Counted from the first letter of the stretch, positions 1-64,000 are shown. The stretch is DNA of 64,000 bases from Candidatus Zixiibacteriota bacterium (GCA_024280215.1 JAJRQO010000036.1:1-64000), one strand, 5' to 3'. Notes: generated from the sequence alone by a model not told the origin. A program made the numbers and translations.

Positions 1-420
1 CTCACCGATGAATCACTTTCGCAATCTATCAATAATGACCATCGCACGATTGGTCGGATAGCCTGGCATATCTGCGAAACAATTACCGAGATGCTTCCTC
101 ATATCGGTCTCAAGTTTGAACTTGTCAAAGCACCCGCTCCAACCTCAGCAAAAGTTATCGCTGAAAAATATGCTGAGCTTTCTAAAGCATTGACTGAACA
201 AGTTGCTGACTGGTCTGATGATAAACTACAGGAAGTTGACGACCTCTATGGAGAGAAATGGAAAAAGGGTGCAACACTTTTGATCCTTATCAAACATGAG
301 GTACATCATCGTGGACAGATGACAGTTCTTATGCGTCAAGCTGGCGTTGTAGTACCATCGATATATGGTCCTGCCAAAGAAGGATGGGTCGCCTACAAAA
401 TGGAACCACCTCTGCTGTAA
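1..420 (+). CDS. DinB-family protein, 5' end outside the window
   Basis: The frame is open from base 1 to the stop at 418-420, so the visible 139 residues are the C-terminal part of a longer protein. The conserved pattern is that of DinB/YfiT-like four-helix metal proteins: R-I-A-W-H near visible residue 23 on one helix, and the H-E-V-H-H-R-G-Q helix around residues 99-106, which would supply two of the three histidines binding a divalent metal. Family members include thiol-dependent S-transferases and damage-inducible proteins of unknown substrate. Nothing here fixes the reaction. An ATG at base 91 is internal to the domain and is not the start. Confidence 0.8.
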   Translation, partial: LTDESLSQSINNDHRTIGRIAWHICETITEMLPHIGLKFELVKAPAPTSAKVIAEKYAELSKALTEQVADWSDDKLQEVDDLYGEKWKKGATLLILIKHEVHHRGQMTVLMRQAGVVVPSIYGPAKEGWVAYKMEPPLL

Positions 421-931
421 ATATTATTCATCAAAAATTTAATTGTAGATACCGTCTTTCTTAAACCAGACCTTTTTTTATTTGGCAGCACCAGTCGTAC
501 CGACAATGACATTGCCTTGTCTCAAGCGGAACAGGCAAGCCTGTTCCCTACAAATCTACTTCTCCAAACTTTACTACTCCTCCCCGTGATTAATACGGGG
601 TCCCGATACAATTCCACCTTTCAAAATGGGTTCGTTCCCCATATAAAAAGTTTTTAAAAGCACCTTTTATACGTCTTTTTTCTCTCTAATCAATTTAACA
701 ACAGAAAGATACAGCGAAATGGCTTTGCTCTAAAAAATGGCTTAAAGCCATTTTTGCTCATATTTTTTGTAGTCTTTTTGTTTGTACAATTTCTCATGTT
801 CATCATATAAAAAGCGATGTTGAGAATGTAGTGTGATTGTGTAGGGAATGTGTAATGCATGTCATAATACAAACTGTAATGCATCTTATGATACTATACA
901 ACGAGGGCGGCTGCCACCCACTTAAACATTT

Positions 932-999
932 CTTGTCGAAACCACGGGGATTTCGACCTACAAGCTCTTCTTTTTAATATAAAGCATCTACTTCAGATA
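932..999 (+). repeat. 68-bp direct repeat, copy 1
   Basis: This matches 1131-1198 at 64 of 68 positions. It contains a hairpin with GTCGAAA/TTTCGAC arms and is followed about 10 bases later by the palindrome CAGGCATGCCTG (1009-1020). Confidence 0.85.
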
Positions 1000-1130
1000 A
1001 AAAAAGGTCAGGCATGCCTGACCTCTACATAAAATTTGTCAGGTCTCGGGAAGACCTGCCTACAATTCTGTTACGAATAATATAATAGCAGAACCGTTAA
1101 TGGGTTCTGCCATACAATCAATAATATCTA

Positions 1131-1198
1131 CTTGTCGAAACCACAGGGGTTTCGACCTACAAACTCTTCTTTTTAATACAAAGCATCTACTTCAGATA
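1131..1198 (+). repeat. 68-bp direct repeat, copy 2
   Basis: This is the second copy of 932-999, about 199 bases downstream. It is again followed by CAGGCATGCCTG (1210-1221), so the tandem unit is roughly 200 bp and includes both hairpin types. Confidence 0.85.
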
Positions 1199-1326
1199 TA
1201 ATAAAGGAACAGGCATGCCTGTTCCCTACACAACTTTGTCGAGTTCTGCATTCGCAAAAGTGAACAGATAGAACCCGAATTACAATTAATCAGACAGGGC
1301 AATGCCCTGTCGATACAATAATAAAA

Positions 1327-4300
1327 TTACAATACTGCGGAACCGCAGACTGGGGCGGGACCTGTCGGAATACCAAACATATAATCAACCAATGCGACTA
1401 AATCGGCAATATCAATTGAGCCCGACCCATCAATGTCTATTGATGCCAGTACAGCTGGAGGAGGTCCGTCGCTAAACATAAAGGCAACCATAAAGACTAA
1501 ATCACCAATATCAATTGAACCGTTTCCATCAGCATCACCACAAATATAGCTCATGATAATTTCAAAACTATAAAACTGTTCATCATTCGAACCTAAATTA
1601 TCTGTTGCCACAGCAGTAAATGTAAATATTCCAACAGATGGGATACCAGAGATTAACCCATCGGCTGACAAAACTAACCCAGTCGATAACAGGTCATTAT
1701 TTTTATCTGCCCAGACTGTAAGCCCTGTACCTCCTGTTGATATCAATTGTTGCGTGTAGTCAATATCGGAATCACCATCTGGAAGCGACAGAGTTGTTAT
1801 GACAACAGAGTCATTTATATTGATAGTCAAAAGTCGTTCATCAATTGCTCCGAGAGCATCCGTTATTTGTAAGGTAAAGTTGTATGTTCCAGCAGCTGTT
1901 GGTGAACCATTGAGTAAACCTGTTGCCGACAACGATAACCCCGAACCTATTAAGTCTGAGTTTTTGTCAATAAAAGTTATTACTCCTGTTCCACCAGAAC
2001 GAAGTAATTGATTTGAAAATGCGATACCCACAGTCCAATCAGCAAGAGTTGTCGTCACTACTTTTAAGGAATCATTAATAATAATCGACATAGCCTGTTC
2101 TTTTGTAGAACCTAAAGAGTCTGTTACCAAACAAATAAAGTTATAGGTTCCGCCAAGAGGAAGACCAGACACTAAGCCAGTTGTAGAAAGAGTTAAATTC
2201 GATGGTAGTAAATCATTATTTTTATCGGTGAAAGTCAAACTACCAGTTCCACCAGTAGCTGTTATCTGTTCCGAGAATAAAATACCTGCTGTCCAAGGCG
2301 GAAATGATGGTGGTGTTATAATGATAGTTTGTGAAACGGTAAGTGATAATAGCTGTTCAGCAAAAGCTCCCAGAGAATCAGTAACAACTACGGTAAACGA
2401 AATTGTTTGTGGAGTCGCAGATGTTCCTGATAATTGTCCCGAAGTTGAAAGAGTAAATCCTGTTGACGCTAAGTCATTATTCTTATCAGTAAACAATAAA
2501 CTACCTGTACCACCTGAAGCGTTTATCTGTTGTGCGTAAACGACACTTACATTTGCATCTGGTAAAGTCGTTGTTGAAATAATTACTGCTTGGTTAATTA
2601 TAAACGATACTACCGTTTCAGAACTTGCTCCTAATGAATCAGTCACTAACAAAGTAAAGCTATGATTGCCAGTTACTGGTGTGCCACTTAGCAGTCCAGA
2701 CGATGAAACCGAAAGTCCTGTTGCCGGGAGGTTATTATTTTTATCGGTATACACCAAACTACCTGTACCACCCGATGCACCAAACTGATGCGATAGTGCT
2801 AACCCGTCTGTCCAATCATCAATTGTTGTTTGAGTGATTGAGATTGTAGGATTGATAATGAACGAAACCAGAACCTCTGATGTTGCACCTAATGAATCGG
2901 TCACTAACAATGTAAAGCTATGATTGCCCGCTGTCGGAGTACCACTTAACAGTCCAGACGATGAAACCGAAAGTCCTGTTGCTGGGAGGTCGTTATTTTT
3001 ATCTGAGTACACTACACTTCCTGTACCACCCGATGCACCAAATTGGTGCGATAGAGCGATTCCTTCTGTCCATTCATCTACTGTTGTTTGAGTGATTGAG
3101 ATTGTAGGATTGATAGTGAATGAAACCAGAACCTCTGATGTTGCACCTAATGAATCGGTCACTAACAATGTAAAGCTATGATTGCCAGTTACTGGTGTGC
3201 CACTTAGCAGTCCAGTCGATGAAATCGAAAGTCCTGTTGCCGGGAGGTTATTATTTTTATCGGTATACACCAAACTACCTGTACCACCCGATGCACCAAA
3301 CTGATGCGATAGTGCTAACCCGTCTGTCCAATCATCAACTATTGTTTGAGTGATTGAGATTGTTGGGTTGATAGTGAATGATAATATTTTTTCATCAGAA
3401 CTAAGATCATCTGTCACCATGGCGGTAAATAAAATGGCTTGTCCGCTTGCAACAGTTCCACTTAATAAACCTGTGCTTGAAAGAGTGAGCCCAGTTGTTG
3501 TTAGGTCACTATTTTTATCAGACCAATTTAATATTCCAGTACCGTTGGTTGAGGTCAATTGCTGGGAATAAGGAAGGTTTGCTGTCCAGTTTGGCAGAGA
3601 AGTTGTTGTAATCGTAACAGTAGATGCGACGATACATTCTGAACCGCTGATACTGAGATTATCAATATTCCATCCGCAGAATGTCCATCCACCGTCAGTT
3701 GTACCCATGGTAAACCGAATATAAACGGTAGACTGTAAAGCTGCTATGCTTGAAATATCTACATCAATATTAGTCCATGCATTATCGGCAACTTCAACAT
3801 CATTTTCCCAGACAGTAGTCCAGTTAGTATTGTCAGTTGAGACTCTGATATAGGCATGGTCATAGGCAGGTTGTTCAACACCCAGCCAACGGTCAAAGTT
3901 CAAAATTGCCGTAGAAATAGTTGAACAGTCAATAGCAGGAGAAGTAACATGATATTCAGGAAGATTATCGGTATAGTCACCATTGAGGTTGTAGCCCATC
4001 ACGCTTGAGCCAACTGTTCCAGTTGTTGGGTCAGGGTTCCCGTAAGCACCACCTCCTCCGCTTGGAACACCTCTTGCCCAGGCACCACCAGAGATAGACC
4101 AGCCAAGATTTGTTTCAAAGTCATCGGTGAAAACTGTGAGGTTTCCAGTTGCCGGAACTGCTCTAAATGGGTTCGCAGGTGACCCATCAAAGACGGTCAC
4201 AGCAGGGTCTACTAAATCAACAGAAAAATAATATTCAACAATGTCACCACAAGGTCTCCCTTGAATAGTAGCAGTATAGTTTCCAAGAGTTAATTCGGTC

Positions 4301-6138
4301 ATAGGTGATGCTTGGTATGCTCCACCATTGATAGAGATATAAATTTGACCTGAGTTTGCAACTGGGACACCACCAAGTAGTCCAGTTACAACAACATCAA
4401 AAGTAGTATCGGTAAGTGGTGTAAGAGTGTTTGGGGTTCCATTTGGATATGAAAAAACAAGTGACGGAAGTGGTGTAGCAACACCAACTGCTGTCCATGC
4501 CTGAGCGACTTCAAACTCCCAGTTACCTGATGGATCTAAATCATGGGCGGCGGTAATCGTACCTGCGGCAGCCTCGGAATAATTTGTATTGGCACTCCAG
4601 TAAACGGTGTTCGCCCGAAAAGCAATCATCATAGCTGTGTCCACACCAAGTCCGTTTACAGTGATACCAGTATGCAGACCACCATCAGATAAGAGTGAAA
4701 ACCATTTGTTCCCAACGCCACTATTGGTATGCACTCCACACCAATCATTCGGATCGGATGGGGTACATCCGACAACATCAACCCAGTATGGGTCAGAGGT
4801 GCCGTAGTAATCAGGGTCACCTTTACTATGAGGGTCTAACATATCACGAAATCCTGTACCGCCTATGATACCATTTTCTCCCATGAACCAATCAGGTGTA
4901 TCAAGAGTGTCGTGAGCAAATTCAAAGGCAGCACCTATCATATCAGAAAATGATTCGTTTAAGGCACCTGATTCGAGTTGATAAACAAGTCCTGAAGTAG
5001 AACCTGTAATAGCGTGTCCCCATTCGTGGGCGATAACATCGGGACAACCCGCAAGCGAACGCCATCCTGTCCCCCATGACCAGACAACAATTTGGGAACC
5101 ATTCCAATAGGCATTGTTATCACCTTCGGCAGAATAGTTGACTGACGTGTTCATAGATGAACCGTTATCATCATAACTGTTGCGACCAAATTCTCTTAGA
5201 ACCCAATCATAAAAAAGTGCTGAATACATATGTCCGTCAACTGCTGGAGCATAAGTAGTTCCGCCCCATGCATTATCAGCGTCAGTAGCGACTGAACCTG
5301 GGAGTGATGAAGTGGCAAGATAGGTACGAATAATCGCACCAGATGTCATCTGTCCGTTGTGTCCATGAATATTATTATTGGCACGACGGGTATAGTCAAT
5401 CATTTCAAAATCAGTACCGTTATCCCATGTATCGACATGGTTATAGGCGTTACCCATTACACCAGTACCTGATCCGATTGCTTCGGCGTTCATGATTCTG
5501 TTCGCTTTAAAAATTATGTCACCAGTATTGGCGTCGATAAAATATTCCCATCTACCCATTGGGACATCTGAGATAATAAAGAAATGCCATGCGAGGTAGG
5601 TTTCTTTTTTCCACGGGAAAATTGTCAGCTTGGCATCAGTTGGGACACCCTCACCAAAATCAATTCGTAAATCATCTTCAGCACGAGTAATAGCATCGAC
5701 TGGTAGCACTTGAGGAATTACACTCATCTCTTTAATCGGCATGTAGTTTCCATTGACCGCAGTCATGGTTCCATCATTTTTAAAATGAGCTAAAATTTCA
5801 GAACCGATAACATCGAGACCATTGTATTGTTGTTGTAATTTCAGATGAGTCATACCAATATCATCAACTTCAATTTTTCGAAGTTGGAGTTCATCAGTTG
5901 GAGAACTGATCTGATACAAATCTTTATTTAATTTGAAATAGTCATGTACAGCGTTCAACTCAGTACCTTTGACAACTTTATCACGCAAGTCACCAGAGAC
6001 AAAAGTTGGAATTCCATTGTCGTCAGTTTGGAAGAGTTTGATTTCTTTTTCAAATTTAGAGATTTGTTTATTGTTTAAGGCGGCAAATGATGATGTAACT
6101 ATACAGAGAGAAACTATAAGATATAAAACCCGATTCAT
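1327..6138 (-). CDS. Secreted M4 (thermolysin-like) metalloprotease with eight Ig-like repeats and a C-terminal dockerin
   Basis: The 1603-residue secreted zinc endopeptidase is modular. Residues 1-19 are a signal peptide and about 50-215 a fungalysin/thermolysin propeptide. The M4 catalytic domain (about 225-555) has H-E-W-G-H at 371-375, the third zinc ligand E395 in N-E-S-F-S-D, and the catalytic H470 in H-T-N-S-G. About 675-835 is a MAM/jelly-roll-like region. Eight He_PIG-type Ig repeats of about 86 residues follow (about 840-1540), each with D-K-N-x-D/N-L and a G-L-L-S-G-like motif. The last 60 residues are a dockerin-like Ca-binding doublet. There is no T9SS sorting domain. An SD-like GGAGG precedes the ATG. 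Repeats 2-4 are nearly identical, which points to recent internal duplication. Confidence 0.93.
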   Translation of the reverse strand: MNRVLYLIVSLCIVTSSFAALNNKQISKFEKEIKLFQTDDNGIPTFVSGDLRDKVVKGTELNAVHDYFKLNKDLYQISSPTDELQLRKIEVDDIGMTHLKLQQQYNGLDVIGSEILAHFKNDGTMTAVNGNYMPIKEMSVIPQVLPVDAITRAEDDLRIDFGEGVPTDAKLTIFPWKKETYLAWHFFIISDVPMGRWEYFIDANTGDIIFKANRIMNAEAIGSGTGVMGNAYNHVDTWDNGTDFEMIDYTRRANNNIHGHNGQMTSGAIIRTYLATSSLPGSVATDADNAWGGTTYAPAVDGHMYSALFYDWVLREFGRNSYDDNGSSMNTSVNYSAEGDNNAYWNGSQIVVWSWGTGWRSLAGCPDVIAHEWGHAITGSTSGLVYQLESGALNESFSDMIGAAFEFAHDTLDTPDWFMGENGIIGGTGFRDMLDPHSKGDPDYYGTSDPYWVDVVGCTPSDPNDWCGVHTNSGVGNKWFSLLSDGGLHTGITVNGLGVDTAMMIAFRANTVYWSANTNYSEAAAGTITAAHDLDPSGNWEFEVAQAWTAVGVATPLPSLVFSYPNGTPNTLTPLTDTTFDVVVTGLLGGVPVANSGQIYISINGGAYQASPMTELTLGNYTATIQGRPCGDIVEYYFSVDLVDPAVTVFDGSPANPFRAVPATGNLTVFTDDFETNLGWSISGGAWARGVPSGGGGAYGNPDPTTGTVGSSVMGYNLNGDYTDNLPEYHVTSPAIDCSTISTAILNFDRWLGVEQPAYDHAYIRVSTDNTNWTTVWENDVEVADNAWTNIDVDISSIAALQSTVYIRFTMGTTDGGWTFCGWNIDNLSISGSECIVASTVTITTTSLPNWTANLPYSQQLTSTNGTGILNWSDKNSDLTTTGLTLSSTGLLSGTVASGQAILFTAMVTDDLSSDEKILSFTINPTISITQTIVDDWTDGLALSHQFGASGGTGSLVYTDKNNNLPATGLSISSTGLLSGTPVTGNHSFTLLVTDSLGATSEVLVSFTINPTISITQTTVDEWTEGIALSHQFGASGGTGSVVYSDKNNDLPATGLSVSSSGLLSGTPTAGNHSFTLLVTDSLGATSEVLVSFIINPTISITQTTIDDWTDGLALSHQFGASGGTGSLVYTDKNNNLPATGLSVSSSGLLSGTPVTGNHSFTLLVTDSLGASSETVVSFIINQAVIISTTTLPDANVSVVYAQQINASGGTGSLLFTDKNNDLASTGFTLSTSGQLSGTSATPQTISFTVVVTDSLGAFAEQLLSLTVSQTIIITPPSFPPWTAGILFSEQITATGGTGSLTFTDKNNDLLPSNLTLSTTGLVSGLPLGGTYNFICLVTDSLGSTKEQAMSIIINDSLKVVTTTLADWTVGIAFSNQLLRSGGTGVITFIDKNSDLIGSGLSLSATGLLNGSPTAAGTYNFTLQITDALGAIDERLLTININDSVVITTLSLPDGDSDIDYTQQLISTGGTGLTVWADKNNDLLSTGLVLSADGLISGIPSVGIFTFTAVATDNLGSNDEQFYSFEIIMSYICGDADGNGSIDIGDLVFMVAFMFSDGPPPAVLASIDIDGSGSIDIADLVALVDYMFGIPTGPAPVCGSAVL
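2590..3360 (-). repeat. Near-identical tandem 258-bp units inside the M4 protease gene
   Basis: Ig-like repeats 2, 3 and 4 of the protease are almost identical at the DNA level with an exact 258-bp period. For example, the same 20-base tract recurs at 2881 and 3139. The outer repeats of the same protein are far more divergent. The array could expand or contract by recombination, and short-read assembly could miscount it. Confidence 0.8.
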
Positions 6139-6228
6139 GGAGCCTCCGTGAGGTCTATTTAGAGTATATTTTTCGTAGTAAATTGATAAGTACTATTAAC
6201 TTATCAAAGATACATGAAAAAGATAATA

Positions 6229-6234
6229 TGTCAA
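6229..6234 (-). promoter_or_regulatory. Possible -35 element upstream of the M4 protease
   Basis: On the minus strand TTGACA (6234-6229) is followed after 16 bases by TATCTT, a four-of-six -10 match. That would give a leader of about 65 bases before the ATG at 6138. The -10 is weak. Confidence 0.35.
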
Positions 6235-6301
6235 CATCCAAATCGGCTTCAAAAGCTATCTTGTTGTCTTATAATAAGGTACAAATAAATAGTTATAAAA
6301 G

Positions 6302-6335
6302 GACAGCCGATATTATTTTTCATATATCGACTGTC
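6302..6335 (-). terminator. Hairpin downstream of the M1 aminopeptidase
   Basis: Arms GACAGTCGATAT / ATATCGGCTGTC read on the minus strand pair with one G-U wobble and are followed by a short T-rich run. The hairpin lies just after the stop codon of the aminopeptidase gene and before the M4 protease gene, so it probably ends the upstream transcript. Confidence 0.5.
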
Positions 6336-6358
6336 ATGTGTAAGTTCGTTACTATTTT

Positions 6359-8974
6359 TTATTGAGAAGCGACAAAATCGTGAAGGAATTTTTCTACGTT
6401 TGCTTTTTCTCTATCACGCAAAGTGATACAATCTTTGGTTTGTTCAGCAGTTTTTGCCAATCGTACTGTTGTTCCCTCTACTTGATTTTCTTTTTTTCCA
6501 AAAAACAGTTTTGCTATTTCAATTCGCTCAGCGGAACATCCACCAGCAAACATCGGCAGATAGGAATGGTATTGAACAGGGACAATACTACAAACAACAG
6601 TATAATTATCAACTATCCAATCAAAAACATAATCTGCCCGTTCTGATGAAACTTCAGCAATAGAACCCGGGATAGAATAAAATTCTTGAGGACGGAGTGG
6701 TCCATTCAAGGCGTATTGTAAGGCAGTATCCTGAATGTTTTCATCTTCAAAAGAGCCTAATGCACCTAAATATCGTTGACGCATTGCTGGGGTGGTGGCA
6801 TTTTCGAATCTTGATTTACATTCATTAAAGAGTTCCATATCACCTCGTATACATGCCAAGGCAACCGAGATAGAAATAATTGATGGGTCAACAGAATCGG
6901 GGTCATCCATAAAATTTTTAAATTGTTTCTCAGCAAATGAAAGAGCCTCAGCATTTCTCCCATGGTCAGCAAGCCAATAGATTAAGCTTGGACGAAGCAT
7001 CTGCACTCTTTCTGATTCACCAACGATAGAAGTAAAGCCAACTTTGTCCATTGTTGATTGTAATGTTTTATTGACAAAAACGGCAAAATCAGGTCTTAGT
7101 TCATCGGTTAAAAATGAGTTGACAACTTTACCGAGGTTCCGAAGAACAGTAGACATAACCTGCATATTGGGGTCGTTTTTAAAATGTGAAATAATTTGTA
7201 AATAATCACCACCATTGACTTGTCCTGCATCAAGAAGAGCAACAAGGTTTAAGAGAAAACCGATTCGTTCTCTTGGCGTCATCAGTTCCTGAGCATTTGT
7301 AGCAAGTTGTACTAAATTTTCTGGTGATGTTGTCCATCTGAAGTAACCATCGGAATTAACATTTGGCATCACCCATGCAATCTTGCCATCTGATGGAAAA
7401 CTGATTGTCTGACTTTCTTTTGTAAGTAAAATAGTTTTTGTTTTCACCGACGAGCCGGAAGAATATTTTATTGAAAGAGGAATTTGCCATTGAAAAGAGT
7501 TATCGTAGTTAGAATTGTAATTCCCGAATCGTTTTTGTGTAATTTTAAATTCGTTATCTGTGAGTTGTTCGATTATAACCAATGGTAACCCAGGTTGATT
7601 GATAAATGTTTCCATCGCTTTGGGTAAATCAAAATCGGATGCATTTTTTAAGGCGTGCCATAGATCATCAGCGGTAGCATTGCCCCATGCATTCTGATCA
7701 ATATATTTTAGAATCCCCGCACGAAATTTTTCCTCACCAATTTTTTTCTCAAACATATTGAGAACTGCTTCCCCCTTGTTATACACAACACCGATATTAC
7801 CTAAAAGGTCAGCCATAGAAACTATTGGTTGACGAATAGCAACTGCTGTTTGACGAGCATCTCCGACCATAGCACCATTGGCAGATGTTGCCCTGCTAAC
7901 TTCAAGCTCAAACTCAGGGAAAACTTGGTTGGTGATTTTATTACCCATCCAGTTTGCAAAAGATTCATTGAGCCATAAATCATCCCACCACACCATCGTC
8001 ACCAAATCGCCAAACCACATGTGGGCGAGTTCATGAGCGGTCACAGCAGCTTGTCTTAACTTTTGGCGAGAGGTAGCATGTTCATTATCGACAAGTAAAA
8101 TCCCAGCAGAATAGGTAATCGCTCCGACATTTTCCATAGCACCTGGCCAGAATTCTGGTACTGCTATGAGGTCAAGTTTTTCATACGGATAAGGTCGGTC
8201 AAAGTATTTTTCGAGGGCTTTTAAAATTGGTGGAGTTGTTTCAAGTGCCATTTGAGAGAGATGCAACATCCCCTTTGGTGTTACCACCCGAGTAGGAATA
8301 GGCATATCTGGCATGTCGACAAACTCGAAGGGACCAACGGCAACAGCGATGAGATAGGATGGCATCGGTTTACTTTTTTTAAAGCGATAGGTTGTCCATC
8401 CATCTATTGTTTCCTGTGATTCAATAGGAGTATTGGTCACCGCAAAATCTTGTTCGGGAACAGTCATAGTCAGTTGATATGGAATTTTAAAAATCGGTTC
8501 ATCAAAACAGGGGAACGCTTCACGAGCTTCATCAGCTTCAAGTTGCGAGAAAACATACGACTCTCCCTCGGTTTCCATACGATAGACAGCGTTTGCCTGT
8601 GTGTCAAAATTATTAACAAACTCAATCTCAAGGAGATATTCGCCTAATTCTAACATGGTCGTTGGAATAACTTTTACTCTGTTCTCTTCGACTTGTTCAT
8701 ACGTACAACTTATATTTTTCTTTTTAGATGTGAGAATCAGATTTACAATTTCAATCGTTTCAGAATGGAAGAAAAATGATTCGGACTCTTTGACAACTTT
8801 TAATTTGATTGAGGTATCACCGCTATAGTCGGCGTCATCGGGATTAAGATGTAAGTTGATGCTTTGTTCTAAGGGAATAACATCTTGGGCAAGACGATAC
8901 GGCTCCGCTTGAGTTGTGATGTGAAAAAGAGAAACGACTAAACAGAAGGTTATGTAGATTAGTATTTTTTTCAA
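6359..8974 (-). CDS. Secreted M1-family aminopeptidase
   Basis: The 871-residue zinc aminopeptidase removes N-terminal residues from peptides. It has a signal peptide (about residues 1-24) and the M1 N-terminal beta domain (about 30-215). The substrate-binding G-A-M-E-N motif is at 278-282, and H-E-L-A-H at 314-318 with E337 in N-E-S-F-A-N forms the zinc site. An ERAP1_C-like helical domain fills the C-terminal part. The start is TTG, preceded at a good distance by AGGAG. An export signal and no sorting domain suggest a periplasmic enzyme. It lies next to the secreted M4 endoprotease, and together they could digest protein to amino acids; that pairing is inferred from position only. Confidence 0.92.
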   Translation of the reverse strand: MKKILIYITFCLVVSLFHITTQAEPYRLAQDVIPLEQSINLHLNPDDADYSGDTSIKLKVVKESESFFFHSETIEIVNLILTSKKKNISCTYEQVEENRVKVIPTTMLELGEYLLEIEFVNNFDTQANAVYRMETEGESYVFSQLEADEAREAFPCFDEPIFKIPYQLTMTVPEQDFAVTNTPIESQETIDGWTTYRFKKSKPMPSYLIAVAVGPFEFVDMPDMPIPTRVVTPKGMLHLSQMALETTPPILKALEKYFDRPYPYEKLDLIAVPEFWPGAMENVGAITYSAGILLVDNEHATSRQKLRQAAVTAHELAHMWFGDLVTMVWWDDLWLNESFANWMGNKITNQVFPEFELEVSRATSANGAMVGDARQTAVAIRQPIVSMADLLGNIGVVYNKGEAVLNMFEKKIGEEKFRAGILKYIDQNAWGNATADDLWHALKNASDFDLPKAMETFINQPGLPLVIIEQLTDNEFKITQKRFGNYNSNYDNSFQWQIPLSIKYSSGSSVKTKTILLTKESQTISFPSDGKIAWVMPNVNSDGYFRWTTSPENLVQLATNAQELMTPRERIGFLLNLVALLDAGQVNGGDYLQIISHFKNDPNMQVMSTVLRNLGKVVNSFLTDELRPDFAVFVNKTLQSTMDKVGFTSIVGESERVQMLRPSLIYWLADHGRNAEALSFAEKQFKNFMDDPDSVDPSIISISVALACIRGDMELFNECKSRFENATTPAMRQRYLGALGSFEDENIQDTALQYALNGPLRPQEFYSIPGSIAEVSSERADYVFDWIVDNYTVVCSIVPVQYHSYLPMFAGGCSAERIEIAKLFFGKKENQVEGTTVRLAKTAEQTKDCITLRDREKANVEKFLHDFVASQ

Positions 8975-9121
8975 AATGACGACTCCTATGTCAATCTAAT
9001 ATTTTCAATAAAATAATATACGACTATAAGGGTCATCTTGTTACAAATTTCTTCTATCTATACGATGTTTTATTTAGTATGAATTTCCACTCTTCAGAGG
9101 TATGTATTACATCAACTGTTC

Positions 9122-10771
9122 TTATTTCAATAGCATCATCTTTTTAGTCTGGTCAAATTGATTGGTTTTTATACGGTAATAATAGATGCCGCTGGCTAAA
9201 TCTTCACCGACGCTGTTTTGTCCATTCCATAAAATCTGATGAATGCCCGCGTTATATTGAGCGCTGTTTTGGTAGACTTCTTTCCCTAAAATATTGTAAA
9301 CTGAAAAAGTCACCATAGCATGATTTGGAATTGAAAATTCGATTACCGTTGAGATATTAAATGGGTTCGGATAGTTTTGAGCAAGTCTGAAATTATCAGG
9401 TAGCAAGAAATCATTGTCGCCAATATCAGTTGCCAAGGAGTCACACTCATCACCAACACCATTGTTGTTCATATCAATTTGAGCAGGATTATATGTATTT
9501 GGACAGTTGTCCAAGCTATCAGTGATACCATCGTTGTCAGTATCAATAAATCCTGTAACAAAATTCACTGCACGAAAACTCAGTTGGGATGTACGAGCGT
9601 TGACCCATGCAACAGGTATAAAATCACCATAAACCGTTTGAGGTACTTGAATCGAACGACAACTATCGCTGGTACCAGTTATTAGAATTGAATCAGCGAG
9701 CCATTGGTAGGTTGTCAGGTCAAAAGTTTTCATCGCAATTTCTGGTGTGGTATTATAAAAAAGATAAAGAGAGTCGCCACGACTTGTCAAAATTGGATAT
9801 GCATCCATCGACAATTCACGTCCAACAACCGATGCGGTATCATGCACCCATCCCCCGACACCATCCTGATAAAGATGATGAATAATCGTTAATCCACTCG
9901 CCCATGGAGAATCGGAATAGGCAAGGTGTAGTCGGTTTTTTACAAAATTGAATGTATAGGATCGATGTGCCATACCTATAGCACCAGTCACAATAGCCGA
10001 GTCGGCATTGCCGACGAACCGATTTTCAACATCACTCCATTGCCAATAATAAAAACCATCCAGCCCACCGCCCATGTCTGCTAAGAGAGCGACAAACAGA
10101 GCATTACCATTATTGTCAAGACATGAACCAATCCGAGTAGAAAGACGAGGCAGATTGTTATTTCCGATAAATCCCGAATGTGCCACAGTTTGAAAACGGT
10201 CGGTAGTATGATAAAATGCCAATGAGTCGCCATCATAACGAGTTGTCAGCCAGATTTCATTTGACGAACTTGCGACTACTGATACCGCCCAATTGAGTAG
10301 ACGATTATCAAGGGAGATAGTTGCTTCTTTATCCGATGCTGTCTGCACAGGTGAATTTACAAATCTGTACCACAAACCGGAATTACCACTTTGTCCAGTA
10401 GCAAAATGCATCCCGTTCTGATACCATGAATGAAAATGGTGATCATAATATGCCCCATCAATATCACCATCACTGTTGCCATAGCCAACAGTATCCCATG
10501 ATATTCCTTTATCAACCGAATAGAGCCAGTACATCGTATTGGAACCGTTGGCAGCATTGAAGATATATATCGTATCGCCTATAACATGGATTTTCCGACG
10601 AGGGATTGATAAAAGTGAACGATGTTCAGGGAGCGAATAAAATCGTTCGATAGTACCGAGTGATACAGAAGTTGCTAATTCAGATGAAGATTCGTATGAA
10701 TACAGTTCATCAAATGAAAAGATTGAAAGAATCATCACACTAAATAATATTGATAATAGATGTTTACGCAT
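9122..10771 (-). CDS. Secreted beta-propeller-like protein with thrombospondin type 3 repeat and T9SS sorting domain
   Basis: The 549-residue protein has a signal peptide (about residues 1-24). A roughly 380-residue domain follows, rich in W-Y-R, Y-Y-W-x-W and D-S-L-Y-L-F-Y motifs that suggest a sialidase-like propeller; the family is not recognised. Then come a thrombospondin type 3 calcium-binding stretch (D-T-D-N-D-G-I-T-D-S-L-D-N-C-P) and a C-terminal sorting domain starting Q-N-Y-P-N-P-F-N and ending K-K-M-M-L-L-K. It should be exported and anchored or released by a type IX system. The same N-terminal domain recurs in the gene at 16450-18027, which ends in a dockerin instead. The two genes flank the exosortase locus. 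Confidence 0.85.
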   Translation of the reverse strand: MRKHLLSILFSVMILSIFSFDELYSYESSSELATSVSLGTIERFYSLPEHRSLLSIPRRKIHVIGDTIYIFNAANGSNTMYWLYSVDKGISWDTVGYGNSDGDIDGAYYDHHFHSWYQNGMHFATGQSGNSGLWYRFVNSPVQTASDKEATISLDNRLLNWAVSVVASSSNEIWLTTRYDGDSLAFYHTTDRFQTVAHSGFIGNNNLPRLSTRIGSCLDNNGNALFVALLADMGGGLDGFYYWQWSDVENRFVGNADSAIVTGAIGMAHRSYTFNFVKNRLHLAYSDSPWASGLTIIHHLYQDGVGGWVHDTASVVGRELSMDAYPILTSRGDSLYLFYNTTPEIAMKTFDLTTYQWLADSILITGTSDSCRSIQVPQTVYGDFIPVAWVNARTSQLSFRAVNFVTGFIDTDNDGITDSLDNCPNTYNPAQIDMNNNGVGDECDSLATDIGDNDFLLPDNFRLAQNYPNPFNISTVIEFSIPNHAMVTFSVYNILGKEVYQNSAQYNAGIHQILWNGQNSVGEDLASGIYYYRIKTNQFDQTKKMMLLK

Positions 10772-10841
10772 TTGAAACCTTTAGTTTTTTATTTTTTTCT
10801 TCTATACATTCCTATCGGTGTTAATCTCAGATTCAGTATAG

Positions 10842-10871
10842 ATAAAAAAAAGGTGCTGATAACAGCACCTT
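10842..10871 (-). terminator. Rho-independent terminator after the SGNH-like gene pair
   Basis: Read on the minus strand, the perfect stem AAGGTGCTG / CAGCACCTT with a four-base loop is followed by eight T. It lies downstream of the stop codon at 10899 and ends the 12478-10899 operon. Confidence 0.85.
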
Positions 10872-10898
10872 ATTGATACAAAACTATTTTTATGCTAT

Positions 10899-11720
10899 TT
10901 ATAAATTATGCTCTGACAAAAAACTCATGAATGCTTTGGATGCTGCTTGGTTAGCAATCAGATTTGGATGAGAATCCCCTTCACGATCGGAATAGTTCTC
11001 TTTGAGGACATTTTGGTCATTAGCTAATACATCGAATAAGTTAAAGACGATAAAGTTGTCAAAACCTGTTTCTTCTTTGTACCTTTTGACAAAATCATTG
11101 CTTATCCAATTTGAGAATTCTCTGGCACGCGATGCATTTTCTGAATTTGTTTTTAGTTTATGAAGTGGTGGTGAGGTAACATAGATAAATTGTTTTTCTG
11201 GATGAGCAGAGAAAACTGCTTTCAAAGAATCAAAAACCGCATGAAAGTTACTAACTGTTTTTTCGGCTTGGTATGGATTACCAGTTTTAGCACCAGCACC
11301 GACGATATCAGAGTTCGGGAAGCAGGATTTGAACATGATAATATCATGTTGACTTGATGGGTCATTGTAGCCAAAGTTAAAAATCTGATCTAAATTTTTC
11401 TCAAATTTTGGTACCCAGTTGTTCATATCTGTCTCTTCGCCTATATCATCTCCATAGGTTATTGACTGCACAGCGATACCCTTGGACATCAATTCCTCAC
11501 GGAGTCCATCATTGAGCCAGTTGCGACCAACCGAATGATGCAAAAAGACCATCTTTTTCGGAAGCATGTCATTGACTGATTTAAGAGCAGCATCTTTTTG
11601 CTTTAACTTCTGTTCAAGCATATCGACATATTCACTCTTTTTTTGAAACTTGTAAAAGACGTACAGTCCAAAAATATTGCCCAAAACTGAAATAACCAAA
11701 ACTGCTATCAAGATTTTCAT
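10899..11720 (-). CDS. Membrane-anchored SGNH-like hydrolase
   Basis: The 273-residue protein has one N-terminal membrane segment (about residues 3-24), a short coiled coil (about 27-50) and an SGNH-like domain. Block I reads F-L-H-H-S-V-G-R-N-W-L, with S63 as likely nucleophile. A block III-like F-K-S-C-F-P-N-S-D follows, and near the C terminus G-D-S-H-P-N offers D249 and H251. The active site should face the periplasm. Such proteins in polysaccharide loci often add or remove acyl groups on glycans, which is inferred here from the neighbouring exosortase and exopolysaccharide genes. It lies 11 bp downstream of a second SGNH-like gene and shares its architecture. Confidence 0.65.
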   Translation of the reverse strand: MKILIAVLVISVLGNIFGLYVFYKFQKKSEYVDMLEQKLKQKDAALKSVNDMLPKKMVFLHHSVGRNWLNDGLREELMSKGIAVQSITYGDDIGEETDMNNWVPKFEKNLDQIFNFGYNDPSSQHDIIMFKSCFPNSDIVGAGAKTGNPYQAEKTVSNFHAVFDSLKAVFSAHPEKQFIYVTSPPLHKLKTNSENASRAREFSNWISNDFVKRYKEETGFDNFIVFNLFDVLANDQNVLKENYSDREGDSHPNLIANQAASKAFMSFLSEHNL

Positions 11721-11731
11721 TTTCTACCTAC

Positions 11732-12478
11732 CTAATTTTGTAATGCTTCTTTAATTTTTTTCGTCATTACGTTATACCCTGCTTCATTTGGTTCTACCAA
11801 ATTAGTCGACAATTGTTCACGTAAATATTCATTTTCATCACCAAGAAGTAAACTAAAATCGACTAAAGCAATCTCATATTTGTCGGCATATTTTCGCAAC
11901 CAGTTGTTATACACATCTACAGAGTCAAAAACAGCATATTCGCCTAATTCTTTTATTTCTATCGTTTCGACAAACTCTTTCCGAGGTTTAATCACAGTCG
12001 TCAAAATTGGTTTAATAGAATGAAAGCGAGCAAGCTGAGCCAGAAGTTCGGTATAGTCCTGAATTTCTTTGATTGAATTTTCTGGCCTGAAATTATATGA
12101 ACTAATTTCGAGAATGACTGCTTCTGGTGACAAATCGAGAACATCAGGTTTAAAGCGGAGCAGATAGCCCGCCACCCGTTGTCCTTCTACCCCTCGGTTA
12201 AGAGCATCATATTTGGGGAAATGTTTCTGGAGGTTAAAGTTTGCCATAGCTTGAGTCCCAAAGAAAACAAGACGGTTTGATATAGTCGAATCAGCCTTAT
12301 ATTTGGTATTCTCTGATTCGTATATATCTCGTTGGGAGAACTCCTGAGAAACATGCTGGTATTTGTCTAAAAAGTGGTTAATATGACTCCTATATTCATA
12401 CGCCTTGTAAGCGACATAAAATATGGCACAATTTCCAATAAGTGAAATGATAAGAGCTATTTTTACTGTTTTTTTCAT
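11732..12478 (-). CDS. Membrane-anchored SGNH-like protein with degenerate catalytic residues
   Basis: The 248-residue protein has an N-terminal membrane segment (about residues 7-27) and a helical stalk. The SGNH/GDSL-like domain has its blocks recognisable but altered. Block I is F-F-G-T-Q where G-D-S is expected, so the nucleophile position is Q76. Block II N-R-G-V-E-G is intact (94-99). The C-terminal block reads N-L-V-E-P-N-E-A-G-Y where D-x-x-H-P-N-E-A-G-Y is expected, so both acid and base are replaced (N226, E229). It is probably not a hydrolase and may bind a substrate or support the intact-looking partner 11 bp downstream. It is divergent from the exosortase gene across a 131-bp gap. 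Confidence 0.65.
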   Translation of the reverse strand: MKKTVKIALIISLIGNCAIFYVAYKAYEYRSHINHFLDKYQHVSQEFSQRDIYESENTKYKADSTISNRLVFFGTQAMANFNLQKHFPKYDALNRGVEGQRVAGYLLRFKPDVLDLSPEAVILEISSYNFRPENSIKEIQDYTELLAQLARFHSIKPILTTVIKPRKEFVETIEIKELGEYAVFDSVDVYNNWLRKYADKYEIALVDFSLLLGDENEYLREQLSTNLVEPNEAGYNVMTKKIKEALQN

Positions 12479-12609
12479 TCTGGTTTTCTCTTGAATTCGT
12501 TTGTTTAGATATAATAGAAAAAGAAGTGAAAATAAATTAAAATTTTTACATTTTTATCTCAACCATTCAATTATACCTTACGATAACAATAGAGAAGAGA
12601 AAACTTTCA

Positions 12610-13485
12610 TTGGAAGCTGTAGTGCAAATAGATAAAGAAAAAGTGTTAGGACATATAAAAAAGTTTAAAAGCCAGTATATTATTATCGCTCTTTTAACTT
12701 TGACAAATATCCCTATGTTTGTTGATTTGATTGGTGATTGGTATCATGATGATAATTATTCTCATGGTTTTTTTATCATACCGATTTCAATTTATCTTTA
12801 TTATTCAAAAAGAAAAACACTCATATTTCCTGCCAAACACTCGATTGCTGGTCTGATTCTTTTTATAATTGGATTACTTTTTATCATACTCGGAACGGCA
12901 GCATCGGAGTTTTTTACCACACGAATTGGTTTTGTCTTCGCCCTTACTGGGTTTGTTTATTATACAATTGGAAGTAATAATTTCAAAAAAGTATGGTTTG
13001 CATTTTTCTTTCTTATTTTCATGATTCCGATTCCATCGATAGTATATTATGCTGCCACTTTACCAATGCAGTTGTTTGCCACCAAAGTAACTGTATTTTT
13101 ACTTGAGTTCATCGGAGTACCTGTTGCTCGTAATGGCAATATTATTGCTCTTCCAAATTATATGCTTGAGGTTGTTGAAGCCTGTTCGGGGCTTCGTTCG
13201 CTTATGACTCTACTCGCCTTGGGGGCATTGTATTCCTATACCAAGATGCCTGGCAAAGTGCTTCCGATACTTCTTTTTTGTGCGACCATACCAATCGCAA
13301 TTGCGACTAATATTTTTCGTATATTCACAACCGCTATCGGTGCTTATGCAATCAGTAAAGAAATCGCCGAAGATTTTTTACATGAACTTTCGGGATTGCT
13401 GGTGTTTGTAACAGCTTTAATCATGATGTTAATTTTAGGAGCGATCTTTCAATGGATAAGAAATCGTTTTATATCTCAATCTTAG
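12610..13485 (+). CDS. xrt: Exosortase (EpsH/Xrt family)
   Basis: The 291-residue polytopic membrane transpeptidase has about eight hydrophobic segments. Exosortases cleave C-terminal sorting signals and are thought to join proteins to surface glycan. The catalytic triad can be placed: C192 in E-A-C-S-G-L-R-S, R237 in N-I-F-R and H258 in F-L-H-E-L. The start is probably TTG at 12610, since no closer ATG leaves the first segment intact. It overlaps the EpsI gene by 34 bases, so the two are translationally coupled. No PEP-CTERM-type substrate is visible in the window. Confidence 0.9.
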   Translation: MEAVVQIDKEKVLGHIKKFKSQYIIIALLTLTNIPMFVDLIGDWYHDDNYSHGFFIIPISIYLYYSKRKTLIFPAKHSIAGLILFIIGLLFIILGTAASEFFTTRIGFVFALTGFVYYTIGSNNFKKVWFAFFFLIFMIPIPSIVYYAATLPMQLFATKVTVFLLEFIGVPVARNGNIIALPNYMLEVVEACSGLRSLMTLLALGALYSYTKMPGKVLPILLFCATIPIAIATNIFRIFTTAIGAYAISKEIAEDFLHELSGLLVFVTALIMMLILGAIFQWIRNRFISQS

Positions 13486-14078
13486 TTATTACGCTAACAT
13501 TTGCGATGACGCTTCTGATAAAGTTTTATCGACCAGCTACGGCAGGTGATGTTAATTTTGATACTTTTCCGCTCACAATTGGTGATTGGCAAGGAACTGA
13601 AGACATAGTCGACCCACAGGTGCTGGAGCTTTTGAACCCTCAAGCAATAATTTCGGCGACCTATGTTAATAGTGATGGAATATCGATACATTTGCTTTTT
13701 GACTTTTTCTCCTCGGAAGCAACCTTTGGAGGTCCTCATTCTCCACGAAATTGTCTACCTGGTTCGGGCTGGGTAATAAAAGAGACTGTTGCCAATAATA
13801 TTGTAAATGCAAATTCTGTCATTCCAGCAGGACGGTTCCAGCTTCAAATGAATAAATCAAAACAAGTTATGGACTTTTGGTATATCACTCATTATGGTGA
13901 AACTGCCAATGATTATATTTTTAAATTGTATGAACTCCTTTCCGCCCTTACATTCAAACCAAGAGATATCGCATTTGTACGGTTTGTTGCGGATGATAGC
14001 CCGCAAAGTTTAGAGGCTTTAGCTGAATTCCAAACACTTATGTTGAAAGAAATTTATGGACACCTACCATTTGAATAA
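13452..14078 (+). CDS. epsI: EpsI-domain exosortase partner protein
   Basis: The 208-residue protein has one N-terminal membrane segment (about residues 7-25) and a periplasmic EpsI domain. The domain signature is visible as I-G-D-W-Q-G near residue 45 and H-S-P-R-N-C-L-P-G-S-G-W near residue 97. EpsI is usually encoded next to, or fused to, exosortase and is needed for the exopolysaccharide system; its biochemical role is not settled. Its start lies inside the exosortase gene and its end overlaps the next gene by 23 bases, so the three are one transcript. Confidence 0.88.
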   Translation: MDKKSFYISILVITLTFAMTLLIKFYRPATAGDVNFDTFPLTIGDWQGTEDIVDPQVLELLNPQAIISATYVNSDGISIHLLFDFFSSEATFGGPHSPRNCLPGSGWVIKETVANNIVNANSVIPAGRFQLQMNKSKQVMDFWYITHYGETANDYIFKLYELLSALTFKPRDIAFVRFVADDSPQSLEALAEFQTLMLKEIYGHLPFE

Positions 14079-14910
14079 AGTAGCCAAACTACTGATAGTT
14101 TTTATTATGTTTATTATCACTGCTCAGAGTCATGCCGTAAACGATTCTATTTTCCCTGGGTCGGCATCTGTTCAATCGAGCTATACACTTAGCAATACTG
14201 TACTAACTATTGATGACACTCTTAATATTACAAGAACTTTTATCAACAATGAAGCAACCCCGCTGACATGTTTTTATTTTTGTGATAATCTCCCTGATGA
14301 GTTTACAATTATTTCACATGCTGTCACAATTAATAGTTCACCTGTCAGCTATGATTTCCCAACTGCGACGGCTTCGACATATACAAATTTTTCAGAATAC
14401 TATTTTGTATTAGATTATCCAGGAACTCACGGAACTTATGATTTGTTGATTCAACCTGATGATACTGTTGTGGTTGAATATCAAGTGATCTGTTCTTCTG
14501 TCAATTCGTACGCTCTCCCGCTTCATACATTTATTGCTCATAATGGAACTACGGGGATTTTTGGGCATGCTGATTCACTCACAATGCAGTTTGGCGTTTC
14601 ATTAGATATTAATGACGAAATAAATCTACCAAACTCTTTTACATTAGCACAAAACTATCCTAACCCATTTAACCCGACGACGACAATCGAATTTTCACTT
14701 CCAGAAAAATCATTTGTTACAATTATCGTTTATAATACAATTGGGCAGAAAGTAGCGACTATTCTTGAGAAACAACTTTCGGCAGGCACTCATCAAACTG
14801 TTTGGAATGGAATGACTTCTGGAAATATAAAAGCACCAACAGGGGTCTATTTATATAAACTTCAAACAGAAAACAGAGAAATTTCAAAAAAAATGCTTCT
14901 GTTAAAATAA
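14056..14910 (+). CDS. Small secreted protein with T9SS sorting domain, coupled to EpsI
   Basis: The 284-residue protein starts inside the epsI gene. It has a hydrophobic signal peptide ending near S-H-A (about residue 27) and an unrecognised beta-rich domain of about 160 residues that may be a DUF11/CARDB-like sandwich. The C-terminal sorting domain has Q-N-Y-P-N-P-F-N-P-T-T at about 200 and ends K-K-M-L-L-L-K. Its tight coupling to exosortase and EpsI is unusual because its C terminus is T9SS-like, not a PEP-CTERM signal. It is either an accessory of the glycan system or a client placed there by chance. Confidence 0.8.
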   Translation: MDTYHLNKVAKLLIVFIMFIITAQSHAVNDSIFPGSASVQSSYTLSNTVLTIDDTLNITRTFINNEATPLTCFYFCDNLPDEFTIISHAVTINSSPVSYDFPTATASTYTNFSEYYFVLDYPGTHGTYDLLIQPDDTVVVEYQVICSSVNSYALPLHTFIAHNGTTGIFGHADSLTMQFGVSLDINDEINLPNSFTLAQNYPNPFNPTTTIEFSLPEKSFVTIIVYNTIGQKVATILEKQLSAGTHQTVWNGMTSGNIKAPTGVYLYKLQTENREISKKMLLLK

Positions 14911-14956
14911 ATTTGTGTATATTAGAAAGAACTATTAGAACTAAAGTGAGTAAATT

Positions 14957-16303
14957 ATGAGAAAAATAAATAGAAGAAATTTTATAAAAGATATTTCCCA
15001 AATGACTGGCGGAGCAATCGTTGGTGGTGCTATACTTAATCAATCACTACTTGCCTCTATTGATTCACGCTCGTCTCTTGCTGAAAATATCTATATTGCT
15101 AAAAATGGCACTCCTGCTGAAAATGTCGCCAAAGTCTTTGAGATGAAATATGGCGGGATTGAAAATTTTATTGGTATTGATGATGTCGTTGTGATAAACC
15201 CAAATGGTCAATGGCCAAACCAAGGTGGAACAAACTGCGGTAGTTGTATAGGACTTATCGACTTAATTCTCAACCGTCCTGGTGGTTTTAATGGTGAAAT
15301 TCTTTTTGTAGAGTGTACCCAAGCCGTCCCCACAGGATATTGGGTAGCAACTGGTTCAGGGCTTGACCGCAATGGTCCTTATAATTACAATGATATGATT
15401 TCAAACTACCAAAACAACGGGCATGCCAATGTTACATCTGTTCGTATTCAACGGAATCAAAATGATGCTACTAACTGGCCAGTGATAAGCTCACCTACAA
15501 CTCAAGGATGGGTACGTCTTGAATGGAACTCACCTGCGACAGGATGTTTATTTTATCTACCATACCCTGTCATCCGCTCTCCATACTCAGGAAAACTCAT
15601 ATCACTTAAAGATGGTGTATTCGAAAACGGTTCGCTGACAGCAACGGCCCTTAAATTTATCAAGATGCCAAATCTTAATAATCATAATAATGGTACTTGG
15701 CAAGATTATGCTGGGGTTACCTCTGCGACAAAATCATTTTTGGGTATAGCTGAACTTGAAAATGCAACCAACGGTCGGTTTAATGATGGTCATTACAGTT
15801 TGCACACGTACGGGCAAGCATGTCATGGTCCGACAGCAGCTGATAAAGCTTGGGCTTGTGGTGAATCTGTCGGGGCATGGATGACCTATTGCCGTAAACC
15901 TGATATTTTTCTGACTTCTGCCGAATGGTCTGGTTGGGGTGGACGCTACAATACCAGTGCCACCGAAACAAAAACAGTTGGCTTGGCGGACAATCCTACG
16001 ACACTTGACTATTACATGTCAAAATATGTTATTTACCCTTCTCAACCAAACCTCACTGCGGGTCCATACTTAAATCCTGATTATGATGTCAGTCGAAATA
16101 ACTTCAGACAAACTATTGAAGGTTGTATTTCAATGGGTTATGGAACATCAGATGAAGCTCAGATGGCGGCATTTGTCTATGACTATAATACCCCTACAAC
16201 CAGCAGACAGCAGATTGATTTAAAAATCAAATTATTCCGTGAAGGTAGTGCAACCGAGCAAGATGTTATTGATTTAATCAATCTTTATAATGCTGGCAAT
16301 TAG
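14957..16303 (+). CDS. Tat-exported DUF362-like protein
   Basis: The 448-residue protein starts with a twin-arginine signal (N-R-R-N-F-I-K followed by a hydrophobic stretch, about residues 6-33), so it is exported folded. The next part, with V-V-V-I-N-P-N-G-Q-W and N-Q-G-G-T-N near residues 78-97, resembles the N-terminal half of DUF362 proteins. The usual CxxCxxC ferredoxin-type cluster motif is absent, although scattered Cys, His and Trp residues occur in the middle third. The substrate is unknown. It follows the exosortase operon by 46 bases on the same strand and may be cotranscribed. Confidence 0.55.
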   Translation: MRKINRRNFIKDISQMTGGAIVGGAILNQSLLASIDSRSSLAENIYIAKNGTPAENVAKVFEMKYGGIENFIGIDDVVVINPNGQWPNQGGTNCGSCIGLIDLILNRPGGFNGEILFVECTQAVPTGYWVATGSGLDRNGPYNYNDMISNYQNNGHANVTSVRIQRNQNDATNWPVISSPTTQGWVRLEWNSPATGCLFYLPYPVIRSPYSGKLISLKDGVFENGSLTATALKFIKMPNLNNHNNGTWQDYAGVTSATKSFLGIAELENATNGRFNDGHYSLHTYGQACHGPTAADKAWACGESVGAWMTYCRKPDIFLTSAEWSGWGGRYNTSATETKTVGLADNPTTLDYYMSKYVIYPSQPNLTAGPYLNPDYDVSRNNFRQTIEGCISMGYGTSDEAQMAAFVYDYNTPTTSRQQIDLKIKLFREGSATEQDVIDLINLYNAGN

Positions 16304-16366
16304 TCGAAACAAACTCCGTTTGTTATTTATAATATCTATGACGTGCTTGACCATCAACTTGATACC

Positions 16367-16394
16367 TTGACAGATTTTATAAATTAGTTATTGT
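16367..16394 (+). promoter_or_regulatory. Possible sigma70 promoter before the propeller-dockerin gene
   Basis: TTGACA (16367-16372) is followed after 16 bases by TATTGT (16389-16394). It lies 56 bases upstream of the ATG at 16450. The -35 is perfect and the -10 is weaker. Confidence 0.4.
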
Positions 16395-16449
16395 TATAAG
16401 ATAACGATATTTCTCACTTACTACTTTTTTAAAACCGCTTTGAAAAAAT

Positions 16450-18027
16450 ATGAAAAAACAGATTTTCTACATTTTAATCTTGAGCTTTATACTAACCGAA
16501 TTAGCATCAGCAGGTATAACTCTCTCTGGTATTGAACGGTTTTATCCAATCGCCGATGACAATGCTCTGCTTGCCATTCCTCGTCGAAAGGTTCATCTTG
16601 ATGGTGACTCGGTCTATATATTCCATCAGTCGGCAGGTGCATCTACTCGCTATTGGCTTTTCTCTGAAGACAAAGGAGTCAGTTGGGACACGGTTGGTTT
16701 TGGAAACACCGATGGTAATATCGGTGGTGACTACTATGACTCTCATTTTCATTCATGGTATGCAGATGGTATGCATTTTTGTACAGGGCAGGCAACGAAT
16801 GTTCCTCTTTGGTATCGCTATATAAATAAGCCAGTCCAAACTGGAGCCGACAAAGAAAATCAAATAATTTTAGACTCCCGCAATATGAATTGGGTACCAA
16901 CTATCGCAGCCTCATCATCAAATGAAATTTGGATAGTCGCTCGCTACTCTGCGGACTCTCTTGTTTATTATCATACGACTGACCGTTTTCAGACGGTTGC
17001 TCATTCTGGGTTTATCGGCAATGTAAATCTTCCTCGAATTAATATGCGAATTGGTTCTTGTACAGACGATAATGGTAACGCAATTTTTGTGGCACTTATG
17101 GCTGGTATGGGTGGTGGTCAGGATGGGTATTACTATTGGGAATGGGATGATGCGTTGCAAGATTTCGTTGGTCGAGCAGACTCAGCAATTGCGATAGGTA
17201 ATATCGGTATGGCTCATCGAGGCTGGTCGATAAATTATGTCAATGGCAGATTACATCTGGTCTATGCCGAATCACCGTGGGCATCGGGGTTGACTTATAT
17301 ACATCATTTGTACCAAGATGGAATCGGCGGATGGACACACGATACCGCATCTACTATCGGAGCTGAAATCGGACTCTTAGCATATCCGATTATTACTTCA
17401 CGTTCTGACTCGCTTTATCTTTTTTATAACACGACTCCTGAAATCAGGATGAAAATTTTTGATCTTAATACGTTGACATGGCAGCAAGATTCTCTAATTA
17501 TTGCTCCATCAACAGAATCGGCTCGCTCTATTCAAGTTCCCCAAACAATCACTGGGGACTATATTCCAATTAGTTGGATTGATATGACTACAAAAATATT
17601 AAGCTATCGAGCAGTTTATTTTTCTGGTTCTGTTATTATTGATAGTGACAATGATGGAATTGCAGATACGGATGATAACTGTCCAACTACAAGCAACTCG
17701 AATCAACTTGACACAGATTTAGATGGTGTCGGTGATGTGTGCGATAATTGTCCACTTCATAGTAATACTCTACAAGGGGATTTTGATTTAGATGGTATTG
17801 GTGACGCTTGTTGTTGTAATGGTGGTCGTGGCAATATTGATGGAATTGATTCTATTGATATTGCAGATATTGTTTTTCTCGTTGCTTATATGTTTGCTGA
17901 TGGAAGTAGTCCAAACTGTATACTTTCTGCTGATTTGGATAATTCAGGTGAGCTTGATATTGCTGACTTAGTATATTTAGTGGGGTATTCTTTTCGAGAT
18001 GGCCCCGCTCCTATACCTTGCGAGTAG
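16450..18027 (+). CDS. Secreted propeller-like protein with thrombospondin type 3 repeats and dockerin
   Basis: The 525-residue paralogue of the gene at 9122-10771 shares motifs along its first 400 residues, such as [27 protein letters not shown] and T-T-P-E-I. A signal peptide covers about residues 1-22. Two thrombospondin type 3 units follow ([15 protein letters not shown] and a second one). The last 60 residues are a dockerin-type doublet (S-I-D-I-A-D-I-V and L-D-I-A-D-L-V) in place of the T9SS sorting domain of its paralogue. The gene ends 3 bases before the convergent flippase gene. Confidence 0.85.
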
Positions 18028-18030
18028 CTA

Positions 18031-19512
18031 TTAACGTTTATTTAATTTCTGTCGAAGTTTTTGAATCATATTTTTCATCTCAATTTTTTCTTCATCATAG
18101 AAAAACCCAAACAGATACAATACCATAGGAAATGTTAAGGCAAGCGAACCTTTTGTAATAGCTGATAAAAAGATATTAGAAATTTCGACTATTTCAATAA
18201 GATAAAAATAGCCAATTCCACCACCAATCAACACAAAGACTCTTCCCCATTCAACCCGAATCTTATGCAGTTTATTTGAAAAATAATAACAGAGTGATGT
18301 TCGGAGTAGATAACTAATTAGCGTAGAAAATCCAGCACCCCAAATTCCATATTTTTGAATCAAAATAAAGTTCAAAGCCAAATTTACAATAGCATTCACG
18401 ACATTGATGTAAGCAAAATACTTTGTCTTTTTCTCAACCATAATCCCAATATTAAAATGGTAGAAAAAGCTAAAGATAATATGAGCAAGAGTGATAAGTG
18501 GAATAATTTTATATGAATCCCAAAAAGATTCATGTGCCATAATGTGTACTATATCTCGTGAAAGAACTGAAATAACCAAACCACCAAGAATCAAGACAAA
18601 GGTATAATAGGTAAATATACGGCAAAATATTTCCTCAGAGTTTCCTTTTTTAAACATTTCAAGACGGCGAGGTCCCCATATCTGGTTAAATGGAGTCGTA
18701 ACAAAATTATTTACAAGCGTACCAAATTTATACCCTAATGAATATAAACCTGTTTCGGCAGTTGAGACATAATGTTTTATAAATAGTCTGTCTGATGCAA
18801 CCACCAAATATGATGCCAAGTTTGAAGGGATGAGTGGTAGCCCAAATTTAATAAGTTTTTTCATGATATCATAAGAAATATTAAACCCGATTTTTGTAAA
18901 AATATATGGTGTAACGATAAGAAGATTTGCACTTGCAACGATTAGTGTCGATAAAAATATTCCCCATACACCCATCTCTAAATAAACTAAGAAAAATATA
19001 TTCAGACTAACATTTACTATAAGAGTAGAGAGCGAAATTATCACGACTGTTTTAGATTTTTTATTTATACGAAAATAATTAGTATTGATATCGTTTAAAA
19101 CACCAAAACCCATTGCCGCAAATGAGACATAAAAATATTTTGCATATTCAGCAGAATCCAAAGCAAGCTCGGCAAGCATTGATGAAAAGAACATCAACAC
19201 TGCAATAGTTGCAATTGCCAGTCCGCCCAACCCTAAGAATGCTGTACTGACAACTTTGTTTTTATCCACTTGAGTTTTAGCTTCAAAATAGAAAACAGCA
19301 ACCCCAGAAACGACACCCATACCAATCACTGTTTGGAGTAGTGAAACTACAACATGGACAATTTCCATAATCCCGTATTCGGATGGTGTAATAAATGATG
19401 TGTAGAGCGGAATCATGAAGAAACTGACGACACGACCAATTATTGGAGCCATGCCGTAAATTGATGCGTGCTTGAGAAGCAGGCCTGTTTCTTTTTTTAT
19501 TGATTCAGTCAT
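18031..19512 (-). CDS. Wzx-like polysaccharide flippase (MATE/MOP superfamily)
   Basis: The 493-residue integral membrane protein has about 12-14 hydrophobic helices and the polysaccharide-biosynthesis N-terminal pattern (Y-G-M-A-P-I-I-G-R-V-V-S-F-F-M-I-P-L-Y then S-E-Y-G-I-M-E). Members of this family flip lipid-linked oligosaccharide units across the inner membrane. It is the last gene of a minus-strand operon with a GT4 glycosyltransferase 7 bp upstream. It presumably exports the repeat unit assembled by the surrounding glycosyltransferases for the O-antigen ligase/polymerase at 28294. Confidence 0.9.
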   Translation of the reverse strand: MTESIKKETGLLLKHASIYGMAPIIGRVVSFFMIPLYTSFITPSEYGIMEIVHVVVSLLQTVIGMGVVSGVAVFYFEAKTQVDKNKVVSTAFLGLGGLAIATIAVLMFFSSMLAELALDSAEYAKYFYVSFAAMGFGVLNDINTNYFRINKKSKTVVIISLSTLIVNVSLNIFFLVYLEMGVWGIFLSTLIVASANLLIVTPYIFTKIGFNISYDIMKKLIKFGLPLIPSNLASYLVVASDRLFIKHYVSTAETGLYSLGYKFGTLVNNFVTTPFNQIWGPRRLEMFKKGNSEEIFCRIFTYYTFVLILGGLVISVLSRDIVHIMAHESFWDSYKIIPLITLAHIIFSFFYHFNIGIMVEKKTKYFAYINVVNAIVNLALNFILIQKYGIWGAGFSTLISYLLRTSLCYYFSNKLHKIRVEWGRVFVLIGGGIGYFYLIEIVEISNIFLSAITKGSLALTFPMVLYLFGFFYDEEKIEMKNMIQKLRQKLNKR

Positions 19513-19519
19513 AAGTATG

Positions 19520-20857
19520 TTACTTTTTTATCACCTGATTTAAAATAGTTGCTAAAATTTTATTTTGTTCTTTTCTATCATATTCAGCAGGCAAGTCGAA
19601 TTCTGACATACGTTCATCAGATTGCTTTTTCCAAAGTTGATACTGTTGATTTAAAAATGCGATTGCTTTTTCTTTATCTTCGGATGTGACGGCAAGTCCA
19701 CGGTTATATTTTTCAATAGCATCAGCTGCCATCCCATCGGGGAGAAAGCCTAAAATTGGTCGTTTGGTGATAACATACTCATACAGTTTTGCAGGCATTA
19801 CATTTTTGCCACCTTTGTCAAACCCTAAAATAAGCAAAAGCAGGTCAGATTCCCACAACTTTGGCAAAATTTGTTTTTGAGGTATATGTTTTTCAAATTG
19901 TACTACAGATTCAATAGCAGTTTCACGTAATGATTTTTCAAATCCAGGAGTATTACCAATAAAGAGCACTTTACAGTTTTCTTTGACTTCTTGATTTTGA
20001 GCAACCCATTCTTTCATAACTTCAAAAAAGAAATTTGGATTTCTATTCCCATAGAGCGAACCAAGATGTAAAACTGTAAACTTTTTATTTTTAGATTTTG
20101 GAAATTGAATATTTTTAAAATCATCAGCATCAACGCCATTGGTTACCGCCTGAAATTGAGATTGATTTTTATATTTATTATTTTCGTACAAGGCATCAGA
20201 AAAACCAGTTGTGGCACTTACAATTGTTGTTGCTCTCTTGATAGCTCTTTTTTCATAGAACCTATCAATCTTTTTATATAGCCATGGAAGTTTTCTATTT
20301 TGATATGATTCATTTTGTGTCCACAAATCACGGTAATCAATGACGAATGGCTTCCCTGTAATGTATGAAAGAATCATCCCAATAATATGCACTGTTGCTG
20401 GTGGTGATGTTGACAGAATTATATCTACGTCTTCTTTTTTAATCGCTCGTAACCCCTCAGCCACTGCAAATGGAATCCAAAAATTATGTATATCAGGAAT
20501 TGAAATCATCGTCTTGATTAGTTTTTTAATTTTTGAAGAAAAAGATTCCTCTCCATGAGCTTCTGGAGAATTTTTATCTGATGTTGTCCTAACAGGTGCG
20601 GAATTTTCATCAGGTTGGGTTTGACTATCCCACCATTGAATAGGAGAAAAATATTTTGAACGATATATCGGAAGCGATGAATCAAGTTGTTTGAGACTCT
20701 CTTCATCGTAGGCATAGTTAAAACCATCCTTAACGGTCAGCACAACAGGTTGCCATCCAAACTGTGGAAGGAACTTGCATGCCTTTACAACTCGAAATCC
20801 ACCGACTGCTGCCATCGGTGGAAATACATATGAAATGATAAGAACTTTTTTCATCAA
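19520..20857 (-). CDS. GT4-type glycosyltransferase
   Basis: The 445-residue GT-B-fold glycosyltransferase has an N-terminal Rossmann domain opening L-I-I-S-Y-V-F-P-P-M with G-G-F-R-V-V-K. A middle L-H-L-G-S-L-Y-G-N-R motif begins the nucleotide-sugar-binding half. The C-terminal half has P-A-K-L-Y-E-Y near residue 375 in place of the usual E-x7-E centre. It probably transfers a sugar to the lipid-linked repeat unit on the cytoplasmic face. The sugar cannot be predicted from sequence. Confidence 0.85.
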   Translation of the reverse strand: MMKKVLIISYVFPPMAAVGGFRVVKACKFLPQFGWQPVVLTVKDGFNYAYDEESLKQLDSSLPIYRSKYFSPIQWWDSQTQPDENSAPVRTTSDKNSPEAHGEESFSSKIKKLIKTMISIPDIHNFWIPFAVAEGLRAIKKEDVDIILSTSPPATVHIIGMILSYITGKPFVIDYRDLWTQNESYQNRKLPWLYKKIDRFYEKRAIKRATTIVSATTGFSDALYENNKYKNQSQFQAVTNGVDADDFKNIQFPKSKNKKFTVLHLGSLYGNRNPNFFFEVMKEWVAQNQEVKENCKVLFIGNTPGFEKSLRETAIESVVQFEKHIPQKQILPKLWESDLLLLILGFDKGGKNVMPAKLYEYVITKRPILGFLPDGMAADAIEKYNRGLAVTSEDKEKAIAFLNQQYQLWKKQSDERMSEFDLPAEYDRKEQNKILATILNQVIKK

Positions 20858-20918
20858 TCAGTTTTCATAAAAAACCTATCTGTCAAAAACAGGTTAGTAT
20901 CTTTTCTATTATTCTCTC

Positions 20919-23033
20919 TTAAAACTTATCGGATAATTTTTCAAGGACTTCATGAAACAATGGTACTAATCTCTGTTTTGAATGTCGCCCAGATTCAAAT
21001 TGTGTCATGTAGAATACATGGTTGAGCCAGGATAATTGCATCGAAACTCCTAATTCATCTAAATCTGTATCCAAAAGTTCAAGAGTCTTCTCAATATTTA
21101 ACTTTGATGAAAAATTGTCTAACTTTTTGTCAAGAATCGCAATAATAGCATCAGACCAAAAGATGTTGTTTCTATATCTGCTATAAGATAATAAAAATTC
21201 TGAAAAGTTTTTGGATTTACATGGAGATAAACTGGTTTCATCAAAATCTATAATCCCACTTACCCGTAATCCATCGACTAAAATATTACTCATCGAAAAA
21301 TCAGATTTTCTCAGATACAACTGCTTATCAACTTTACTTAATGAGTGCAAGATATTACTGGTGATTTTTTCATAGACATTTTTTTGCAAGTCTGTTTGTA
21401 AAAATAATTTAAGATAGTTAAATTTATCTTTGTATTCATTTAGTAAAATAGAATTTTTAGTCTGTTCAAAATGTATTTGATTAAACTCTTTGAAAATCAA
21501 AGGAAGTTCTTTGAGTGCATCAGAATCTATGGAATGATTTCCTTTGAGAGTTACCCCTACGCAACCAGTTTCAACAAAATATTTTTGTCCGTTGTATTCA
21601 CTTGCTAATATTGGTTTAGGTAATATTTTTGAGAGATATACAAATGTTTTTCTGTCTTTTATTTTATCTTGAAGCATTTGTAAATATTTAAAATTATTTA
21701 TAAGTGGTTCTTCTACTTTTTTTGTAATAGGGACTTTGATAACATAAAAAATTTCTTTCTTTTTGATTTCTTCAACAAAAATTGTAAGCTTCTCTTTTTG
21801 ATTTGACTTAATTGTTTTAATCTGAAACTCATTTGCGTGAAGATTTTTCTTATGTAAAAAGTCATCAACAACAGCTTCTACCCAAGGTTTGGATGAGTTA
21901 GAACCTGAACCGATATAGCCATACGATGCTATAGTTTTTTTGTATAACCAATTAGGTAAATATTGTGCGAATAAGTCATTTGACAATCTTTGTACTTCAA
22001 TTTCATCTTTTTTATCTAAATTGAAAATATTATTAGGTGTGCGATACATCGGTTCTAAGCCATAACATTTTTTATGTTTAAAACCAACCTCTCGAACAAG
22101 CTTTGCCATCCTTTTTTCACTATAAGTAAAAGTCAGATATGGATGATGAGATTTTAAAATTGAAACTACATGAGCCACCAAGCGAGGGTAGAGCGAGCCA
22201 AACCAGATAAATGAATGATGGTCTGGTCGTTGGCCAAAGTACAAACGTGAATATCTGTTTTCAATTCCAATATACATTTCACCGTCATCTTTTAAGACAC
22301 GACGCATCTCTTTCAAAAACCGTTTTTGAATCTCACGGGGGTCATGAGAACCGTATACTTCTGACAGAAAAGAGAAAAACTTTAATAGTTTATTTTGATG
22401 TTGATATTTTTTTTCAATCTGTGACCAGTCAGATGCCACCCATTCTAATACCCCATTGATATAAATAGTATCAAAGGTATTATCTTTAAACGGAAGGTAG
22501 GGTCTGTCTCCACCACAAAAGAGATCAATATTTTCAATCCCGTAATATTTTTTCTTTAAAGCCAAAATTTGTATTCGTTCTTTTGTCAGGTCAATAGCAG
22601 TAACTTTTTTAGCTGTTCGTGCTAAATTGATAGTTGTATTATCCCATCCTGAACCAAAATTGAGTACATGGGCATCAGGGTTTAAGCTGGTGAGATATTT
22701 GTAGACAGCTCGACTCTCATCAACAAGGTTGTCGATCCATTCTCTTTTTTGATTATTATTTGGAATTTTTTCAAGAATTTCTATTAGTAAAGATTCCCAT
22801 TCTGACGGATCCGAATTTACTTTCTGATAATATTCATCTAATTTTTGAGAGAGCCATTCTTTTTTAGTAGGGCAATAATAGAAATTTTTATTTTTTAAAA
22901 AGATCGGTATACCGTAACTTGTTTCATATTCTACAGAACATTTTTGGCAAGTTAAAGATGTGTCGCTAGCCTGTAACTCTCCTTTACATTCAGGACAAAT
23001 AATATAGGTGGATAACATAGCTGTCTTTTTCAT
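20919..23033 (-). CDS. Zinc-ribbon SAM methyltransferase fused to an APH-like kinase domain
   Basis: This is a large three-part protein. An N-terminal Trm112-like zinc ribbon (C-P-E-C and C-Q-K-C) is followed by a class I methyltransferase domain (about residues 120-300) with motif I L-N-F-G-S-G-W and acidic D-L-T. A phosphotransferase domain of aminoglycoside-kinase type fills about 400-690. In its catalytic loop K-S-D-F-S-M-S-N the Asp and Asn are kept but the usual H-G before the Asp is replaced; I-D-F-D-E supplies the metal-binding Asp. An upstream in-frame TTG at 23054 is less likely than the ATG at 23033, because it would leave only about a dozen bases after the promoter. It probably modifies a sugar in the glycan locus by methylation and phosphorylation. 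Confidence 0.75.
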   Translation of the reverse strand: MKKTAMLSTYIICPECKGELQASDTSLTCQKCSVEYETSYGIPIFLKNKNFYYCPTKKEWLSQKLDEYYQKVNSDPSEWESLLIEILEKIPNNNQKREWIDNLVDESRAVYKYLTSLNPDAHVLNFGSGWDNTTINLARTAKKVTAIDLTKERIQILALKKKYYGIENIDLFCGGDRPYLPFKDNTFDTIYINGVLEWVASDWSQIEKKYQHQNKLLKFFSFLSEVYGSHDPREIQKRFLKEMRRVLKDDGEMYIGIENRYSRLYFGQRPDHHSFIWFGSLYPRLVAHVVSILKSHHPYLTFTYSEKRMAKLVREVGFKHKKCYGLEPMYRTPNNIFNLDKKDEIEVQRLSNDLFAQYLPNWLYKKTIASYGYIGSGSNSSKPWVEAVVDDFLHKKNLHANEFQIKTIKSNQKEKLTIFVEEIKKKEIFYVIKVPITKKVEEPLINNFKYLQMLQDKIKDRKTFVYLSKILPKPILASEYNGQKYFVETGCVGVTLKGNHSIDSDALKELPLIFKEFNQIHFEQTKNSILLNEYKDKFNYLKLFLQTDLQKNVYEKITSNILHSLSKVDKQLYLRKSDFSMSNILVDGLRVSGIIDFDETSLSPCKSKNFSEFLLSYSRYRNNIFWSDAIIAILDKKLDNFSSKLNIEKTLELLDTDLDELGVSMQLSWLNHVFYMTQFESGRHSKQRLVPLFHEVLEKLSDKF

Positions 23034-23071
23034 TTTACCATTTATGGAAAGCAATTTTGAGTTTAAAATAT

Positions 23072-23100
23072 ATTATATTCGTTATTCAATATATCGACAA
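23072..23100 (-). promoter_or_regulatory. Promoter of the methyltransferase-GT4-flippase operon
   Basis: On the minus strand TTGTCG (23100-23095), a 17-base spacer and a perfect TATAAT (23077-23072) lie about 40 bases before the ATG at 23033. Confidence 0.5.
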
Positions 23101-23310
23101 AAAAATAACACTATACACTATTACACTTCATAAAGTAAAGTAACTGTATTGTGTTCAAAAGGCAAGATTCTTATATGGTGCATTCATCAAATTTCACTAT
23201 ATTTATAATATTCTAATTTTCTTCACGTAAAAACAATATAAAATTAGTTGAAGGGTCTTAAAAAATGTATCATAATACATTACAAATCAATATTGAAACT
23301 GGAGATATAC

Positions 23311-23724
23311 ATGATAATTGACCATATTGGCATAGTAGTAAAAAATATTGAAAAAGGGATTGAGCATTGGAAATCTGTTTTTGGTTATAGTCAGATGACC
23401 AAAATAGTTACAAATAGTCGACAAAAAGTCAAAGTTGTTTTTCTTTCAAAAGAGAACTCAACTCTAATTAAATTGATTGAACCATCTTCAGAAGATTCTA
23501 CAATTTTTATGTATGCGAGAAAAGGTGGCGGGTTGCATCATCTTTGTTTTAAGTGTGATAATATGCAGGAACAATTAGACCTTTTTGAATCTCAACGTAT
23601 TCGGATACTCTCTGAACCGCAACCTGGTGAAGCATTTGATAATGAAAATATTGCTTTTTTATACGCTAAACATGGTTTAAATATTGAATTAATAGATACT
23701 GACAGAAAAGCCAGTATGTTATAA
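23311..23724 (+). CDS. VOC-family (glyoxalase / methylmalonyl-CoA epimerase-like) protein
   Basis: The 137-residue protein has two beta-alpha-beta-beta-beta modules. It opens I-I-D-H-I-G-I-V-V (metal ligand H5) and has G-L-H-H-L-C-F near residue 72 and the C-terminal N-I-E-L-I, whose Glu is a likely ligand. The pattern is closest to methylmalonyl-CoA epimerases, but VOC proteins in surface-polysaccharide loci often have other substrates. The ATG at 23311 has GGAG at good spacing; an upstream TTG at 23248 has no ribosome site. It is a plus-strand gene convergent with, and only 3 bp from, the acyltransferase at 23728. Confidence 0.75.
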   Translation: MIIDHIGIVVKNIEKGIEHWKSVFGYSQMTKIVTNSRQKVKVVFLSKENSTLIKLIEPSSEDSTIFMYARKGGGLHHLCFKCDNMQEQLDLFESQRIRILSEPQPGEAFDNENIAFLYAKHGLNIELIDTDRKASML

Positions 23725-23727
23725 ACA

Positions 23728-24300
23728 TCAGCTTTCAGAGCTTTCTTCTGTTTCTTTTTTCTCTCTTTTACCAATAAAACGAGCAGGATTTCCAGCTAAA
23801 ATCGAGTAAGGAGGAAATTTTTTTGCTCCAACAACAGCACCAGCAGAGATAATACATCCATCACCAAGCTCTGCACCAGGCATAATAAAGACATTGGCAC
23901 CAACCCATACTCGTTTTCCAATAATAACTTTTTTAAAATCATATCCTTGTTTATAGACCGCAATTTCAGGGTCTTCAAACCGATGATTTTGGCTCCAAAC
24001 ACTTACGTTAGGTCCAAAACAGGTTTCATCGCCTATTTCGATACCTCCACCAGCTTGGTAAAAATTATCTACCCCCAATATGACTCCATCACCGATATCA
24101 AGGTTTTCGATATTATTGATTCTCAAACCAGTCCCTATAATAATATCTCTGCCAACTTTACCAAACCGTTTTGACAAAACAGATTTTCGGATTGCAAAAC
24201 CAGATTGACCGGGAAGATTTCGAATAAAGAAAAACCTCATCCGAAAACGACCTTCTTTAGTTAACATTTCGCGAAGTAATAATCTAAAATAACGATACAT
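23728..24300 (-). CDS. Hexapeptide-repeat O-acyltransferase (LbH fold)
   Basis: The 190-residue left-handed beta-helix acyltransferase has hexapeptide repeats from about residue 55 to 165 (I-G-T-G-L-R-I, I-G-D-G-V-I-L, I-G-D-E-T-C-F, I-G-K-R-V-W-V-G and G-A-V-V-G). W-S-Q-N-H-R-F carries the catalytic His, and P-Y-S-I-L-A-G-N-P-A-R ends the fold, as in maltose/galactoside and WbbJ-type acetyltransferases. It probably adds an acetyl group to a sugar of the glycan. The frame is open further upstream, but the ATG at 24300 with AAAGG before it fits the family start. Confidence 0.85.
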   Translation of the reverse strand: MYRYFRLLLREMLTKEGRFRMRFFFIRNLPGQSGFAIRKSVLSKRFGKVGRDIIIGTGLRINNIENLDIGDGVILGVDNFYQAGGGIEIGDETCFGPNVSVWSQNHRFEDPEIAVYKQGYDFKKVIIGKRVWVGANVFIMPGAELGDGCIISAGAVVGAKKFPPYSILAGNPARFIGKREKKETEESSES

Positions 24301-24505
24301 ACGATAACCTTTAAAATTTATTGTAATTTTAGTTCTTATTTCAATATATCGACAGAGGGTGTCAAAAATCAACATCAAAGTCACTACCAGCCTAACAAAA
24401 TTTAAAAACTTTCTTGTGATAAATGCGGAAATCTTTTCCCCTTAAAAGTTCACCAATTCACCCCATGATTTATATGCAGATTTCTCACCAATGAACCGAT
24501 AATAC

Positions 24506-24533
24506 TTGACATAGCCATAAGATAGGCTAAAAT
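24506..24533 (+). promoter_or_regulatory. Sigma70-type promoter of the main exopolysaccharide operon
   Basis: A perfect TTGACA (24506-24511), a 16-base spacer and TAAAAT (24528-24533, five of six matches) lie 33 bases upstream of the epimerase ATG. The ten following genes have gaps of at most 67 bases or overlap, so this promoter probably serves 24567-35867. Confidence 0.7.
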
Positions 24534-24566
24534 TAAGATAACTTCATACTTTGAAAAAATGGACAG

Positions 24567-25523
24567 ATGCCAAATTTTATATGCATAACAGGTGGGGCTG
24601 GTTTTATCGGTTCTCATGTCACAGAAAGACTTCTTGCCGAAGGTCACAAAATCACGGTCATTGATAATTTTAATGACTTTTATGACCCCGCAATCAAAAG
24701 AAAAAACATTGAGCCATTTCTTGCTCATGAAAATTTCAGACTCTTTGAGACTGATATCAGAAACAAAATTGAAATTGAAGCAATTTTTGCAAAGCAAAAA
24801 TTCGATGAACTGATACACCTTGCCGCCATGGCTGGTGTCCGACCATCTATTGAAGACCCTGTCTTGTACAATGACATCAATCTTATCGGTACTATGAATT
24901 TACTTGAAGCATGCCGTAAAAATGATATTAAAAAATTGATATTCGCATCATCGTCATCGGTCTACGGGAATAATAAAAAAGTTCCATTCTCAGAGTTAGA
25001 CCCTGTTGATAATCCGATTTCACCATATGCCTCAACAAAAAAATCTGGCGAACTTATGGTCTACACCTATCATCACTTGTATAATATCAAGTCAGCCTGT
25101 TTACGATTTTTTACTGTCTATGGTCCAAAACAACGCCCTGAAATGGCGATACATCTTTTTACCGATAAGATTTATAACGGTCAAGAGATTCAGATGTTTG
25201 GTGATGGTGCCTCTATGCGTGATTATACATTTGTGGAAGATATTGTTGACGGTATTTTAAGTTGTCGAACTGCTGAATATGGCTATGAAGTTTTTAATCT
25301 CGGACGTTCTGACACAATTAAACTTGCTGAATTAATCTCAAAGATTGAAACAAAATTAGGAAAAAAAGCAAATATAAAAAGATTAAAATTACAACCTGGT
25401 GATGTTGACAAAACATTTGCCGATATTTCTAAAGCAAAAAAGATTTTACAATATAACCCCAAAGTCTCTATAGATGAAGGGTTAGATACATTCATAGATT
25501 GGTATATTAAAAACAAAGGATAA
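24567..25523 (+). CDS. UDP-glucuronate 4-epimerase-like NAD-dependent epimerase
   Basis: The 318-residue extended short-chain dehydrogenase has the NAD-binding G-G-A-G-F-I-G-S-H at residues 9-17, S-S-S-S-V-Y-G around 131, and the catalytic Y154-x-x-x-K158. The stretch I-D-N-F-N-D-F-Y-D-P and K-R-K-N near residue 40 is typical of UDP-glucuronate 4-epimerases, which interconvert UDP-GlcA and UDP-GalA. The next gene, 3 bp downstream, makes UDP-glucuronate, which supports this substrate. First gene of the exopolysaccharide operon. Confidence 0.88.
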   Translation: MPNFICITGGAGFIGSHVTERLLAEGHKITVIDNFNDFYDPAIKRKNIEPFLAHENFRLFETDIRNKIEIEAIFAKQKFDELIHLAAMAGVRPSIEDPVLYNDINLIGTMNLLEACRKNDIKKLIFASSSSVYGNNKKVPFSELDPVDNPISPYASTKKSGELMVYTYHHLYNIKSACLRFFTVYGPKQRPEMAIHLFTDKIYNGQEIQMFGDGASMRDYTFVEDIVDGILSCRTAEYGYEVFNLGRSDTIKLAELISKIETKLGKKANIKRLKLQPGDVDKTFADISKAKKILQYNPKVSIDEGLDTFIDWYIKNKG

Positions 25524-25526
25524 GAA

Positions 25527-26834
25527 ATGAATATATGTGTTGTCGGAACTGGTTATGTAGGATTAGTAGCTGGAACCTGTCTCTCAGATTTTGGAATGCA
25601 CGTCATTTGTGTAGACAAAGATAAATCAAAAATCGATATGCTTAACAACGGCGAAGTTCCAATTTATGAAATCGGCTTAAAAGAACTAATCGAACGAAAT
25701 GTAAATCTTGAACGTCTGAGTTTTACAACTGACTTAAAAATGGCTATCGACCGTTCGCTTTGTATTTTCTTAGGCGTAGGTACTCCTGAGAATGAAGATG
25801 GTACAGCAAATCTACAATATATATTTGATGTTGCCGATGATATAGCAGATTCTATGAATGATTATAAAGTAATTGTCATCAAAAGCACTGTACCTGTTGG
25901 TACTGCTCAAAAATTACGAGAGCATATTAAAAAACGTCTCAAAAAAGATATTGATTTCGATATTGTCTCAAACCCAGAGTTCCTTCGAGAGGGTTCTGCT
26001 ATCAACGATTTTCTACGACCTGACCGTGTGGTTATAGGTTCCAACTCTGAAAAAGCATTAGCGATTGTTCGTGATGTCTACCGTCCTCTTTATCTACTTG
26101 AGACACCGATTGTCAGTACCTCAAATGAAACAGCCGAACTTATCAAGTATGCATCCAACACGATGCTTGCTCTTAAAATTTCATTCATAAATGAGATGGC
26201 AAACCTCTGCGATAAAGTTGGCGGTGATGTCTACCAAGTTGCAACTGCTATGGGTATGGACAAGCGTATCGGTTCAAAATTTTTGCACCCTGGACCTGGC
26301 TATGGCGGTTCCTGTTTCCCAAAAGATGTATCAGCACTCGCAAAAGTTGCCGAACAATACGACTATGATTTTAAAATTTCAAAAGCAATCATTGAAGTAA
26401 ATAAATTACAAAAAGAAAATGTTGTAAAAAAATCTGAGACATTGCTTGGAACGCTTAAAGACAAAAAGATTTGTTTGCTCGGTTTAGCGTTTAAACCAAA
26501 CACTGATGATGTCCGCGAAGCACCTGCTCTTTACGCAGCAAAACGGATGATGGAAGAAGGAGCGACAATCAACGCTTACGATCCTGTCGCTATGGAAGAA
26601 GCCAAAAAAGATATCGACGGTATCAACTATTTTAAAGATGCCTATTCTGCCTGTGAAGATGTCGATTTGGTCATTATCATGACTGAATGGAATGAATTTA
26701 GAGATTTACAGTTTGCTCGTATCAAAGATACGATGAAAGCACCAAATGTCTATGACACTCGCAATATTTATAATGCTAAGACTATTTCCGACCTTGGCTT
26801 TAACTATATCTGCACAGGCAGACCTGTAAAATAA
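25527..26834 (+). CDS. ugd: UDP-glucose 6-dehydrogenase
   Basis: The 435-residue enzyme oxidises UDP-glucose to UDP-glucuronate with two NAD. The N-terminal NAD site is V-V-G-T-G-Y-V-G-L-V-A-G (about residues 5-16). The catalytic C263 lies in G-Y-G-G-S-C-F-P-K-D, and L-G-L-A-F-K-P-N-T-D-D-V-R-E-A-P marks the UDP-binding domain near residue 322. Length and motifs are typical. A good ribosome site (AAGGA) precedes the ATG. With the upstream epimerase it supplies uronic acids, so the polymer is probably acidic. Confidence 0.95.
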   Translation: MNICVVGTGYVGLVAGTCLSDFGMHVICVDKDKSKIDMLNNGEVPIYEIGLKELIERNVNLERLSFTTDLKMAIDRSLCIFLGVGTPENEDGTANLQYIFDVADDIADSMNDYKVIVIKSTVPVGTAQKLREHIKKRLKKDIDFDIVSNPEFLREGSAINDFLRPDRVVIGSNSEKALAIVRDVYRPLYLLETPIVSTSNETAELIKYASNTMLALKISFINEMANLCDKVGGDVYQVATAMGMDKRIGSKFLHPGPGYGGSCFPKDVSALAKVAEQYDYDFKISKAIIEVNKLQKENVVKKSETLLGTLKDKKICLLGLAFKPNTDDVREAPALYAAKRMMEEGATINAYDPVAMEEAKKDIDGINYFKDAYSACEDVDLVIIMTEWNEFRDLQFARIKDTMKAPNVYDTRNIYNAKTISDLGFNYICTGRPVK

Positions 26835-26849
26835 GAAGTAACTAATGTT

Positions 26850-28226
26850 ATGGATATATTCAAACCGTTTGCAAAATATTGTTTAGATCCGCTCTTAGCG
26901 TTTCATGAAGGTAGTTCTCATCCAGAGTATTTAGAAGAGTATGAGAAGACACAGTTTATGACAAAAGAGAAAATTGCTGAAAGGCAATTGTTTCTTTTAA
27001 AGAATCTGCTGATTCATGCTTATAAAAATTGTCCATTCTACACGGAACGGTTTGACACCTTTGATTTTAATCCTTATCAGTTGAATGCTCTTTCTGATAT
27101 AAAAAAATTACCCGTCCTAACCAAACAAGATATTCAACAAAATCTTGAAAATATTATAGCGTCCAATTATTCAATGGAACAACTTTCGCTCAATCAAACT
27201 GGTGGTTCGACTGGTTCGCCTCTCAAATTTTATGTCGATTTAGAACGGCTACAATCTCGCAAAGCGTCAACCTATCGTCACGATAGATGGACAGGCTGGG
27301 ATATTGGTGTTAAGACTGCAGTTCTGTGGGGACATCAAAGAGATTTTTTACCACAACAAAACTGGAAAAACAAAATCAGAGACGATTATTACGAACGAAA
27401 ACTTTTCTTGGATACATCTAATATATCAGCAGACAAGATGAAATCATTTGTCTCACAATTGATTCACTTTCAACCAGAAATATATCTTGCCTACGCCAAT
27501 TCAGTTTATTTGTATGCGCGTTATCTCAAAGAGAACAATATCACAGATTATAACCGACCACATGCTATTATAACATCTGCCGAGGTTCTCACACCTGTAC
27601 AACGCACTCTGATAGAGGAAGTTTTCGAGTGCAAAGTTTTTAATCGCTACGGCTGCCGCGAAACATCTATCATCGCCTCTGAATGTTCGGCACATAACGG
27701 AATGCATATTTCATCTGAGACGCTTTTTCTTGAATTTCAAAACAATGGGGAAGATATCGCTACTGGAGAAACAGGTAAAATCATCATCAGTGATCTTCTC
27801 AACTATGGTATGCCTCTTATCCGTTACCAAATTGAAGATGCCGGCACACCACTTGACGGTGACTGCCTATGTGGGCGGACACTTCCACGAATGGACATTA
27901 CTGGTGGACGAATAACTGATTTTTTGGTGACCTCAGAAAGAAAAGTGATTTCGGGAGCATCGATGACGATTTATTTTATTGCAGTCATAGATGGAATCGC
28001 TCAGGCACAAATTATACAAAACTCTCTTGATAATTTGACGTTAAACATCGTAAAAAGCCTTCATTTTTCAGATAAAACTGAAATTGAAATAAAAGAAAAA
28101 ATCGCTCAATACTTTGGTGTATCGATGAAATATACAATTGAATACAAAGACCAAATTAAGTCTACTGCTTCTGGCAAATATCGTTTTTCAATTTCCCATA
28201 TTGACCCTATGGAATTTTTAAGCTAA
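26850..28226 (+). CDS. CapK/PaaK-type adenylate-forming enzyme, copy 1
   Basis: The 458-residue member of the phenylacetate-CoA ligase-like branch of adenylate-forming enzymes has the P-loop N-Q-T-G-G-S-T-G-S-P near residue 115 and the Y-G-C-R-E-T adenine-binding motif near 268. Zinc-binding-type cysteines occur as S-E-C-S-A-H and D-C-L-C-G-R, followed by D-I-T-G-G-R-I-T-D-F. Such proteins (CapK, coenzyme-F390-synthetase-like) are common in capsule loci. They presumably activate an acid for transfer, but the substrate is unknown. It is paralogous to the gene at 29743, on the other side of the O-antigen ligase gene. Confidence 0.82.
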   Translation: MDIFKPFAKYCLDPLLAFHEGSSHPEYLEEYEKTQFMTKEKIAERQLFLLKNLLIHAYKNCPFYTERFDTFDFNPYQLNALSDIKKLPVLTKQDIQQNLENIIASNYSMEQLSLNQTGGSTGSPLKFYVDLERLQSRKASTYRHDRWTGWDIGVKTAVLWGHQRDFLPQQNWKNKIRDDYYERKLFLDTSNISADKMKSFVSQLIHFQPEIYLAYANSVYLYARYLKENNITDYNRPHAIITSAEVLTPVQRTLIEEVFECKVFNRYGCRETSIIASECSAHNGMHISSETLFLEFQNNGEDIATGETGKIIISDLLNYGMPLIRYQIEDAGTPLDGDCLCGRTLPRMDITGGRITDFLVTSERKVISGASMTIYFIAVIDGIAQAQIIQNSLDNLTLNIVKSLHFSDKTEIEIKEKIAQYFGVSMKYTIEYKDQIKSTASGKYRFSISHIDPMEFLS

Positions 28227-28293
28227 TTTTTAAATAGGTCACAAAATAACTGCTTGGTATATTATGACAAAGGTAACAAAATAAGATAAAGCT

Positions 28294-29730
28294 ATGCATA
28301 ACTCATCGAAAAATATTATTACTAATAAGCACATTTTCTATATATCTGTTGTGCTTATTTCTATCGCATCTGGTTTTGCTCTTTCCCTTCCCGCTCCGTA
28401 TAATTTGATTCCATTTGGTGTTATACTCGGTGCTGTCTTCATGATTACGACATTTAAATATCCAATGGTTGGCGTTTATCTCTATATGTTTATATTTTTC
28501 TTCCGCCCACAAGAATGGACACCAATACAACTCCCCTACGAAAAAGTTATTGCCCTTGTCATTATTATGACTCTGCTCATGCATATAACATTTCGAGATA
28601 AAAAGTTTGACTTGTTTCAAATTGATAAAGCACTCTTGGCATTTATGGCAGTTTGTTTTGTATCTATTATTTTTTCAGGTGACATTATGTATTCATGGGA
28701 TGTCTTTTTTGAATTCTTTAAAATATTTTTGGTTTATGTCTTTGCTTCAAGGATTGCCAACACACCAAAACGGTTTAACTCAATCATCTGGCTATTTGTT
28801 CTTTCGCAGGTTTTCTTAGCGGTCTCAACTTCATATAACTACTACACAGGCGGAGCTCAACTCAGTATGGGAATTGACAGAGCAACTGGGCTTGCTGGTG
28901 CCGATGGTGCCTACTCCGATGCAAACTCGGTAGCTAATTCATTAGTTCTGGGTATACCGTTTATATATTTTCTCATGAAATTCCATAAATCAACACTTAT
29001 GAAGCTTTTTCTTATAGGAGTATTAGGTATTACTTGCTGGACAATTATCATAACTGGTTCTCGTGGCGGTATGGTTGGGGTTATTATTATTTCAATGCTC
29101 TTAGCATACACGACAAAATATAGAACGATTTCAACGATAGGTGCAATAGGACTTCTTGCTGTATTTATCGTATTCATGCCGAGCCAATACCGAGAACGTT
29201 TTTCAACAATTTTTCATATCTATGAAGAAGATGGCTCAGGAGCGGCTGAGTCGGCACAAGGTCGTATTGATGGATTGGTAAAAGGTGTCGTCTTTATGTC
29301 GCAAAAACCAGTCTTTGGGTGCGGTATCGGTTCCTTTAAATGGGAAAACAGACAGCAGTACGGAATATGGCTCGATGCCCACAATATGCTCGGTAAACTT
29401 ATGGGAGAACTTGGTCTAATGGGACTCCTGACTTTTGGGTTTTTCTTATATATAATTTTTAAGACCCTTCAAATGATAAAATATATCTATCATAAATATG
29501 AGTGGGAATATGATTTTGAACGAGCTATGATTGACGGCATTAGCTATTCGTTTATAATGCTTGCATTCCAAGGGCTTATTGGGCATAATCTCTTTCGATT
29601 TAATTGGTATATATATGCTTGTTTTGTTGTCATTATAACTATGATAGTAAATCAACGAATAGAAATGGCTAAACTTGCCGAAAAGATAGAACAACCTATA
29701 GACCTTGAAGTTATTGAGAAAAATACATAA
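28294..29730 (+). CDS. O-antigen ligase / polymerase (Wzy_C family) membrane protein
   Basis: The 478-residue protein has about ten to twelve membrane helices. A periplasmic loop after about residue 255 begins with G-S-R-G-G-M-V and carries the Wzy_C signature A-H-N-M-L-G-K-L-M-G-E-L-G-L-M-G around residue 363. Enzymes of this family polymerise flipped repeat units or attach polymer to lipid or protein. Some members occur specifically with exosortase A systems, which fits the nearby exosortase and EpsI. Confidence 0.88.
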   Translation: MHNSSKNIITNKHIFYISVVLISIASGFALSLPAPYNLIPFGVILGAVFMITTFKYPMVGVYLYMFIFFFRPQEWTPIQLPYEKVIALVIIMTLLMHITFRDKKFDLFQIDKALLAFMAVCFVSIIFSGDIMYSWDVFFEFFKIFLVYVFASRIANTPKRFNSIIWLFVLSQVFLAVSTSYNYYTGGAQLSMGIDRATGLAGADGAYSDANSVANSLVLGIPFIYFLMKFHKSTLMKLFLIGVLGITCWTIIITGSRGGMVGVIIISMLLAYTTKYRTISTIGAIGLLAVFIVFMPSQYRERFSTIFHIYEEDGSGAAESAQGRIDGLVKGVVFMSQKPVFGCGIGSFKWENRQQYGIWLDAHNMLGKLMGELGLMGLLTFGFFLYIIFKTLQMIKYIYHKYEWEYDFERAMIDGISYSFIMLAFQGLIGHNLFRFNWYIYACFVVIITMIVNQRIEMAKLAEKIEQPIDLEVIEKNT

Positions 29731-29742
29731 CGGAGAATTTCA

Positions 29743-31104
29743 TTGAGTTTTTATTCAAACATATTACGAAAGACTGCTCTACCATTTTTGCTTTCGAGAG
29801 AGAAACAGTTACCTACACTTGAGCATTTTTCATTTTTGCAAAAAAGTCAGTTCTGGTCAACCGATAAACTTCTTGATTTTCAATGGGCATGTCTCAAAAA
29901 ACTTTTACAGGAAAGTTACGACAATACAATATACTATCGCACCGTTATGGACGAACGAGGATTGACTCCTGACTCATTTAAGTCATTTGATGATATAAAA
30001 AAATTACCCATTCTCACAAGAGAGATAACATTTGACAAACAGGCAGAGTTTTTTTCAAATAAATTCCTTAAATCTTCGCTTCAAGAATTCACCTCAGGTG
30101 GAACAACTGGCCAACGAGCAACTCTCTTTCGTAATCAACAAAGTTTTAATATCAAACTTGCGATGGCATGGCGACACGAAACCTGGATGGGTCGTTTCCC
30201 ATGTGAAAAGATGGCTCTCATTTGGCCAGCTGCAATGGATTTTGTCGATGACGAACCATTTAAAACAAAATTTAAAAATCGCTATCTTCATAGACAAATT
30301 ATGTACAATGCGGGTGGGCTTGATGCCGAGTCATTAAATTTTATCAACAAAGATTTACTCAAATTTAACCCGTCATATATAAAATGTTTCCCATCGGCTC
30401 TTTTTGGATATACTGAATATTGCAATGAACATAATTTAATTCAACCAGCATGTAAAGCAATCCTCTCAACTGGCGAACCTCTTTCTGTTAATCAGAAAAA
30501 ACTTTTTGAACAAACTTATAAATGCCCAGTGTTTGACATGTATGGCTCACGAGAAGTTGGCAATACTTCATCAGAATGTGAAGAGCATGACGGGATGCAT
30601 ATCGCCATGGAAACTTCTTATGTTGAATTTGTACAAGACAACAAAGAAGTCGAGTACAGTACCGAGGGTGAAATGCTTATTACAGATTTAACAAATTTCG
30701 CCTTTCCTCTTATACGATATGCGATAAATGACTACGGTATCCCTATGAAAGAGCCATGTAAGTGTGGTAGAGGATTAGTGCGTATGGATAAAGCATTGGG
30801 AAGGTTGTCTGATGTTCTTTATAAACAAGATGGTACAAAAGTTCTCTCTCATATATTAGGTATCGCCCTGACTATGGAAGGTCCACCTATTGGACAGATG
30901 CAATTTATTCAGAAAACTTATACCGATTTTGTAGTAAAAATTACAAACAAGCCAGAGCCAACCCAGGAAATTTTTGATTTTATCAATAAAGAAATGAAAT
31001 TGTTATTAGGTGATTCACTCAATATAGTTATTGAAGTTGTCGATAAAATACCTAAAGAAAAATCTGGGAAATTCAGATTTGTAAAATGTGAAATTGCCAA
31101 ATAA
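29743..31104 (+). CDS. CapK/PaaK-type adenylate-forming enzyme, copy 2
   Basis: The 453-residue paralogue of the gene at 26850 shares the same architecture: an N-terminal helical part, P-loop-like F-T-S-G-G-T-T-G-Q-R near residue 115, Y-G-S-R-E-V-G near 267, S-E-C-E-E-H-D-G-M-H, P-C-K-C-G-R and D-K-A-L-G-R-L-S-D-V, and a C-terminal lid ending K-S-G-K-F-R-F. The start is TTG with GGAG upstream. The two copies are clearly diverged, so they may activate different acids or act on different acceptors. Confidence 0.82.
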   Translation: MSFYSNILRKTALPFLLSREKQLPTLEHFSFLQKSQFWSTDKLLDFQWACLKKLLQESYDNTIYYRTVMDERGLTPDSFKSFDDIKKLPILTREITFDKQAEFFSNKFLKSSLQEFTSGGTTGQRATLFRNQQSFNIKLAMAWRHETWMGRFPCEKMALIWPAAMDFVDDEPFKTKFKNRYLHRQIMYNAGGLDAESLNFINKDLLKFNPSYIKCFPSALFGYTEYCNEHNLIQPACKAILSTGEPLSVNQKKLFEQTYKCPVFDMYGSREVGNTSSECEEHDGMHIAMETSYVEFVQDNKEVEYSTEGEMLITDLTNFAFPLIRYAINDYGIPMKEPCKCGRGLVRMDKALGRLSDVLYKQDGTKVLSHILGIALTMEGPPIGQMQFIQKTYTDFVVKITNKPEPTQEIFDFINKEMKLLLGDSLNIVIEVVDKIPKEKSGKFRFVKCEIAK

Positions 31105-31122
31105 GCAAGCGGAAGTAAATTG

Positions 31123-32310
31123 ATGAAAATACTAATTATAGATGAAGAGTTTCCATATCCACTTAATTCAGGCAAACGTTTGCGTACAAGTAATCTTACC
31201 TATGAATTAGCATTGACCAACGATGTATCATATTTGGCTTTTGGTGATATTGCAAGCGAAGCAGCAAAGCATTTTAAATCAAAAAATATTCAACCTATAG
31301 CAGTCACCCCAATCAATAATAAGAAATCTGGTCTTTCATTTTATCTCAAACTTATGACCAATCTGTTTTCGTCGGAACCATATATTGTGACATCGCATTA
31401 CTCATCTGAATTTGAAACACAACTGCTCAAACTTATCAATGAACAAAAATTTGATGTGATTATCTGTGAATGGACACCATACGCTCAGTATGTTAAAAAT
31501 ATTACAAAATCAAAATCAATTATAGTTGCTCACAATATCGAATCAGATATTTGGAAACGTTACTATGAAAACGAAAGTAACCCTCTCAAAAGATTTTACA
31601 TTGGGCTGCAATACAAAAAAGTATTAAACTTTGAAAAAAATTGTTTTAAATGGGTTGATGGTGCCACAGCAGTCTCATCGATTGATGCATCATTTATTAA
31701 AAAACTCAATTTACCATACACTCCAGCAATAATCGAAAATGGTGTCGATACCGACTTTTTTACACCGTCTGATACAACTCCACTCCCACATCGTTTAGCT
31801 TTTACAGGCTCGATGGACTGGCGACCAAATCAAGATGCTGCTGAGTTTTTTGCCTCGGAGATTTTACCACTTTTAAAAAAATCTATACCAGATATTGAAG
31901 CATATTTTATCGGAAGGAACCCTCCCCCTCATATTAAAGAGCTCAACAAGATTGACGGTATCACAATAACTGGTATGGTCGATGATGTTCGTACATATAT
32001 TGCTGATGGAAGTTTGTATATCGTCCCGCTCCGTATCGGTGGTGGTTCACGGTTAAAGATACTTGAAGCGATGGGAATGAAAAAACCAATTATCTCAACA
32101 TCGGTTGGTGCTGAAGGTCTTGAAGTAACAGATTTACATGACATATTAATAGCAGATACACCACAAGAATTTTGTGATACGATATTAAAAGCTTTAAAAG
32201 ACAAGGCTCTCTGTGACAAAATTGCTAAAAATGGTTTTTCATTAGTGCATGAAAAATACAAGTGGAGTTCTATCGGCAAAAAGCTGAACAAATATTTATC
32301 CGAGTTATAA
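31123..32310 (+). CDS. GT4 glycosyltransferase, exosortase-system-associated type
   Basis: The 395-residue GT-B enzyme has the N-terminal domain L-I-I-D-E-E-F-P-Y-P-L-N-S-G-K-R, A-H-N-I-E-S near residue 140, and the C-terminal nucleotide-binding half with F-T-G-S-M-D-W-R-P-N and R-I-G-G-G-S-R-L-K-I-L-E-A-M-G. This last pattern is characteristic of the sugar transferases found with PEP-CTERM/EpsH systems (TIGR03087-like). The ATG at 31123 is preferred to the TTG one codon earlier. It probably adds one sugar of the repeat unit. Confidence 0.87.
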   Translation: MKILIIDEEFPYPLNSGKRLRTSNLTYELALTNDVSYLAFGDIASEAAKHFKSKNIQPIAVTPINNKKSGLSFYLKLMTNLFSSEPYIVTSHYSSEFETQLLKLINEQKFDVIICEWTPYAQYVKNITKSKSIIVAHNIESDIWKRYYENESNPLKRFYIGLQYKKVLNFEKNCFKWVDGATAVSSIDASFIKKLNLPYTPAIIENGVDTDFFTPSDTTPLPHRLAFTGSMDWRPNQDAAEFFASEILPLLKKSIPDIEAYFIGRNPPPHIKELNKIDGITITGMVDDVRTYIADGSLYIVPLRIGGGSRLKILEAMGMKKPIISTSVGAEGLEVTDLHDILIADTPQEFCDTILKALKDKALCDKIAKNGFSLVHEKYKWSSIGKKLNKYLSEL

Positions 32311-32313
32311 CCT

Positions 32314-33450
32314 ATGCTAATCGATAAAAAGAAACTATCAATTCTGCATCTTCGTGCTTCCAATTTTTATGGAGGTCCCGAACGTCAATTGCATTATCAT
32401 GCCAAGCATGCACAAGCCGAGAACTGTCATGTGGTAATATCATCGTTCACAGAGAACAATCAATCACCAGAATTTATCAGACGGATTTCAGAAGACAACA
32501 TCCCTACCCATACATTTGAAGTTGACTCTGCCTATGACCGCTCTGCAATACAAAAGATAAAAACATATTTGCAAGAGAACAATATCGATATTATCTGCAC
32601 TCATGATTATCGTACACATTTTTATGGAATGTTTGCGACAAAAAATATAGAAACAAAATGGATTGCGTTCTCTCGTGGTATGACAAAAGAGAATATAAAA
32701 ATAAAACTGTTTACGTTTTTTGAAAAATATATCATAAAGAAAGCAGACTATCTGGTTGCAGTATCAGAATCTCAAAAACAAAAACTTATTACACAGGGTA
32801 TTGATGAGAATAAAATCAAAACGGTACATAATGCAATTGATGTTAGCTTAGTTGATAATATTAAACCAATTTCGTTACATAAACAGTTTCATCTTCCGAA
32901 TGATTCTATTGTTTTGATTAGTGGAGGACGATTTTCTACTGAAAAAGGTCAGATTGATTTTGTCAAGGCTGCCAAAATTGCTCTTGAACAAAACAGTAAA
33001 CTAAGATTTGTACTCTTTGGTGATGGACCTGATTTGGAAAAAATCAATACCTATATTGACACAAACAATCTCAACGAATATATAATCTGTCCTGGATTTG
33101 AAAAATCTATATTAAGTTATATTCAATCAGCCGATATATTGGTCAATCCATCGCTCTCTGAAGGACTTCCTAATATTGTTTTAGAATCGATGGCATCTGA
33201 AACTCCTGTCATAGCAACCAATGTTGGCGGATTGGCTGAAATAATCGTCTCTAACAAAAGCGGTATTTTAGTACCATCGCAAGATTGTGCTGCTTTGGCA
33301 AGTGCAATAATTTCTTTAACTACCGATAAGGATATGAAAGAGAAATTTAAATTAAATGGTCGACAAACAATTATTGATTCATTTAATTTTAAAAGCCAAA
33401 ACCAAAAACTCATAAAACTTTATAACAGGGTTGCTACTAAAAATGCCTGA
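32314..33450 (+). CDS. GT4 glycosyltransferase
   Basis: The 378-residue GT-B-fold protein has an N-terminal F-Y-G-G-P-E-R-Q-L donor-proximal glycine-rich loop near residue 18. S-G-G-R-F-S-T-E-K-G begins the C-terminal domain, and the E-x7-E motif lies in S-E-G-L-P-N-I-V-L-E-S-M-A. It lies 3 bp after the previous glycosyltransferase and overlaps the next by 8 bases, so all three are coexpressed. Donor and acceptor cannot be read from sequence. Confidence 0.88.
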   Translation: MLIDKKKLSILHLRASNFYGGPERQLHYHAKHAQAENCHVVISSFTENNQSPEFIRRISEDNIPTHTFEVDSAYDRSAIQKIKTYLQENNIDIICTHDYRTHFYGMFATKNIETKWIAFSRGMTKENIKIKLFTFFEKYIIKKADYLVAVSESQKQKLITQGIDENKIKTVHNAIDVSLVDNIKPISLHKQFHLPNDSIVLISGGRFSTEKGQIDFVKAAKIALEQNSKLRFVLFGDGPDLEKINTYIDTNNLNEYIICPGFEKSILSYIQSADILVNPSLSEGLPNIVLESMASETPVIATNVGGLAEIIVSNKSGILVPSQDCAALASAIISLTTDKDMKEKFKLNGRQTIIDSFNFKSQNQKLIKLYNRVATKNA

Positions 33451-34582
33451 ACCGATTAAAATTGCATATATTATTGACACCCTGGAGACACCATCAGCAG
33501 GTACTGAAAAACAACTGCTCTATTTGCTTAATGGTTTGAACAGAGACAAGGTCTCACCATACTTGGTCTGTTTTTATCAATCAGAATGGATGAAGACACA
33601 AACATTTGAGTTTCCAGTTTATTATTTAAATTTACGAAGTTTTTTATCTTCTGATATTTTTAAAGCATACAAGCTTTTTAAGACATTACATATGACACAA
33701 CAATTCGATATAGTGCAAACATTTTTTAAAGATGGAAATATATTTGGAACTTCAGCGGCACATTTTGCGAAAGTTCCTGTCATAGTCTCGAGCAGACGTA
33801 ACATCGGTTATTGGCACAATAAACTGCAGATTACTATTTTACGATTTCTGCAAAAATGGACGACTCACTATTTAGCTAACTCCCAAGCAGCAGTTGATAT
33901 GACAATGGACATTGAACAAGCTCATAACGATAAATTTAAAATTATCTATAATGGTCTTGATCTCAAACAATTTGAATCTGTTGAGCGTACAATTACAATG
34001 ACTCAGAGAGAACAATGGAATTGCTGTGAACAAGATATTATCATTGGTGTAGTTGCCAACTTACGTCCAGTAAAAAGACTTTATACAGTTGTAGAATCGG
34101 CAAAAGAACTAACAAAAAAATATAAAAATCTTAAATTTGTATTTATCGGCGAGGGCTCTGATCGTGAATCACTTGAGACTCTTATAGAGAGTTATAATCT
34201 TTCAGAACACTTTATTCTCCCAGGTGCCTCCCAAGAGATACCAGCGATTCTTTCTGCTTTTGATATAGCAGTACTGCCATCATCAAACGAATCATTTTCA
34301 AACTCCCTCATAGAGTACATGGCATCGGAACTACCAATAGTAGCAACTAAAATAGGTGGTAACTCAGAAGCAATCGAACATAATCAAAACGGACTTTTAT
34401 ATACTTTAGAAGATGAAAATGGTCTTACCGAATCTCTTAAAATAATATTGGACAACAAAGAAAAAGCACAAGCTCTTGCAGGACAAGCAAAAGAAAAAGC
34501 ATTCTCTGAGTATTCAATTGAAAAAATGATTTCAAATCATGAAAATTTTTACCAATCAATAAAGTTGCGAGGTTCATTTTGA
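33443..34582 (+). CDS. GT4 glycosyltransferase
   Basis: The 379-residue GT-B-fold enzyme has P-S-A-G-T-E-K-Q-L as N-terminal loop, V-A-N-L-R-P-V-K-R at the start of the C-terminal domain, and S-S-N-E-S-F-S-N-S-L-I-E-Y-M-A as the E-x7-E region, where the first Glu is kept and the second aligns with the E of I-E-Y. The ATG at 33443 overlaps the preceding stop by 8 bases; an in-frame TTG lies 12 bases earlier. This is the third consecutive glycosyltransferase in the operon. Confidence 0.86.
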   Translation: MPEPIKIAYIIDTLETPSAGTEKQLLYLLNGLNRDKVSPYLVCFYQSEWMKTQTFEFPVYYLNLRSFLSSDIFKAYKLFKTLHMTQQFDIVQTFFKDGNIFGTSAAHFAKVPVIVSSRRNIGYWHNKLQITILRFLQKWTTHYLANSQAAVDMTMDIEQAHNDKFKIIYNGLDLKQFESVERTITMTQREQWNCCEQDIIIGVVANLRPVKRLYTVVESAKELTKKYKNLKFVFIGEGSDRESLETLIESYNLSEHFILPGASQEIPAILSAFDIAVLPSSNESFSNSLIEYMASELPIVATKIGGNSEAIEHNQNGLLYTLEDENGLTESLKIILDNKEKAQALAGQAKEKAFSEYSIEKMISNHENFYQSIKLRGSF

Positions 34583-35163
34583 AACGTATTGTTAAATTTA
34601 TAGTTATAGCTTTCTTCTATATTTTTATGCTTCCTTTTGGCATCCCAGCAAAACTTACTTATAAGCTTTTTGGTTCGCAAATATTGTTTCAAATGTTTGG
34701 TGAGTTCCTTTCTCTTATTCCAAGTTTTCCTGGATATTTTAGCCGAGGTTGTTATTACCAAATGACTCTTGCTCAAGCAGATGTAGAACTTTTCATTGCT
34801 TTTGGTTCATATATTTCAAAGATTGAAACAAGAATTGGCAAAGGGGTTGGAATTGGGGGACATACCACAATAGGATTTGCTGATATAGGTGATGATACTG
34901 TCATTGCAAATTTTGTTTCAATACTTTCTGGGAGCAGACAGCACAATTTTGATGACCCTAACACTTCAATTGCTGACACCGAAAATAAATTTGACAAAAT
35001 GATTATTGGCAAAGGTGTATTCATTGGTGACCAGTCTGTTATTATGGCAAATATCGGTGAAAAATCAATTGTCGGTGCGGGTTCTGTGGTTGTCAAAGAA
35101 ATCCCACCATACTCAATTGCTGTTGGCAATCCTGCTAAAGTAATCAAAGAAAGAGCTAAATAA
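34579..35163 (+). CDS. Membrane-associated hexapeptide acyltransferase, paralogue 1
   Basis: The 194-residue protein has an N-terminal hydrophobic segment (about residues 4-22), then a left-handed beta helix with I-G-K-G-V-G-I-G-G-H, I-G-D-D-T-V-I, S-R-Q-H-N-F and I-G-K-G-V-F-I-G-D repeats, ending Y-S-I-A-V-G-N-P-A-K. The His in R-Q-H-N-F is the likely catalytic base. Paralogues lie at 35214 and 41340, and all share the unusual membrane-proximal N terminus. TTG start overlapping the previous stop by 4 bases. It probably acylates a lipid-linked glycan at the membrane. Confidence 0.82.
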   Translation: MKRIVKFIVIAFFYIFMLPFGIPAKLTYKLFGSQILFQMFGEFLSLIPSFPGYFSRGCYYQMTLAQADVELFIAFGSYISKIETRIGKGVGIGGHTTIGFADIGDDTVIANFVSILSGSRQHNFDDPNTSIADTENKFDKMIIGKGVFIGDQSVIMANIGEKSIVGAGSVVVKEIPPYSIAVGNPAKVIKERAK

Positions 35164-35174
35164 TTTTTCAAATA

Positions 35175-35208
35175 TTCCTATATATATACTAAAGACTCTA
35201 TATAGGAA
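35175..35208 (+). promoter_or_regulatory. Hairpin that overlaps the ribosome site of the second acyltransferase
   Basis: Arms TTCCTATATA and CTATATAGGAA can pair across a short loop. The right arm contains the AGGAA that acts as ribosome site for the ATG at 35214, so folding would hide it. This suggests translational control, or RNA processing between the two acyltransferase genes. Confidence 0.4.
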
Positions 35209-35213
35209 CAACG

Positions 35214-35867
35214 ATGAAAAAGTTTTTTAAATTTACGATTCTCTCTATACTATTTCTTTTTACTGCTCCATTTGGATATAGTTCTAAACTCATCTATAAA
35301 ACGACAAAGTCTTCCCTCTTGTATGATATTTTTGCCCAATTTTTTGCATTGGTACCAGGAATTATAGGAACATTTGTTCGTGCGTCATTTTATAAACAGA
35401 CTCTCAAAAAATCTTATCTTGATTTGGATATTGGATTTTGTTCTTTCTTTTCAAAAATTGAAACTGAAGTTGGACGTGGTGTCCTTATTACTGGTCATAC
35501 CCAAATCGGGTTTGCTCATATCGGTGATTATGCGGTTATTGCCAATTATGTTTCGATACTCTCTGGGCGGTATCAACACAACTTTACTGACCCAACAAAA
35601 AAAATCACTGACGAAATCAACGACATCTATAATTGTATTTCTATCGGTGCTCACAGCTTCATAGGTGACAACTCAACAGTAATGGCAAGTATTGGAGACC
35701 ATACAATCGTAGGTGCGGCAAGCAATGTTATCAAACCTTTACCACCATATACCGTCGCAGTTGGCAACCCAGCAAAAATTGTAAAACACAGAATTAGGAA
35801 TCAACAGTCTCCTCTGTATAAAAAAAAGAGAACTGTTCAAAATTCGGACATAAACTCAAACATTTAG
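35214..35867 (+). CDS. Membrane-associated hexapeptide acyltransferase, paralogue 2
   Basis: The 217-residue homologue of the preceding gene shares its layout: N-terminal hydrophobic segment with T-A-P-F-G-Y-S-S-K-L, then hexapeptide repeats with V-G-R-G-V-L-I-T-G-H, I-G-D-Y-A-V-I, R-Y-Q-H-N-F (likely catalytic His) and I-G-A-H-S-F-I-G-D, ending Y-T-V-A-V-G-N-P-A-K. It adds a basic C-terminal tail of about 25 residues. It ends the long plus-strand operon. The role is probably O- or N-acylation of the surface glycan, with the acyl donor unknown. Confidence 0.82.
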   Translation: MKKFFKFTILSILFLFTAPFGYSSKLIYKTTKSSLLYDIFAQFFALVPGIIGTFVRASFYKQTLKKSYLDLDIGFCSFFSKIETEVGRGVLITGHTQIGFAHIGDYAVIANYVSILSGRYQHNFTDPTKKITDEINDIYNCISIGAHSFIGDNSTVMASIGDHTIVGAASNVIKPLPPYTVAVGNPAKIVKHRIRNQQSPLYKKKRTVQNSDINSNI

Positions 35868-35901
35868 ATAATTTCTAAATCTAAAATCAATTTCTATCTT
35901 A

Positions 35902-35929
35902 TTGACATTCAACCACCTACGATTATCAT
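35902..35929 (+). promoter_or_regulatory. Probable promoter of the deacetylase-like/beta-helix operon
   Basis: TTGACA (35902-35907), a 16-base spacer and TATCAT (35924-35929) lie about 110 bases before the ATG at 36042, in the gap after the exopolysaccharide operon. Confidence 0.5.
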
Positions 35930-36041
35930 GGAAAATATGCTGTCAGGCATGAAATTTGAAGTTGAATATAAGAAAATATTTCTGCTTCTTATAGATTGAA
36001 ACGTATAAGTAATCGAAAAGAGAAAGTACTAATTTGAATAT

Positions 36042-37235
36042 ATGAAATATATTAAACTAATAATTATTTTTGTTATTCTTCTGGGTTTTGCAGGAGTAAC
36101 TTACAAACTTGATAAAATGAATGCTTTTATTTGGCTTCCAGATTATATAACAAATTCTCCGACCTTTGAAGAGCAGGATGGTATCACTGATATTATCTTT
36201 TTGGTAATTGACCATTGGGAACCTGGTGGCAATGAATACCCTCTTTTAGCTTGGACAGAAAATTACCGCAAACTTGCTGACAAACATATTGATTCCGATG
36301 GTATCAAATTGCAGCATACATGGTATTACCCTATTGAACAATTTCGAGGGGATGAAGTAGATTCAATCGTCCAGCTCAGTCGTGAAGGGTACGGCGATGT
36401 AGAGCTGCATTGGCACCATGCTGGCGATGACTCCGAATCTTTCACTCGTAAACTACGAGCAGGACTTGATTCGTTACGAGCTCATGGAGCTTTGCGAACT
36501 GATGACTCCCTTGGCTACTTCTCATTTGTTCATGGTAACTGGGCGTTAGATAATTCCCGTGCTGGTCAAGGAAGTGGAATGTGTGGTGTTGATAATGAAA
36601 TCACGATTTTACAAGAGCATGGTTGTTATGCCGATTTTACATTTCCAGCAATGACTCAAACCGCCCAGCCATCGTTGGTCAATAAAATATACTATTGTGT
36701 AGATGACCCTGATGCTCCAAAATCTCATGATACGGGTATATTATCATCAGTAGGGTACGAACCGAGAGATGATGAATTTATGATTTTTGAAGGCCCGTAT
36801 ATGATTGACTGGTCTGACTGGCGATTTAAAACTCATCCTACTTTTGAAGATGGCAATCTCTATTGGGAAATCCCAACGACCATCGAACGCTTTGAAACAT
36901 GGCTCTCAGCCAATATACATGTCAAAGGACGTTCAAATTGGCAATTTGTCAGACCATTTACTCATGGTGCAGATTTACGCCATGAAGATGCTTTTGATAA
37001 TATCTTAGGAAAAAATATAGATAAAATGCTCACAGAAGTAGAAAACAGGTATAATGATGGCAAAAAATACCGATTACATTATATGACAGCTCGAGAGGCG
37101 TATAATGTCGTCAAAGCTGCCGAAGCTGGGCATAATGGCAACCCGAATGACTATCGAAATTTTGTCTTGCCTAAATATAACTATACCCCTGACTCTCTTA
37201 TGAATCAGGAAAATGAAAACGAAATCTCTCTTTAG
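36042..37235 (+). CDS. Membrane-anchored polysaccharide-deacetylase-like protein
   Basis: The 397-residue protein has an N-terminal membrane segment (about residues 3-20). The domain has the order expected for the NodB-like glycoside hydrolase/deacetylase fold: an acidic first strand I-F-L-V-I-D-H-W-E-P, the His-rich V-E-L-H-W-H-H-A-G-D near residue 125, and F-V-H-G-N-W-A-L-D-N-S near 165. I do not recognise the exact family and the metal ligands are not certain. It probably acts on the exported glycan in the periplasm. It is cotranscribed with the beta-helix protein 13 bp downstream. Confidence 0.5.
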   Translation: MKYIKLIIIFVILLGFAGVTYKLDKMNAFIWLPDYITNSPTFEEQDGITDIIFLVIDHWEPGGNEYPLLAWTENYRKLADKHIDSDGIKLQHTWYYPIEQFRGDEVDSIVQLSREGYGDVELHWHHAGDDSESFTRKLRAGLDSLRAHGALRTDDSLGYFSFVHGNWALDNSRAGQGSGMCGVDNEITILQEHGCYADFTFPAMTQTAQPSLVNKIYYCVDDPDAPKSHDTGILSSVGYEPRDDEFMIFEGPYMIDWSDWRFKTHPTFEDGNLYWEIPTTIERFETWLSANIHVKGRSNWQFVRPFTHGADLRHEDAFDNILGKNIDKMLTEVENRYNDGKKYRLHYMTAREAYNVVKAAEAGHNGNPNDYRNFVLPKYNYTPDSLMNQENENEISL

Positions 37236-37248
37236 GAGGATATTTTCT

Positions 37249-39999
37249 ATGCGTAAAATAATTTTCACTCTCATGCTTTTTGTACTGTGTACCGGGCATT
37301 TGATGGCGGTGCAGAAAACTATTTCTTCTCTGCCATATACAATTTCTTCTACGAATGCATCTCCAAATGATACATTTGTAGTTGCATCAAATCTGACAAC
37401 ATCGGGTGGAGCTATAACAGTCTCTGCAGATAATGTTGTCTTAGACTTAAACAATAACACCATCACATTTGGTACCTCTGGTTCAAATAGTACCACTGGA
37501 ATCTTAGTGACTGGCGACAATGTCTCAGTTGAAAATGGCACTTTGACTCATGGTGTCAATTACTCTACCTCGCTTTCAAGGATTCGTGGGATTGACATGA
37601 ACAACTGTCAAAACTCTGTTATCAGAAATATGACTGTTATTGTTGGTGGCTATATTCCATCATCTGTTACCGATGGAGTTAACGGAATCTTTAATATCTT
37701 TGTTGATGGTTCCAATACTTTTATGAATAAAATTGTAAACTGTACACTTACAAATGAAGTAGTCGGATATTATTATCGTCAGTACTGGGTAGCCGCTGCG
37801 GTACGTATGGACAAAGGGTACAACGATGCTCTCATTACTGACCTTGAGCAAGATTATCATTTATGGGTCTGCTCTACACGAGTATCTAAAACCCCTCATT
37901 CAGGGTTTTTCTTTTATGGTAACGAAGGTGGTAACTCTGGTGCATTCTGGGCATCTGATAACCATATTACTGTTGACGCACGTAATGACGGTCCATACAC
38001 GGGCTATCGTTATGGCGAAGCATACGGTATTGCATCACGTGGTTCAGAACATCTAAGAATTTGGAATAACAGAATAGATTACGGTACAAATTACTTTGGT
38101 GGCATGGGAATCTTTTTAGAAAGAACCGTCCCTGTTGACTTGGGTGGTTTTTCGGTAATTCATAACAATACGATTATCTCTTCTATCGGACCACTTGATG
38201 CAACTGGTACTGGTAATGCTGGTCACTCAACTGGTATTCGTATCAGAATCTGGACTGCTAATTTTAAAATATATGAAAATGACATTACTGTTTATTCCGA
38301 TTACAACTCATCAACACTATACAGATGTGGCTTAGCCAATGGTATTTTTATGGGTTATGACAATGGTGATATACCAACAGATTCAATTTATATTTATAAC
38401 AATAGAATTACCACTATCGGTGCCGATGGTGCTGGTGCTGATTGTATCTCTGTTATGAGTAACAAAGTTGGTAACCCTGCTGAGTTTTCAAACAATGTCT
38501 TGTCAAGTAACGGCTCTATGTATCACTTTGCTACCGATGGTGGAGGTGCATATGGAGTAGTTTCACGAGCTGATACTATGGTTAAAATTGACAATCTAAG
38601 TAGCTTTAGTACTTTCTACTTAGGCGTCAATGGTGTTAACTGGAGTTCGGGAAATAATAAAATCTGTGATGGTATATATCTCTCTGGTTCTGCTGATACT
38701 GACATACGTATGTCAAACTCTGGGAATCAGGATTTAACAATTCAGAAAACTCTTGATATTGAAGTAATGGGTAATAATAGCCAGGTTGTAACTGGTGCTT
38801 CGGTTTCTGTTGTCAATGGATATGGCGAAACTGTTCTTTCTGGTCTGACAAATTCATCAGGTCGATTCTCAGGGGCAGTATCATACTGGTTTACATCACG
38901 AACCGCTGCTGATTCGACAAACTACAATAACTTTTCATTAACAGTTCAAAAAGGTTCCGATACCTATGTCTCTGATATTGTCGTCGATAAGGATCTTGTC
39001 ATTCCAACTGTTAATTTATTAAATACTGCTGGTGAAGTCGACTCGATTGCCCCAGACCCAATCATCGACTTAGGTTGTTCACCTGGTGCTGGTGATGGAA
39101 ATATCAATCTTGTTTGGACATCAACAGGTGATGATGGTTCCTCGGGGACTGCTATTCTTTATGAAATCAAATACTCTACATCGGCAATCAACGCAGGTAA
39201 CTTCGATGGAATTACAAGCTCAGTCGCAAATCCACCTGTTCCACAAGTAGCAGGCAGTTCACAGTCGATGACACTTTCTGGGTTAACTCCTGGAACCAAC
39301 TATTATATCGCTATGAAAATATATGATGATGGTGGAAACCCATCATTGATTTCAAACATCTCCAACTGTGACGCATCTGTTGATATTACTACCGGTGGTG
39401 GCGGTGGTGGTGGAGAAACTGAAACATTTACATCAACTCTTTTAGTTCCTTCATCTGGCGCGACTGTATTATCAAACCAACCAACTCTCTCAGCACAAAA
39501 CATTACCGCAATTGGAACCAACAATTATTATTTTGATGTCGCCACTGATGCAGCATTTACGTCGATGACAGCTACATCGCCAGCAGTTCTACAAAGCAAT
39601 TCAAATTTTACTGACTGGCAAGTGGACACTCAGTTAGATGCCGATGTTACATATTATTGGAGAGTTCGAGTAAACTCAAATCCATATTCAGCAGTATCAA
39701 ATTTTTCATATTCTGCTCCCTCGCTAAGTGCATCAGCAGAGATTATCGCTTATCCAAATCCAGTTAGTTTTGCTAATGGGGAACAAGTTTCCTTCTCTGC
39801 CCCAGCAGATGTAACTGCTGAATTAAATATCCAAACAGTTTCTGGTGAAAATGTATTACACAAGACAGGTATTTTAAATCCAGATTCTTGGAAATGGAAC
39901 GGGATTAATACTACGGGTTATGCTGTCGCAACGGGAACTTATCTTTGGTATCTTCAAATTAGCGGCACAACATATTCAGGCAAAATAGTTAATAAATAA
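37249..39999 (+). CDS. Secreted right-handed beta-helix protein with FN3 domain and C-terminal sorting domain
   Basis: The 916-residue protein has a signal peptide (about residues 1-20). A beta-helix of about 430 residues with many N-N, G-I and N-R-I turns resembles polysaccharide lyases or C5-epimerases, though no catalytic residues could be assigned. A fibronectin type III-like domain (about 600-700, W-T-S-T-G-D-D-G-S) and a seven-glycine linker follow. The C-terminal domain (A-Y-P-N-P-V then G-T-Y-L-W-Y-L and G-K-I-V-N-K) looks like a T9SS sorting module. The ATG at 37249 has a near-perfect AGGAGG; an in-frame ATG 36 bases upstream lies inside the previous gene. It may bind or trim the glycan outside the cell. 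Confidence 0.8.
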   Translation: MRKIIFTLMLFVLCTGHLMAVQKTISSLPYTISSTNASPNDTFVVASNLTTSGGAITVSADNVVLDLNNNTITFGTSGSNSTTGILVTGDNVSVENGTLTHGVNYSTSLSRIRGIDMNNCQNSVIRNMTVIVGGYIPSSVTDGVNGIFNIFVDGSNTFMNKIVNCTLTNEVVGYYYRQYWVAAAVRMDKGYNDALITDLEQDYHLWVCSTRVSKTPHSGFFFYGNEGGNSGAFWASDNHITVDARNDGPYTGYRYGEAYGIASRGSEHLRIWNNRIDYGTNYFGGMGIFLERTVPVDLGGFSVIHNNTIISSIGPLDATGTGNAGHSTGIRIRIWTANFKIYENDITVYSDYNSSTLYRCGLANGIFMGYDNGDIPTDSIYIYNNRITTIGADGAGADCISVMSNKVGNPAEFSNNVLSSNGSMYHFATDGGGAYGVVSRADTMVKIDNLSSFSTFYLGVNGVNWSSGNNKICDGIYLSGSADTDIRMSNSGNQDLTIQKTLDIEVMGNNSQVVTGASVSVVNGYGETVLSGLTNSSGRFSGAVSYWFTSRTAADSTNYNNFSLTVQKGSDTYVSDIVVDKDLVIPTVNLLNTAGEVDSIAPDPIIDLGCSPGAGDGNINLVWTSTGDDGSSGTAILYEIKYSTSAINAGNFDGITSSVANPPVPQVAGSSQSMTLSGLTPGTNYYIAMKIYDDGGNPSLISNISNCDASVDITTGGGGGGGETETFTSTLLVPSSGATVLSNQPTLSAQNITAIGTNNYYFDVATDAAFTSMTATSPAVLQSNSNFTDWQVDTQLDADVTYYWRVRVNSNPYSAVSNFSYSAPSLSASAEIIAYPNPVSFANGEQVSFSAPADVTAELNIQTVSGENVLHKTGILNPDSWKWNGINTTGYAVATGTYLWYLQISGTTYSGKIVNK

Positions 40000-40258
40000 A
40001 TTTTTATAAAACTTTCACATTTGTAAACAGTCTTAATTTTTCTTATCTCATGTCAAAATATTGCCCTGTGCAATAATCTCCTGCTGTTTAAAAATTATAC
40101 AGCTTTTTCAATAAATAAGGCTCAAACCACACACAAACAATCCACACATCTCCATAGATACCATAAGGTTATGCGATTTGTTTCAGTTTGGAACAGGACT
40201 TGCAATCAATTTAACTCGAATTGAAAAAGGTATCTATAATTTAATTATGGAGGTATGA

Positions 40259-41314
40259 GTGAAATCATCCCACAATTATTTATCTCTTAACAGAGTCCTA
40301 TTAGTATTCACAACAATATTCATTTTAGGACTTATTGCCCCACAAGAATCTTTTGGTCAGACGTACAATACTTTAACACTCTCATGGACTTCTCCAGGTG
40401 ATGACGGTTCCGCGGGAACAGCAACCACTTATGATGTTCGGTATTCGACTGCTTTAATAACTGAAGCAAATTTTAATGCTGCTACTCAAGCTATAAACGA
40501 ACCGACACCACAAATTGCTGGTTCTACCGAATTATTTGTTATTGATTCACTTGAACCAAGCACGACTTATTATTTTGCTATCAAGTCGTCAGATGAAGCA
40601 CTGAATTGGTCAACAATATCCAACGTGATTACAAAAACAACATCAGCAGCACCAGACACCATCCCACCTGCAGCTGTGATTGATTTATCTGCTCTTACTG
40701 GTGAAATCAATGGAACTATCTTGCTCAACTGGACTGCTCCTGGCGATAATAGTCTGTCTGGAACAGTAGCAGTATATGAGATAAGATATTCACAAAATCT
40801 CATCACAAATTCGAATTGGTCAGAGACCTCCTTACTCATAACTCCTCCGCCACCTTTACCAGCGGGGGAGTTTCAAACATATACACTGACTGGGTTAACA
40901 CCTGGTCAGGTGTATTATACGGCTTTAAAATCATATGACAGTACTGGTAATGTCTCGACAATTTCCAATATAGTCTCAGCAGAGGCAGCCTTTAACCTTT
41001 CAACTGATATAGATGATACCGACAACAATCTTCCAACCGAATTTGCTCTCTCACAAAATTTCCCAAACCCATTTAATCCAAGTACAACTATCGGATTTTC
41101 TTTACCAACAGCATCATTTGTTGAGTTATCTATTTATAATATTGAAGGAAAAAAAGTTAAGACCTTAGTAGAACAAAATCTGTCAGCGGGACAACATAAT
41201 ATCGAATGGGATGGAACAAATAATTCTGGTTCACAGATAGCTACCGGGATGTATATTTACCGTATGACAACCGAGACATTTTCAACTTCCAAAAAAATGG
41301 TACTTTTAAAATAA
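40259..41314 (+). CDS. Secreted protein with two fibronectin type III domains and T9SS sorting domain
   Basis: The 351-residue protein has a signal peptide (about residues 1-33), two FN3-like domains of about 100 residues (each with a W-T-S/A-P-G-D-D/N-G/S core, V/I-R-Y-S and a late T-Y-Y-F/T-A-L/I-K-S) and a C-terminal sorting domain with Q-N-F-P-N-P-F-N-P-S-T-T ending K-K-M-V-L-L-K. The FN3 units closely resemble the one in the beta-helix protein upstream. The start is GTG, preceded by GGAGG. A small adhesin or matrix role is plausible. It ends 25 bp from the convergent acyltransferase gene. Confidence 0.83.
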   Translation: MKSSHNYLSLNRVLLVFTTIFILGLIAPQESFGQTYNTLTLSWTSPGDDGSAGTATTYDVRYSTALITEANFNAATQAINEPTPQIAGSTELFVIDSLEPSTTYYFAIKSSDEALNWSTISNVITKTTSAAPDTIPPAAVIDLSALTGEINGTILLNWTAPGDNSLSGTVAVYEIRYSQNLITNSNWSETSLLITPPPPLPAGEFQTYTLTGLTPGQVYYTALKSYDSTGNVSTISNIVSAEAAFNLSTDIDDTDNNLPTEFALSQNFPNPFNPSTTIGFSLPTASFVELSIYNIEGKKVKTLVEQNLSAGQHNIEWDGTNNSGSQIATGMYIYRMTTETFSTSKKMVLLK

Positions 41315-41339
41315 TTTAACTTATGTAAACAGTAAAAGT

Positions 41340-41939
41340 TTATGAGGGCTTATTAGATGTAGGTAAAAGTCTGGCAGGATTTCCCATCGCCATATTATTG
41401 TCAGGTATATCATTGGTCACCACAGCACCAACGCCAATAATACAATTACTTCCTACCGAAGCCGAAACAATCGCTCCCTCACCAATCCAAGTTTTTTCAC
41501 CAATAGTGATTTGTCTGTTTGTTCCTTCACCTTCCCCATTTGAAATGTTTGATGAATTTCCATGTTGATGTAATCCCGAGGTTATAGACACTTTACTTGC
41601 AATTCGAACAGATTCTTTTATCTCAACCAATCCTATGACACAATAAGCACCAATCCCAGCGTAGGCTTGTATTTTTGCTCCACGCTTTGAAAAGAATGTC
41701 CCGTAACTAATTACAGCAGATGGATGACAATACTCAAGCGAAAGCATATAGTAAACTCGTCTGACATGGTCACCCACAAAACCAGGGAACAGTGCTACAA
41801 GATGAGCTCCAAAAGCAAAAAAATATTCATACGATGTCATCTGTTTTTCTAAAAAAGACATAACTCCGAAAGGAATAGTAAGAATTACTAATGGGAGTGA
41901 ACAAATCAATAAAATTAATTTACAAAGAATTTTAATCAT
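41340..41939 (-). CDS. Membrane-associated hexapeptide acyltransferase, paralogue 3
   Basis: The 199-residue homologue of the two acyltransferases at 34579 and 35214 shares the N-terminal membrane segment (about residues 5-27, then P-F-G-V-M-S-F-L). Its hexapeptide-repeat helix has Y-G-T-F-F-S-K, G-I-G-A-Y-C-V-I, G-L-H-Q-H-G (likely catalytic His) and I-G-E-K-T-W-I-G-E, ending M-A-M-G-N-P-A-R. It is the last gene of the carrier protein / ligase / GNAT operon, 15 bp after the GNAT gene. This copy may use an acyl or aminoacyl group delivered by that operon, which is an inference from position. Confidence 0.82.
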   Translation of the reverse strand: MIKILCKLILLICSLPLVILTIPFGVMSFLEKQMTSYEYFFAFGAHLVALFPGFVGDHVRRVYYMLSLEYCHPSAVISYGTFFSKRGAKIQAYAGIGAYCVIGLVEIKESVRIASKVSITSGLHQHGNSSNISNGEGEGTNRQITIGEKTWIGEGAIVSASVGSNCIIGVGAVVTNDIPDNNMAMGNPARLLPTSNKPS

Positions 41940-41954
41940 AGTTCTAATTCAATT

Positions 41955-42959
41955 CTAATAGACATCTAAATAAAAGGACTCTACCTCTTTGATACCATCT
42001 GTTAAGACACCTTCTTTGAGAGGAGCAATATACAAATTTAATTCACGTGGTGCTAAACGAAAACGGAATTTTTTATATATCGCCGTATCAACATAACCAA
42101 TGTTTGGCATAAAAGCAGTATGAAAATTGTCCTCTTGTAAAGCGAGCATAACATCACCAAGAAATTCTTCAATTTCATCTTCTGTCATGGAACCAAATGA
42201 AACATTGTCAAAATAGACATTCAAATTTTTCTCTTTATCAGATTCCAACACTTCAAGTAATAACAAGTTAATAAAACCTTTTAGCTGATTATCTTTTTCA
42301 TACACATAAGTTTTACAATGAGGTCGCTCTATAAGCAAAAATGGAATATCTTCATCAGGAACTTTTTTAAATAATTTTGTATTGACACCTATTGACTGCA
42401 TTAGTGGTTTTAAATTTACAACATCCTCAGACGATGCTTTCCGAGTATGTCCAGAAAGTGCTGAAGGTAAAATAGGCTTAACCAATTCATTGACTGCCGC
42501 AACATAACGACAAACATTGACAACTTTGACAGGCAAATTCATTCTTTTAAAAACTTTCTCAACGGCAATATTAGAAACTGCTCCAACTTCACACATTGTG
42601 ATATATAAATCATACCCTTTTTCAATCGCTTTTTCAATAAGCATCCCCTGTTGCGGACCGCCTAAACCTTGCCCCTGAAAATCGGCACCAACAGTCAGAA
42701 AACTTGCGAATACAGCTTTGTAGTCTTTATCATAATATGAAACATCAAATGGCATATATGCTTGAAATGACGCCATCCTTCCATCTTCCGCAACTTGAGC
42801 AACGTTAAGCTCTTTATCACCAGACGGTCTGTCAATATGCAAAGACAAAAGACCTTTATCATAATTCCAACATGGTTTCCCCCATGTCGTACAAATCAGA
42901 TCAGATATTTTTTCTAAGTCAGGTCCAAATTCAAATTTGTATCCTTTTGCTGGTTCCAT
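41955..42959 (-). CDS. GNAT-type acyltransferase in the aminoacyl-carrier operon
   Basis: The 334-residue protein has an N-terminal GNAT-like domain. The cofactor-binding stretch F-L-T-V-G-A-D-F-Q-G-Q-G-L-G-G-P lies at about residues 87-102, followed by the typical helix and Y-D-L-Y-I-T-M-C. The second half (about 175-320) may be another, degenerate GNAT module. It starts 2 bp after the stop of the carrier-protein ligase, so the pair is coexpressed. Known GNAT-fold proteins such as the FemX/L-F transferase relatives move aminoacyl groups, so this is the best candidate to transfer the loaded amino acid. Acetyl-CoA as donor cannot be excluded. Confidence 0.65.
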   Translation of the reverse strand: MEPAKGYKFEFGPDLEKISDLICTTWGKPCWNYDKGLLSLHIDRPSGDKELNVAQVAEDGRMASFQAYMPFDVSYYDKDYKAVFASFLTVGADFQGQGLGGPQQGMLIEKAIEKGYDLYITMCEVGAVSNIAVEKVFKRMNLPVKVVNVCRYVAAVNELVKPILPSALSGHTRKASSEDVVNLKPLMQSIGVNTKLFKKVPDEDIPFLLIERPHCKTYVYEKDNQLKGFINLLLLEVLESDKEKNLNVYFDNVSFGSMTEDEIEEFLGDVMLALQEDNFHTAFMPNIGYVDTAIYKKFRFRLAPRELNLYIAPLKEGVLTDGIKEVESFYLDVY

Positions 42960-42961
42960 AA

Positions 42962-44161
42962 TTATGCCCTTTCACCTAATAATTCTTCTGAAGCGATTTG
43001 TAATCTTTTCATCGCTTTCTTGTAGCCAATTTGTGCGTAAACAGCATAGACCAATCGTTCAAGTCCAAAAGCAGCACACCCCGTATGAACTTCACTTCCA
43101 TCAGTATTAGAGATAGAAAAATTTGCACCAAAGAAATTTTCATGATAATTAAATGATGCGGCTGCGATTGATTTTTCTTCTGAGACAAAAAGGTTCAATT
43201 CATATTTTAATTCATTGGCGAGTTGAAAGAATCTTAATGATTTAAATTCTGTTGAGAAAAATGGATCGGATGCTGTTTCAATTGAAGCTGTTAAATCCAA
43301 AATCTCTATCAGTCGCCAAATAATATCCATGCTTTCTTTTCTTGATGCGATAACTTTTTCTTTTTCTCCAACAAATATAATTTCCCGCATAGAAAATTCC
43401 CAGAGTCGGTCTAAGTCAGTTATGTTTTTTGATTCATACCTAAAACAACTTCCCTGAGCGGTGAATACTTTGAGACCATTGTCTGATTCATCAAATTTTA
43501 CACCTTCCAAAGCACCATAGGCATGATAACAAACAGCAGGTGAAAGACAAAATTCTGGGGTTGCGATTTCATCTATTGATTCTAATTTCAAATCTTGATT
43601 GTCACTATGTCTCTCCGCGAATGCATCTAACTTTTCTAAGTCTTCAACAAGGTGAAAAGCAAATGTCAATGAATGAGCAAATGAGGTAAAATATCCGGCA
43701 CGTTTTAACCAGTCAGATGGTACTAAGGTACTATAAGTACGAGGCTTCGCTTGGTATTGTAAAATGCCAAGTTTTTCAAAGAAGGCATCAAATGTCATTA
43801 GTAAATTTAAGAACTCGCCACCTTTAGCGATTACACCTGTTCCTTCTTTAAATATATCACCATTTTCACAAAGCATTTTGTAGACATTCGGATGATAACT
43901 ATTATCTTGACGAATTCTATCTTTAATAACTTTTGGTTGGACAACTAAACGTTCGCTTTTCATTTTATCAACAAGCTGATTGACTTTAACTTTGACACTC
44001 TCAAGTAGTTCAGGTTTTTCAATTTCAATGATAAGAGATTTTGATGGTTTGTCAAAAGCTGATGAGACAATTTGTACATCACAATAACAGGCTCTTTTAG
44101 CAATTTCTTTGCAAATGTCATCAGGTAATTTTTCAGAAAACTGAATTTCAAATTTTGTCAT
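42962..44161 (-). CDS. Seryl-tRNA-synthetase-like amino acid:[carrier protein] ligase
   Basis: The 399-residue class II synthetase-type catalytic domain lacks the long N-terminal tRNA-binding coiled coil of SerRS; instead there is a short extra domain (about residues 1-100). Motif 2 is C-F-R-Y-E-S (239-244) and motif 3 A-F-G-L-E-R (364-369). Likely zinc ligands are C211 in L-S-P-A-V-C-Y-H, E260 in M-R-E-I-I-F and C362 in H-T-G-C, with spacing like that of characterised amino acid:[carrier protein] ligases. These make an aminoacyl adenylate and load the amino acid, usually glycine or alanine, on a phosphopantetheinyl carrier. It overlaps the carrier-protein gene by 4 bases, which strongly supports this role. 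Confidence 0.85.
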   Translation of the reverse strand: MTKFEIQFSEKLPDDICKEIAKRACYCDVQIVSSAFDKPSKSLIIEIEKPELLESVKVKVNQLVDKMKSERLVVQPKVIKDRIRQDNSYHPNVYKMLCENGDIFKEGTGVIAKGGEFLNLLMTFDAFFEKLGILQYQAKPRTYSTLVPSDWLKRAGYFTSFAHSLTFAFHLVEDLEKLDAFAERHSDNQDLKLESIDEIATPEFCLSPAVCYHAYGALEGVKFDESDNGLKVFTAQGSCFRYESKNITDLDRLWEFSMREIIFVGEKEKVIASRKESMDIIWRLIEILDLTASIETASDPFFSTEFKSLRFFQLANELKYELNLFVSEEKSIAAASFNYHENFFGANFSISNTDGSEVHTGCAAFGLERLVYAVYAQIGYKKAMKRLQIASEELLGERA

Positions 44162-44397
44162 TTTGAATCCCTTACGAGTTCTATCAGTTTGGAAAGTGAT
44201 CGAGCCTGTATAAACTGATTATCATCGATAGCGATAGAAAAATTCTCTTCTAACGCTAATAAAATTGAAATAGAATTAACCGATTCAACTCCCAGCTCAG
44301 AATAGATATCACTTTCCGGCGAAATCTCACCATCAATTTTCCCAACCTCTTTTAAAATTTGTTTAATATCGTCAATTATTATTTTTTCAGTTTGCAC
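44158..44397 (-). CDS. Acyl/aminoacyl carrier protein
   Basis: The 79-residue acidic four-helix carrier protein has its phosphopantetheine site in L-G-V-E-S-V-N-S, so Ser39 is modified; the more usual sequence is D-S-L. The start is GTG with an AAGGGA ribosome site. Its stop overlaps the start of the amino acid:[carrier protein] ligase. It is too far from any fatty-acid or polyketide genes to be their carrier here. It is therefore probably the dedicated acceptor of the ligase, holding a thioester-bound amino acid for the GNAT-type transferase. Confidence 0.88.
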   Translation of the reverse strand: MQTEKIIIDDIKQILKEVGKIDGEISPESDIYSELGVESVNSISILLALEENFSIAIDDNQFIQARSLSKLIELVRDSK

Positions 44398-44519
44398 AAG
44401 ATGTCCCTTTTAATTCGCTTTATACTATTTTCGGTGATGTAGGCATTTTATTAACTAAATTTGGTCTATTATTATAACTTTTATAAGAGATATAATAATA
44501 TAAAAAGATACTCTAAGAC

Positions 44520-44554
44520 ACAAAAAAAACTGGGTACTTATAAAAAGTACCCAG
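44520..44554 (-). terminator. Terminator of the TonB receptor-PorV operon
   Basis: Read on the minus strand, a perfect 10-bp stem CTGGGTACTT / AAGTACCCAG with a short loop is followed by eight T. It lies directly after the stop codon at 44583 and separates this operon from the carrier-protein operon. Confidence 0.88.
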
Positions 44555-44582
44555 TCTTATATTCAAGATATTTTTACTTTTA

Positions 44583-45572
44583 TTAGAAATTAGCTTTAAA
44601 AGTAAAATACTGATTATTATCAAATACGTCGGTTTGAGTCCAAGTATATTCCATACTTAAATTCATATCACCAAGTGGGATTTTTACACCACCACCAAAT
44701 GAGGCACCATAGAGATAGTCTGATCTGTCAGAGTAGTTATAACCAGCTCTGAGTGAGTATTTACTATCATATACATATTCAAAACCACCATTCCAAACAT
44801 CTTGCGAGAAGTTGTTGGATTGGAAAGTACCAGAAAATGATGCGAAATTTAAGTCTTCATCGATAAAGTCATATCCAAAACCAAGATTAAATGAACTTGG
44901 AAGTTCAAATGATGCTGAATTAGCTCTTAATGGACGGTTATCAACTTCACGGTCAAAACCGATACCTGAATACTGCATTTCAGTACCATAGTTTTTGATG
45001 ACGATTCCTAAGGATAGGCCATTCCATTGTGGATTATAGATAAATCCAAAATCAAAGGCAGCACCAGAAGCAGAGACATCAAAAACGCTTTCATGGATAA
45101 ACTTAGCATTAAACCCAAATTGAACATTAGCATTTAATACTTTTGCGTATGAAAGGTTGAATACTGAAAGTGTTGGTGAGAAAACACGTCCAGTTCCATC
45201 AGGAAATGCTTCAGTGGTTTCGTTCATATCACCAATAGTAACAACTTTGGCACCTAAACCAATAGTACCAAAACCTTCAACAAAACTGGCAAGTCCAACA
45301 TAGTTCACATCAATATCAGCAAAATACGGAAGATGAGTAAACAAAACTTCAGTACCTTCCATAGATGCCATACCAGCAGGGTTCCAGTACATAGATTCTA
45401 CACCGGTCACAGTAGAGAGAACCGCACCACCCATAGCAGCACCACGTGAACCATACGGGATGGTTAACTCAAGTGCTCCGGCAGTACCGACTCTGGATTC
45501 GTTCCCTGCATAAGCCGAGGAAAGGCCTAACACGAGGAGAACGAGTAACAATATTACAATTTTATACTTCAT
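44583..45572 (-). CDS. PorV/PorQ-family outer-membrane beta-barrel protein
   Basis: The 329-residue protein has a signal peptide (about residues 1-22), then the family start with L-T-I-P-Y-G-S-R-G-A-A-M-G-G-A and M-Y-W-N-P-A-G-M-A, and a FadL-like barrel of alternating strands ending in F. PorV and PorQ family proteins carry or anchor type IX secretion cargo at the outer membrane. It is the last gene of a three-gene operon with a sorted giant protein and a TonB receptor. The preceding 19-bp gap carries its own ribosome site, AAGGAG. In FCB bacteria this trio often recurs, so this copy is probably specific to the neighbouring cargo. Confidence 0.85.
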   Translation of the reverse strand: MKYKIVILLLVLLVLGLSSAYAGNESRVGTAGALELTIPYGSRGAAMGGAVLSTVTGVESMYWNPAGMASMEGTEVLFTHLPYFADIDVNYVGLASFVEGFGTIGLGAKVVTIGDMNETTEAFPDGTGRVFSPTLSVFNLSYAKVLNANVQFGFNAKFIHESVFDVSASGAAFDFGFIYNPQWNGLSLGIVIKNYGTEMQYSGIGFDREVDNRPLRANSASFELPSSFNLGFGYDFIDEDLNFASFSGTFQSNNFSQDVWNGGFEYVYDSKYSLRAGYNYSDRSDYLYGASFGGGVKIPLGDMNLSMEYTWTQTDVFDNNQYFTFKANF

Positions 45573-45591
45573 TATTTGTTTCTCCTTATTG

Positions 45592-48500
45592 TTAGTAAAT
45601 TTTAAGAACTTCTTGTTCTACCATTATTGCCATTTTACCAACTTTTTGACCATAGCCAGGAGCATCTACAACATACACATAAATACCTGATGCTACAGGT
45701 AGACCATTTTCTGTTAAGACATCCCAATCAGCGATTGCTGTAGAGGCATCATTTTTCTCGATTGTTTTTACCAATTCACCAGCTAAGTTGTAGATAGAAA
45801 TAGTACACAACGTAGGTAAGTGATGGAATTTCACTACATATGAACCAGGAGAGCTTGAATAACTATTAAACAGATAGAACGGATTCGGTACTGTTGTTAT
45901 AGCATCGAGCATATCCTCTGTTTTATTAACTAATTGACCTGGAGCAGATGTAGTAAATGAGAATACATCACCTGGAGTATTTGGTTTACCAGTCAGTAAT
46001 CTAAAGACTGTTCCTTCTTCAGGAAGATCTTGATTAAATGGAGGTGCAGCCCCGCCATTCCAGTTCACCAATACCGTACGAGCCATTGTTTCTTCACCAT
46101 CAAATGGATAAGTACTAACGACATTATTGACTAAGTCAAGTCCAGCAATATCGGCGTTATAACCAGCTTCACCAGGAGAATCATCAGCTGGCATTACCCA
46201 GTATATCCAATCGGTGTAAGGATCATTATTACCACCAGAAACTGAATGTTCATAACCACCAGCACCAAAATATGTTGTATCCCAAGGAGTAACTGAAGAA
46301 TCAATTTCAATTTCTGAATCACCCCAGTTAGCTAAGTTATATGTACCATCACCATCAAAATCAATCATCCATGGCAACATGCGGACATCATCCGATGGGT
46401 CATCTGGTGTTCCAATACCTGTTCTCCAAAGTTCAAAAGGAACTGAGTACACTGGTTCAGGTGCTGCTTCAAAAGCACCAACAGCATAACTACCACCAGC
46501 AGTAAAACGCATTTCGAAATCATAAATACCAACATCATCAGCATTATCATTTCTCATAACACGACCTAAGAAGGCATCATAAGAACCACGTGTACCACCA
46601 TCATTAGAACCGCCGTTATCACCTGTATGGAAGAACCATGCTCCATCACCAACTTGTTGACCATCGGTTACATAACCATCAGGATCAACATCTGTAGGAA
46701 CAGGGAAATCATACCACCAAGCAGCACCAGCTTCTGGAGGATCAACCACCCCAGCACCGTTTGCAACAACTTGGAAAGATTTAAACCCTAAAGCAGGACC
46801 AGAAACCATAATCCTAAAACCATGTACGATAGGATAATCGTCTGAACCTGTTTGGTTTGTCTGCCAAGCAAGCACGGTATCACCCGCAGTAACATCTATT
46901 AAATGCCAAGCAATATCAATTGAGGTAAATGTTGTATCGAATGGATTATTGATAGGGTCTGCTATCGTTGTATCAACAACAATCCCCAGAGTATCATAAA
47001 ATACAACCTGATATGTATGACCAGTTAAAGAGTCTGGGTTGATAACAGTTGCCGTAATAATACCATCAGATACACCAGTAGTATGAGTAACGGACATTCC
47101 TTCTTCAGCATCAAACTCATAGGTAATATCTTGAACTGTCATTTGAGGAGTCAAAAATACATTAGTTGAAGCTCTTTGAACTTTAAGCCCATTAGGAGCA
47201 TTATTATCAACTGTATAAGCTTCTACTTTGTAGTAATATTCTGTAAGATTATTAAGTTTACCACCATTTAAATAATCTTTAGTAATAGTAATAGTACGTT
47301 TCATTCCATTATTGTCACCGTCAATAACTTTGACAAATGCAAAAGAGGCAGATGATGGATCAAAAATCTCATCAAATACATCCTCAGTTGAATTATCAAA
47401 ATCAAAAGCAGCTATTTTTTCCCAAGGTCCAGTTTTATCTTCACCTTGATAAATCATATATCCTTCTAATGGATATGAGCCAGAGTTAACTTCTGAAGTA
47501 TCACCCCAAGCAAGTGTTACTGAATTTTCATCAATAAATGTATTCACTACTGGAGCAACAGGTCCGTCAATTGTTACCCAATCGTTATCATAGGTTAATT
47601 GAGCAAAACGGTCATGGAATCGCATCAATGAAATTGACACTTTATTATCCACTGCCTGCCCCATAACCATAGCGACATAAATTTCAGTAGAGTCACCAGG
47701 AGCAAAAGTTATTGGACCAGTTGTTTGCATCCAACGACGATCAGATGAAGCAAAATCTATATCACCTTGACCAGAAACTGGATCGCCAGAAAGTACATAA
47801 TTCAATACCTGACCGTCATAAGTATACACCTGACCTGTTTTGTTTAAACCGTTCATGAAATTAAACGCTTCAACAGCATTATCAGGGTCAGTACCATTAA
47901 TATATTTATTAAATGATTCCATGCCTAAGTTGGTCAATGTAGGATATGTTTGACCCCACATTTTTCCATCAGGGTCACTTGGGTCTGATTTAGGAACCAA
48001 CGGTCCCTGTAAGAAATCAAAGCCCATTGATGGAACAGCTTGACCAGAATAGCTTTGATCGGTAACATTATCATTCCAAACAAAACCTAATCCTTCTAAA
48101 GTATCACAACCAACAAAATCATCACCGGCATCACCTAAATCAGGGTCACACCAGATTGAAAAGTTACAGTTTTCAATTGTTTTTGTACCTTTGTTATAAA
48201 CACGATATCTCATGTAAACGATATCGCCTAATGGATTATCTGATTTCCATCCAAAAACAGATTGTTTTACTTCAATACCTAATGGAGCAGAACCCATATT
48301 AGAATGTTGGGCAGCGTCGGCATCATTATAAACTGACCATAAAAATTGGTCACCAATAATAGCTGGTTCACCTGTACTATCAACCGGAGCACCTTGGTTA
48401 GGTACAGCATAAGCCATATAATCAAGATAGTCTTGGTTTGGGTTTCCTGCTAAAGAATCTTTATAAAGTTTATAATTTCTAAAATTAACATCATCTGGCA

Positions 48501-48900
48501 TGAATGTGCCACCAGACATCGGTCCTGGAACATATTCAGAACTATATTCTGAAATTGTTACCAGAGTATCGCCATTGCTGGCATCTGTACCACCAACCCA
48601 TAAACCAGAGGCATAGTTAGGAGAATAGTTACCAAAAATAGTATGATTGGCATAATCATCTAAGTTGCCTGTAAATGGATACCAAGTACCATAGTCATAC
48701 CCAAAAGTACCACCTAAATCACGGCCAAAGTTACCATGGTTGGTTACAAACATTAATATTCTATTAACATCAATAAGCGTAGTGTTATCAATAGTTAATG
48801 AATTTACACTATTACTGATTTTTTCTTTATGCGGAGGTGCTGCTGTAAGCGGCAGAGCAAAAAGGAGAACCAGCAAACTAACAAATATTTTTAATTTCAT
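45592..48900 (-). CDS. Giant secreted protein with C-terminal T9SS-type sorting domain
   Basis: The 1102-residue protein has a signal peptide (about residues 1-20). A large N-terminal domain (G-L-W-V-G-G near residue 108, W-S-V-Y-N-D-A-D near 188) has no enzyme signature that I recognise. An FN3-like section lies around 450-590, with further beta-sandwich regions after it. The C-terminal module has V-P-N-P-F-Y, I-S-I-Y-N-L-A-G-E-L-V-K-T-I and G-I-Y-V-Y-V-V, a relaxed sorting domain. Similar proteins regularly sit between a TonB receptor and a PorV-like protein in FCB genomes. It probably sits on the cell surface and works with that receptor. Confidence 0.8.
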   Translation of the reverse strand: MKLKIFVSLLVLLFALPLTAAPPHKEKISNSVNSLTIDNTTLIDVNRILMFVTNHGNFGRDLGGTFGYDYGTWYPFTGNLDDYANHTIFGNYSPNYASGLWVGGTDASNGDTLVTISEYSSEYVPGPMSGGTFMPDDVNFRNYKLYKDSLAGNPNQDYLDYMAYAVPNQGAPVDSTGEPAIIGDQFLWSVYNDADAAQHSNMGSAPLGIEVKQSVFGWKSDNPLGDIVYMRYRVYNKGTKTIENCNFSIWCDPDLGDAGDDFVGCDTLEGLGFVWNDNVTDQSYSGQAVPSMGFDFLQGPLVPKSDPSDPDGKMWGQTYPTLTNLGMESFNKYINGTDPDNAVEAFNFMNGLNKTGQVYTYDGQVLNYVLSGDPVSGQGDIDFASSDRRWMQTTGPITFAPGDSTEIYVAMVMGQAVDNKVSISLMRFHDRFAQLTYDNDWVTIDGPVAPVVNTFIDENSVTLAWGDTSEVNSGSYPLEGYMIYQGEDKTGPWEKIAAFDFDNSTEDVFDEIFDPSSASFAFVKVIDGDNNGMKRTITITKDYLNGGKLNNLTEYYYKVEAYTVDNNAPNGLKVQRASTNVFLTPQMTVQDITYEFDAEEGMSVTHTTGVSDGIITATVINPDSLTGHTYQVVFYDTLGIVVDTTIADPINNPFDTTFTSIDIAWHLIDVTAGDTVLAWQTNQTGSDDYPIVHGFRIMVSGPALGFKSFQVVANGAGVVDPPEAGAAWWYDFPVPTDVDPDGYVTDGQQVGDGAWFFHTGDNGGSNDGGTRGSYDAFLGRVMRNDNADDVGIYDFEMRFTAGGSYAVGAFEAAPEPVYSVPFELWRTGIGTPDDPSDDVRMLPWMIDFDGDGTYNLANWGDSEIEIDSSVTPWDTTYFGAGGYEHSVSGGNNDPYTDWIYWVMPADDSPGEAGYNADIAGLDLVNNVVSTYPFDGEETMARTVLVNWNGGAAPPFNQDLPEEGTVFRLLTGKPNTPGDVFSFTTSAPGQLVNKTEDMLDAITTVPNPFYLFNSYSSSPGSYVVKFHHLPTLCTISIYNLAGELVKTIEKNDASTAIADWDVLTENGLPVASGIYVYVVDAPGYGQKVGKMAIMVEQEVLKIY

Positions 48901-48919
48901 TGTCTATCCTTTATCTCTC

Positions 48920-51763
48920 TTAAAATGATACTCGTATACCAAAGAATATCATGCGAGGAGCACCATAGTTCTTTGGATTGTTTTCAAGGAAACTATATTT
49001 ATCTAAATACTCTTGACCATTTGTTTCAATGTTAGCTTGACCGTTAGAAGTATTTAAGAATCCGGTAGTGTTTGCTTTACCAGTTCCTTCATATACAGTC
49101 ACAACATTTTTTCTATCTAAGAGATTTCGTACCCAAAAATAAGGCACGATTTTATATTTTTCAGATATTGTAAATGTTTTATCAAGTTTCACATCTACAG
49201 AAGCTTGCCAAGGTAAATTAGCAGAGTTTATACTTCCAGTAGGAAATTGAGCGACAGAAATAGATGTGACCGCATCATATACTTCCATTGGTGTATATGG
49301 TGTGCCTGAACCTAATTGAATAAGAGTGTTAAAACCTACATTTTCAAGTGGTTTAAATCCACCAATAGTCGGTCCTTCACCTTTCGTTGAACGAATATCA
49401 ACATTGGCAATGATTGTATGACGTTGGTCATAATCAAGCGGATTTGTTGTTTTAGGAATTCCCGATGAATTCTTCCACAAGATATTTCTGTTAGTACCAG
49501 AGTAAGAACCAGTACCAGATGCGTAGCTTAATCCATACTTAATACTTGCACTAATGTTTTTATTGCGTCTCATAGTAAATCCAATATCGATACCTTTGAT
49601 TGTACCATAATCAACATTTGAGAAAATATTATACGTTGTAGGTCTCGCAGGTTCAATAATTGCACCTTGAGTTAAATCCTGAACATCTTTGTAGTATGCA
49701 GTAATTTCAAAAGCTGTGTAGTCACCTAATTGACGAGTGACACCAACTTCATACTGCGTTGATTTTTCAGGTTCTAAGTTTGGAGAAGCAAAGACTGAGA
49801 AAAATCCTGCACTCGTACGAGCTTCAAAATAATCATATCCAACATATAGATTCTGCAAATCAGGTCTTTGGATAAATTTACCAAAGTTGACATGCATCTG
49901 TGTTTTATCAGATATAGGGAATGAAATACCCAAACGAGGTGAAAGTCTATGATACTTTTTACTCGCTTCCAAATCTTCTGGATCAAGGACTCTATCAACA
50001 ATGTCAACTGAGTCTGGATCAAAAGGATTATTGAAATTCTTGAACCTTAACGCTTTGTAGTCAAAATAATCATAACGAAGGCCAGCATTAATAATCAATC
50101 CACGCCAGTCAAACCTATCCTGAATAAACAAACCTAAAAAGATAGGTTCCTTTGTATCGTTTTTGTAACTTTCGTTATCAGATTCTACACCTAAAGAATC
50201 GTAACCATAACGGTTTCGATATAATGATCTATTAGCCGTATTATTAATATCAATAGATGCTCCTGTATGACTAAACAATCTTAGTTTATGTTTTGAAAAT
50301 TCAAAACCAAATTTGACAGTGTTAGCCACATTTACCTGAGAAGTAAAGTCACCTTTTAAAGCAACATGTTCAGATTTTTTTCTAAGGAATCCACCATAAT
50401 AGGCTTCTTCTCCATCAATATTTCGTTGGCGGAACAATTCATATTCATCCCATTCAGGTGCAACAAAATCTCTTGCATATGCACTCAAATTATCAAACAG
50501 GACACCGTCACCAGTAAACCGTTCGGTAACAAAATATGACAATGATAAGTTATAATAATTATTGGCATTTAACGTATGAGTCATTTGACCTTTAAAAGCC
50601 AAATTTTTATCTTCAGTACGCGGAGTATGATTGATTTGAGTATTATCAAGCGGATTATTATATGCTTGATTGTATCTCTGCCAATTATCTAAAGATCCGT
50701 TACCATTTAAGGTAAACTTAATGTTTGGAGAAAAATCATAAGTCAACTTTCCTTGATACTGCCAACGGGAAAGAGCATTATTAGGCAAAACATTACCGTC
50801 TGCATTAGGTACTCCATATTTACCAAAAACTTCTTCAGTAATTGGGGATGGTGTTCTATCTTGCAGATAGGTACGGCCACCTGAAAAATAGAAATATCCG
50901 TTTTCTAATCCAGGTAAAGGTCCAGAAACATCAGCGGTGTAATAGTTATGATCATAAACTTTTTTAGCACCTTTTGCGAAGTTATCTGTGACCACTTCGA
51001 TAGTACCTGCATAATTTTCACCACCAGATTTGGTCGTAACATTGACAACACCTGACATAACATTACCATATTCAGCTGAAAAAGCACCCGACTGAATTGA
51101 AACTTCTTGAATAGCATTGTTTGAAAGGTTTGCAGTTGAAAGACCAGTGAGAGGATCTTGTTGTGAAATACCATCAATATAGTAAGCAACCTCGGAAGGA
51201 CGACCACCACGAATATTGATAGAAGGTCCGTCAGCTTTTTGAGCAGCTCCACCACGTTGAGAATTGTCAACATTTGAGTTCATACGAACAACAGAGTTTT
51301 GTAATCCGATAATCTGTTCAAATCCACGTGTAGGCAGAGCTTGAATTTCTTCGGCTTTTACAATGCTAATTGTTGTTGTTTTATCTTTGATAATCATAGG
51401 GTCCTCAGCAACAACAGAAATTGTTTTATCAAGATCTGTAACCTTAGAACTTAACCCTTGATTTTGATATGTTGCCAAATCAGCATGCACATCAACTGAG
51501 GATACTTCCACAGATTGATATCCGACAGCACTGATTTTAACAATATATGTCCCTACTGGAACATTAAGTATAATATACCGACCATCGACGTCGGTTATAG
51601 CACCCATTGAGGTGCCCTGTACTGCTACTGAGACGCCAACCAGCGGTTGCTGATTTTTAGCATCTGTGATAACACCAGTAATTTTCCCAGTTGTTGCGGA
51701 AAAAACCGATGCTGCCATTAACAGTAGTAGAATACAGATGACACTGAACAGTTTTAGCTTCAT
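48920..51763 (-). CDS. TonB-dependent receptor with N-terminal carboxypeptidase-regulatory-like domain
   Basis: The 947-residue outer-membrane receptor has a signal peptide (about residues 1-22). A CarboxypepD_reg_2/DUF4480-type Ig-like domain (about 26-110: I-T-G-V-I-T-D-A-K, G-Y-Q-S-V-E-V) is followed by the plug (about 130-250: I-N-I-R-G-G-R-P-S-E-V, Y-Y-I-D-G-I-S-Q, E-Y-G-N-V-M-S-G-V-V-N-V). A 22-strand barrel ends in R-V-S-F. This is the SusC-like architecture used for energised uptake of glycans, peptides or cobalamin. The partner downstream is not a SusD lipoprotein but a T9SS-sorted giant protein, so the substrate is open. First gene of the operon ending at 44583. Confidence 0.9.
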   Translation of the reverse strand: MKLKLFSVICILLLLMAASVFSATTGKITGVITDAKNQQPLVGVSVAVQGTSMGAITDVDGRYIILNVPVGTYIVKISAVGYQSVEVSSVDVHADLATYQNQGLSSKVTDLDKTISVVAEDPMIIKDKTTTISIVKAEEIQALPTRGFEQIIGLQNSVVRMNSNVDNSQRGGAAQKADGPSINIRGGRPSEVAYYIDGISQQDPLTGLSTANLSNNAIQEVSIQSGAFSAEYGNVMSGVVNVTTKSGGENYAGTIEVVTDNFAKGAKKVYDHNYYTADVSGPLPGLENGYFYFSGGRTYLQDRTPSPITEEVFGKYGVPNADGNVLPNNALSRWQYQGKLTYDFSPNIKFTLNGNGSLDNWQRYNQAYNNPLDNTQINHTPRTEDKNLAFKGQMTHTLNANNYYNLSLSYFVTERFTGDGVLFDNLSAYARDFVAPEWDEYELFRQRNIDGEEAYYGGFLRKKSEHVALKGDFTSQVNVANTVKFGFEFSKHKLRLFSHTGASIDINNTANRSLYRNRYGYDSLGVESDNESYKNDTKEPIFLGLFIQDRFDWRGLIINAGLRYDYFDYKALRFKNFNNPFDPDSVDIVDRVLDPEDLEASKKYHRLSPRLGISFPISDKTQMHVNFGKFIQRPDLQNLYVGYDYFEARTSAGFFSVFASPNLEPEKSTQYEVGVTRQLGDYTAFEITAYYKDVQDLTQGAIIEPARPTTYNIFSNVDYGTIKGIDIGFTMRRNKNISASIKYGLSYASGTGSYSGTNRNILWKNSSGIPKTTNPLDYDQRHTIIANVDIRSTKGEGPTIGGFKPLENVGFNTLIQLGSGTPYTPMEVYDAVTSISVAQFPTGSINSANLPWQASVDVKLDKTFTISEKYKIVPYFWVRNLLDRKNVVTVYEGTGKANTTGFLNTSNGQANIETNGQEYLDKYSFLENNPKNYGAPRMIFFGIRVSF

Positions 51764-52168
51764 GCTTCAATAACTCCTTATATTTATTATTGAGTGTCAA
51801 TTGGTGAGGTTAAAAAGTTTAATCCATTAAAAATTTTTCCCAATAGTAATCTCCTATTTCTTATTGGTTATTAATTGTTTTTTATTCCAATTTATATATC
51901 TAATTAAAATATCCTATTACCTCGACAATCTGTCAACTAAAAAACTTATTTAAATACCTTTCATACCAGTAAGATACGGCCTGTCCATGTTTACTGACTT
52001 TATTACAAATAAAACAAGCTCTTTAATTATATTTTTATTTGTTAATTTATTGATTTTATCTCTGAATTTAATTTCTTTGTGAATTAGATTATTCGCTATC
52101 GATTTTATATAAAAACCCAAAAAAACTGCTGTTTTTTGAGGAAAATTATGGAGAAAAGGTGAAATATC

Positions 52169-52196
52169 TTGACAGGTGGCAAAAAAAGTGTATAAT
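52169..52196 (+). promoter_or_regulatory. Consensus sigma70 promoter of tRNA-Glu
   Basis: TTGACA (52169-52174) and TATAAT (52191-52196) are both perfect, with a 16-base spacer, and lie 26 bases before the tRNA. The rest of 51764-52222 shows only AT-rich sequence with no gene. Confidence 0.9.
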
Positions 52197-52222
52197 ACTG
52201 CCCGATAGCAATTAGAATTGAT

Positions 52223-52295
52223 GACCCCATCGTCTAGTGGCCTAGGACACTGCCCTTTCACGGCGGCGACACGGGTTCGACTCCCGTTGGGGTCG
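52223..52295 (+). tRNA. tRNA-Glu (anticodon TTC)
   Basis: A 73-base cloverleaf folds with the acceptor stem GACCCCA / TGGGGTC, anticodon stem CTGCC / GGCGG around the loop CTTTCAC with anticodon TTC at 52257-52259, and T-loop GTTCGAC. The discriminator base is G and CCA is not encoded. The sequence closely follows bacterial tRNA-Glu. A T run follows immediately and could act as terminator. Confidence 0.96.
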
Positions 52296-52578
52296 TTTTT
52301 TATGTCTAAATCCAAAAAAAGCTCCAATCCTATAGAGTTTTTTAAACATCAATGTTTACAATCTTCTCTCTTTATTTCGGTTCACATAGTAATTTATTTA
52401 GCTCGCATTCCAAAAAAACTTAATTTAATCACATTTTTTATTTTGTTCGCATTCTATTACCGAAAACTCTTGCCCGAATTTTATTTTCTATTACATTACC
52501 TGCCATTACTGATTTATTTTGTATTGCGTGTGAAAAACAAACATATAGAGCGTGTGACGCTCATTTTAGGAGGTCATT

Positions 52579-54198
52579 ATGGGAATATTTAAAGTCCCGA
52601 TGCCACAAAACGAACCAATTCTAAATTATGCTCCTGGTTCTTCAGAAAGAGCAGCATTAGAAATTGAATTAAAAAAATTAAAAGAAAACCCTGTTGAAAT
52701 TCCAATGTTCATTGATGGAAAAGAAGTAACAACTGACACAAAAGTTGATATTTTTGCTCCACACAACTTGAGTCTCAAACTTGGATTCTACTACCAAGGT
52801 GGTGAAGCCGAAGTAAAACAAGCGGTTGATGCCGCATTGGAAGCTCAAACAAGCTGGGAAGCGACTCCATGGGAACACCGTGCTGCCATCTTCTTAAAAG
52901 CTGCCGAACTTTTGGCTGGTCCATATCGTCACCACATGAATGCCGCAACTATGCTTGCTCATTCAAAAAATATTTATCAGGCAGAAATTGATGCTGTCTG
53001 TGAATTAGTCGATTTCTTCCGTTTCAATGCTTACTATATGCAGGAAATCTACCATAACCAACCTGGTAATGCCCCAATGATTTGGGACAGAACTGACCAT
53101 CGTCCGCTTGAAGGATTTATCTTTGCGGTCTCTCCATTTAATTTTATCTCTATAAATGGTAACCTTCCATCTGCTCCAGCTATGCTTGGTAATGTTGCTG
53201 TGTGGAAACCAGCATCAACCGCTGCCTATACATCGCATATCCTGATGAACATTTTCCGTGATGCGGGACTTCCTGCAGGCGTTATCAATATGATATTTGC
53301 TCGTGGAGCTGCTATTGGTGACACGGTACTGAAGAATGAAAACCTTGCTGGAATTCATTTCACAGGTTCAACCGCAGTATTTCAAAATATGTGGAAAGTT
53401 GTCGGCAACAATATCGCCAACTACAAAGCATACCCACGCATCGTTGGTGAAACTGGTGGAAAAGATTTTATCATGGCACACAACTCATGCGACCAAAAAG
53501 CGCTCACGGTTGCAATCGTTCGTGGTTCATTTGAATATCAAGGTCAAAAATGTTCAGCATCATCACGTTGTTATGTCCCTCAATCTGTCTGGACAAACAT
53601 CAAAGATGACTTAGTTGCTATGACTGGCGAACTCAAGATGGGTGACCCTGAAGATTACACTAACTTTGTCAATGCTGTTATCGATGAAAATGCATTTGAT
53701 ACAATTACTGAGTTTATCGATTATGCGAAAAATGCCAAAGATGCCGAAATAATTTCAGGTGGTGGCTATGATAAATCAAAAGGGTACTTCATTGAACCAA
53801 CGATTGTTGTAACTACCAATCCTCAATTCCGTTTAATGGCAGAAGAAATCTTTGGACCGGTTGTTTGTATTTATGTCTATGACGATAACGAATATGCTAA
53901 GACATTACATATTTTAGACCAAACATCTCCGTATGCCTTAACAGGTGCAATCTTTGCTGTTGATAGAAAAGCGGTCGAACTTGCCGAACGTACTTTGCGT
54001 CATGCGGCAGGTAACTTCTATATCAACGACAAACCTACTGGTGCTGTTGTCGGACAACAACCATTTGGTGGTGGTCGTGCATCGGGTACCAATGATAAAG
54101 CAGGTGGTATTCAAAATATGTTACGTTGGGCATCTCCTCGTTCTATCAAAGAGAACTTCACCCCTCCACATGATTATAAATACCCGTTCTTAGGATAA
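52579..54198 (+). CDS. pruA: L-glutamate gamma-semialdehyde dehydrogenase (P5C dehydrogenase)
   Basis: The 539-residue aldehyde dehydrogenase oxidises glutamate semialdehyde, from proline breakdown, to glutamate with NAD. The sequence follows the single-domain ALDH4-like branch (opening near P-I-L-N-Y-A-P-G-S, with R-T-D-H-R-P-L-E-G-F). The general base is E291 in G-E-T-G-G-K-D-F and the nucleophile C325 in Y-Q-G-Q-K-C-S-A; the C terminus has P-F-G-G-G-R-A-S-G-T. AGGAGG precedes the ATG. No proline dehydrogenase gene lies beside it. It may be cotranscribed from the tRNA promoter or use an unrecognised one. Confidence 0.93.
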   Translation: MGIFKVPMPQNEPILNYAPGSSERAALEIELKKLKENPVEIPMFIDGKEVTTDTKVDIFAPHNLSLKLGFYYQGGEAEVKQAVDAALEAQTSWEATPWEHRAAIFLKAAELLAGPYRHHMNAATMLAHSKNIYQAEIDAVCELVDFFRFNAYYMQEIYHNQPGNAPMIWDRTDHRPLEGFIFAVSPFNFISINGNLPSAPAMLGNVAVWKPASTAAYTSHILMNIFRDAGLPAGVINMIFARGAAIGDTVLKNENLAGIHFTGSTAVFQNMWKVVGNNIANYKAYPRIVGETGGKDFIMAHNSCDQKALTVAIVRGSFEYQGQKCSASSRCYVPQSVWTNIKDDLVAMTGELKMGDPEDYTNFVNAVIDENAFDTITEFIDYAKNAKDAEIISGGGYDKSKGYFIEPTIVVTTNPQFRLMAEEIFGPVVCIYVYDDNEYAKTLHILDQTSPYALTGAIFAVDRKAVELAERTLRHAAGNFYINDKPTGAVVGQQPFGGGRASGTNDKAGGIQNMLRWASPRSIKENFTPPHDYKYPFLG

Positions 54199-54208
54199 AC
54201 TATAGTAC

Positions 54209-54355
54209 GTCATACTGAGCTTGTCGAAGTATGCTCATATTTTTTAAAGCGGTTCATTTATTGAGCCGCTTTTTTATTAACATATTGTCATTCCCTTGAA
54301 AGGGTTTGTTGAAAAACCTCTACTTTGGAACATACTTCGACAAGCTCAGTATGAC
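54209..54355. repeat. Perfect 25-bp inverted repeat around the pruA terminator
   Basis: Bases 54209-54233 and 54331-54355 are exact reverse complements, each containing the CTTCGACAAGCTCAG core. A second, imperfect inverted pair lies close by (about 54302-54316 and 54425-54439), and a TGAGCGGAGTCGAAG element lies at about 54387-54401. They are intergenic palindromic repeats, not gene sequence. The rest of 54199-54733 holds no gene. Confidence 0.85.
54246..54276 (+). terminator. Terminator after pruA
   Basis: The stem AGCGGTTCA / TGAGCCGCT (one G-U pair) with a short loop is followed by six T, about 50 bases after the pruA stop codon. Confidence 0.8.
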
Positions 54356-54733
54356 AGATTGTAAGTTGTTGTCTTTCAAGTCACCCTGAGCGGAGTCGAA
54401 GGGTCTTGAAAGACAAGCTGGACTTTTTCAACAAGCCCGAAAATACAGATCCAGCCTTTAGCCTTGTAGGGCAACATTTGCTTTCTCTATATCATCATAT
54501 CAGAGTTACTTGTAACACACAAACTATTATACTTATTAAGACTGTCCATTTGATTATTTTCATACTTCCCCTTTCAAATAATTATTGTTTTCATATCTTA
54601 TATTTATAGAAAATATCGATTGTTCCAAAAATAGAAATAAATTGAAAATAGATTAAAATTATCATATATATCTGTCGATAATAAGGAATATAATTCAAAT
54701 TGTATTGTAACACATAACAAGGAAATTTTAAAC

Positions 54734-55909
54734 ATGATCAAAAACTTTCGTAAGTACAATAAGCTATCCACCGTAGCTTTCGTACTGTCAACAATTATAA
54801 TCAGTATTATCGGATTGGGATGCGGATCAAACTCTGTTACTCCTCCATCTGTCATTACTGAAACATCCAATCAAATTGTGTACAGTCGATTTCGTGACAA
54901 TAACGGTAATGTAGCTGAAGTATTTTCTGAAGGGACAGGCTTTGATGGTCGTGATGTTGATTCGCCTGATCTTGTTTTTGATAAAACAAGAATCAACAAT
55001 GATGATTTCATGTTGTTTTATGAAGCTGCAGATGCTGGAGGTAGCAATACTATCGGTTTAGTTACATCAACTGAAGAAGATTTTACCATCATAGGTGTAC
55101 AACGTCAGCAAGTTATCGGATTAGGTGCTGGTGGTTCTGGTTTTGAAACTGGTGCAACCGACCCGACCGTCATTGCTGATAGTCGGATTGCTGAAGTAAC
55201 CCGTAAATATAAAATCTGGTTTGAAGGTCGCAATGGTTCAACAAGTACAATCATCTACGCAACATCAGCAGATGGTATCTCATGGACTGGCTTTACAAAA
55301 TGTACAGGACTGACCCCATCGTTTGGTTCTGTTCGAGTTGCCGACCCGACTGTTCTGCTCGACGGCACTACTTACAAGATGTGGTTTGAAGCGATTAACT
55401 CAACATCGGGTGGGACAGATGGTGCTGGTTCTATCGGCTACGCTGAATCCACCGATGGTATTGCGTGGACTGTTAAAGATGCCTCGGGTAATTCTGGCTC
55501 GGCTGCATCGGCTGTTTTTACACAAGGTATTTCAGGACAGTTTGATGGATATTCGGTCAATGCTCCTGATGTACTCATCGACACAACTGTTGCCGTCAAC
55601 TCTCCGCATAGATACAAAATGTGGTATGAAGCAGGCGATAACGCTACCAATATTCAAAACACTCTCGGTTATGCAACATCATCAAATGGTCTTACTTGGA
55701 ATCGGTCAACGCTTCCGATTTTGTTACCAAGTTCGGATAACAAAGTCCCGCTTCCATTTGATTCAGGAGATTTGGAACATCCAACTGCTGCAATTATTCC
55801 ATCAATAGCTGTTAATGTTGAAGGTCACTATTTGCTATGGTACACAGGTGATGGCGAAGGTGGTGCTTCGCCAAACAGAATCGGACTTGTAAAAGGATAT
55901 ACATTGTAA
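54734..55909 (+). CDS. Lipoprotein with GH43/GH130-like five-bladed propeller
   Basis: The 391-residue protein has an N-terminal basic stretch, a hydrophobic segment and a lipobox I-G-L-G-C (Cys at about residue 30), so it is lipid-anchored. The rest shows repeated blades of the type D-P-T-V-L-L-D-G-T-T-Y-K-M-W-F-E, W-T-x-x-D/T and S-I-G-Y-A-E-S, as in predicted glycosidases and phosphorylases of the GH43/GH130 propeller kind. The active-site acids could not be assigned. A binding or hydrolytic role on plant-like or own glycans is possible. It is followed by its own terminator. Confidence 0.75.
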   Translation: MIKNFRKYNKLSTVAFVLSTIIISIIGLGCGSNSVTPPSVITETSNQIVYSRFRDNNGNVAEVFSEGTGFDGRDVDSPDLVFDKTRINNDDFMLFYEAADAGGSNTIGLVTSTEEDFTIIGVQRQQVIGLGAGGSGFETGATDPTVIADSRIAEVTRKYKIWFEGRNGSTSTIIYATSADGISWTGFTKCTGLTPSFGSVRVADPTVLLDGTTYKMWFEAINSTSGGTDGAGSIGYAESTDGIAWTVKDASGNSGSAASAVFTQGISGQFDGYSVNAPDVLIDTTVAVNSPHRYKMWYEAGDNATNIQNTLGYATSSNGLTWNRSTLPILLPSSDNKVPLPFDSGDLEHPTAAIIPSIAVNVEGHYLLWYTGDGEGGASPNRIGLVKGYTL

Positions 55910-55932
55910 GAACATTTTAGATATACTATTTC

Positions 55933-55969
55933 AAAAGGTCAGTATCCTTGGAGGGGCTGACCTTTTTTT
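55933..55969 (+). terminator. Terminator after the propeller lipoprotein
   Basis: A perfect 10-bp stem AAAAGGTCAG / CTGACCTTTT around a 13-base loop continues into a T run, directly after the stop codon at 55909. Confidence 0.85.
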
Positions 55970-56088
55970 ATATGATAAGTTTCTAACTTGAATGGGAGTC
56001 AGCAGACACTTACGAATCCATACAATAGTGCTGTCATGCGTCCTCGCCTGACAGCTTTTTATCAACACATCGTAGGGCAGGTCTTTCC

Positions 56089-56115
56089 GAGACCTGCCTT
56101 TGTACATCAATTTAT
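56089..56115. repeat. Palindromic element related to the array at 421-1326
   Basis: The hairpin GGCAGGTCT / AGACCTGCC is the same element, in opposite orientation, as the hairpin at 1040-1058. It is flanked by GTAGG on one side and TTGTAC on the other. Apart from this, the terminator and the promoter, the gap 55910-56215 holds nothing recognisable. Confidence 0.7.
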
Positions 56116-56130
56116 TTTCACAAAAACCGC

Positions 56131-56159
56131 TTGACTTAAATATCTTATTTATCTATCTT
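56131..56159 (+). promoter_or_regulatory. Probable promoter of the SHOCT protein gene
   Basis: TTGACT, a 17-base spacer and TATCTT lie about 56 bases before the ATG at 56216. Confidence 0.5.
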
Positions 56160-56215
56160 GTTATTGTACAATATTAATGTTTTTTTTTAAAGAACACAAA
56201 TAAGGAAAGTAAATA

Positions 56216-56689
56216 ATGAAAAGATCAAACAAGTCCGCAAACGATATAAGGCATACTTTGAATGAAAAATTTTTTAAACCCGCCAAAATAAAAGGACTCA
56301 ATGAAATAAAAATATCTGCAGGTGAGATAGACAATGTAAATATACCAAATATTTGCCAAGCGATGACTGGTCAAAAAATTCAAGATGAATATTCAGTTAA
56401 AATAATCAGCGTCAGAGATAATAAAAATAGATTTGGACTTGAAGCAAAACCAAGCACTAAGTTTGAAGTGACTTACTCTCTTGACCCAAACTATGAGCCT
56501 ATCAATAACAACTCTCAAAATAATCATAAAATTAGAACTCAAAAGATTGATACGAACCATAGTATCTCATATACACTAGAAGATAAATTAAAAGCTATAA
56601 AAATTTTAAAAGAATACATGGATGAAGATATTATTACTAAAGACGAGTTTGAATCTAAAAAGAAAGAAATTCTTAACAACTTATTATAA
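56216..56689 (+). CDS. Small protein with C-terminal SHOCT domain
   Basis: The 157-residue, mostly hydrophilic protein has no signal peptide or membrane segment. Residues about 1-95 form an unrecognised domain with a basic N terminus. A polar linker follows (N-N-N-S-Q-N-N-H), and the last 33 residues are a SHOCT motif (K-I-L-K-E-Y-M-D-E-D-I-I-T-K-D-E-F-E-x-K-K-x-E-I-L). SHOCT helices are found at the ends of many unrelated bacterial proteins and probably mediate oligomerisation. It is followed 23 bases later by a tiny zinc-ribbon gene, with which it may form a transcript. Confidence 0.7.
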   Translation: MKRSNKSANDIRHTLNEKFFKPAKIKGLNEIKISAGEIDNVNIPNICQAMTGQKIQDEYSVKIISVRDNKNRFGLEAKPSTKFEVTYSLDPNYEPINNNSQNNHKIRTQKIDTNHSISYTLEDKLKAIKILKEYMDEDIITKDEFESKKKEILNNLL

Positions 56690-56712
56690 ATCATTTAAAC
56701 AAGGATTTTACG

Positions 56713-56883
56713 ATGGCTATATTGATTAAAAATGGTGTTAAAGGTAAGGTTTGCTCTTCATGTAAAACTTGGAAACCTCTCACAGATTATTATAAAGATG
56801 CTTCTCATGGTCCAACACAAGGCGGAAGGCATTGTCGATGTAAAGCATGTTATAAAGCAGGCAGGAAAAAACTTGGCTATTAA
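56713..56883 (+). CDS. 56-residue zinc-ribbon protein
   Basis: A short open frame starts at ATG 56713, 8 bases after an AAGGA ribosome site. It encodes a basic 56-residue protein with C-S-S-C (Cys14 and Cys17) and C-R-C-K-A-C (Cys41, Cys43 and Cys46), with K-T-W-K-P-L-x-D-Y-Y between them. The pattern resembles small treble-clef or zinc-ribbon domains that are common in phage and HNH-associated proteins, and it may bind nucleic acid. It is cotranscribed with the SHOCT gene. The regular Cys pattern makes it a credible gene despite its size. Confidence 0.7.
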   Translation: MAILIKNGVKGKVCSSCKTWKPLTDYYKDASHGPTQGGRHCRCKACYKAGRKKLGY

Positions 56884-56908
56884 GACTCTCATTCATCACT
56901 AGTTCTGG

Positions 56909-56929
56909 ATCCCGTGTCAAGCACGGGAT
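56909..56929. repeat. Hairpin between converging genes
   Basis: A perfect 8-bp inverted repeat ATCCCGTG / CACGGGAT lies between the ends of the zinc-ribbon gene and the convergent gene at 56945. It has no T run, so it may be another intergenic palindrome and not a terminator. Confidence 0.65.
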
Positions 56930-56944
56930 GGGGTTGTGGAAGAT

Positions 56945-57382
56945 TTATTTTTTAGTTGCCAATGAATCAGCAATCGAATCGGCGACCTGCTCCAAGCTAT
57001 CCAATCTCAGACTTTCCGCCCCCAAACTATCCTCAACTTTCAAAAGTGAGTCGACATAACTCTTGATAAGCACCGCCATCTCTCCCAAATCCTCCGCTTT
57101 GTCAGTATACGATGCAACAAACATTTTTAACGAATCATTGCTCAGATTATGCTCTTCAAGTAGTGAATCCCGAAAACAGATATAATCATTCGGTTCATCA
57201 CGGTGCTTCATCGACCCAACCCACGCAATCGCAGTGATGAGGGCGTACCGTCTTTCATCTGATTCTGTCTTCTCTGTCTGCTTTTCTTGGTAATAATTGT
57301 TACCAAAATAGGCTATCGCTATAATCACAAATGGTGCTAATCTTTTGAGCCAAATCAAAATAATTCCAACTTTCTGTTGCAT
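56945..57382 (-). CDS. Uncharacterised single-pass membrane protein
   Basis: The 145-residue protein has one membrane segment near the N terminus (about residues 13-27, A-P-F-V-I-I-A-I-A-Y-F-G). A charged region with M-K-H-R-D-E-P-N-D-Y follows, then a C-terminal helical tail rich in D-S-L repeats that is likely a coiled coil. The positive-inside rule suggests the C-terminal part is periplasmic. I do not recognise a family. It is divergent from ispG, with a 124-bp gap that holds the likely ispG promoter. Confidence 0.6.
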   Translation of the reverse strand: MQQKVGIILIWLKRLAPFVIIAIAYFGNNYYQEKQTEKTESDERRYALITAIAWVGSMKHRDEPNDYICFRDSLLEEHNLSNDSLKMFVASYTDKAEDLGEMAVLIKSYVDSLLKVEDSLGAESLRLDSLEQVADSIADSLATKK

Positions 57383-57416
57383 TCATGCGTAAAATCAAAT
57401 AAACTATATCACTTTT

Positions 57417-57444
57417 TGATAAATGGTCAAAGTATTAAATAATA
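57417..57444 (+). promoter_or_regulatory. Possible promoter of ispG
   Basis: TTGATA, a 16-base spacer and AATAAT lie about 60 bases before the ispG ATG. Both hexamers are imperfect. Confidence 0.4.
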
Positions 57445-57506
57445 CGAAGTATAAAATTATAAAGAAGTAATAATTTAAAAAAAGCTCAATAAAATTAGGT
57501 CAATAT

Positions 57507-58601
57507 ATGAAATTAGAATATCCAGTTAAACGTCGTAAAAGTAGAGTCGTCAAAATCGGAGAGGTACTCATTGGCGGAGGATTTCCTATCGCCGTACAAT
57601 CAATGACCACCGCCGACACTCGTGACGCCGACTTAGCCGCATCGCAAATCAACGCTCTTTACGATTCAGGATGCGACATTGTACGAATTTCTGTCTTAAA
57701 CCATGATGCCGGTGATTCTCTCAAAAAAATCCGTCAGCTTGTTGACCCATCACGTCCGATTGTCGCTGATATTCATTTTCAATATAAACTTGCTCTCAAA
57801 GCAATTGAAGCTGGTTTTGACAAAATCCGAATCAACCCGGGTAATATCGGAGCAGAGTGGAAAGTTCGTGAACTAACCACCGCTGCCAAAGATAAAGGAA
57901 TCCCGATTCGTATTGGCGTTAATTCTGGTTCGCTCCCTGAAGACATAATCAAAAAATACGGTCATGATTCACCCGAAGCATTTGCTGAAACTGCGATGCG
58001 TGAAATTGCAATATTGGAATCGTTAAATTTTGAAGATATCGTCATCTCAGTAAAATCAACCAACACTCAGACCGCATTTTGGGCATACCAATTTGTTGCT
58101 GAGCGTTGTGACTATCCTCTTCACTTAGGAATCACCGAAGCAGGAACTCTTGAAACTGGTACAATCAAATCATCTGTCGGAATCGGTGCCATGCTTATGA
58201 CAGGTATCGGCGATACTATCAGAGTTTCACTTACTGCCGACCCAATCAATGAAGCACCTGTTGCTCATAAAATTTTGATGTCTTGTAATCTCAAAGAAGA
58301 TGGTGTCGAAGTTATCGCCTGCCCAACATGCGGACGTTGCCAGATAGATATGATACCACTCGCAGAATCTATCGAGAAAAAAACTGCTCACTTAAAAGCA
58401 TCATTAAAAGTTGCTGTCATGGGATGTGCGGTTAATGGACCAGGTGAAGCAAAGGCTGCCGATATTGGTATCGCAGGAGGTGATGGTATGGGGATGCTGA
58501 TTAAAAAAGGTGAAGTTGTTGCACGATTTAAAGAAGAAGAACTCGAAGAAAAACTACTTGCCGAAATCGAAGCAATGACTGGCGAAAAAATCGACAAGTA
58601 A
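57507..58601 (+). CDS. ispG: 4-hydroxy-3-methylbut-2-enyl diphosphate synthase (flavodoxin)
   Basis: The 364-residue enzyme of the MEP isoprenoid pathway converts MEcPP to HMBPP. The N-terminal TIM barrel begins with R-R-K-S-R-V-V-K-I-G and V-Q-S-M-T-T. The [4Fe-4S] cluster is held by C272 and C275 in C-P-T-C-G-R-C, C307 in G-C-A-V-N-G-P-G-E, and E314; all four are present. Length is that of the bacterial short form without the plant/Bacteroidetes insert. This indicates isoprenoids, including the undecaprenyl carrier of the glycan genes, are made by the MEP route. Confidence 0.97.
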   Translation: MKLEYPVKRRKSRVVKIGEVLIGGGFPIAVQSMTTADTRDADLAASQINALYDSGCDIVRISVLNHDAGDSLKKIRQLVDPSRPIVADIHFQYKLALKAIEAGFDKIRINPGNIGAEWKVRELTTAAKDKGIPIRIGVNSGSLPEDIIKKYGHDSPEAFAETAMREIAILESLNFEDIVISVKSTNTQTAFWAYQFVAERCDYPLHLGITEAGTLETGTIKSSVGIGAMLMTGIGDTIRVSLTADPINEAPVAHKILMSCNLKEDGVEVIACPTCGRCQIDMIPLAESIEKKTAHLKASLKVAVMGCAVNGPGEAKAADIGIAGGDGMGMLIKKGEVVARFKEEELEEKLLAEIEAMTGEKIDK

Positions 58602-58618
58602 ATATTTCTTCCAATTAC

Positions 58619-58647
58619 TTTACATCGACATCATTAGTCATTATAAT
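58619..58647 (+). promoter_or_regulatory. Sigma70-type promoter of the omptin gene
   Basis: TTTACA (58619-58624), a 17-base spacer and a perfect TATAAT (58642-58647) lie 33 bases before the ATG at 58681. Confidence 0.7.
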
Positions 58648-58680
58648 TTCAGAGATAAAAACCACATGCTTGAGGGATTT

Positions 58681-59676
58681 ATGTCTGTTAAAAAAATTGC
58701 ACTCGTTTTATTATGCATGCTATGCATCGCAGCACCATCTTATGCTAAAATTGCATACACTATCGCCCCTGAGTTAGGTGTTATGGGTGGCACTACAGAA
58801 TATGAACTTGATATTCAACTCAACGTTGCTGACTCAGCAACTGGTACACCTGTCAAGTGGCGTTTGACATCATTGCTTGAGTATCCACTTGATATTACTT
58901 TTGCTGGTATCTCAGGTGAGATTCGTCCCTATGACAACCCAACAGCATGGTCGCTTCAGTTAAAATACCTGACCAACATCAATGACCCTGGTGGAAAAAT
59001 GATTGATACTGACTGGGAAGAGTATTCGATTGACTTTCCATACACCAAGTGGAGCGAAACAAATTCAGATACAAAAATAGATATGACTGTTCTCGATGCT
59101 GAATTTCGGTTTCTTGTGGCACAAAAGAAGAACTATGATATTTCTGTTTTTGCTGGCGGGAAATACCAAAAAGTTTATTACGACATAGTTGGGCTTGATG
59201 GCTGGCAACGACCAAAGGATGATGTCACCAACACATATGGTGACCCATTCAATTTTTCTGTCTATCAAAATGAAATTGTTGGAACTTATGAAATAAAAGT
59301 AAAACAATTCAAAGTCGGTTTTCTTTCTGATTTTTATCTAAGTGATAATTTCACTTCACAAATCAAACTCGGTTTTACGCCTCTTTCATTTGACAATATT
59401 GACGACCATGTTCTCAGGTTTAAGCTCAGCACCGCAAGTGGCAACGGCACTGGTTATCTTGCTGGTTTTAATATGCGGTACAAATTTGCTAAATCATTTA
59501 TACAAATTTCAACTTCTTATAATAAATATAGTGCCAATGGTGCTCAAATGCAATCATGGTATGGTAATGACCCCAGTTCCCCCGATGATGATACCGGCAA
59601 AAGTATTGAGGGTATTCCACACACTATAAGAAGCACACAGTATTCATTGAGTATACAAGTAGGTTTTGAATTTTAA
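58681..59676 (+). CDS. Omptin-family outer-membrane protease
   Basis: The 331-residue protein has a signal peptide (about residues 1-22, ending S-Y-A) and a ten-stranded barrel finishing in aromatic F-E-F. Omptin catalytic features can be aligned. M-I-D-T-D-W with D109 and D111 corresponds to Asp83 and Asp85 of OmpT, followed by W-S-E-T-N-S-D-T as in OmpT. D-D-H with D241 and H243 corresponds to the Asp210-His212 dyad. These enzymes cleave peptides at the cell surface and usually need LPS. The ATG at 58681 fits the signal peptide better than the upstream one at 58666. Omptins are best known from Proteobacteria. Confidence 0.85.
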   Translation: MSVKKIALVLLCMLCIAAPSYAKIAYTIAPELGVMGGTTEYELDIQLNVADSATGTPVKWRLTSLLEYPLDITFAGISGEIRPYDNPTAWSLQLKYLTNINDPGGKMIDTDWEEYSIDFPYTKWSETNSDTKIDMTVLDAEFRFLVAQKKNYDISVFAGGKYQKVYYDIVGLDGWQRPKDDVTNTYGDPFNFSVYQNEIVGTYEIKVKQFKVGFLSDFYLSDNFTSQIKLGFTPLSFDNIDDHVLRFKLSTASGNGTGYLAGFNMRYKFAKSFIQISTSYNKYSANGAQMQSWYGNDPSSPDDDTGKSIEGIPHTIRSTQYSLSIQVGFEF

Positions 59677-59984
59677 TGGCTACCGAGTTTACCGAATCAG
59701 TCATTGCTCTACTCAAAAAAATCCCCAAAGGCAAAGTTGCCACCTACGGACAGATTGCAACTCTGGCAGGTTCACCTCGTGCAGCCCGTCAGGTTGTGCG
59801 GATATTACACTCATCATCAAAAAAGCATAATCTCCCTTGGCATCGAGTAATCAACTCACAAGGGAAAATTTCGCTCCTTCCAAATCAAGGCTTTGAAATC
59901 CAAAAAGCCCTTTTAATCAAAGAAAAAGTAAAATTTTCTCTTTCTGACACAATAAATCTAAAAAAATACCTCTGGGAGGCGTAG
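59676..59984 (+). CDS. Alkyltransferase-like (ATL/MGMT-family) DNA repair protein
   Basis: The 102-residue protein matches the DNA-binding half of O6-alkylguanine-DNA alkyltransferases (I-P-K-G-K-V-A-T-Y-G-Q-I-A, R-A-A-R-Q-V-V-R). The active-site motif reads P-W-H-R-V where the methyltransferase has P-C-H-R-V, so the alkyl-accepting Cys is replaced by Trp, as in ATL proteins. ATL proteins bind O6-alkylguanine and recruit nucleotide excision repair. Its ATG shares one base with the stop codon of the omptin gene, so the two are translated together. Confidence 0.9.
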   Translation: MATEFTESVIALLKKIPKGKVATYGQIATLAGSPRAARQVVRILHSSSKKHNLPWHRVINSQGKISLLPNQGFEIQKALLIKEKVKFSLSDTINLKKYLWEA

Positions 59985-60113
59985 CCTCTTTCATTTAAGT
60001 ATTTACCAGACATAGATATATGTCAAATTCACAAATTTCATCCTTTTTGTCGATTCTTCTTGACATTTTTGAGAAATTTGAGACCTTTACACGCCGATAT
60101 AGATATAAGAAAT

Positions 60114-60689
60114 ATGGACAAGATGAATATGAAAATTTTATTATATATAATAGCACTACTAAGCATTACTCTTCTCAGTTGTTCTGACAAAAGTAGCTCG
60201 TCAAGTGAAATGAGCTCGGAAGTCGATTCGATACTTTTACCTGACTCTGAACTGCATATTGCTCAAATCAAGTTTTTCAAAAAGGGGCATATGACCTCTG
60301 AAATCCTTGCTGAGAAAATTAGAAAATTTGACGCACAAGATTCTATGCTCGCCTATGTCCTCGATATAAAAATGTTAGATACGTTGGGTAACGCTACCAC
60401 AACTATCACCGGTGACTCAGGCATTATCAAAGAGGTCAAAGGTGCTGTCAAAATCTATGGGCATGTCATTGTCTTAACCGACGATTCCACAAAACTTGAG
60501 ACAGAGTATCTCTGGTGGAACTCATATACCAACAGAATCAAAAGTGACGCTTTTGTGCGAATCACTAAACATGGTGATGTGATTTCTGGCTGGGGACTTG
60601 ATGCTGATAACAAGCTCAACAGCTTCAAAATTCTTAACCAAGTTTCAGGTGAAGTTACCGATCCTGAAAGATTGGAATCCACTAAATAA
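60114..60689 (+). CDS. lptC: LPS export periplasmic protein LptC
   Basis: The 191-residue protein has a short hydrophobic segment ending in a lipobox-like L-L-S-C, then a serine-rich linker and the beta-jellyroll OstA/LptC fold (I-K-F-F-K-K-G, G-D-S-G-I-I, I-Y-G-H-V-I-V-L-T-D-D, T-E-Y-L-W-W-N). It would bridge the LptBFG ABC transporter to LptA in LPS transport. The frame is open further upstream, but ATG 60114 or 60123 gives a normal signal region. No other lpt gene is in the window. Presence of LptC indicates an LPS-type outer membrane. Confidence 0.88.
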   Translation: MDKMNMKILLYIIALLSITLLSCSDKSSSSSEMSSEVDSILLPDSELHIAQIKFFKKGHMTSEILAEKIRKFDAQDSMLAYVLDIKMLDTLGNATTTITGDSGIIKEVKGAVKIYGHVIVLTDDSTKLETEYLWWNSYTNRIKSDAFVRITKHGDVISGWGLDADNKLNSFKILNQVSGEVTDPERLESTK

Positions 60690-60842
60690 AAATTTAGATT
60701 CAATCGTTTTTCTTTGTTTTTTTGTTGATTATCAATATGATTTTTATATTCTATATTTTTAGAACATTGAAAAAACTACTCCCACACATATCGTATGCTC
60801 TCACTAAAAAGAGCTATATGCAATATCGAGTAAAGGATCTCT

Positions 60843-61355
60843 ATGTGTAAGTGGTACAAAGAGATGAACTGCTATATTGTCGCAACGGCAGAAATAGATA
60901 GTTTGAGCAAAACTGACAAAATAGAGCAAAAAGCTCTGCTTGAACATTCATTTAGAAACTATGCTGCTGTTTTTGATAAAGTAAAAATTGTTATTTCAAA
61001 ATCACAAGCGAAAGAACATTATCTCAATTTTCCGTATATCATACAAGATGAAAACTCAACAGAACCAAACAGATTACAAACTCTTGCAACCGATGCAACA
61101 TCTGAAGCTATTTTTGTTGGACATTCAGCTTTTTACGACTTTCCAATTTCACTCTTGGCAAATCTAATTAAATCTTATAATGGTGAACTCTTTATGGGAT
61201 ATAAATCTGAAAATCAAAAACTAAACCAACCACCATTTGGGATTTATCACACTTCTCTTTTTACTCACAAAGAAAAATTAAACTCATTTGAAACAATGAT
61301 TAAAAAATCATATCGCTTGCTCCCTCTTCCTGAATCAACCCTCCTTCTCTTTTAG
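60843..61355 (+). CDS. MobA-like nucleotidyltransferase remnant
   Basis: The 170-residue protein reads like a shortened GT-A-fold nucleotidyltransferase of the MobA type. C-Y-I-V-A-T-A-E-I lies where the L-A-G-G-x-S-x-R loop is expected. Later segments include V-D-K-V-like F-D-K-V-K-I-V-I, and G-H-S-A-F-Y-D-F-P near residue 100, where family members have a D-M-P sequence. The glycine-rich nucleotide-binding loop and its Arg/Lys are missing, so nucleotidyl transfer is doubtful. AAAGGATCT precedes the ATG. The ComEA-like gene probably once followed directly, before the cassette at 61407-62859. Confidence 0.5.
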   Translation: MCKWYKEMNCYIVATAEIDSLSKTDKIEQKALLEHSFRNYAAVFDKVKIVISKSQAKEHYLNFPYIIQDENSTEPNRLQTLATDATSEAIFVGHSAFYDFPISLLANLIKSYNGELFMGYKSENQKLNQPPFGIYHTSLFTHKEKLNSFETMIKKSYRLLPLPESTLLLF

Positions 61356-61362
61356 GCTATTA

Positions 61363-61406
61363 TGAAAAATCTCTCAAGAGCAACTTGCATCTTTTTATCA
61401 AACAGT
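61363..61406 (+). repeat. 44-bp direct repeat, left copy
   Basis: This is identical to 62860-62903 over 44 bases, with different bases beyond both ends. It begins 8 bases after the stop codon of the MobA-like gene. The two copies bracket the lipoprotein cassette. Confidence 0.95.
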
Positions 61407-61483
61407 AGGGTAGAACCCTTTAGTGGTTCTGAAATTAATAGCTTGATTTTTCAAATCACCCTAAACTTGTCGAAGTGTCAATA

Positions 61484-61516
61484 AAAAAAACGCCTGCGAG
61501 TGCAGACGTTTTTAAC
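61484..61516 (-). terminator. Terminator of the cassette lipoprotein gene
   Basis: On the minus strand the stem AACGTCTGC / GCAGGCGTT, which pairs fully if one G-U is allowed, has a four-base loop and is followed by a run of T. It lies just after the lipoprotein stop codon. Confidence 0.8.
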
Positions 61517-61542
61517 TATTAATTCTAAAATAATAATTCTAT

Positions 61543-62612
61543 CTAGTAATTATAAATCCAAATATCCTCTACTAAAACAGTTGTAGCAGGATAACTTACG
61601 CCGTTGTCATCTGTAAAAAATTCTAACTCAAGTGATATGTTGTTTCCTGCTAATCCAGTAATACTATTTAAAGAACCCCACAGATAGCTTGATGAAGTAT
61701 AATAAACTTTATCAATATAGCCCTCGTAAACATTATTTTGATAAATTCTTACCCTAACTAAACCGCTATCTCCTGCGGCAGGACCGGCACTTCCATGTAC
61801 AAGAAAATTTATGTCCAAAGCATCTGCTGGAACAATATTAGAAGCATTTTTAGTAATCTTATCTGAGACTAACCATTCATCTATAAAAATATACTTAAGA
61901 CCATCATTGGTAACACCACCACTCAATGTCCAATCGACAGCTTGACTACCGTCATCGTGATAAATTGTATTAAACTCTCTTACAACCATATTTAAGACAC
62001 TATTCACTCCGGAAAATGTAAAAGTAGTATCTTTTGTTTCTATTTTTGGTAAACCATTTACAATTTCTGTAGTAGCTCTATAAGAAATTGTCATTGCACC
62101 TTCCGGCTTATCCGCAAACGAATAATTTCCTGTTGTATTTGTTAATACTGAATCTTTGTTTGAATCAGAATCTGTTATTACAACATAGACATTTGAAACA
62201 GGATTTGATGATTGATTCACAACTTGACCGCTAAGGGTATAAATTGCTTTTACAACAGAGACTGTAAACGATGTATCAACTGTATTCTTACTATCACCTA
62301 CCGTTAAAGATATTGTATAGTTTGCAACAGTTGTAGGTGGAACCCAAGTAACTTGTGTTGTATTATTACTTCCTGAAAATGTTCCAGCTGTAACACTCCA
62401 CAAATATGTAAGAGAATCACTATCAGAATCAGTTGCTGAAACTGTAAAAGTTGATGTTCTGTTACTTGGTACTGGGTTGGAAGTTATTGTTATAGAACTA
62501 ATTACGGGAGAATTATTTATTGGGGGGGGGGGGAAGTAGGGCTATCACTCGAACAGCTTATGAGTAAAGCGGTTAAAGCTAATAGTTGTAAAGCAATTAA
62601 AGTTTTTTTCAT
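61543..62612 (-). CDS. Lipoprotein with PKD-like and carboxypeptidase-regulatory-like domains, frame broken at a 12-C tract
   Basis: The ATG at 62612 has a perfect AAAGGAGG ribosome site. The first 31 codons encode a lipoprotein signal (lipobox L-L-I-S-C) followed by P-T-S-P-P-P. At the C tract (62522-62533) the frame meets a stop. The remaining 326 residues continue in another frame and include a PKD/Ig-like domain (T-F-T-V-S-A-T-D-S-D-S-D), a CarboxypepD_reg-like domain (L-S-G-Q-V-V-N) and a C-terminal sandwich. One added C would restore a full lipoprotein of about 356 residues. Either the gene switches by slippage or the assembly has a base error. Confidence 0.75.
62522..62533 (-). repeat. 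12-base homopolymer (C on the coding strand)
   Basis: Twelve consecutive G on the plus strand lie ten codons after the lipobox Cys. The tract is the only long G/C homopolymer noticed in this AT-rich window and sits exactly where the two lipoprotein frames must be joined. Confidence 0.9.
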
Positions 62613-62650
62613 AAAACCTCCTTTTAAATTATTAGTAGTTTTAAGTCATT

Positions 62651-62679
62651 AGTATAAATCAAAGAGATATTTATGTCAA
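62651..62679 (-). promoter_or_regulatory. Promoter of the cassette lipoprotein gene
   Basis: On the minus strand a perfect TTGACA (62679-62674), a 17-base spacer and TATACT (62656-62651) lie about 40 bases before the ATG. The rest of 62613-62859 shows a short hairpin (TTCCGTC / GACGGAA at about 62745) and no gene. Confidence 0.75.
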
Positions 62680-62859
62680 CTATTTTAACTTGTTGATGCA
62701 CTTTTGTTCTGATGAATTTACTCAAATTGATTCTGTACTGGGTTCCGTCTGCGACGGAAAGGAGCTCTAGGAGTTATGAATCTATTGTGTGTCAGACGAG
62801 GACATATACTACCACATACATATTATTCGGGTTTTACTTGATATTAGAACAATAGTTTT

Positions 62860-62903
62860 TGAAAAATCTCTCAAGAGCAACTTGCATCTTTTTATCAAAC
62901 AGT
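62860..62903 (+). repeat. 44-bp direct repeat, right copy
   Basis: This is an exact copy of 61363-61406, ending 11 bases before the ATG of the ComEA-like gene. Confidence 0.95.
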
Positions 62904-62914
62904 TATATTTTTTT

Positions 62915-63286
62915 ATGAATAAATATTTTGATTTCTCAAACAGACAGTTAAAATTTGTTCTCTTTCTCATTGTGAGCTTGTTACTTTTAGGCTCACTCCA
63001 ATTTATAAAGCAGTTTGCAACACCAACAAAAAATTCACCTACTTTTGAAATTCACCTTGGCGAAAACAACAGTAAACTAACAGGCACATTTATTCTTGAT
63101 CCGAATCTTGCTCCCGCTGACTCACTCGAACTACTTCCGGGGATTGGTAAAGTCTTAGCAGACAGAATTATCGCATACAGACAACATAATCGTTTTGATA
63201 AAACTGTAGACATCACAGACGTCAAGGGAATCGGTCCCAAATTGTACGAAAAAATCAAACCGTATCTGCAGGTTGAAACTCAATGA
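62915..63286 (+). CDS. ComEA-like membrane-anchored helix-hairpin-helix protein
   Basis: The 123-residue protein has one membrane segment (about residues 12-29, K-F-V-L-F-L-I-V-S-L-L-L-L-G). After a linker it carries a helix-hairpin-helix pair: L-L-P-G-I-G-K-V-L-A-D-R-I and V-K-G-I-G-P-K-L-Y-E-K-I. This is the ComEA layout, in which the HhH part binds DNA in the periplasm during uptake. No SD-like sequence precedes the ATG at 62915. An earlier in-frame ATG would run through the 44-bp repeat and is unlikely. It overlaps the next gene by four bases. Confidence 0.85.
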   Translation: MNKYFDFSNRQLKFVLFLIVSLLLLGSLQFIKQFATPTKNSPTFEIHLGENNSKLTGTFILDPNLAPADSLELLPGIGKVLADRIIAYRQHNRFDKTVDITDVKGIGPKLYEKIKPYLQVETQ

Positions 63287-64000
63287 ATAGATCAGTTACT
63301 ATTGGCATTGACAACCGTGATGGAACTTACTTTGTTGCACGAGTTGAACATCAAGCAGGTCGTCCAGATATTAAAGCACTCATTCGGTTTGATGCTGAAC
63401 ATTTTAACGGACATCATCTACTTGAAGGGAGCAAAATAGTAATCTCTATTCCCGACAATCAAACGATGATAAAACAAATCCAGATGCATGCTGATACAAA
63501 CATATTAGAAAAAGTACAGTTTGAACTCGAAACAGCATTACTTGATGATGCCGATAATTTTTTCTTTGACATTATTCAAACGAATCTTAACAATCATTAT
63601 GTTGGTTTGACAATCCGCAAAGAACTGACCAGTAAACTCATCGATCCATTTGTTAAACAAAATGGCGACCTTAGTTTTTCCACAGCAGGAGTGATGCGAG
63701 CAGCAGCACTTGCCCGTGGTTTTTTAATATACTGTACTCAATCTGGTGGTGAGTTTAGTGCCGTCATCGATTTTGGAAAAAATTCAGCATCAATTGCTTT
63801 TATCTATCAACAGCAAATTGTCGATTTATCTGGATTGTCTTTAAATGAAGATTATTTTAGCACAAATGAAAATTTCCATAAATTGATTATTGAACTCAAA
63901 ACTTTGCTCAATTACAAATCAGCAACTCTGTTAGATAAAGGGATTTCTGTTCCATTATCAAAATTATTCGTCATCGGTGAACATTTGGATGATTCTTTGC
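63283..64000 (+). CDS. PilM-like actin-fold protein, 3' end outside the window
   Basis: The frame starts with an ATG that overlaps the ComEA-like stop (ATGA) and stays open to the window edge, giving 239 residues. The N terminus V-T-I-G-I-D-N-R-D-G-T-Y-F-V-A-R and the later V-I-D-F-G-K-N-S-A-S-I-A-F match the phosphate-1 and phosphate-2 regions of the PilM/FtsA-like ATPase fold. The usual G-x-D in phosphate 1 is kept, but similarity to known PilM is low. Beside a ComEA-like gene this points to a type IV pilus or DNA-uptake operon continuing to the right. Confidence 0.6.
   Translation, partial: MNRSVTIGIDNRDGTYFVARVEHQAGRPDIKALIRFDAEHFNGHHLLEGSKIVISIPDNQTMIKQIQMHADTNILEKVQFELETALLDDADNFFFDIIQTNLNNHYVGLTIRKELTSKLIDPFVKQNGDLSFSTAGVMRAAALARGFLIYCTQSGGEFSAVIDFGKNSASIAFIYQQQIVDLSGLSLNEDYFSTNENFHKLIIELKTLLNYKSATLLDKGISVPLSKLFVIGEHLDDSL

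Follow-up and report, generated by a model that had tools for sequence, protein, structure and literature searches.

Carrier-protein aminoacylation in the service of surface glycans is already known from the DltA/DltC and Alm systems, in which alanine or glycine is loaded on a carrier protein in an ATP-dependent manner for the modification of a surface polymer, Alm delivering glycine to lipid A (PMC3783018). The adenylating enzymes of both systems are of the acyl-CoA synthetase type, and their transferases are DltB/DltD or AlmG (LPLAT). To our knowledge, neither system has an N-acylation step. A different kind of carrier loading is represented by the Bll0957-type ligases (PRK07080; PDB 4h2w/3mf1), which possess a class II SerRS-like core, Zn ligands and a dedicated carrier gene nearby. 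N-myristoyltransferase (NMT; PF01233/PF02799) is a eukaryotic enzyme in which the C-terminal carboxylate serves as the catalytic base that deprotonates the glycine amine and the Phe247-Leu248 backbone forms the oxyanion hole (PMC7048800), and prokaryotes have been described as being without NMT activity (PMC2852408).

The window analysed in this study, a stretch of 64,000 nucleotides from a Candidatus Zixiibacteriota bacterium (GCA_024280215.1, JAJRQO010000036.1:1-64000), contains a four-gene cassette on the minus strand (41340-44397). As the earlier note had described, the neighbouring ORFs overlap by 4 bases and are then separated by gaps of 2 and 15 bases. The products are a carrier protein, a SerRS-like ligase, an NMT-like acyltransferase and a hexapeptide acyltransferase, in which Pfam recognizes a PP-binding domain, a class II synthetase core, a weak GNAT domain and hexapeptide repeats, respectively. 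An adenylating enzyme of the Dlt/Alm type and a transferase of the DltB/AlmG type are absent from the cassette, and the SerRS-like, NMT-like and hexapeptide enzymes are found instead. The SerRS-like ligase and its carrier are of an already known kind. The occurrence of a relative of NMT in a bacterial carrier-ligase operon is, as far as our searches show, undescribed; no earlier report of one was found in the open-licence literature, to which these searches extended.

The carrier protein and the SerRS-like ligase

The carrier (44158-44397, minus strand; 79 aa, GTG start) is a dedicated acyl/aminoacyl carrier protein matching PF00550 with 43.6 bits. Its phosphopantetheine site, Ser39 (ELGVES39VNSI), had been recognized previously and proved to be invariant in 13 aligned carriers; the window carrier is 45-69% identical to the cassette carriers of its relatives. 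A cispentacin-type role, considered because of similarity to the AmcB carrier, was rejected, as that system belongs to a 2-oxoglutarate pathway and is not relevant here (PMC10698177).

The adjoining ligase gene (42962-44161, minus strand) encodes 399 aa with motif 2 (FRYE) and motif 3 (GLERL). The closest PDB relatives of the ligase are the chains of the Bradyrhizobium Bll0957 glycine:[carrier protein] ligase (E 3e-27), followed by archaeal-type SerRS. Its score against the NCBIfam equivalog PRK07080 is 139 bits, under the cutoff of 357; it is thus a relative, and not a member, of this equivalog. C211, E260 and C362, previously proposed as plausible Zn ligands, align with the Zn ligands of the Bll0957 chain, here numbered Cys131, Glu176 and Cys279 after removal of what appears to be a tag of 20 residues. 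None of the three varies among 17 ligases.

The comparison of a predicted structure with Bll0957 and SerRS, which the earlier note had proposed, gave a divided answer. In the AF2 model (pLDDT 81, low in parts of the active-site region), residues 91-392 fit the core of Bll0957 (4h2w; Z 26.7, 2.8 A over 289 residues), whereas the match to archaeal-type SerRS is wider, with residues 1-392 superposing on 103-511. For residues 1-90, which lie outside the stretch covered by Bll0957, the model matches a portion of the N-terminal region of archaeal SerRS. Judging from the model, the enzyme is a carrier-ligase relative in which the archaeal N-terminal domain is reduced to a remnant, its initial ~100 residues being absent. 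The protein is not a bare core, and the lack of a tRNA-binding arm described in the earlier note may be a partial one. A true SerRS was rejected as a candidate, because the protein is without a large part of the archaeal N-terminal domain, its gene overlaps that of a carrier and Bll0957 is the best sequence match.

In a phylogenetic tree, the cassette ligases form a supported clade of their own (97/99), while the ligases of Streptomyces and Priestia, on long branches, are unsure in position; no relative of the ligase was found in viral contigs. The plasmid loci inspected that have a ligase of the Bll0957 type comprise genes for an ACP, an acyl-CoA dehydrogenase, the ligase and a DUF1839 protein, and NMT-like and hexapeptide genes are not among the neighbours. 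As the gene sets differ, the biology of these plasmid loci is not simply transferable to the cassette.

Relationship of the third gene product to N-myristoyltransferase

The third gene (41955-42959, minus strand; 334 aa) had been assigned to a "GNAT-type" acyltransferase, which proved too general, as profile and predicted structure identify an enzyme with the double-GNAT fold of NMT. When a profile of 16 homologues was compared with the PDB, NMTs were the top family (E 8e-9), with profile positions 31-311 aligned and both halves covered. Scanned singly with hmmscan, 9 of the 16 homologues matched Pfam NMT (PF01233; best 3.8e-5) and four matched NMT_C (PF02799; best 1e-4). The window protein alone gave no Pfam NMT match, and none of the cassette genomes among the 61 searched passed the gathering cutoff of PF01233; since the window genome was itself unmatched, Pfam alone misses the NMT-like family. 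Fourteen control genomes gave no PF01233 match either. In a phmmer search of the PDB with a proteobacterial member (locus L016), the first 18 matches were all NMTs (best 3.2e-4), while another GNAT, encoded near locus L028 and used as a control, gave no NMT match.

The predicted structure leads to the same family. The AF2 model of the window protein (pLDDT 93, pTM 0.90) comprises two GNAT domains in an NMT fold over its full length; the best 50 Foldseek matches are all NMTs (E 6e-24), and model residues 1-334 superpose on residues 150-496 of human NMT with Z 32.2 and 2.2 A over 306 residues (VIA). The last residue of the model, 334, falls on the last residue of the human enzyme, 496, and truncated human NMT structures lacking C-terminal residues (deltaC2 and deltaC3) align to model residues 332 and 331. 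Every one of the 16 homologues in the alignment terminates in a single shared column, with D-V-[YF]; the window protein ends with SFYLDVY-COOH. In the model, the C-terminal carboxylate is thus placed at the position of the catalytic C-terminus of NMT.

The active site is kept in part. F87-L88 of the window protein occupies the position of the oxyanion pair Phe247-Leu248, which is F-F in the proteobacterial members. Two residues of the human glycine site are not kept, the position of Asn246 being taken by S86 and that of Thr282 by E124 (by V in proteobacteria); for this reason the enzyme is termed NMT-like and is not classed as an NMT. The CoA loop of GNAT enzymes reads QxxGxG in the window protein (Q95xxG98xG100) and is RRHRLS-like in the proteobacterial members, so the acyl donor could differ in the latter. 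Unlike eukaryotic NMT, the enzyme is bacterial and its gene shares an operon with those of a carrier protein and a ligase; structure alignments give 13-18% identity between the two, from which the direction of descent cannot be told. Taken as a whole, the full-length relationship of the third gene product to eukaryotic NMT, which extends over both GNAT halves, the oxyanion position and the C-terminal register, is well supported.

It could be supposed from the strong fold match that the enzyme performs true protein N-myristoylation, modifying N-terminal glycines of proteins with the ligase as a mere neighbour, but its strict co-occurrence with ligase and carrier and the replacement of Thr282 and Asn246 of the peptide-amine site make this highly improbable.

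Co-occurrence of the genes and a second genomic setting

Within a sample of 132 genomes of the phylum, the ligase was found in six, always in the order carrier, ligase, NMT-like, hexapeptide, indicating that the cassette is not a product of chance. The NMT-like profile matched exactly the same six genomes. Nine "Proteobacteria" MAG loci (L010-L017 and L019) encode the ligase, the NMT-like protein and the hexapeptide enzyme with no adjacent carrier; a carrier of the cassette type is encoded elsewhere in all nine genomes (E 5e-27 to 5e-31), the other carriers of which match at about 1e-5 or weaker. Three of these proteobacterial carriers that were aligned are 46-48% identical to the window carrier. 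In the distant, proteobacterial family of genome G132, the NMT-like gene is present in 12 of 18 genomes, and these same 12 have the ligase; the carrier is encoded in 16. When 369 genomes were sampled evenly from the class, the NMT-like gene was found only in G132 and G135, both of this family. The chance of such identical NMT-like and ligase genome sets is 1.5e-10 in the phylum and 5e-5 in the G132 family, in a calculation that ignores kinship and linkage. No NMT-like protein was found on plasmids. Two further loci (L097 and L098) gave weak profile matches, and the cassette is absent at both.

A second setting was found in G611, a distant genome of the phylum to which the "Deltaproteobacteria" locus L021 belongs. 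The NMT-like gene of G611 (profile match E 7e-57), whose product has the same C-terminus and F-W at the oxyanion position, is accompanied by genes for two carrier proteins, an AMP-forming ligase (TIGR03098, over the cutoff), a hexapeptide enzyme, a flippase and a TIGR03099-like PLP decarboxylase. As single-sequence phmmer of this protein gave no NMT match, its link to the family is made by the profile match and the C-terminus. A search for the SerRS-like ligase in G611 came back empty, which is weak evidence of its absence. The neighbourhood includes an exosortase A-associated ligase/decarboxylase set (TIGR03098/TIGR03099), with an AMP-forming ligase and a PLP decarboxylase instead of the SerRS-like ligase of the window. 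In G611, the activating enzyme is a different one, while the combination of carrier, NMT-like and hexapeptide enzymes stays, which provides independent support for a common logic. The recurrence of a carrier and an adenylating enzyme beside the NMT-like gene favours a carrier-bound substrate.

A proposed carrier-bound route to N-acylated amino acids and its possible acceptor

Sequence and predicted structure show which families are involved, that the operon is conserved, that a matched carrier goes with it and that the third enzyme is homologous to NMT, with its C-terminus in register. On this basis we lean, by a little more than an even chance, towards the cassette being a carrier-protein route that makes a small amino acid in N-acylated form, N-acylglycine being the most likely, and delivers it. 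The SerRS-like ligase would adenylate a small amino acid with ATP and load it onto the phosphopantetheine of the carrier; this activation is strongly implied by the families, and the substrate would be glycine if the specificity of Bll0957 and its relatives can be transferred. The families likewise fit the proposal of the earlier note that an amino acid is activated independently of tRNA on a dedicated carrier. The NMT-like enzyme would bind an acyl thioester with the GNAT half at its N-terminal end. Using its C-terminal carboxylate as the base, it would then acylate the free amine of the amino acid held on the carrier, in the way that NMT acylates an N-terminal glycine; we infer this step from the homology, the register of the C-terminus and the strictness with which the genes co-occur. 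The hexapeptide enzyme would then take over the N-acyl-aminoacyl group and attach it, at the membrane, to a hydroxyl or amine of a glycan or lipid. The acyl chain, the order of steps and the end product are likewise what we infer, and the acceptor, in this lineage probably a lipid-linked surface glycan, is a guess. The proposal of the earlier note that the activated amino acid is transferred to an acceptor was not supported as stated: the third gene encodes an NMT homologue, not a generic GNAT, and this suggests that N-acylation precedes the transfer and that the amino acid is not passed on bare.

The hexapeptide gene (41340-41939, minus strand) adjoins the NMT-like gene directly downstream in every cassette locus examined, in agreement with the linked transferase pair that had been noticed in the window. 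Its product (199 aa; Pfam Hexapep), a left-handed beta-helix protein with a hydrophobic N-terminus, is the proposed transferase to the acceptor. It resembles maltose/galactoside O-acetyltransferases, that is, acetyl-CoA-dependent sugar acetyltransferases, and may therefore merely acetylate something. Two linked, putative hexapeptide acyltransferases of the glycan operon (34579-35163 and 35214-35867, plus strand) had been called its paralogues, and this is borne out by 29-30% identity over the length and by blastp. The linked surface-glycan locus (18031-34582) encodes, according to Pfam, a flippase, glycosyltransferases, an epimerase, a UDP-sugar dehydrogenase and a Wzy-like ligase, and is a possible source of the acceptor.

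A survey of cassettes near glycan loci yielded linkage at L027 and L028, from another genus of the family, in addition to the window. At both loci, the cassette lies in a different arrangement beside orthologues of the window glycan locus, including the UDP-sugar dehydrogenase (69-71%), the epimerase (64-68%), a glycosyltransferase (45-47%), a hexapeptide gene (52-54%) and two AMP-binding-like proteins (47-50%). No glycan genes were found near the cassette at L026 (G060, a third genus) or at the proteobacterial loci. The glycan linkage is thus real in part of the lineage, namely in two genera, but is not general, and the glycan as acceptor is favoured by the former and disfavoured by the latter.

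The same linkage, together with the hexapeptide paralogues in the glycan operon and the use of carrier-bound Ala or Gly by Dlt and Alm (PMC3783018), could be explained by direct aminoacylation of the glycan, in which the bare amino acid, once loaded on the carrier by the ligase, is moved to sugar amines or hydroxyls by the NMT-like enzyme, the hexapeptide enzyme or both. We consider this unlikely, though worth keeping in view, as it gives no reason for a transferase that is related to NMT and has both a CoA loop and the NMT C-terminus, and as the cassette lies away from glycan genes at L026 and in the proteobacteria. Less likely still, the aminoacyl-carrier could itself be the donor of the NMT-like enzyme, its phosphopantetheine replacing CoA and the amino acid passing to a protein, lipid or amino-sugar amine. 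The carrier arm is chemically equivalent to that of CoA, the proteobacterial members have an altered CoA diphosphate loop, and FemABX-type enzymes of GNAT fold do transfer amino acids (PMC4964394), but the donor side of NMT is built for long acyl-CoA and its amine side for glycine (PMC7048800), and the QxxGxG loop is intact in the window protein. The cassettes without adjoining glycan genes would also suit a small free product, an N-acyl amino acid or a glycine-lipid-like molecule that the hexapeptide enzyme O-acylates or releases with no glycan involved. This we regard as improbable, because the same glycan locus, in rearranged order, is linked in two genera and a flippase adjoins the G611 locus.

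For the route by N-acylation on the carrier, the predicted product is concrete, an N-acyl-aminoacyl carrier, and the operon joins two questions, the end product of SerRS-like carrier ligases and the reported lack of NMT activity in prokaryotes. It also offers, in a defined genomic setting, a candidate for a prokaryotic relative at the origin of eukaryotic N-myristoyltransferase. We suggest, as a tentative and rather less probable extension, that the bacterial NMT relative makes N-acylglycyl thioesters from carrier-tethered glycine for surface glycans, and that eukaryotic N-myristoylation arose from, or in parallel to, this prokaryotic family. If this is true, the original place of the glycine was a carrier protein and not a protein N-terminus.

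Genes of the cassette in other genomes

Four proteobacterial genomes (G145, G147, G148 and G149) encode a cassette-type carrier protein without the ligase and without the gene related to eukaryotic N-myristoyltransferase (the NMT-like gene); these metagenome-assembled genomes may be incomplete, or their carrier may be used with a different partner. At locus L024 (7385-9418 and 9415-10613), genome G003 harbors a second NMT-like gene in tandem, the product of which is 35% identical to the NMT-like protein of the window, and the ligase gene of this genome carries an in-frame TAA close to its start.

Upstream of the proteobacterial cassette at locus L016, a conserved gene cluster was observed (1548-9889). 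One of its proteins shows weak similarity to the conjugation protein TrbI, while the remaining proteins had no Pfam match; the cluster is possibly a secretion or conjugation system.

Carrier ligases in other settings

A long-form SerRS-like carrier ligase is encoded on a plasmid of Streptomyces sp. NBC_01237 (L036, 21379-22629) and aligns at 32% over almost its full length, including the N-terminal region. Nearby lie deoxysugar-type genes, one of which resembles a dTDP-glucose dehydratase gene, and no NMT-like gene was found at this plasmid locus. Three loci with canonical, Bll0957-type ligases (L031, L032 and L033) share the order carrier, acyl-CoA dehydrogenase, ligase and DUF1839; in L032 and L033 the next gene encodes a family 2 glycoside hydrolase.

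Proteins of the glycan locus

The glycan operon of the window closes with a gene for a 397-aa protein (36042-37235) that has no family match, and similar-looking proteins occupy the same position in loci L024 and L025. Two further glycan-locus proteins (26850-28226 and 29743-31104) are related to each other and lack a strong Pfam match. Their weak similarity to AMP-binding enzymes, which reaches 2e-5 in the orthologue from another genus of the family (L028), suggests that they are perhaps CapK/PaaK-like and may provide a further activation step in the glycan locus.
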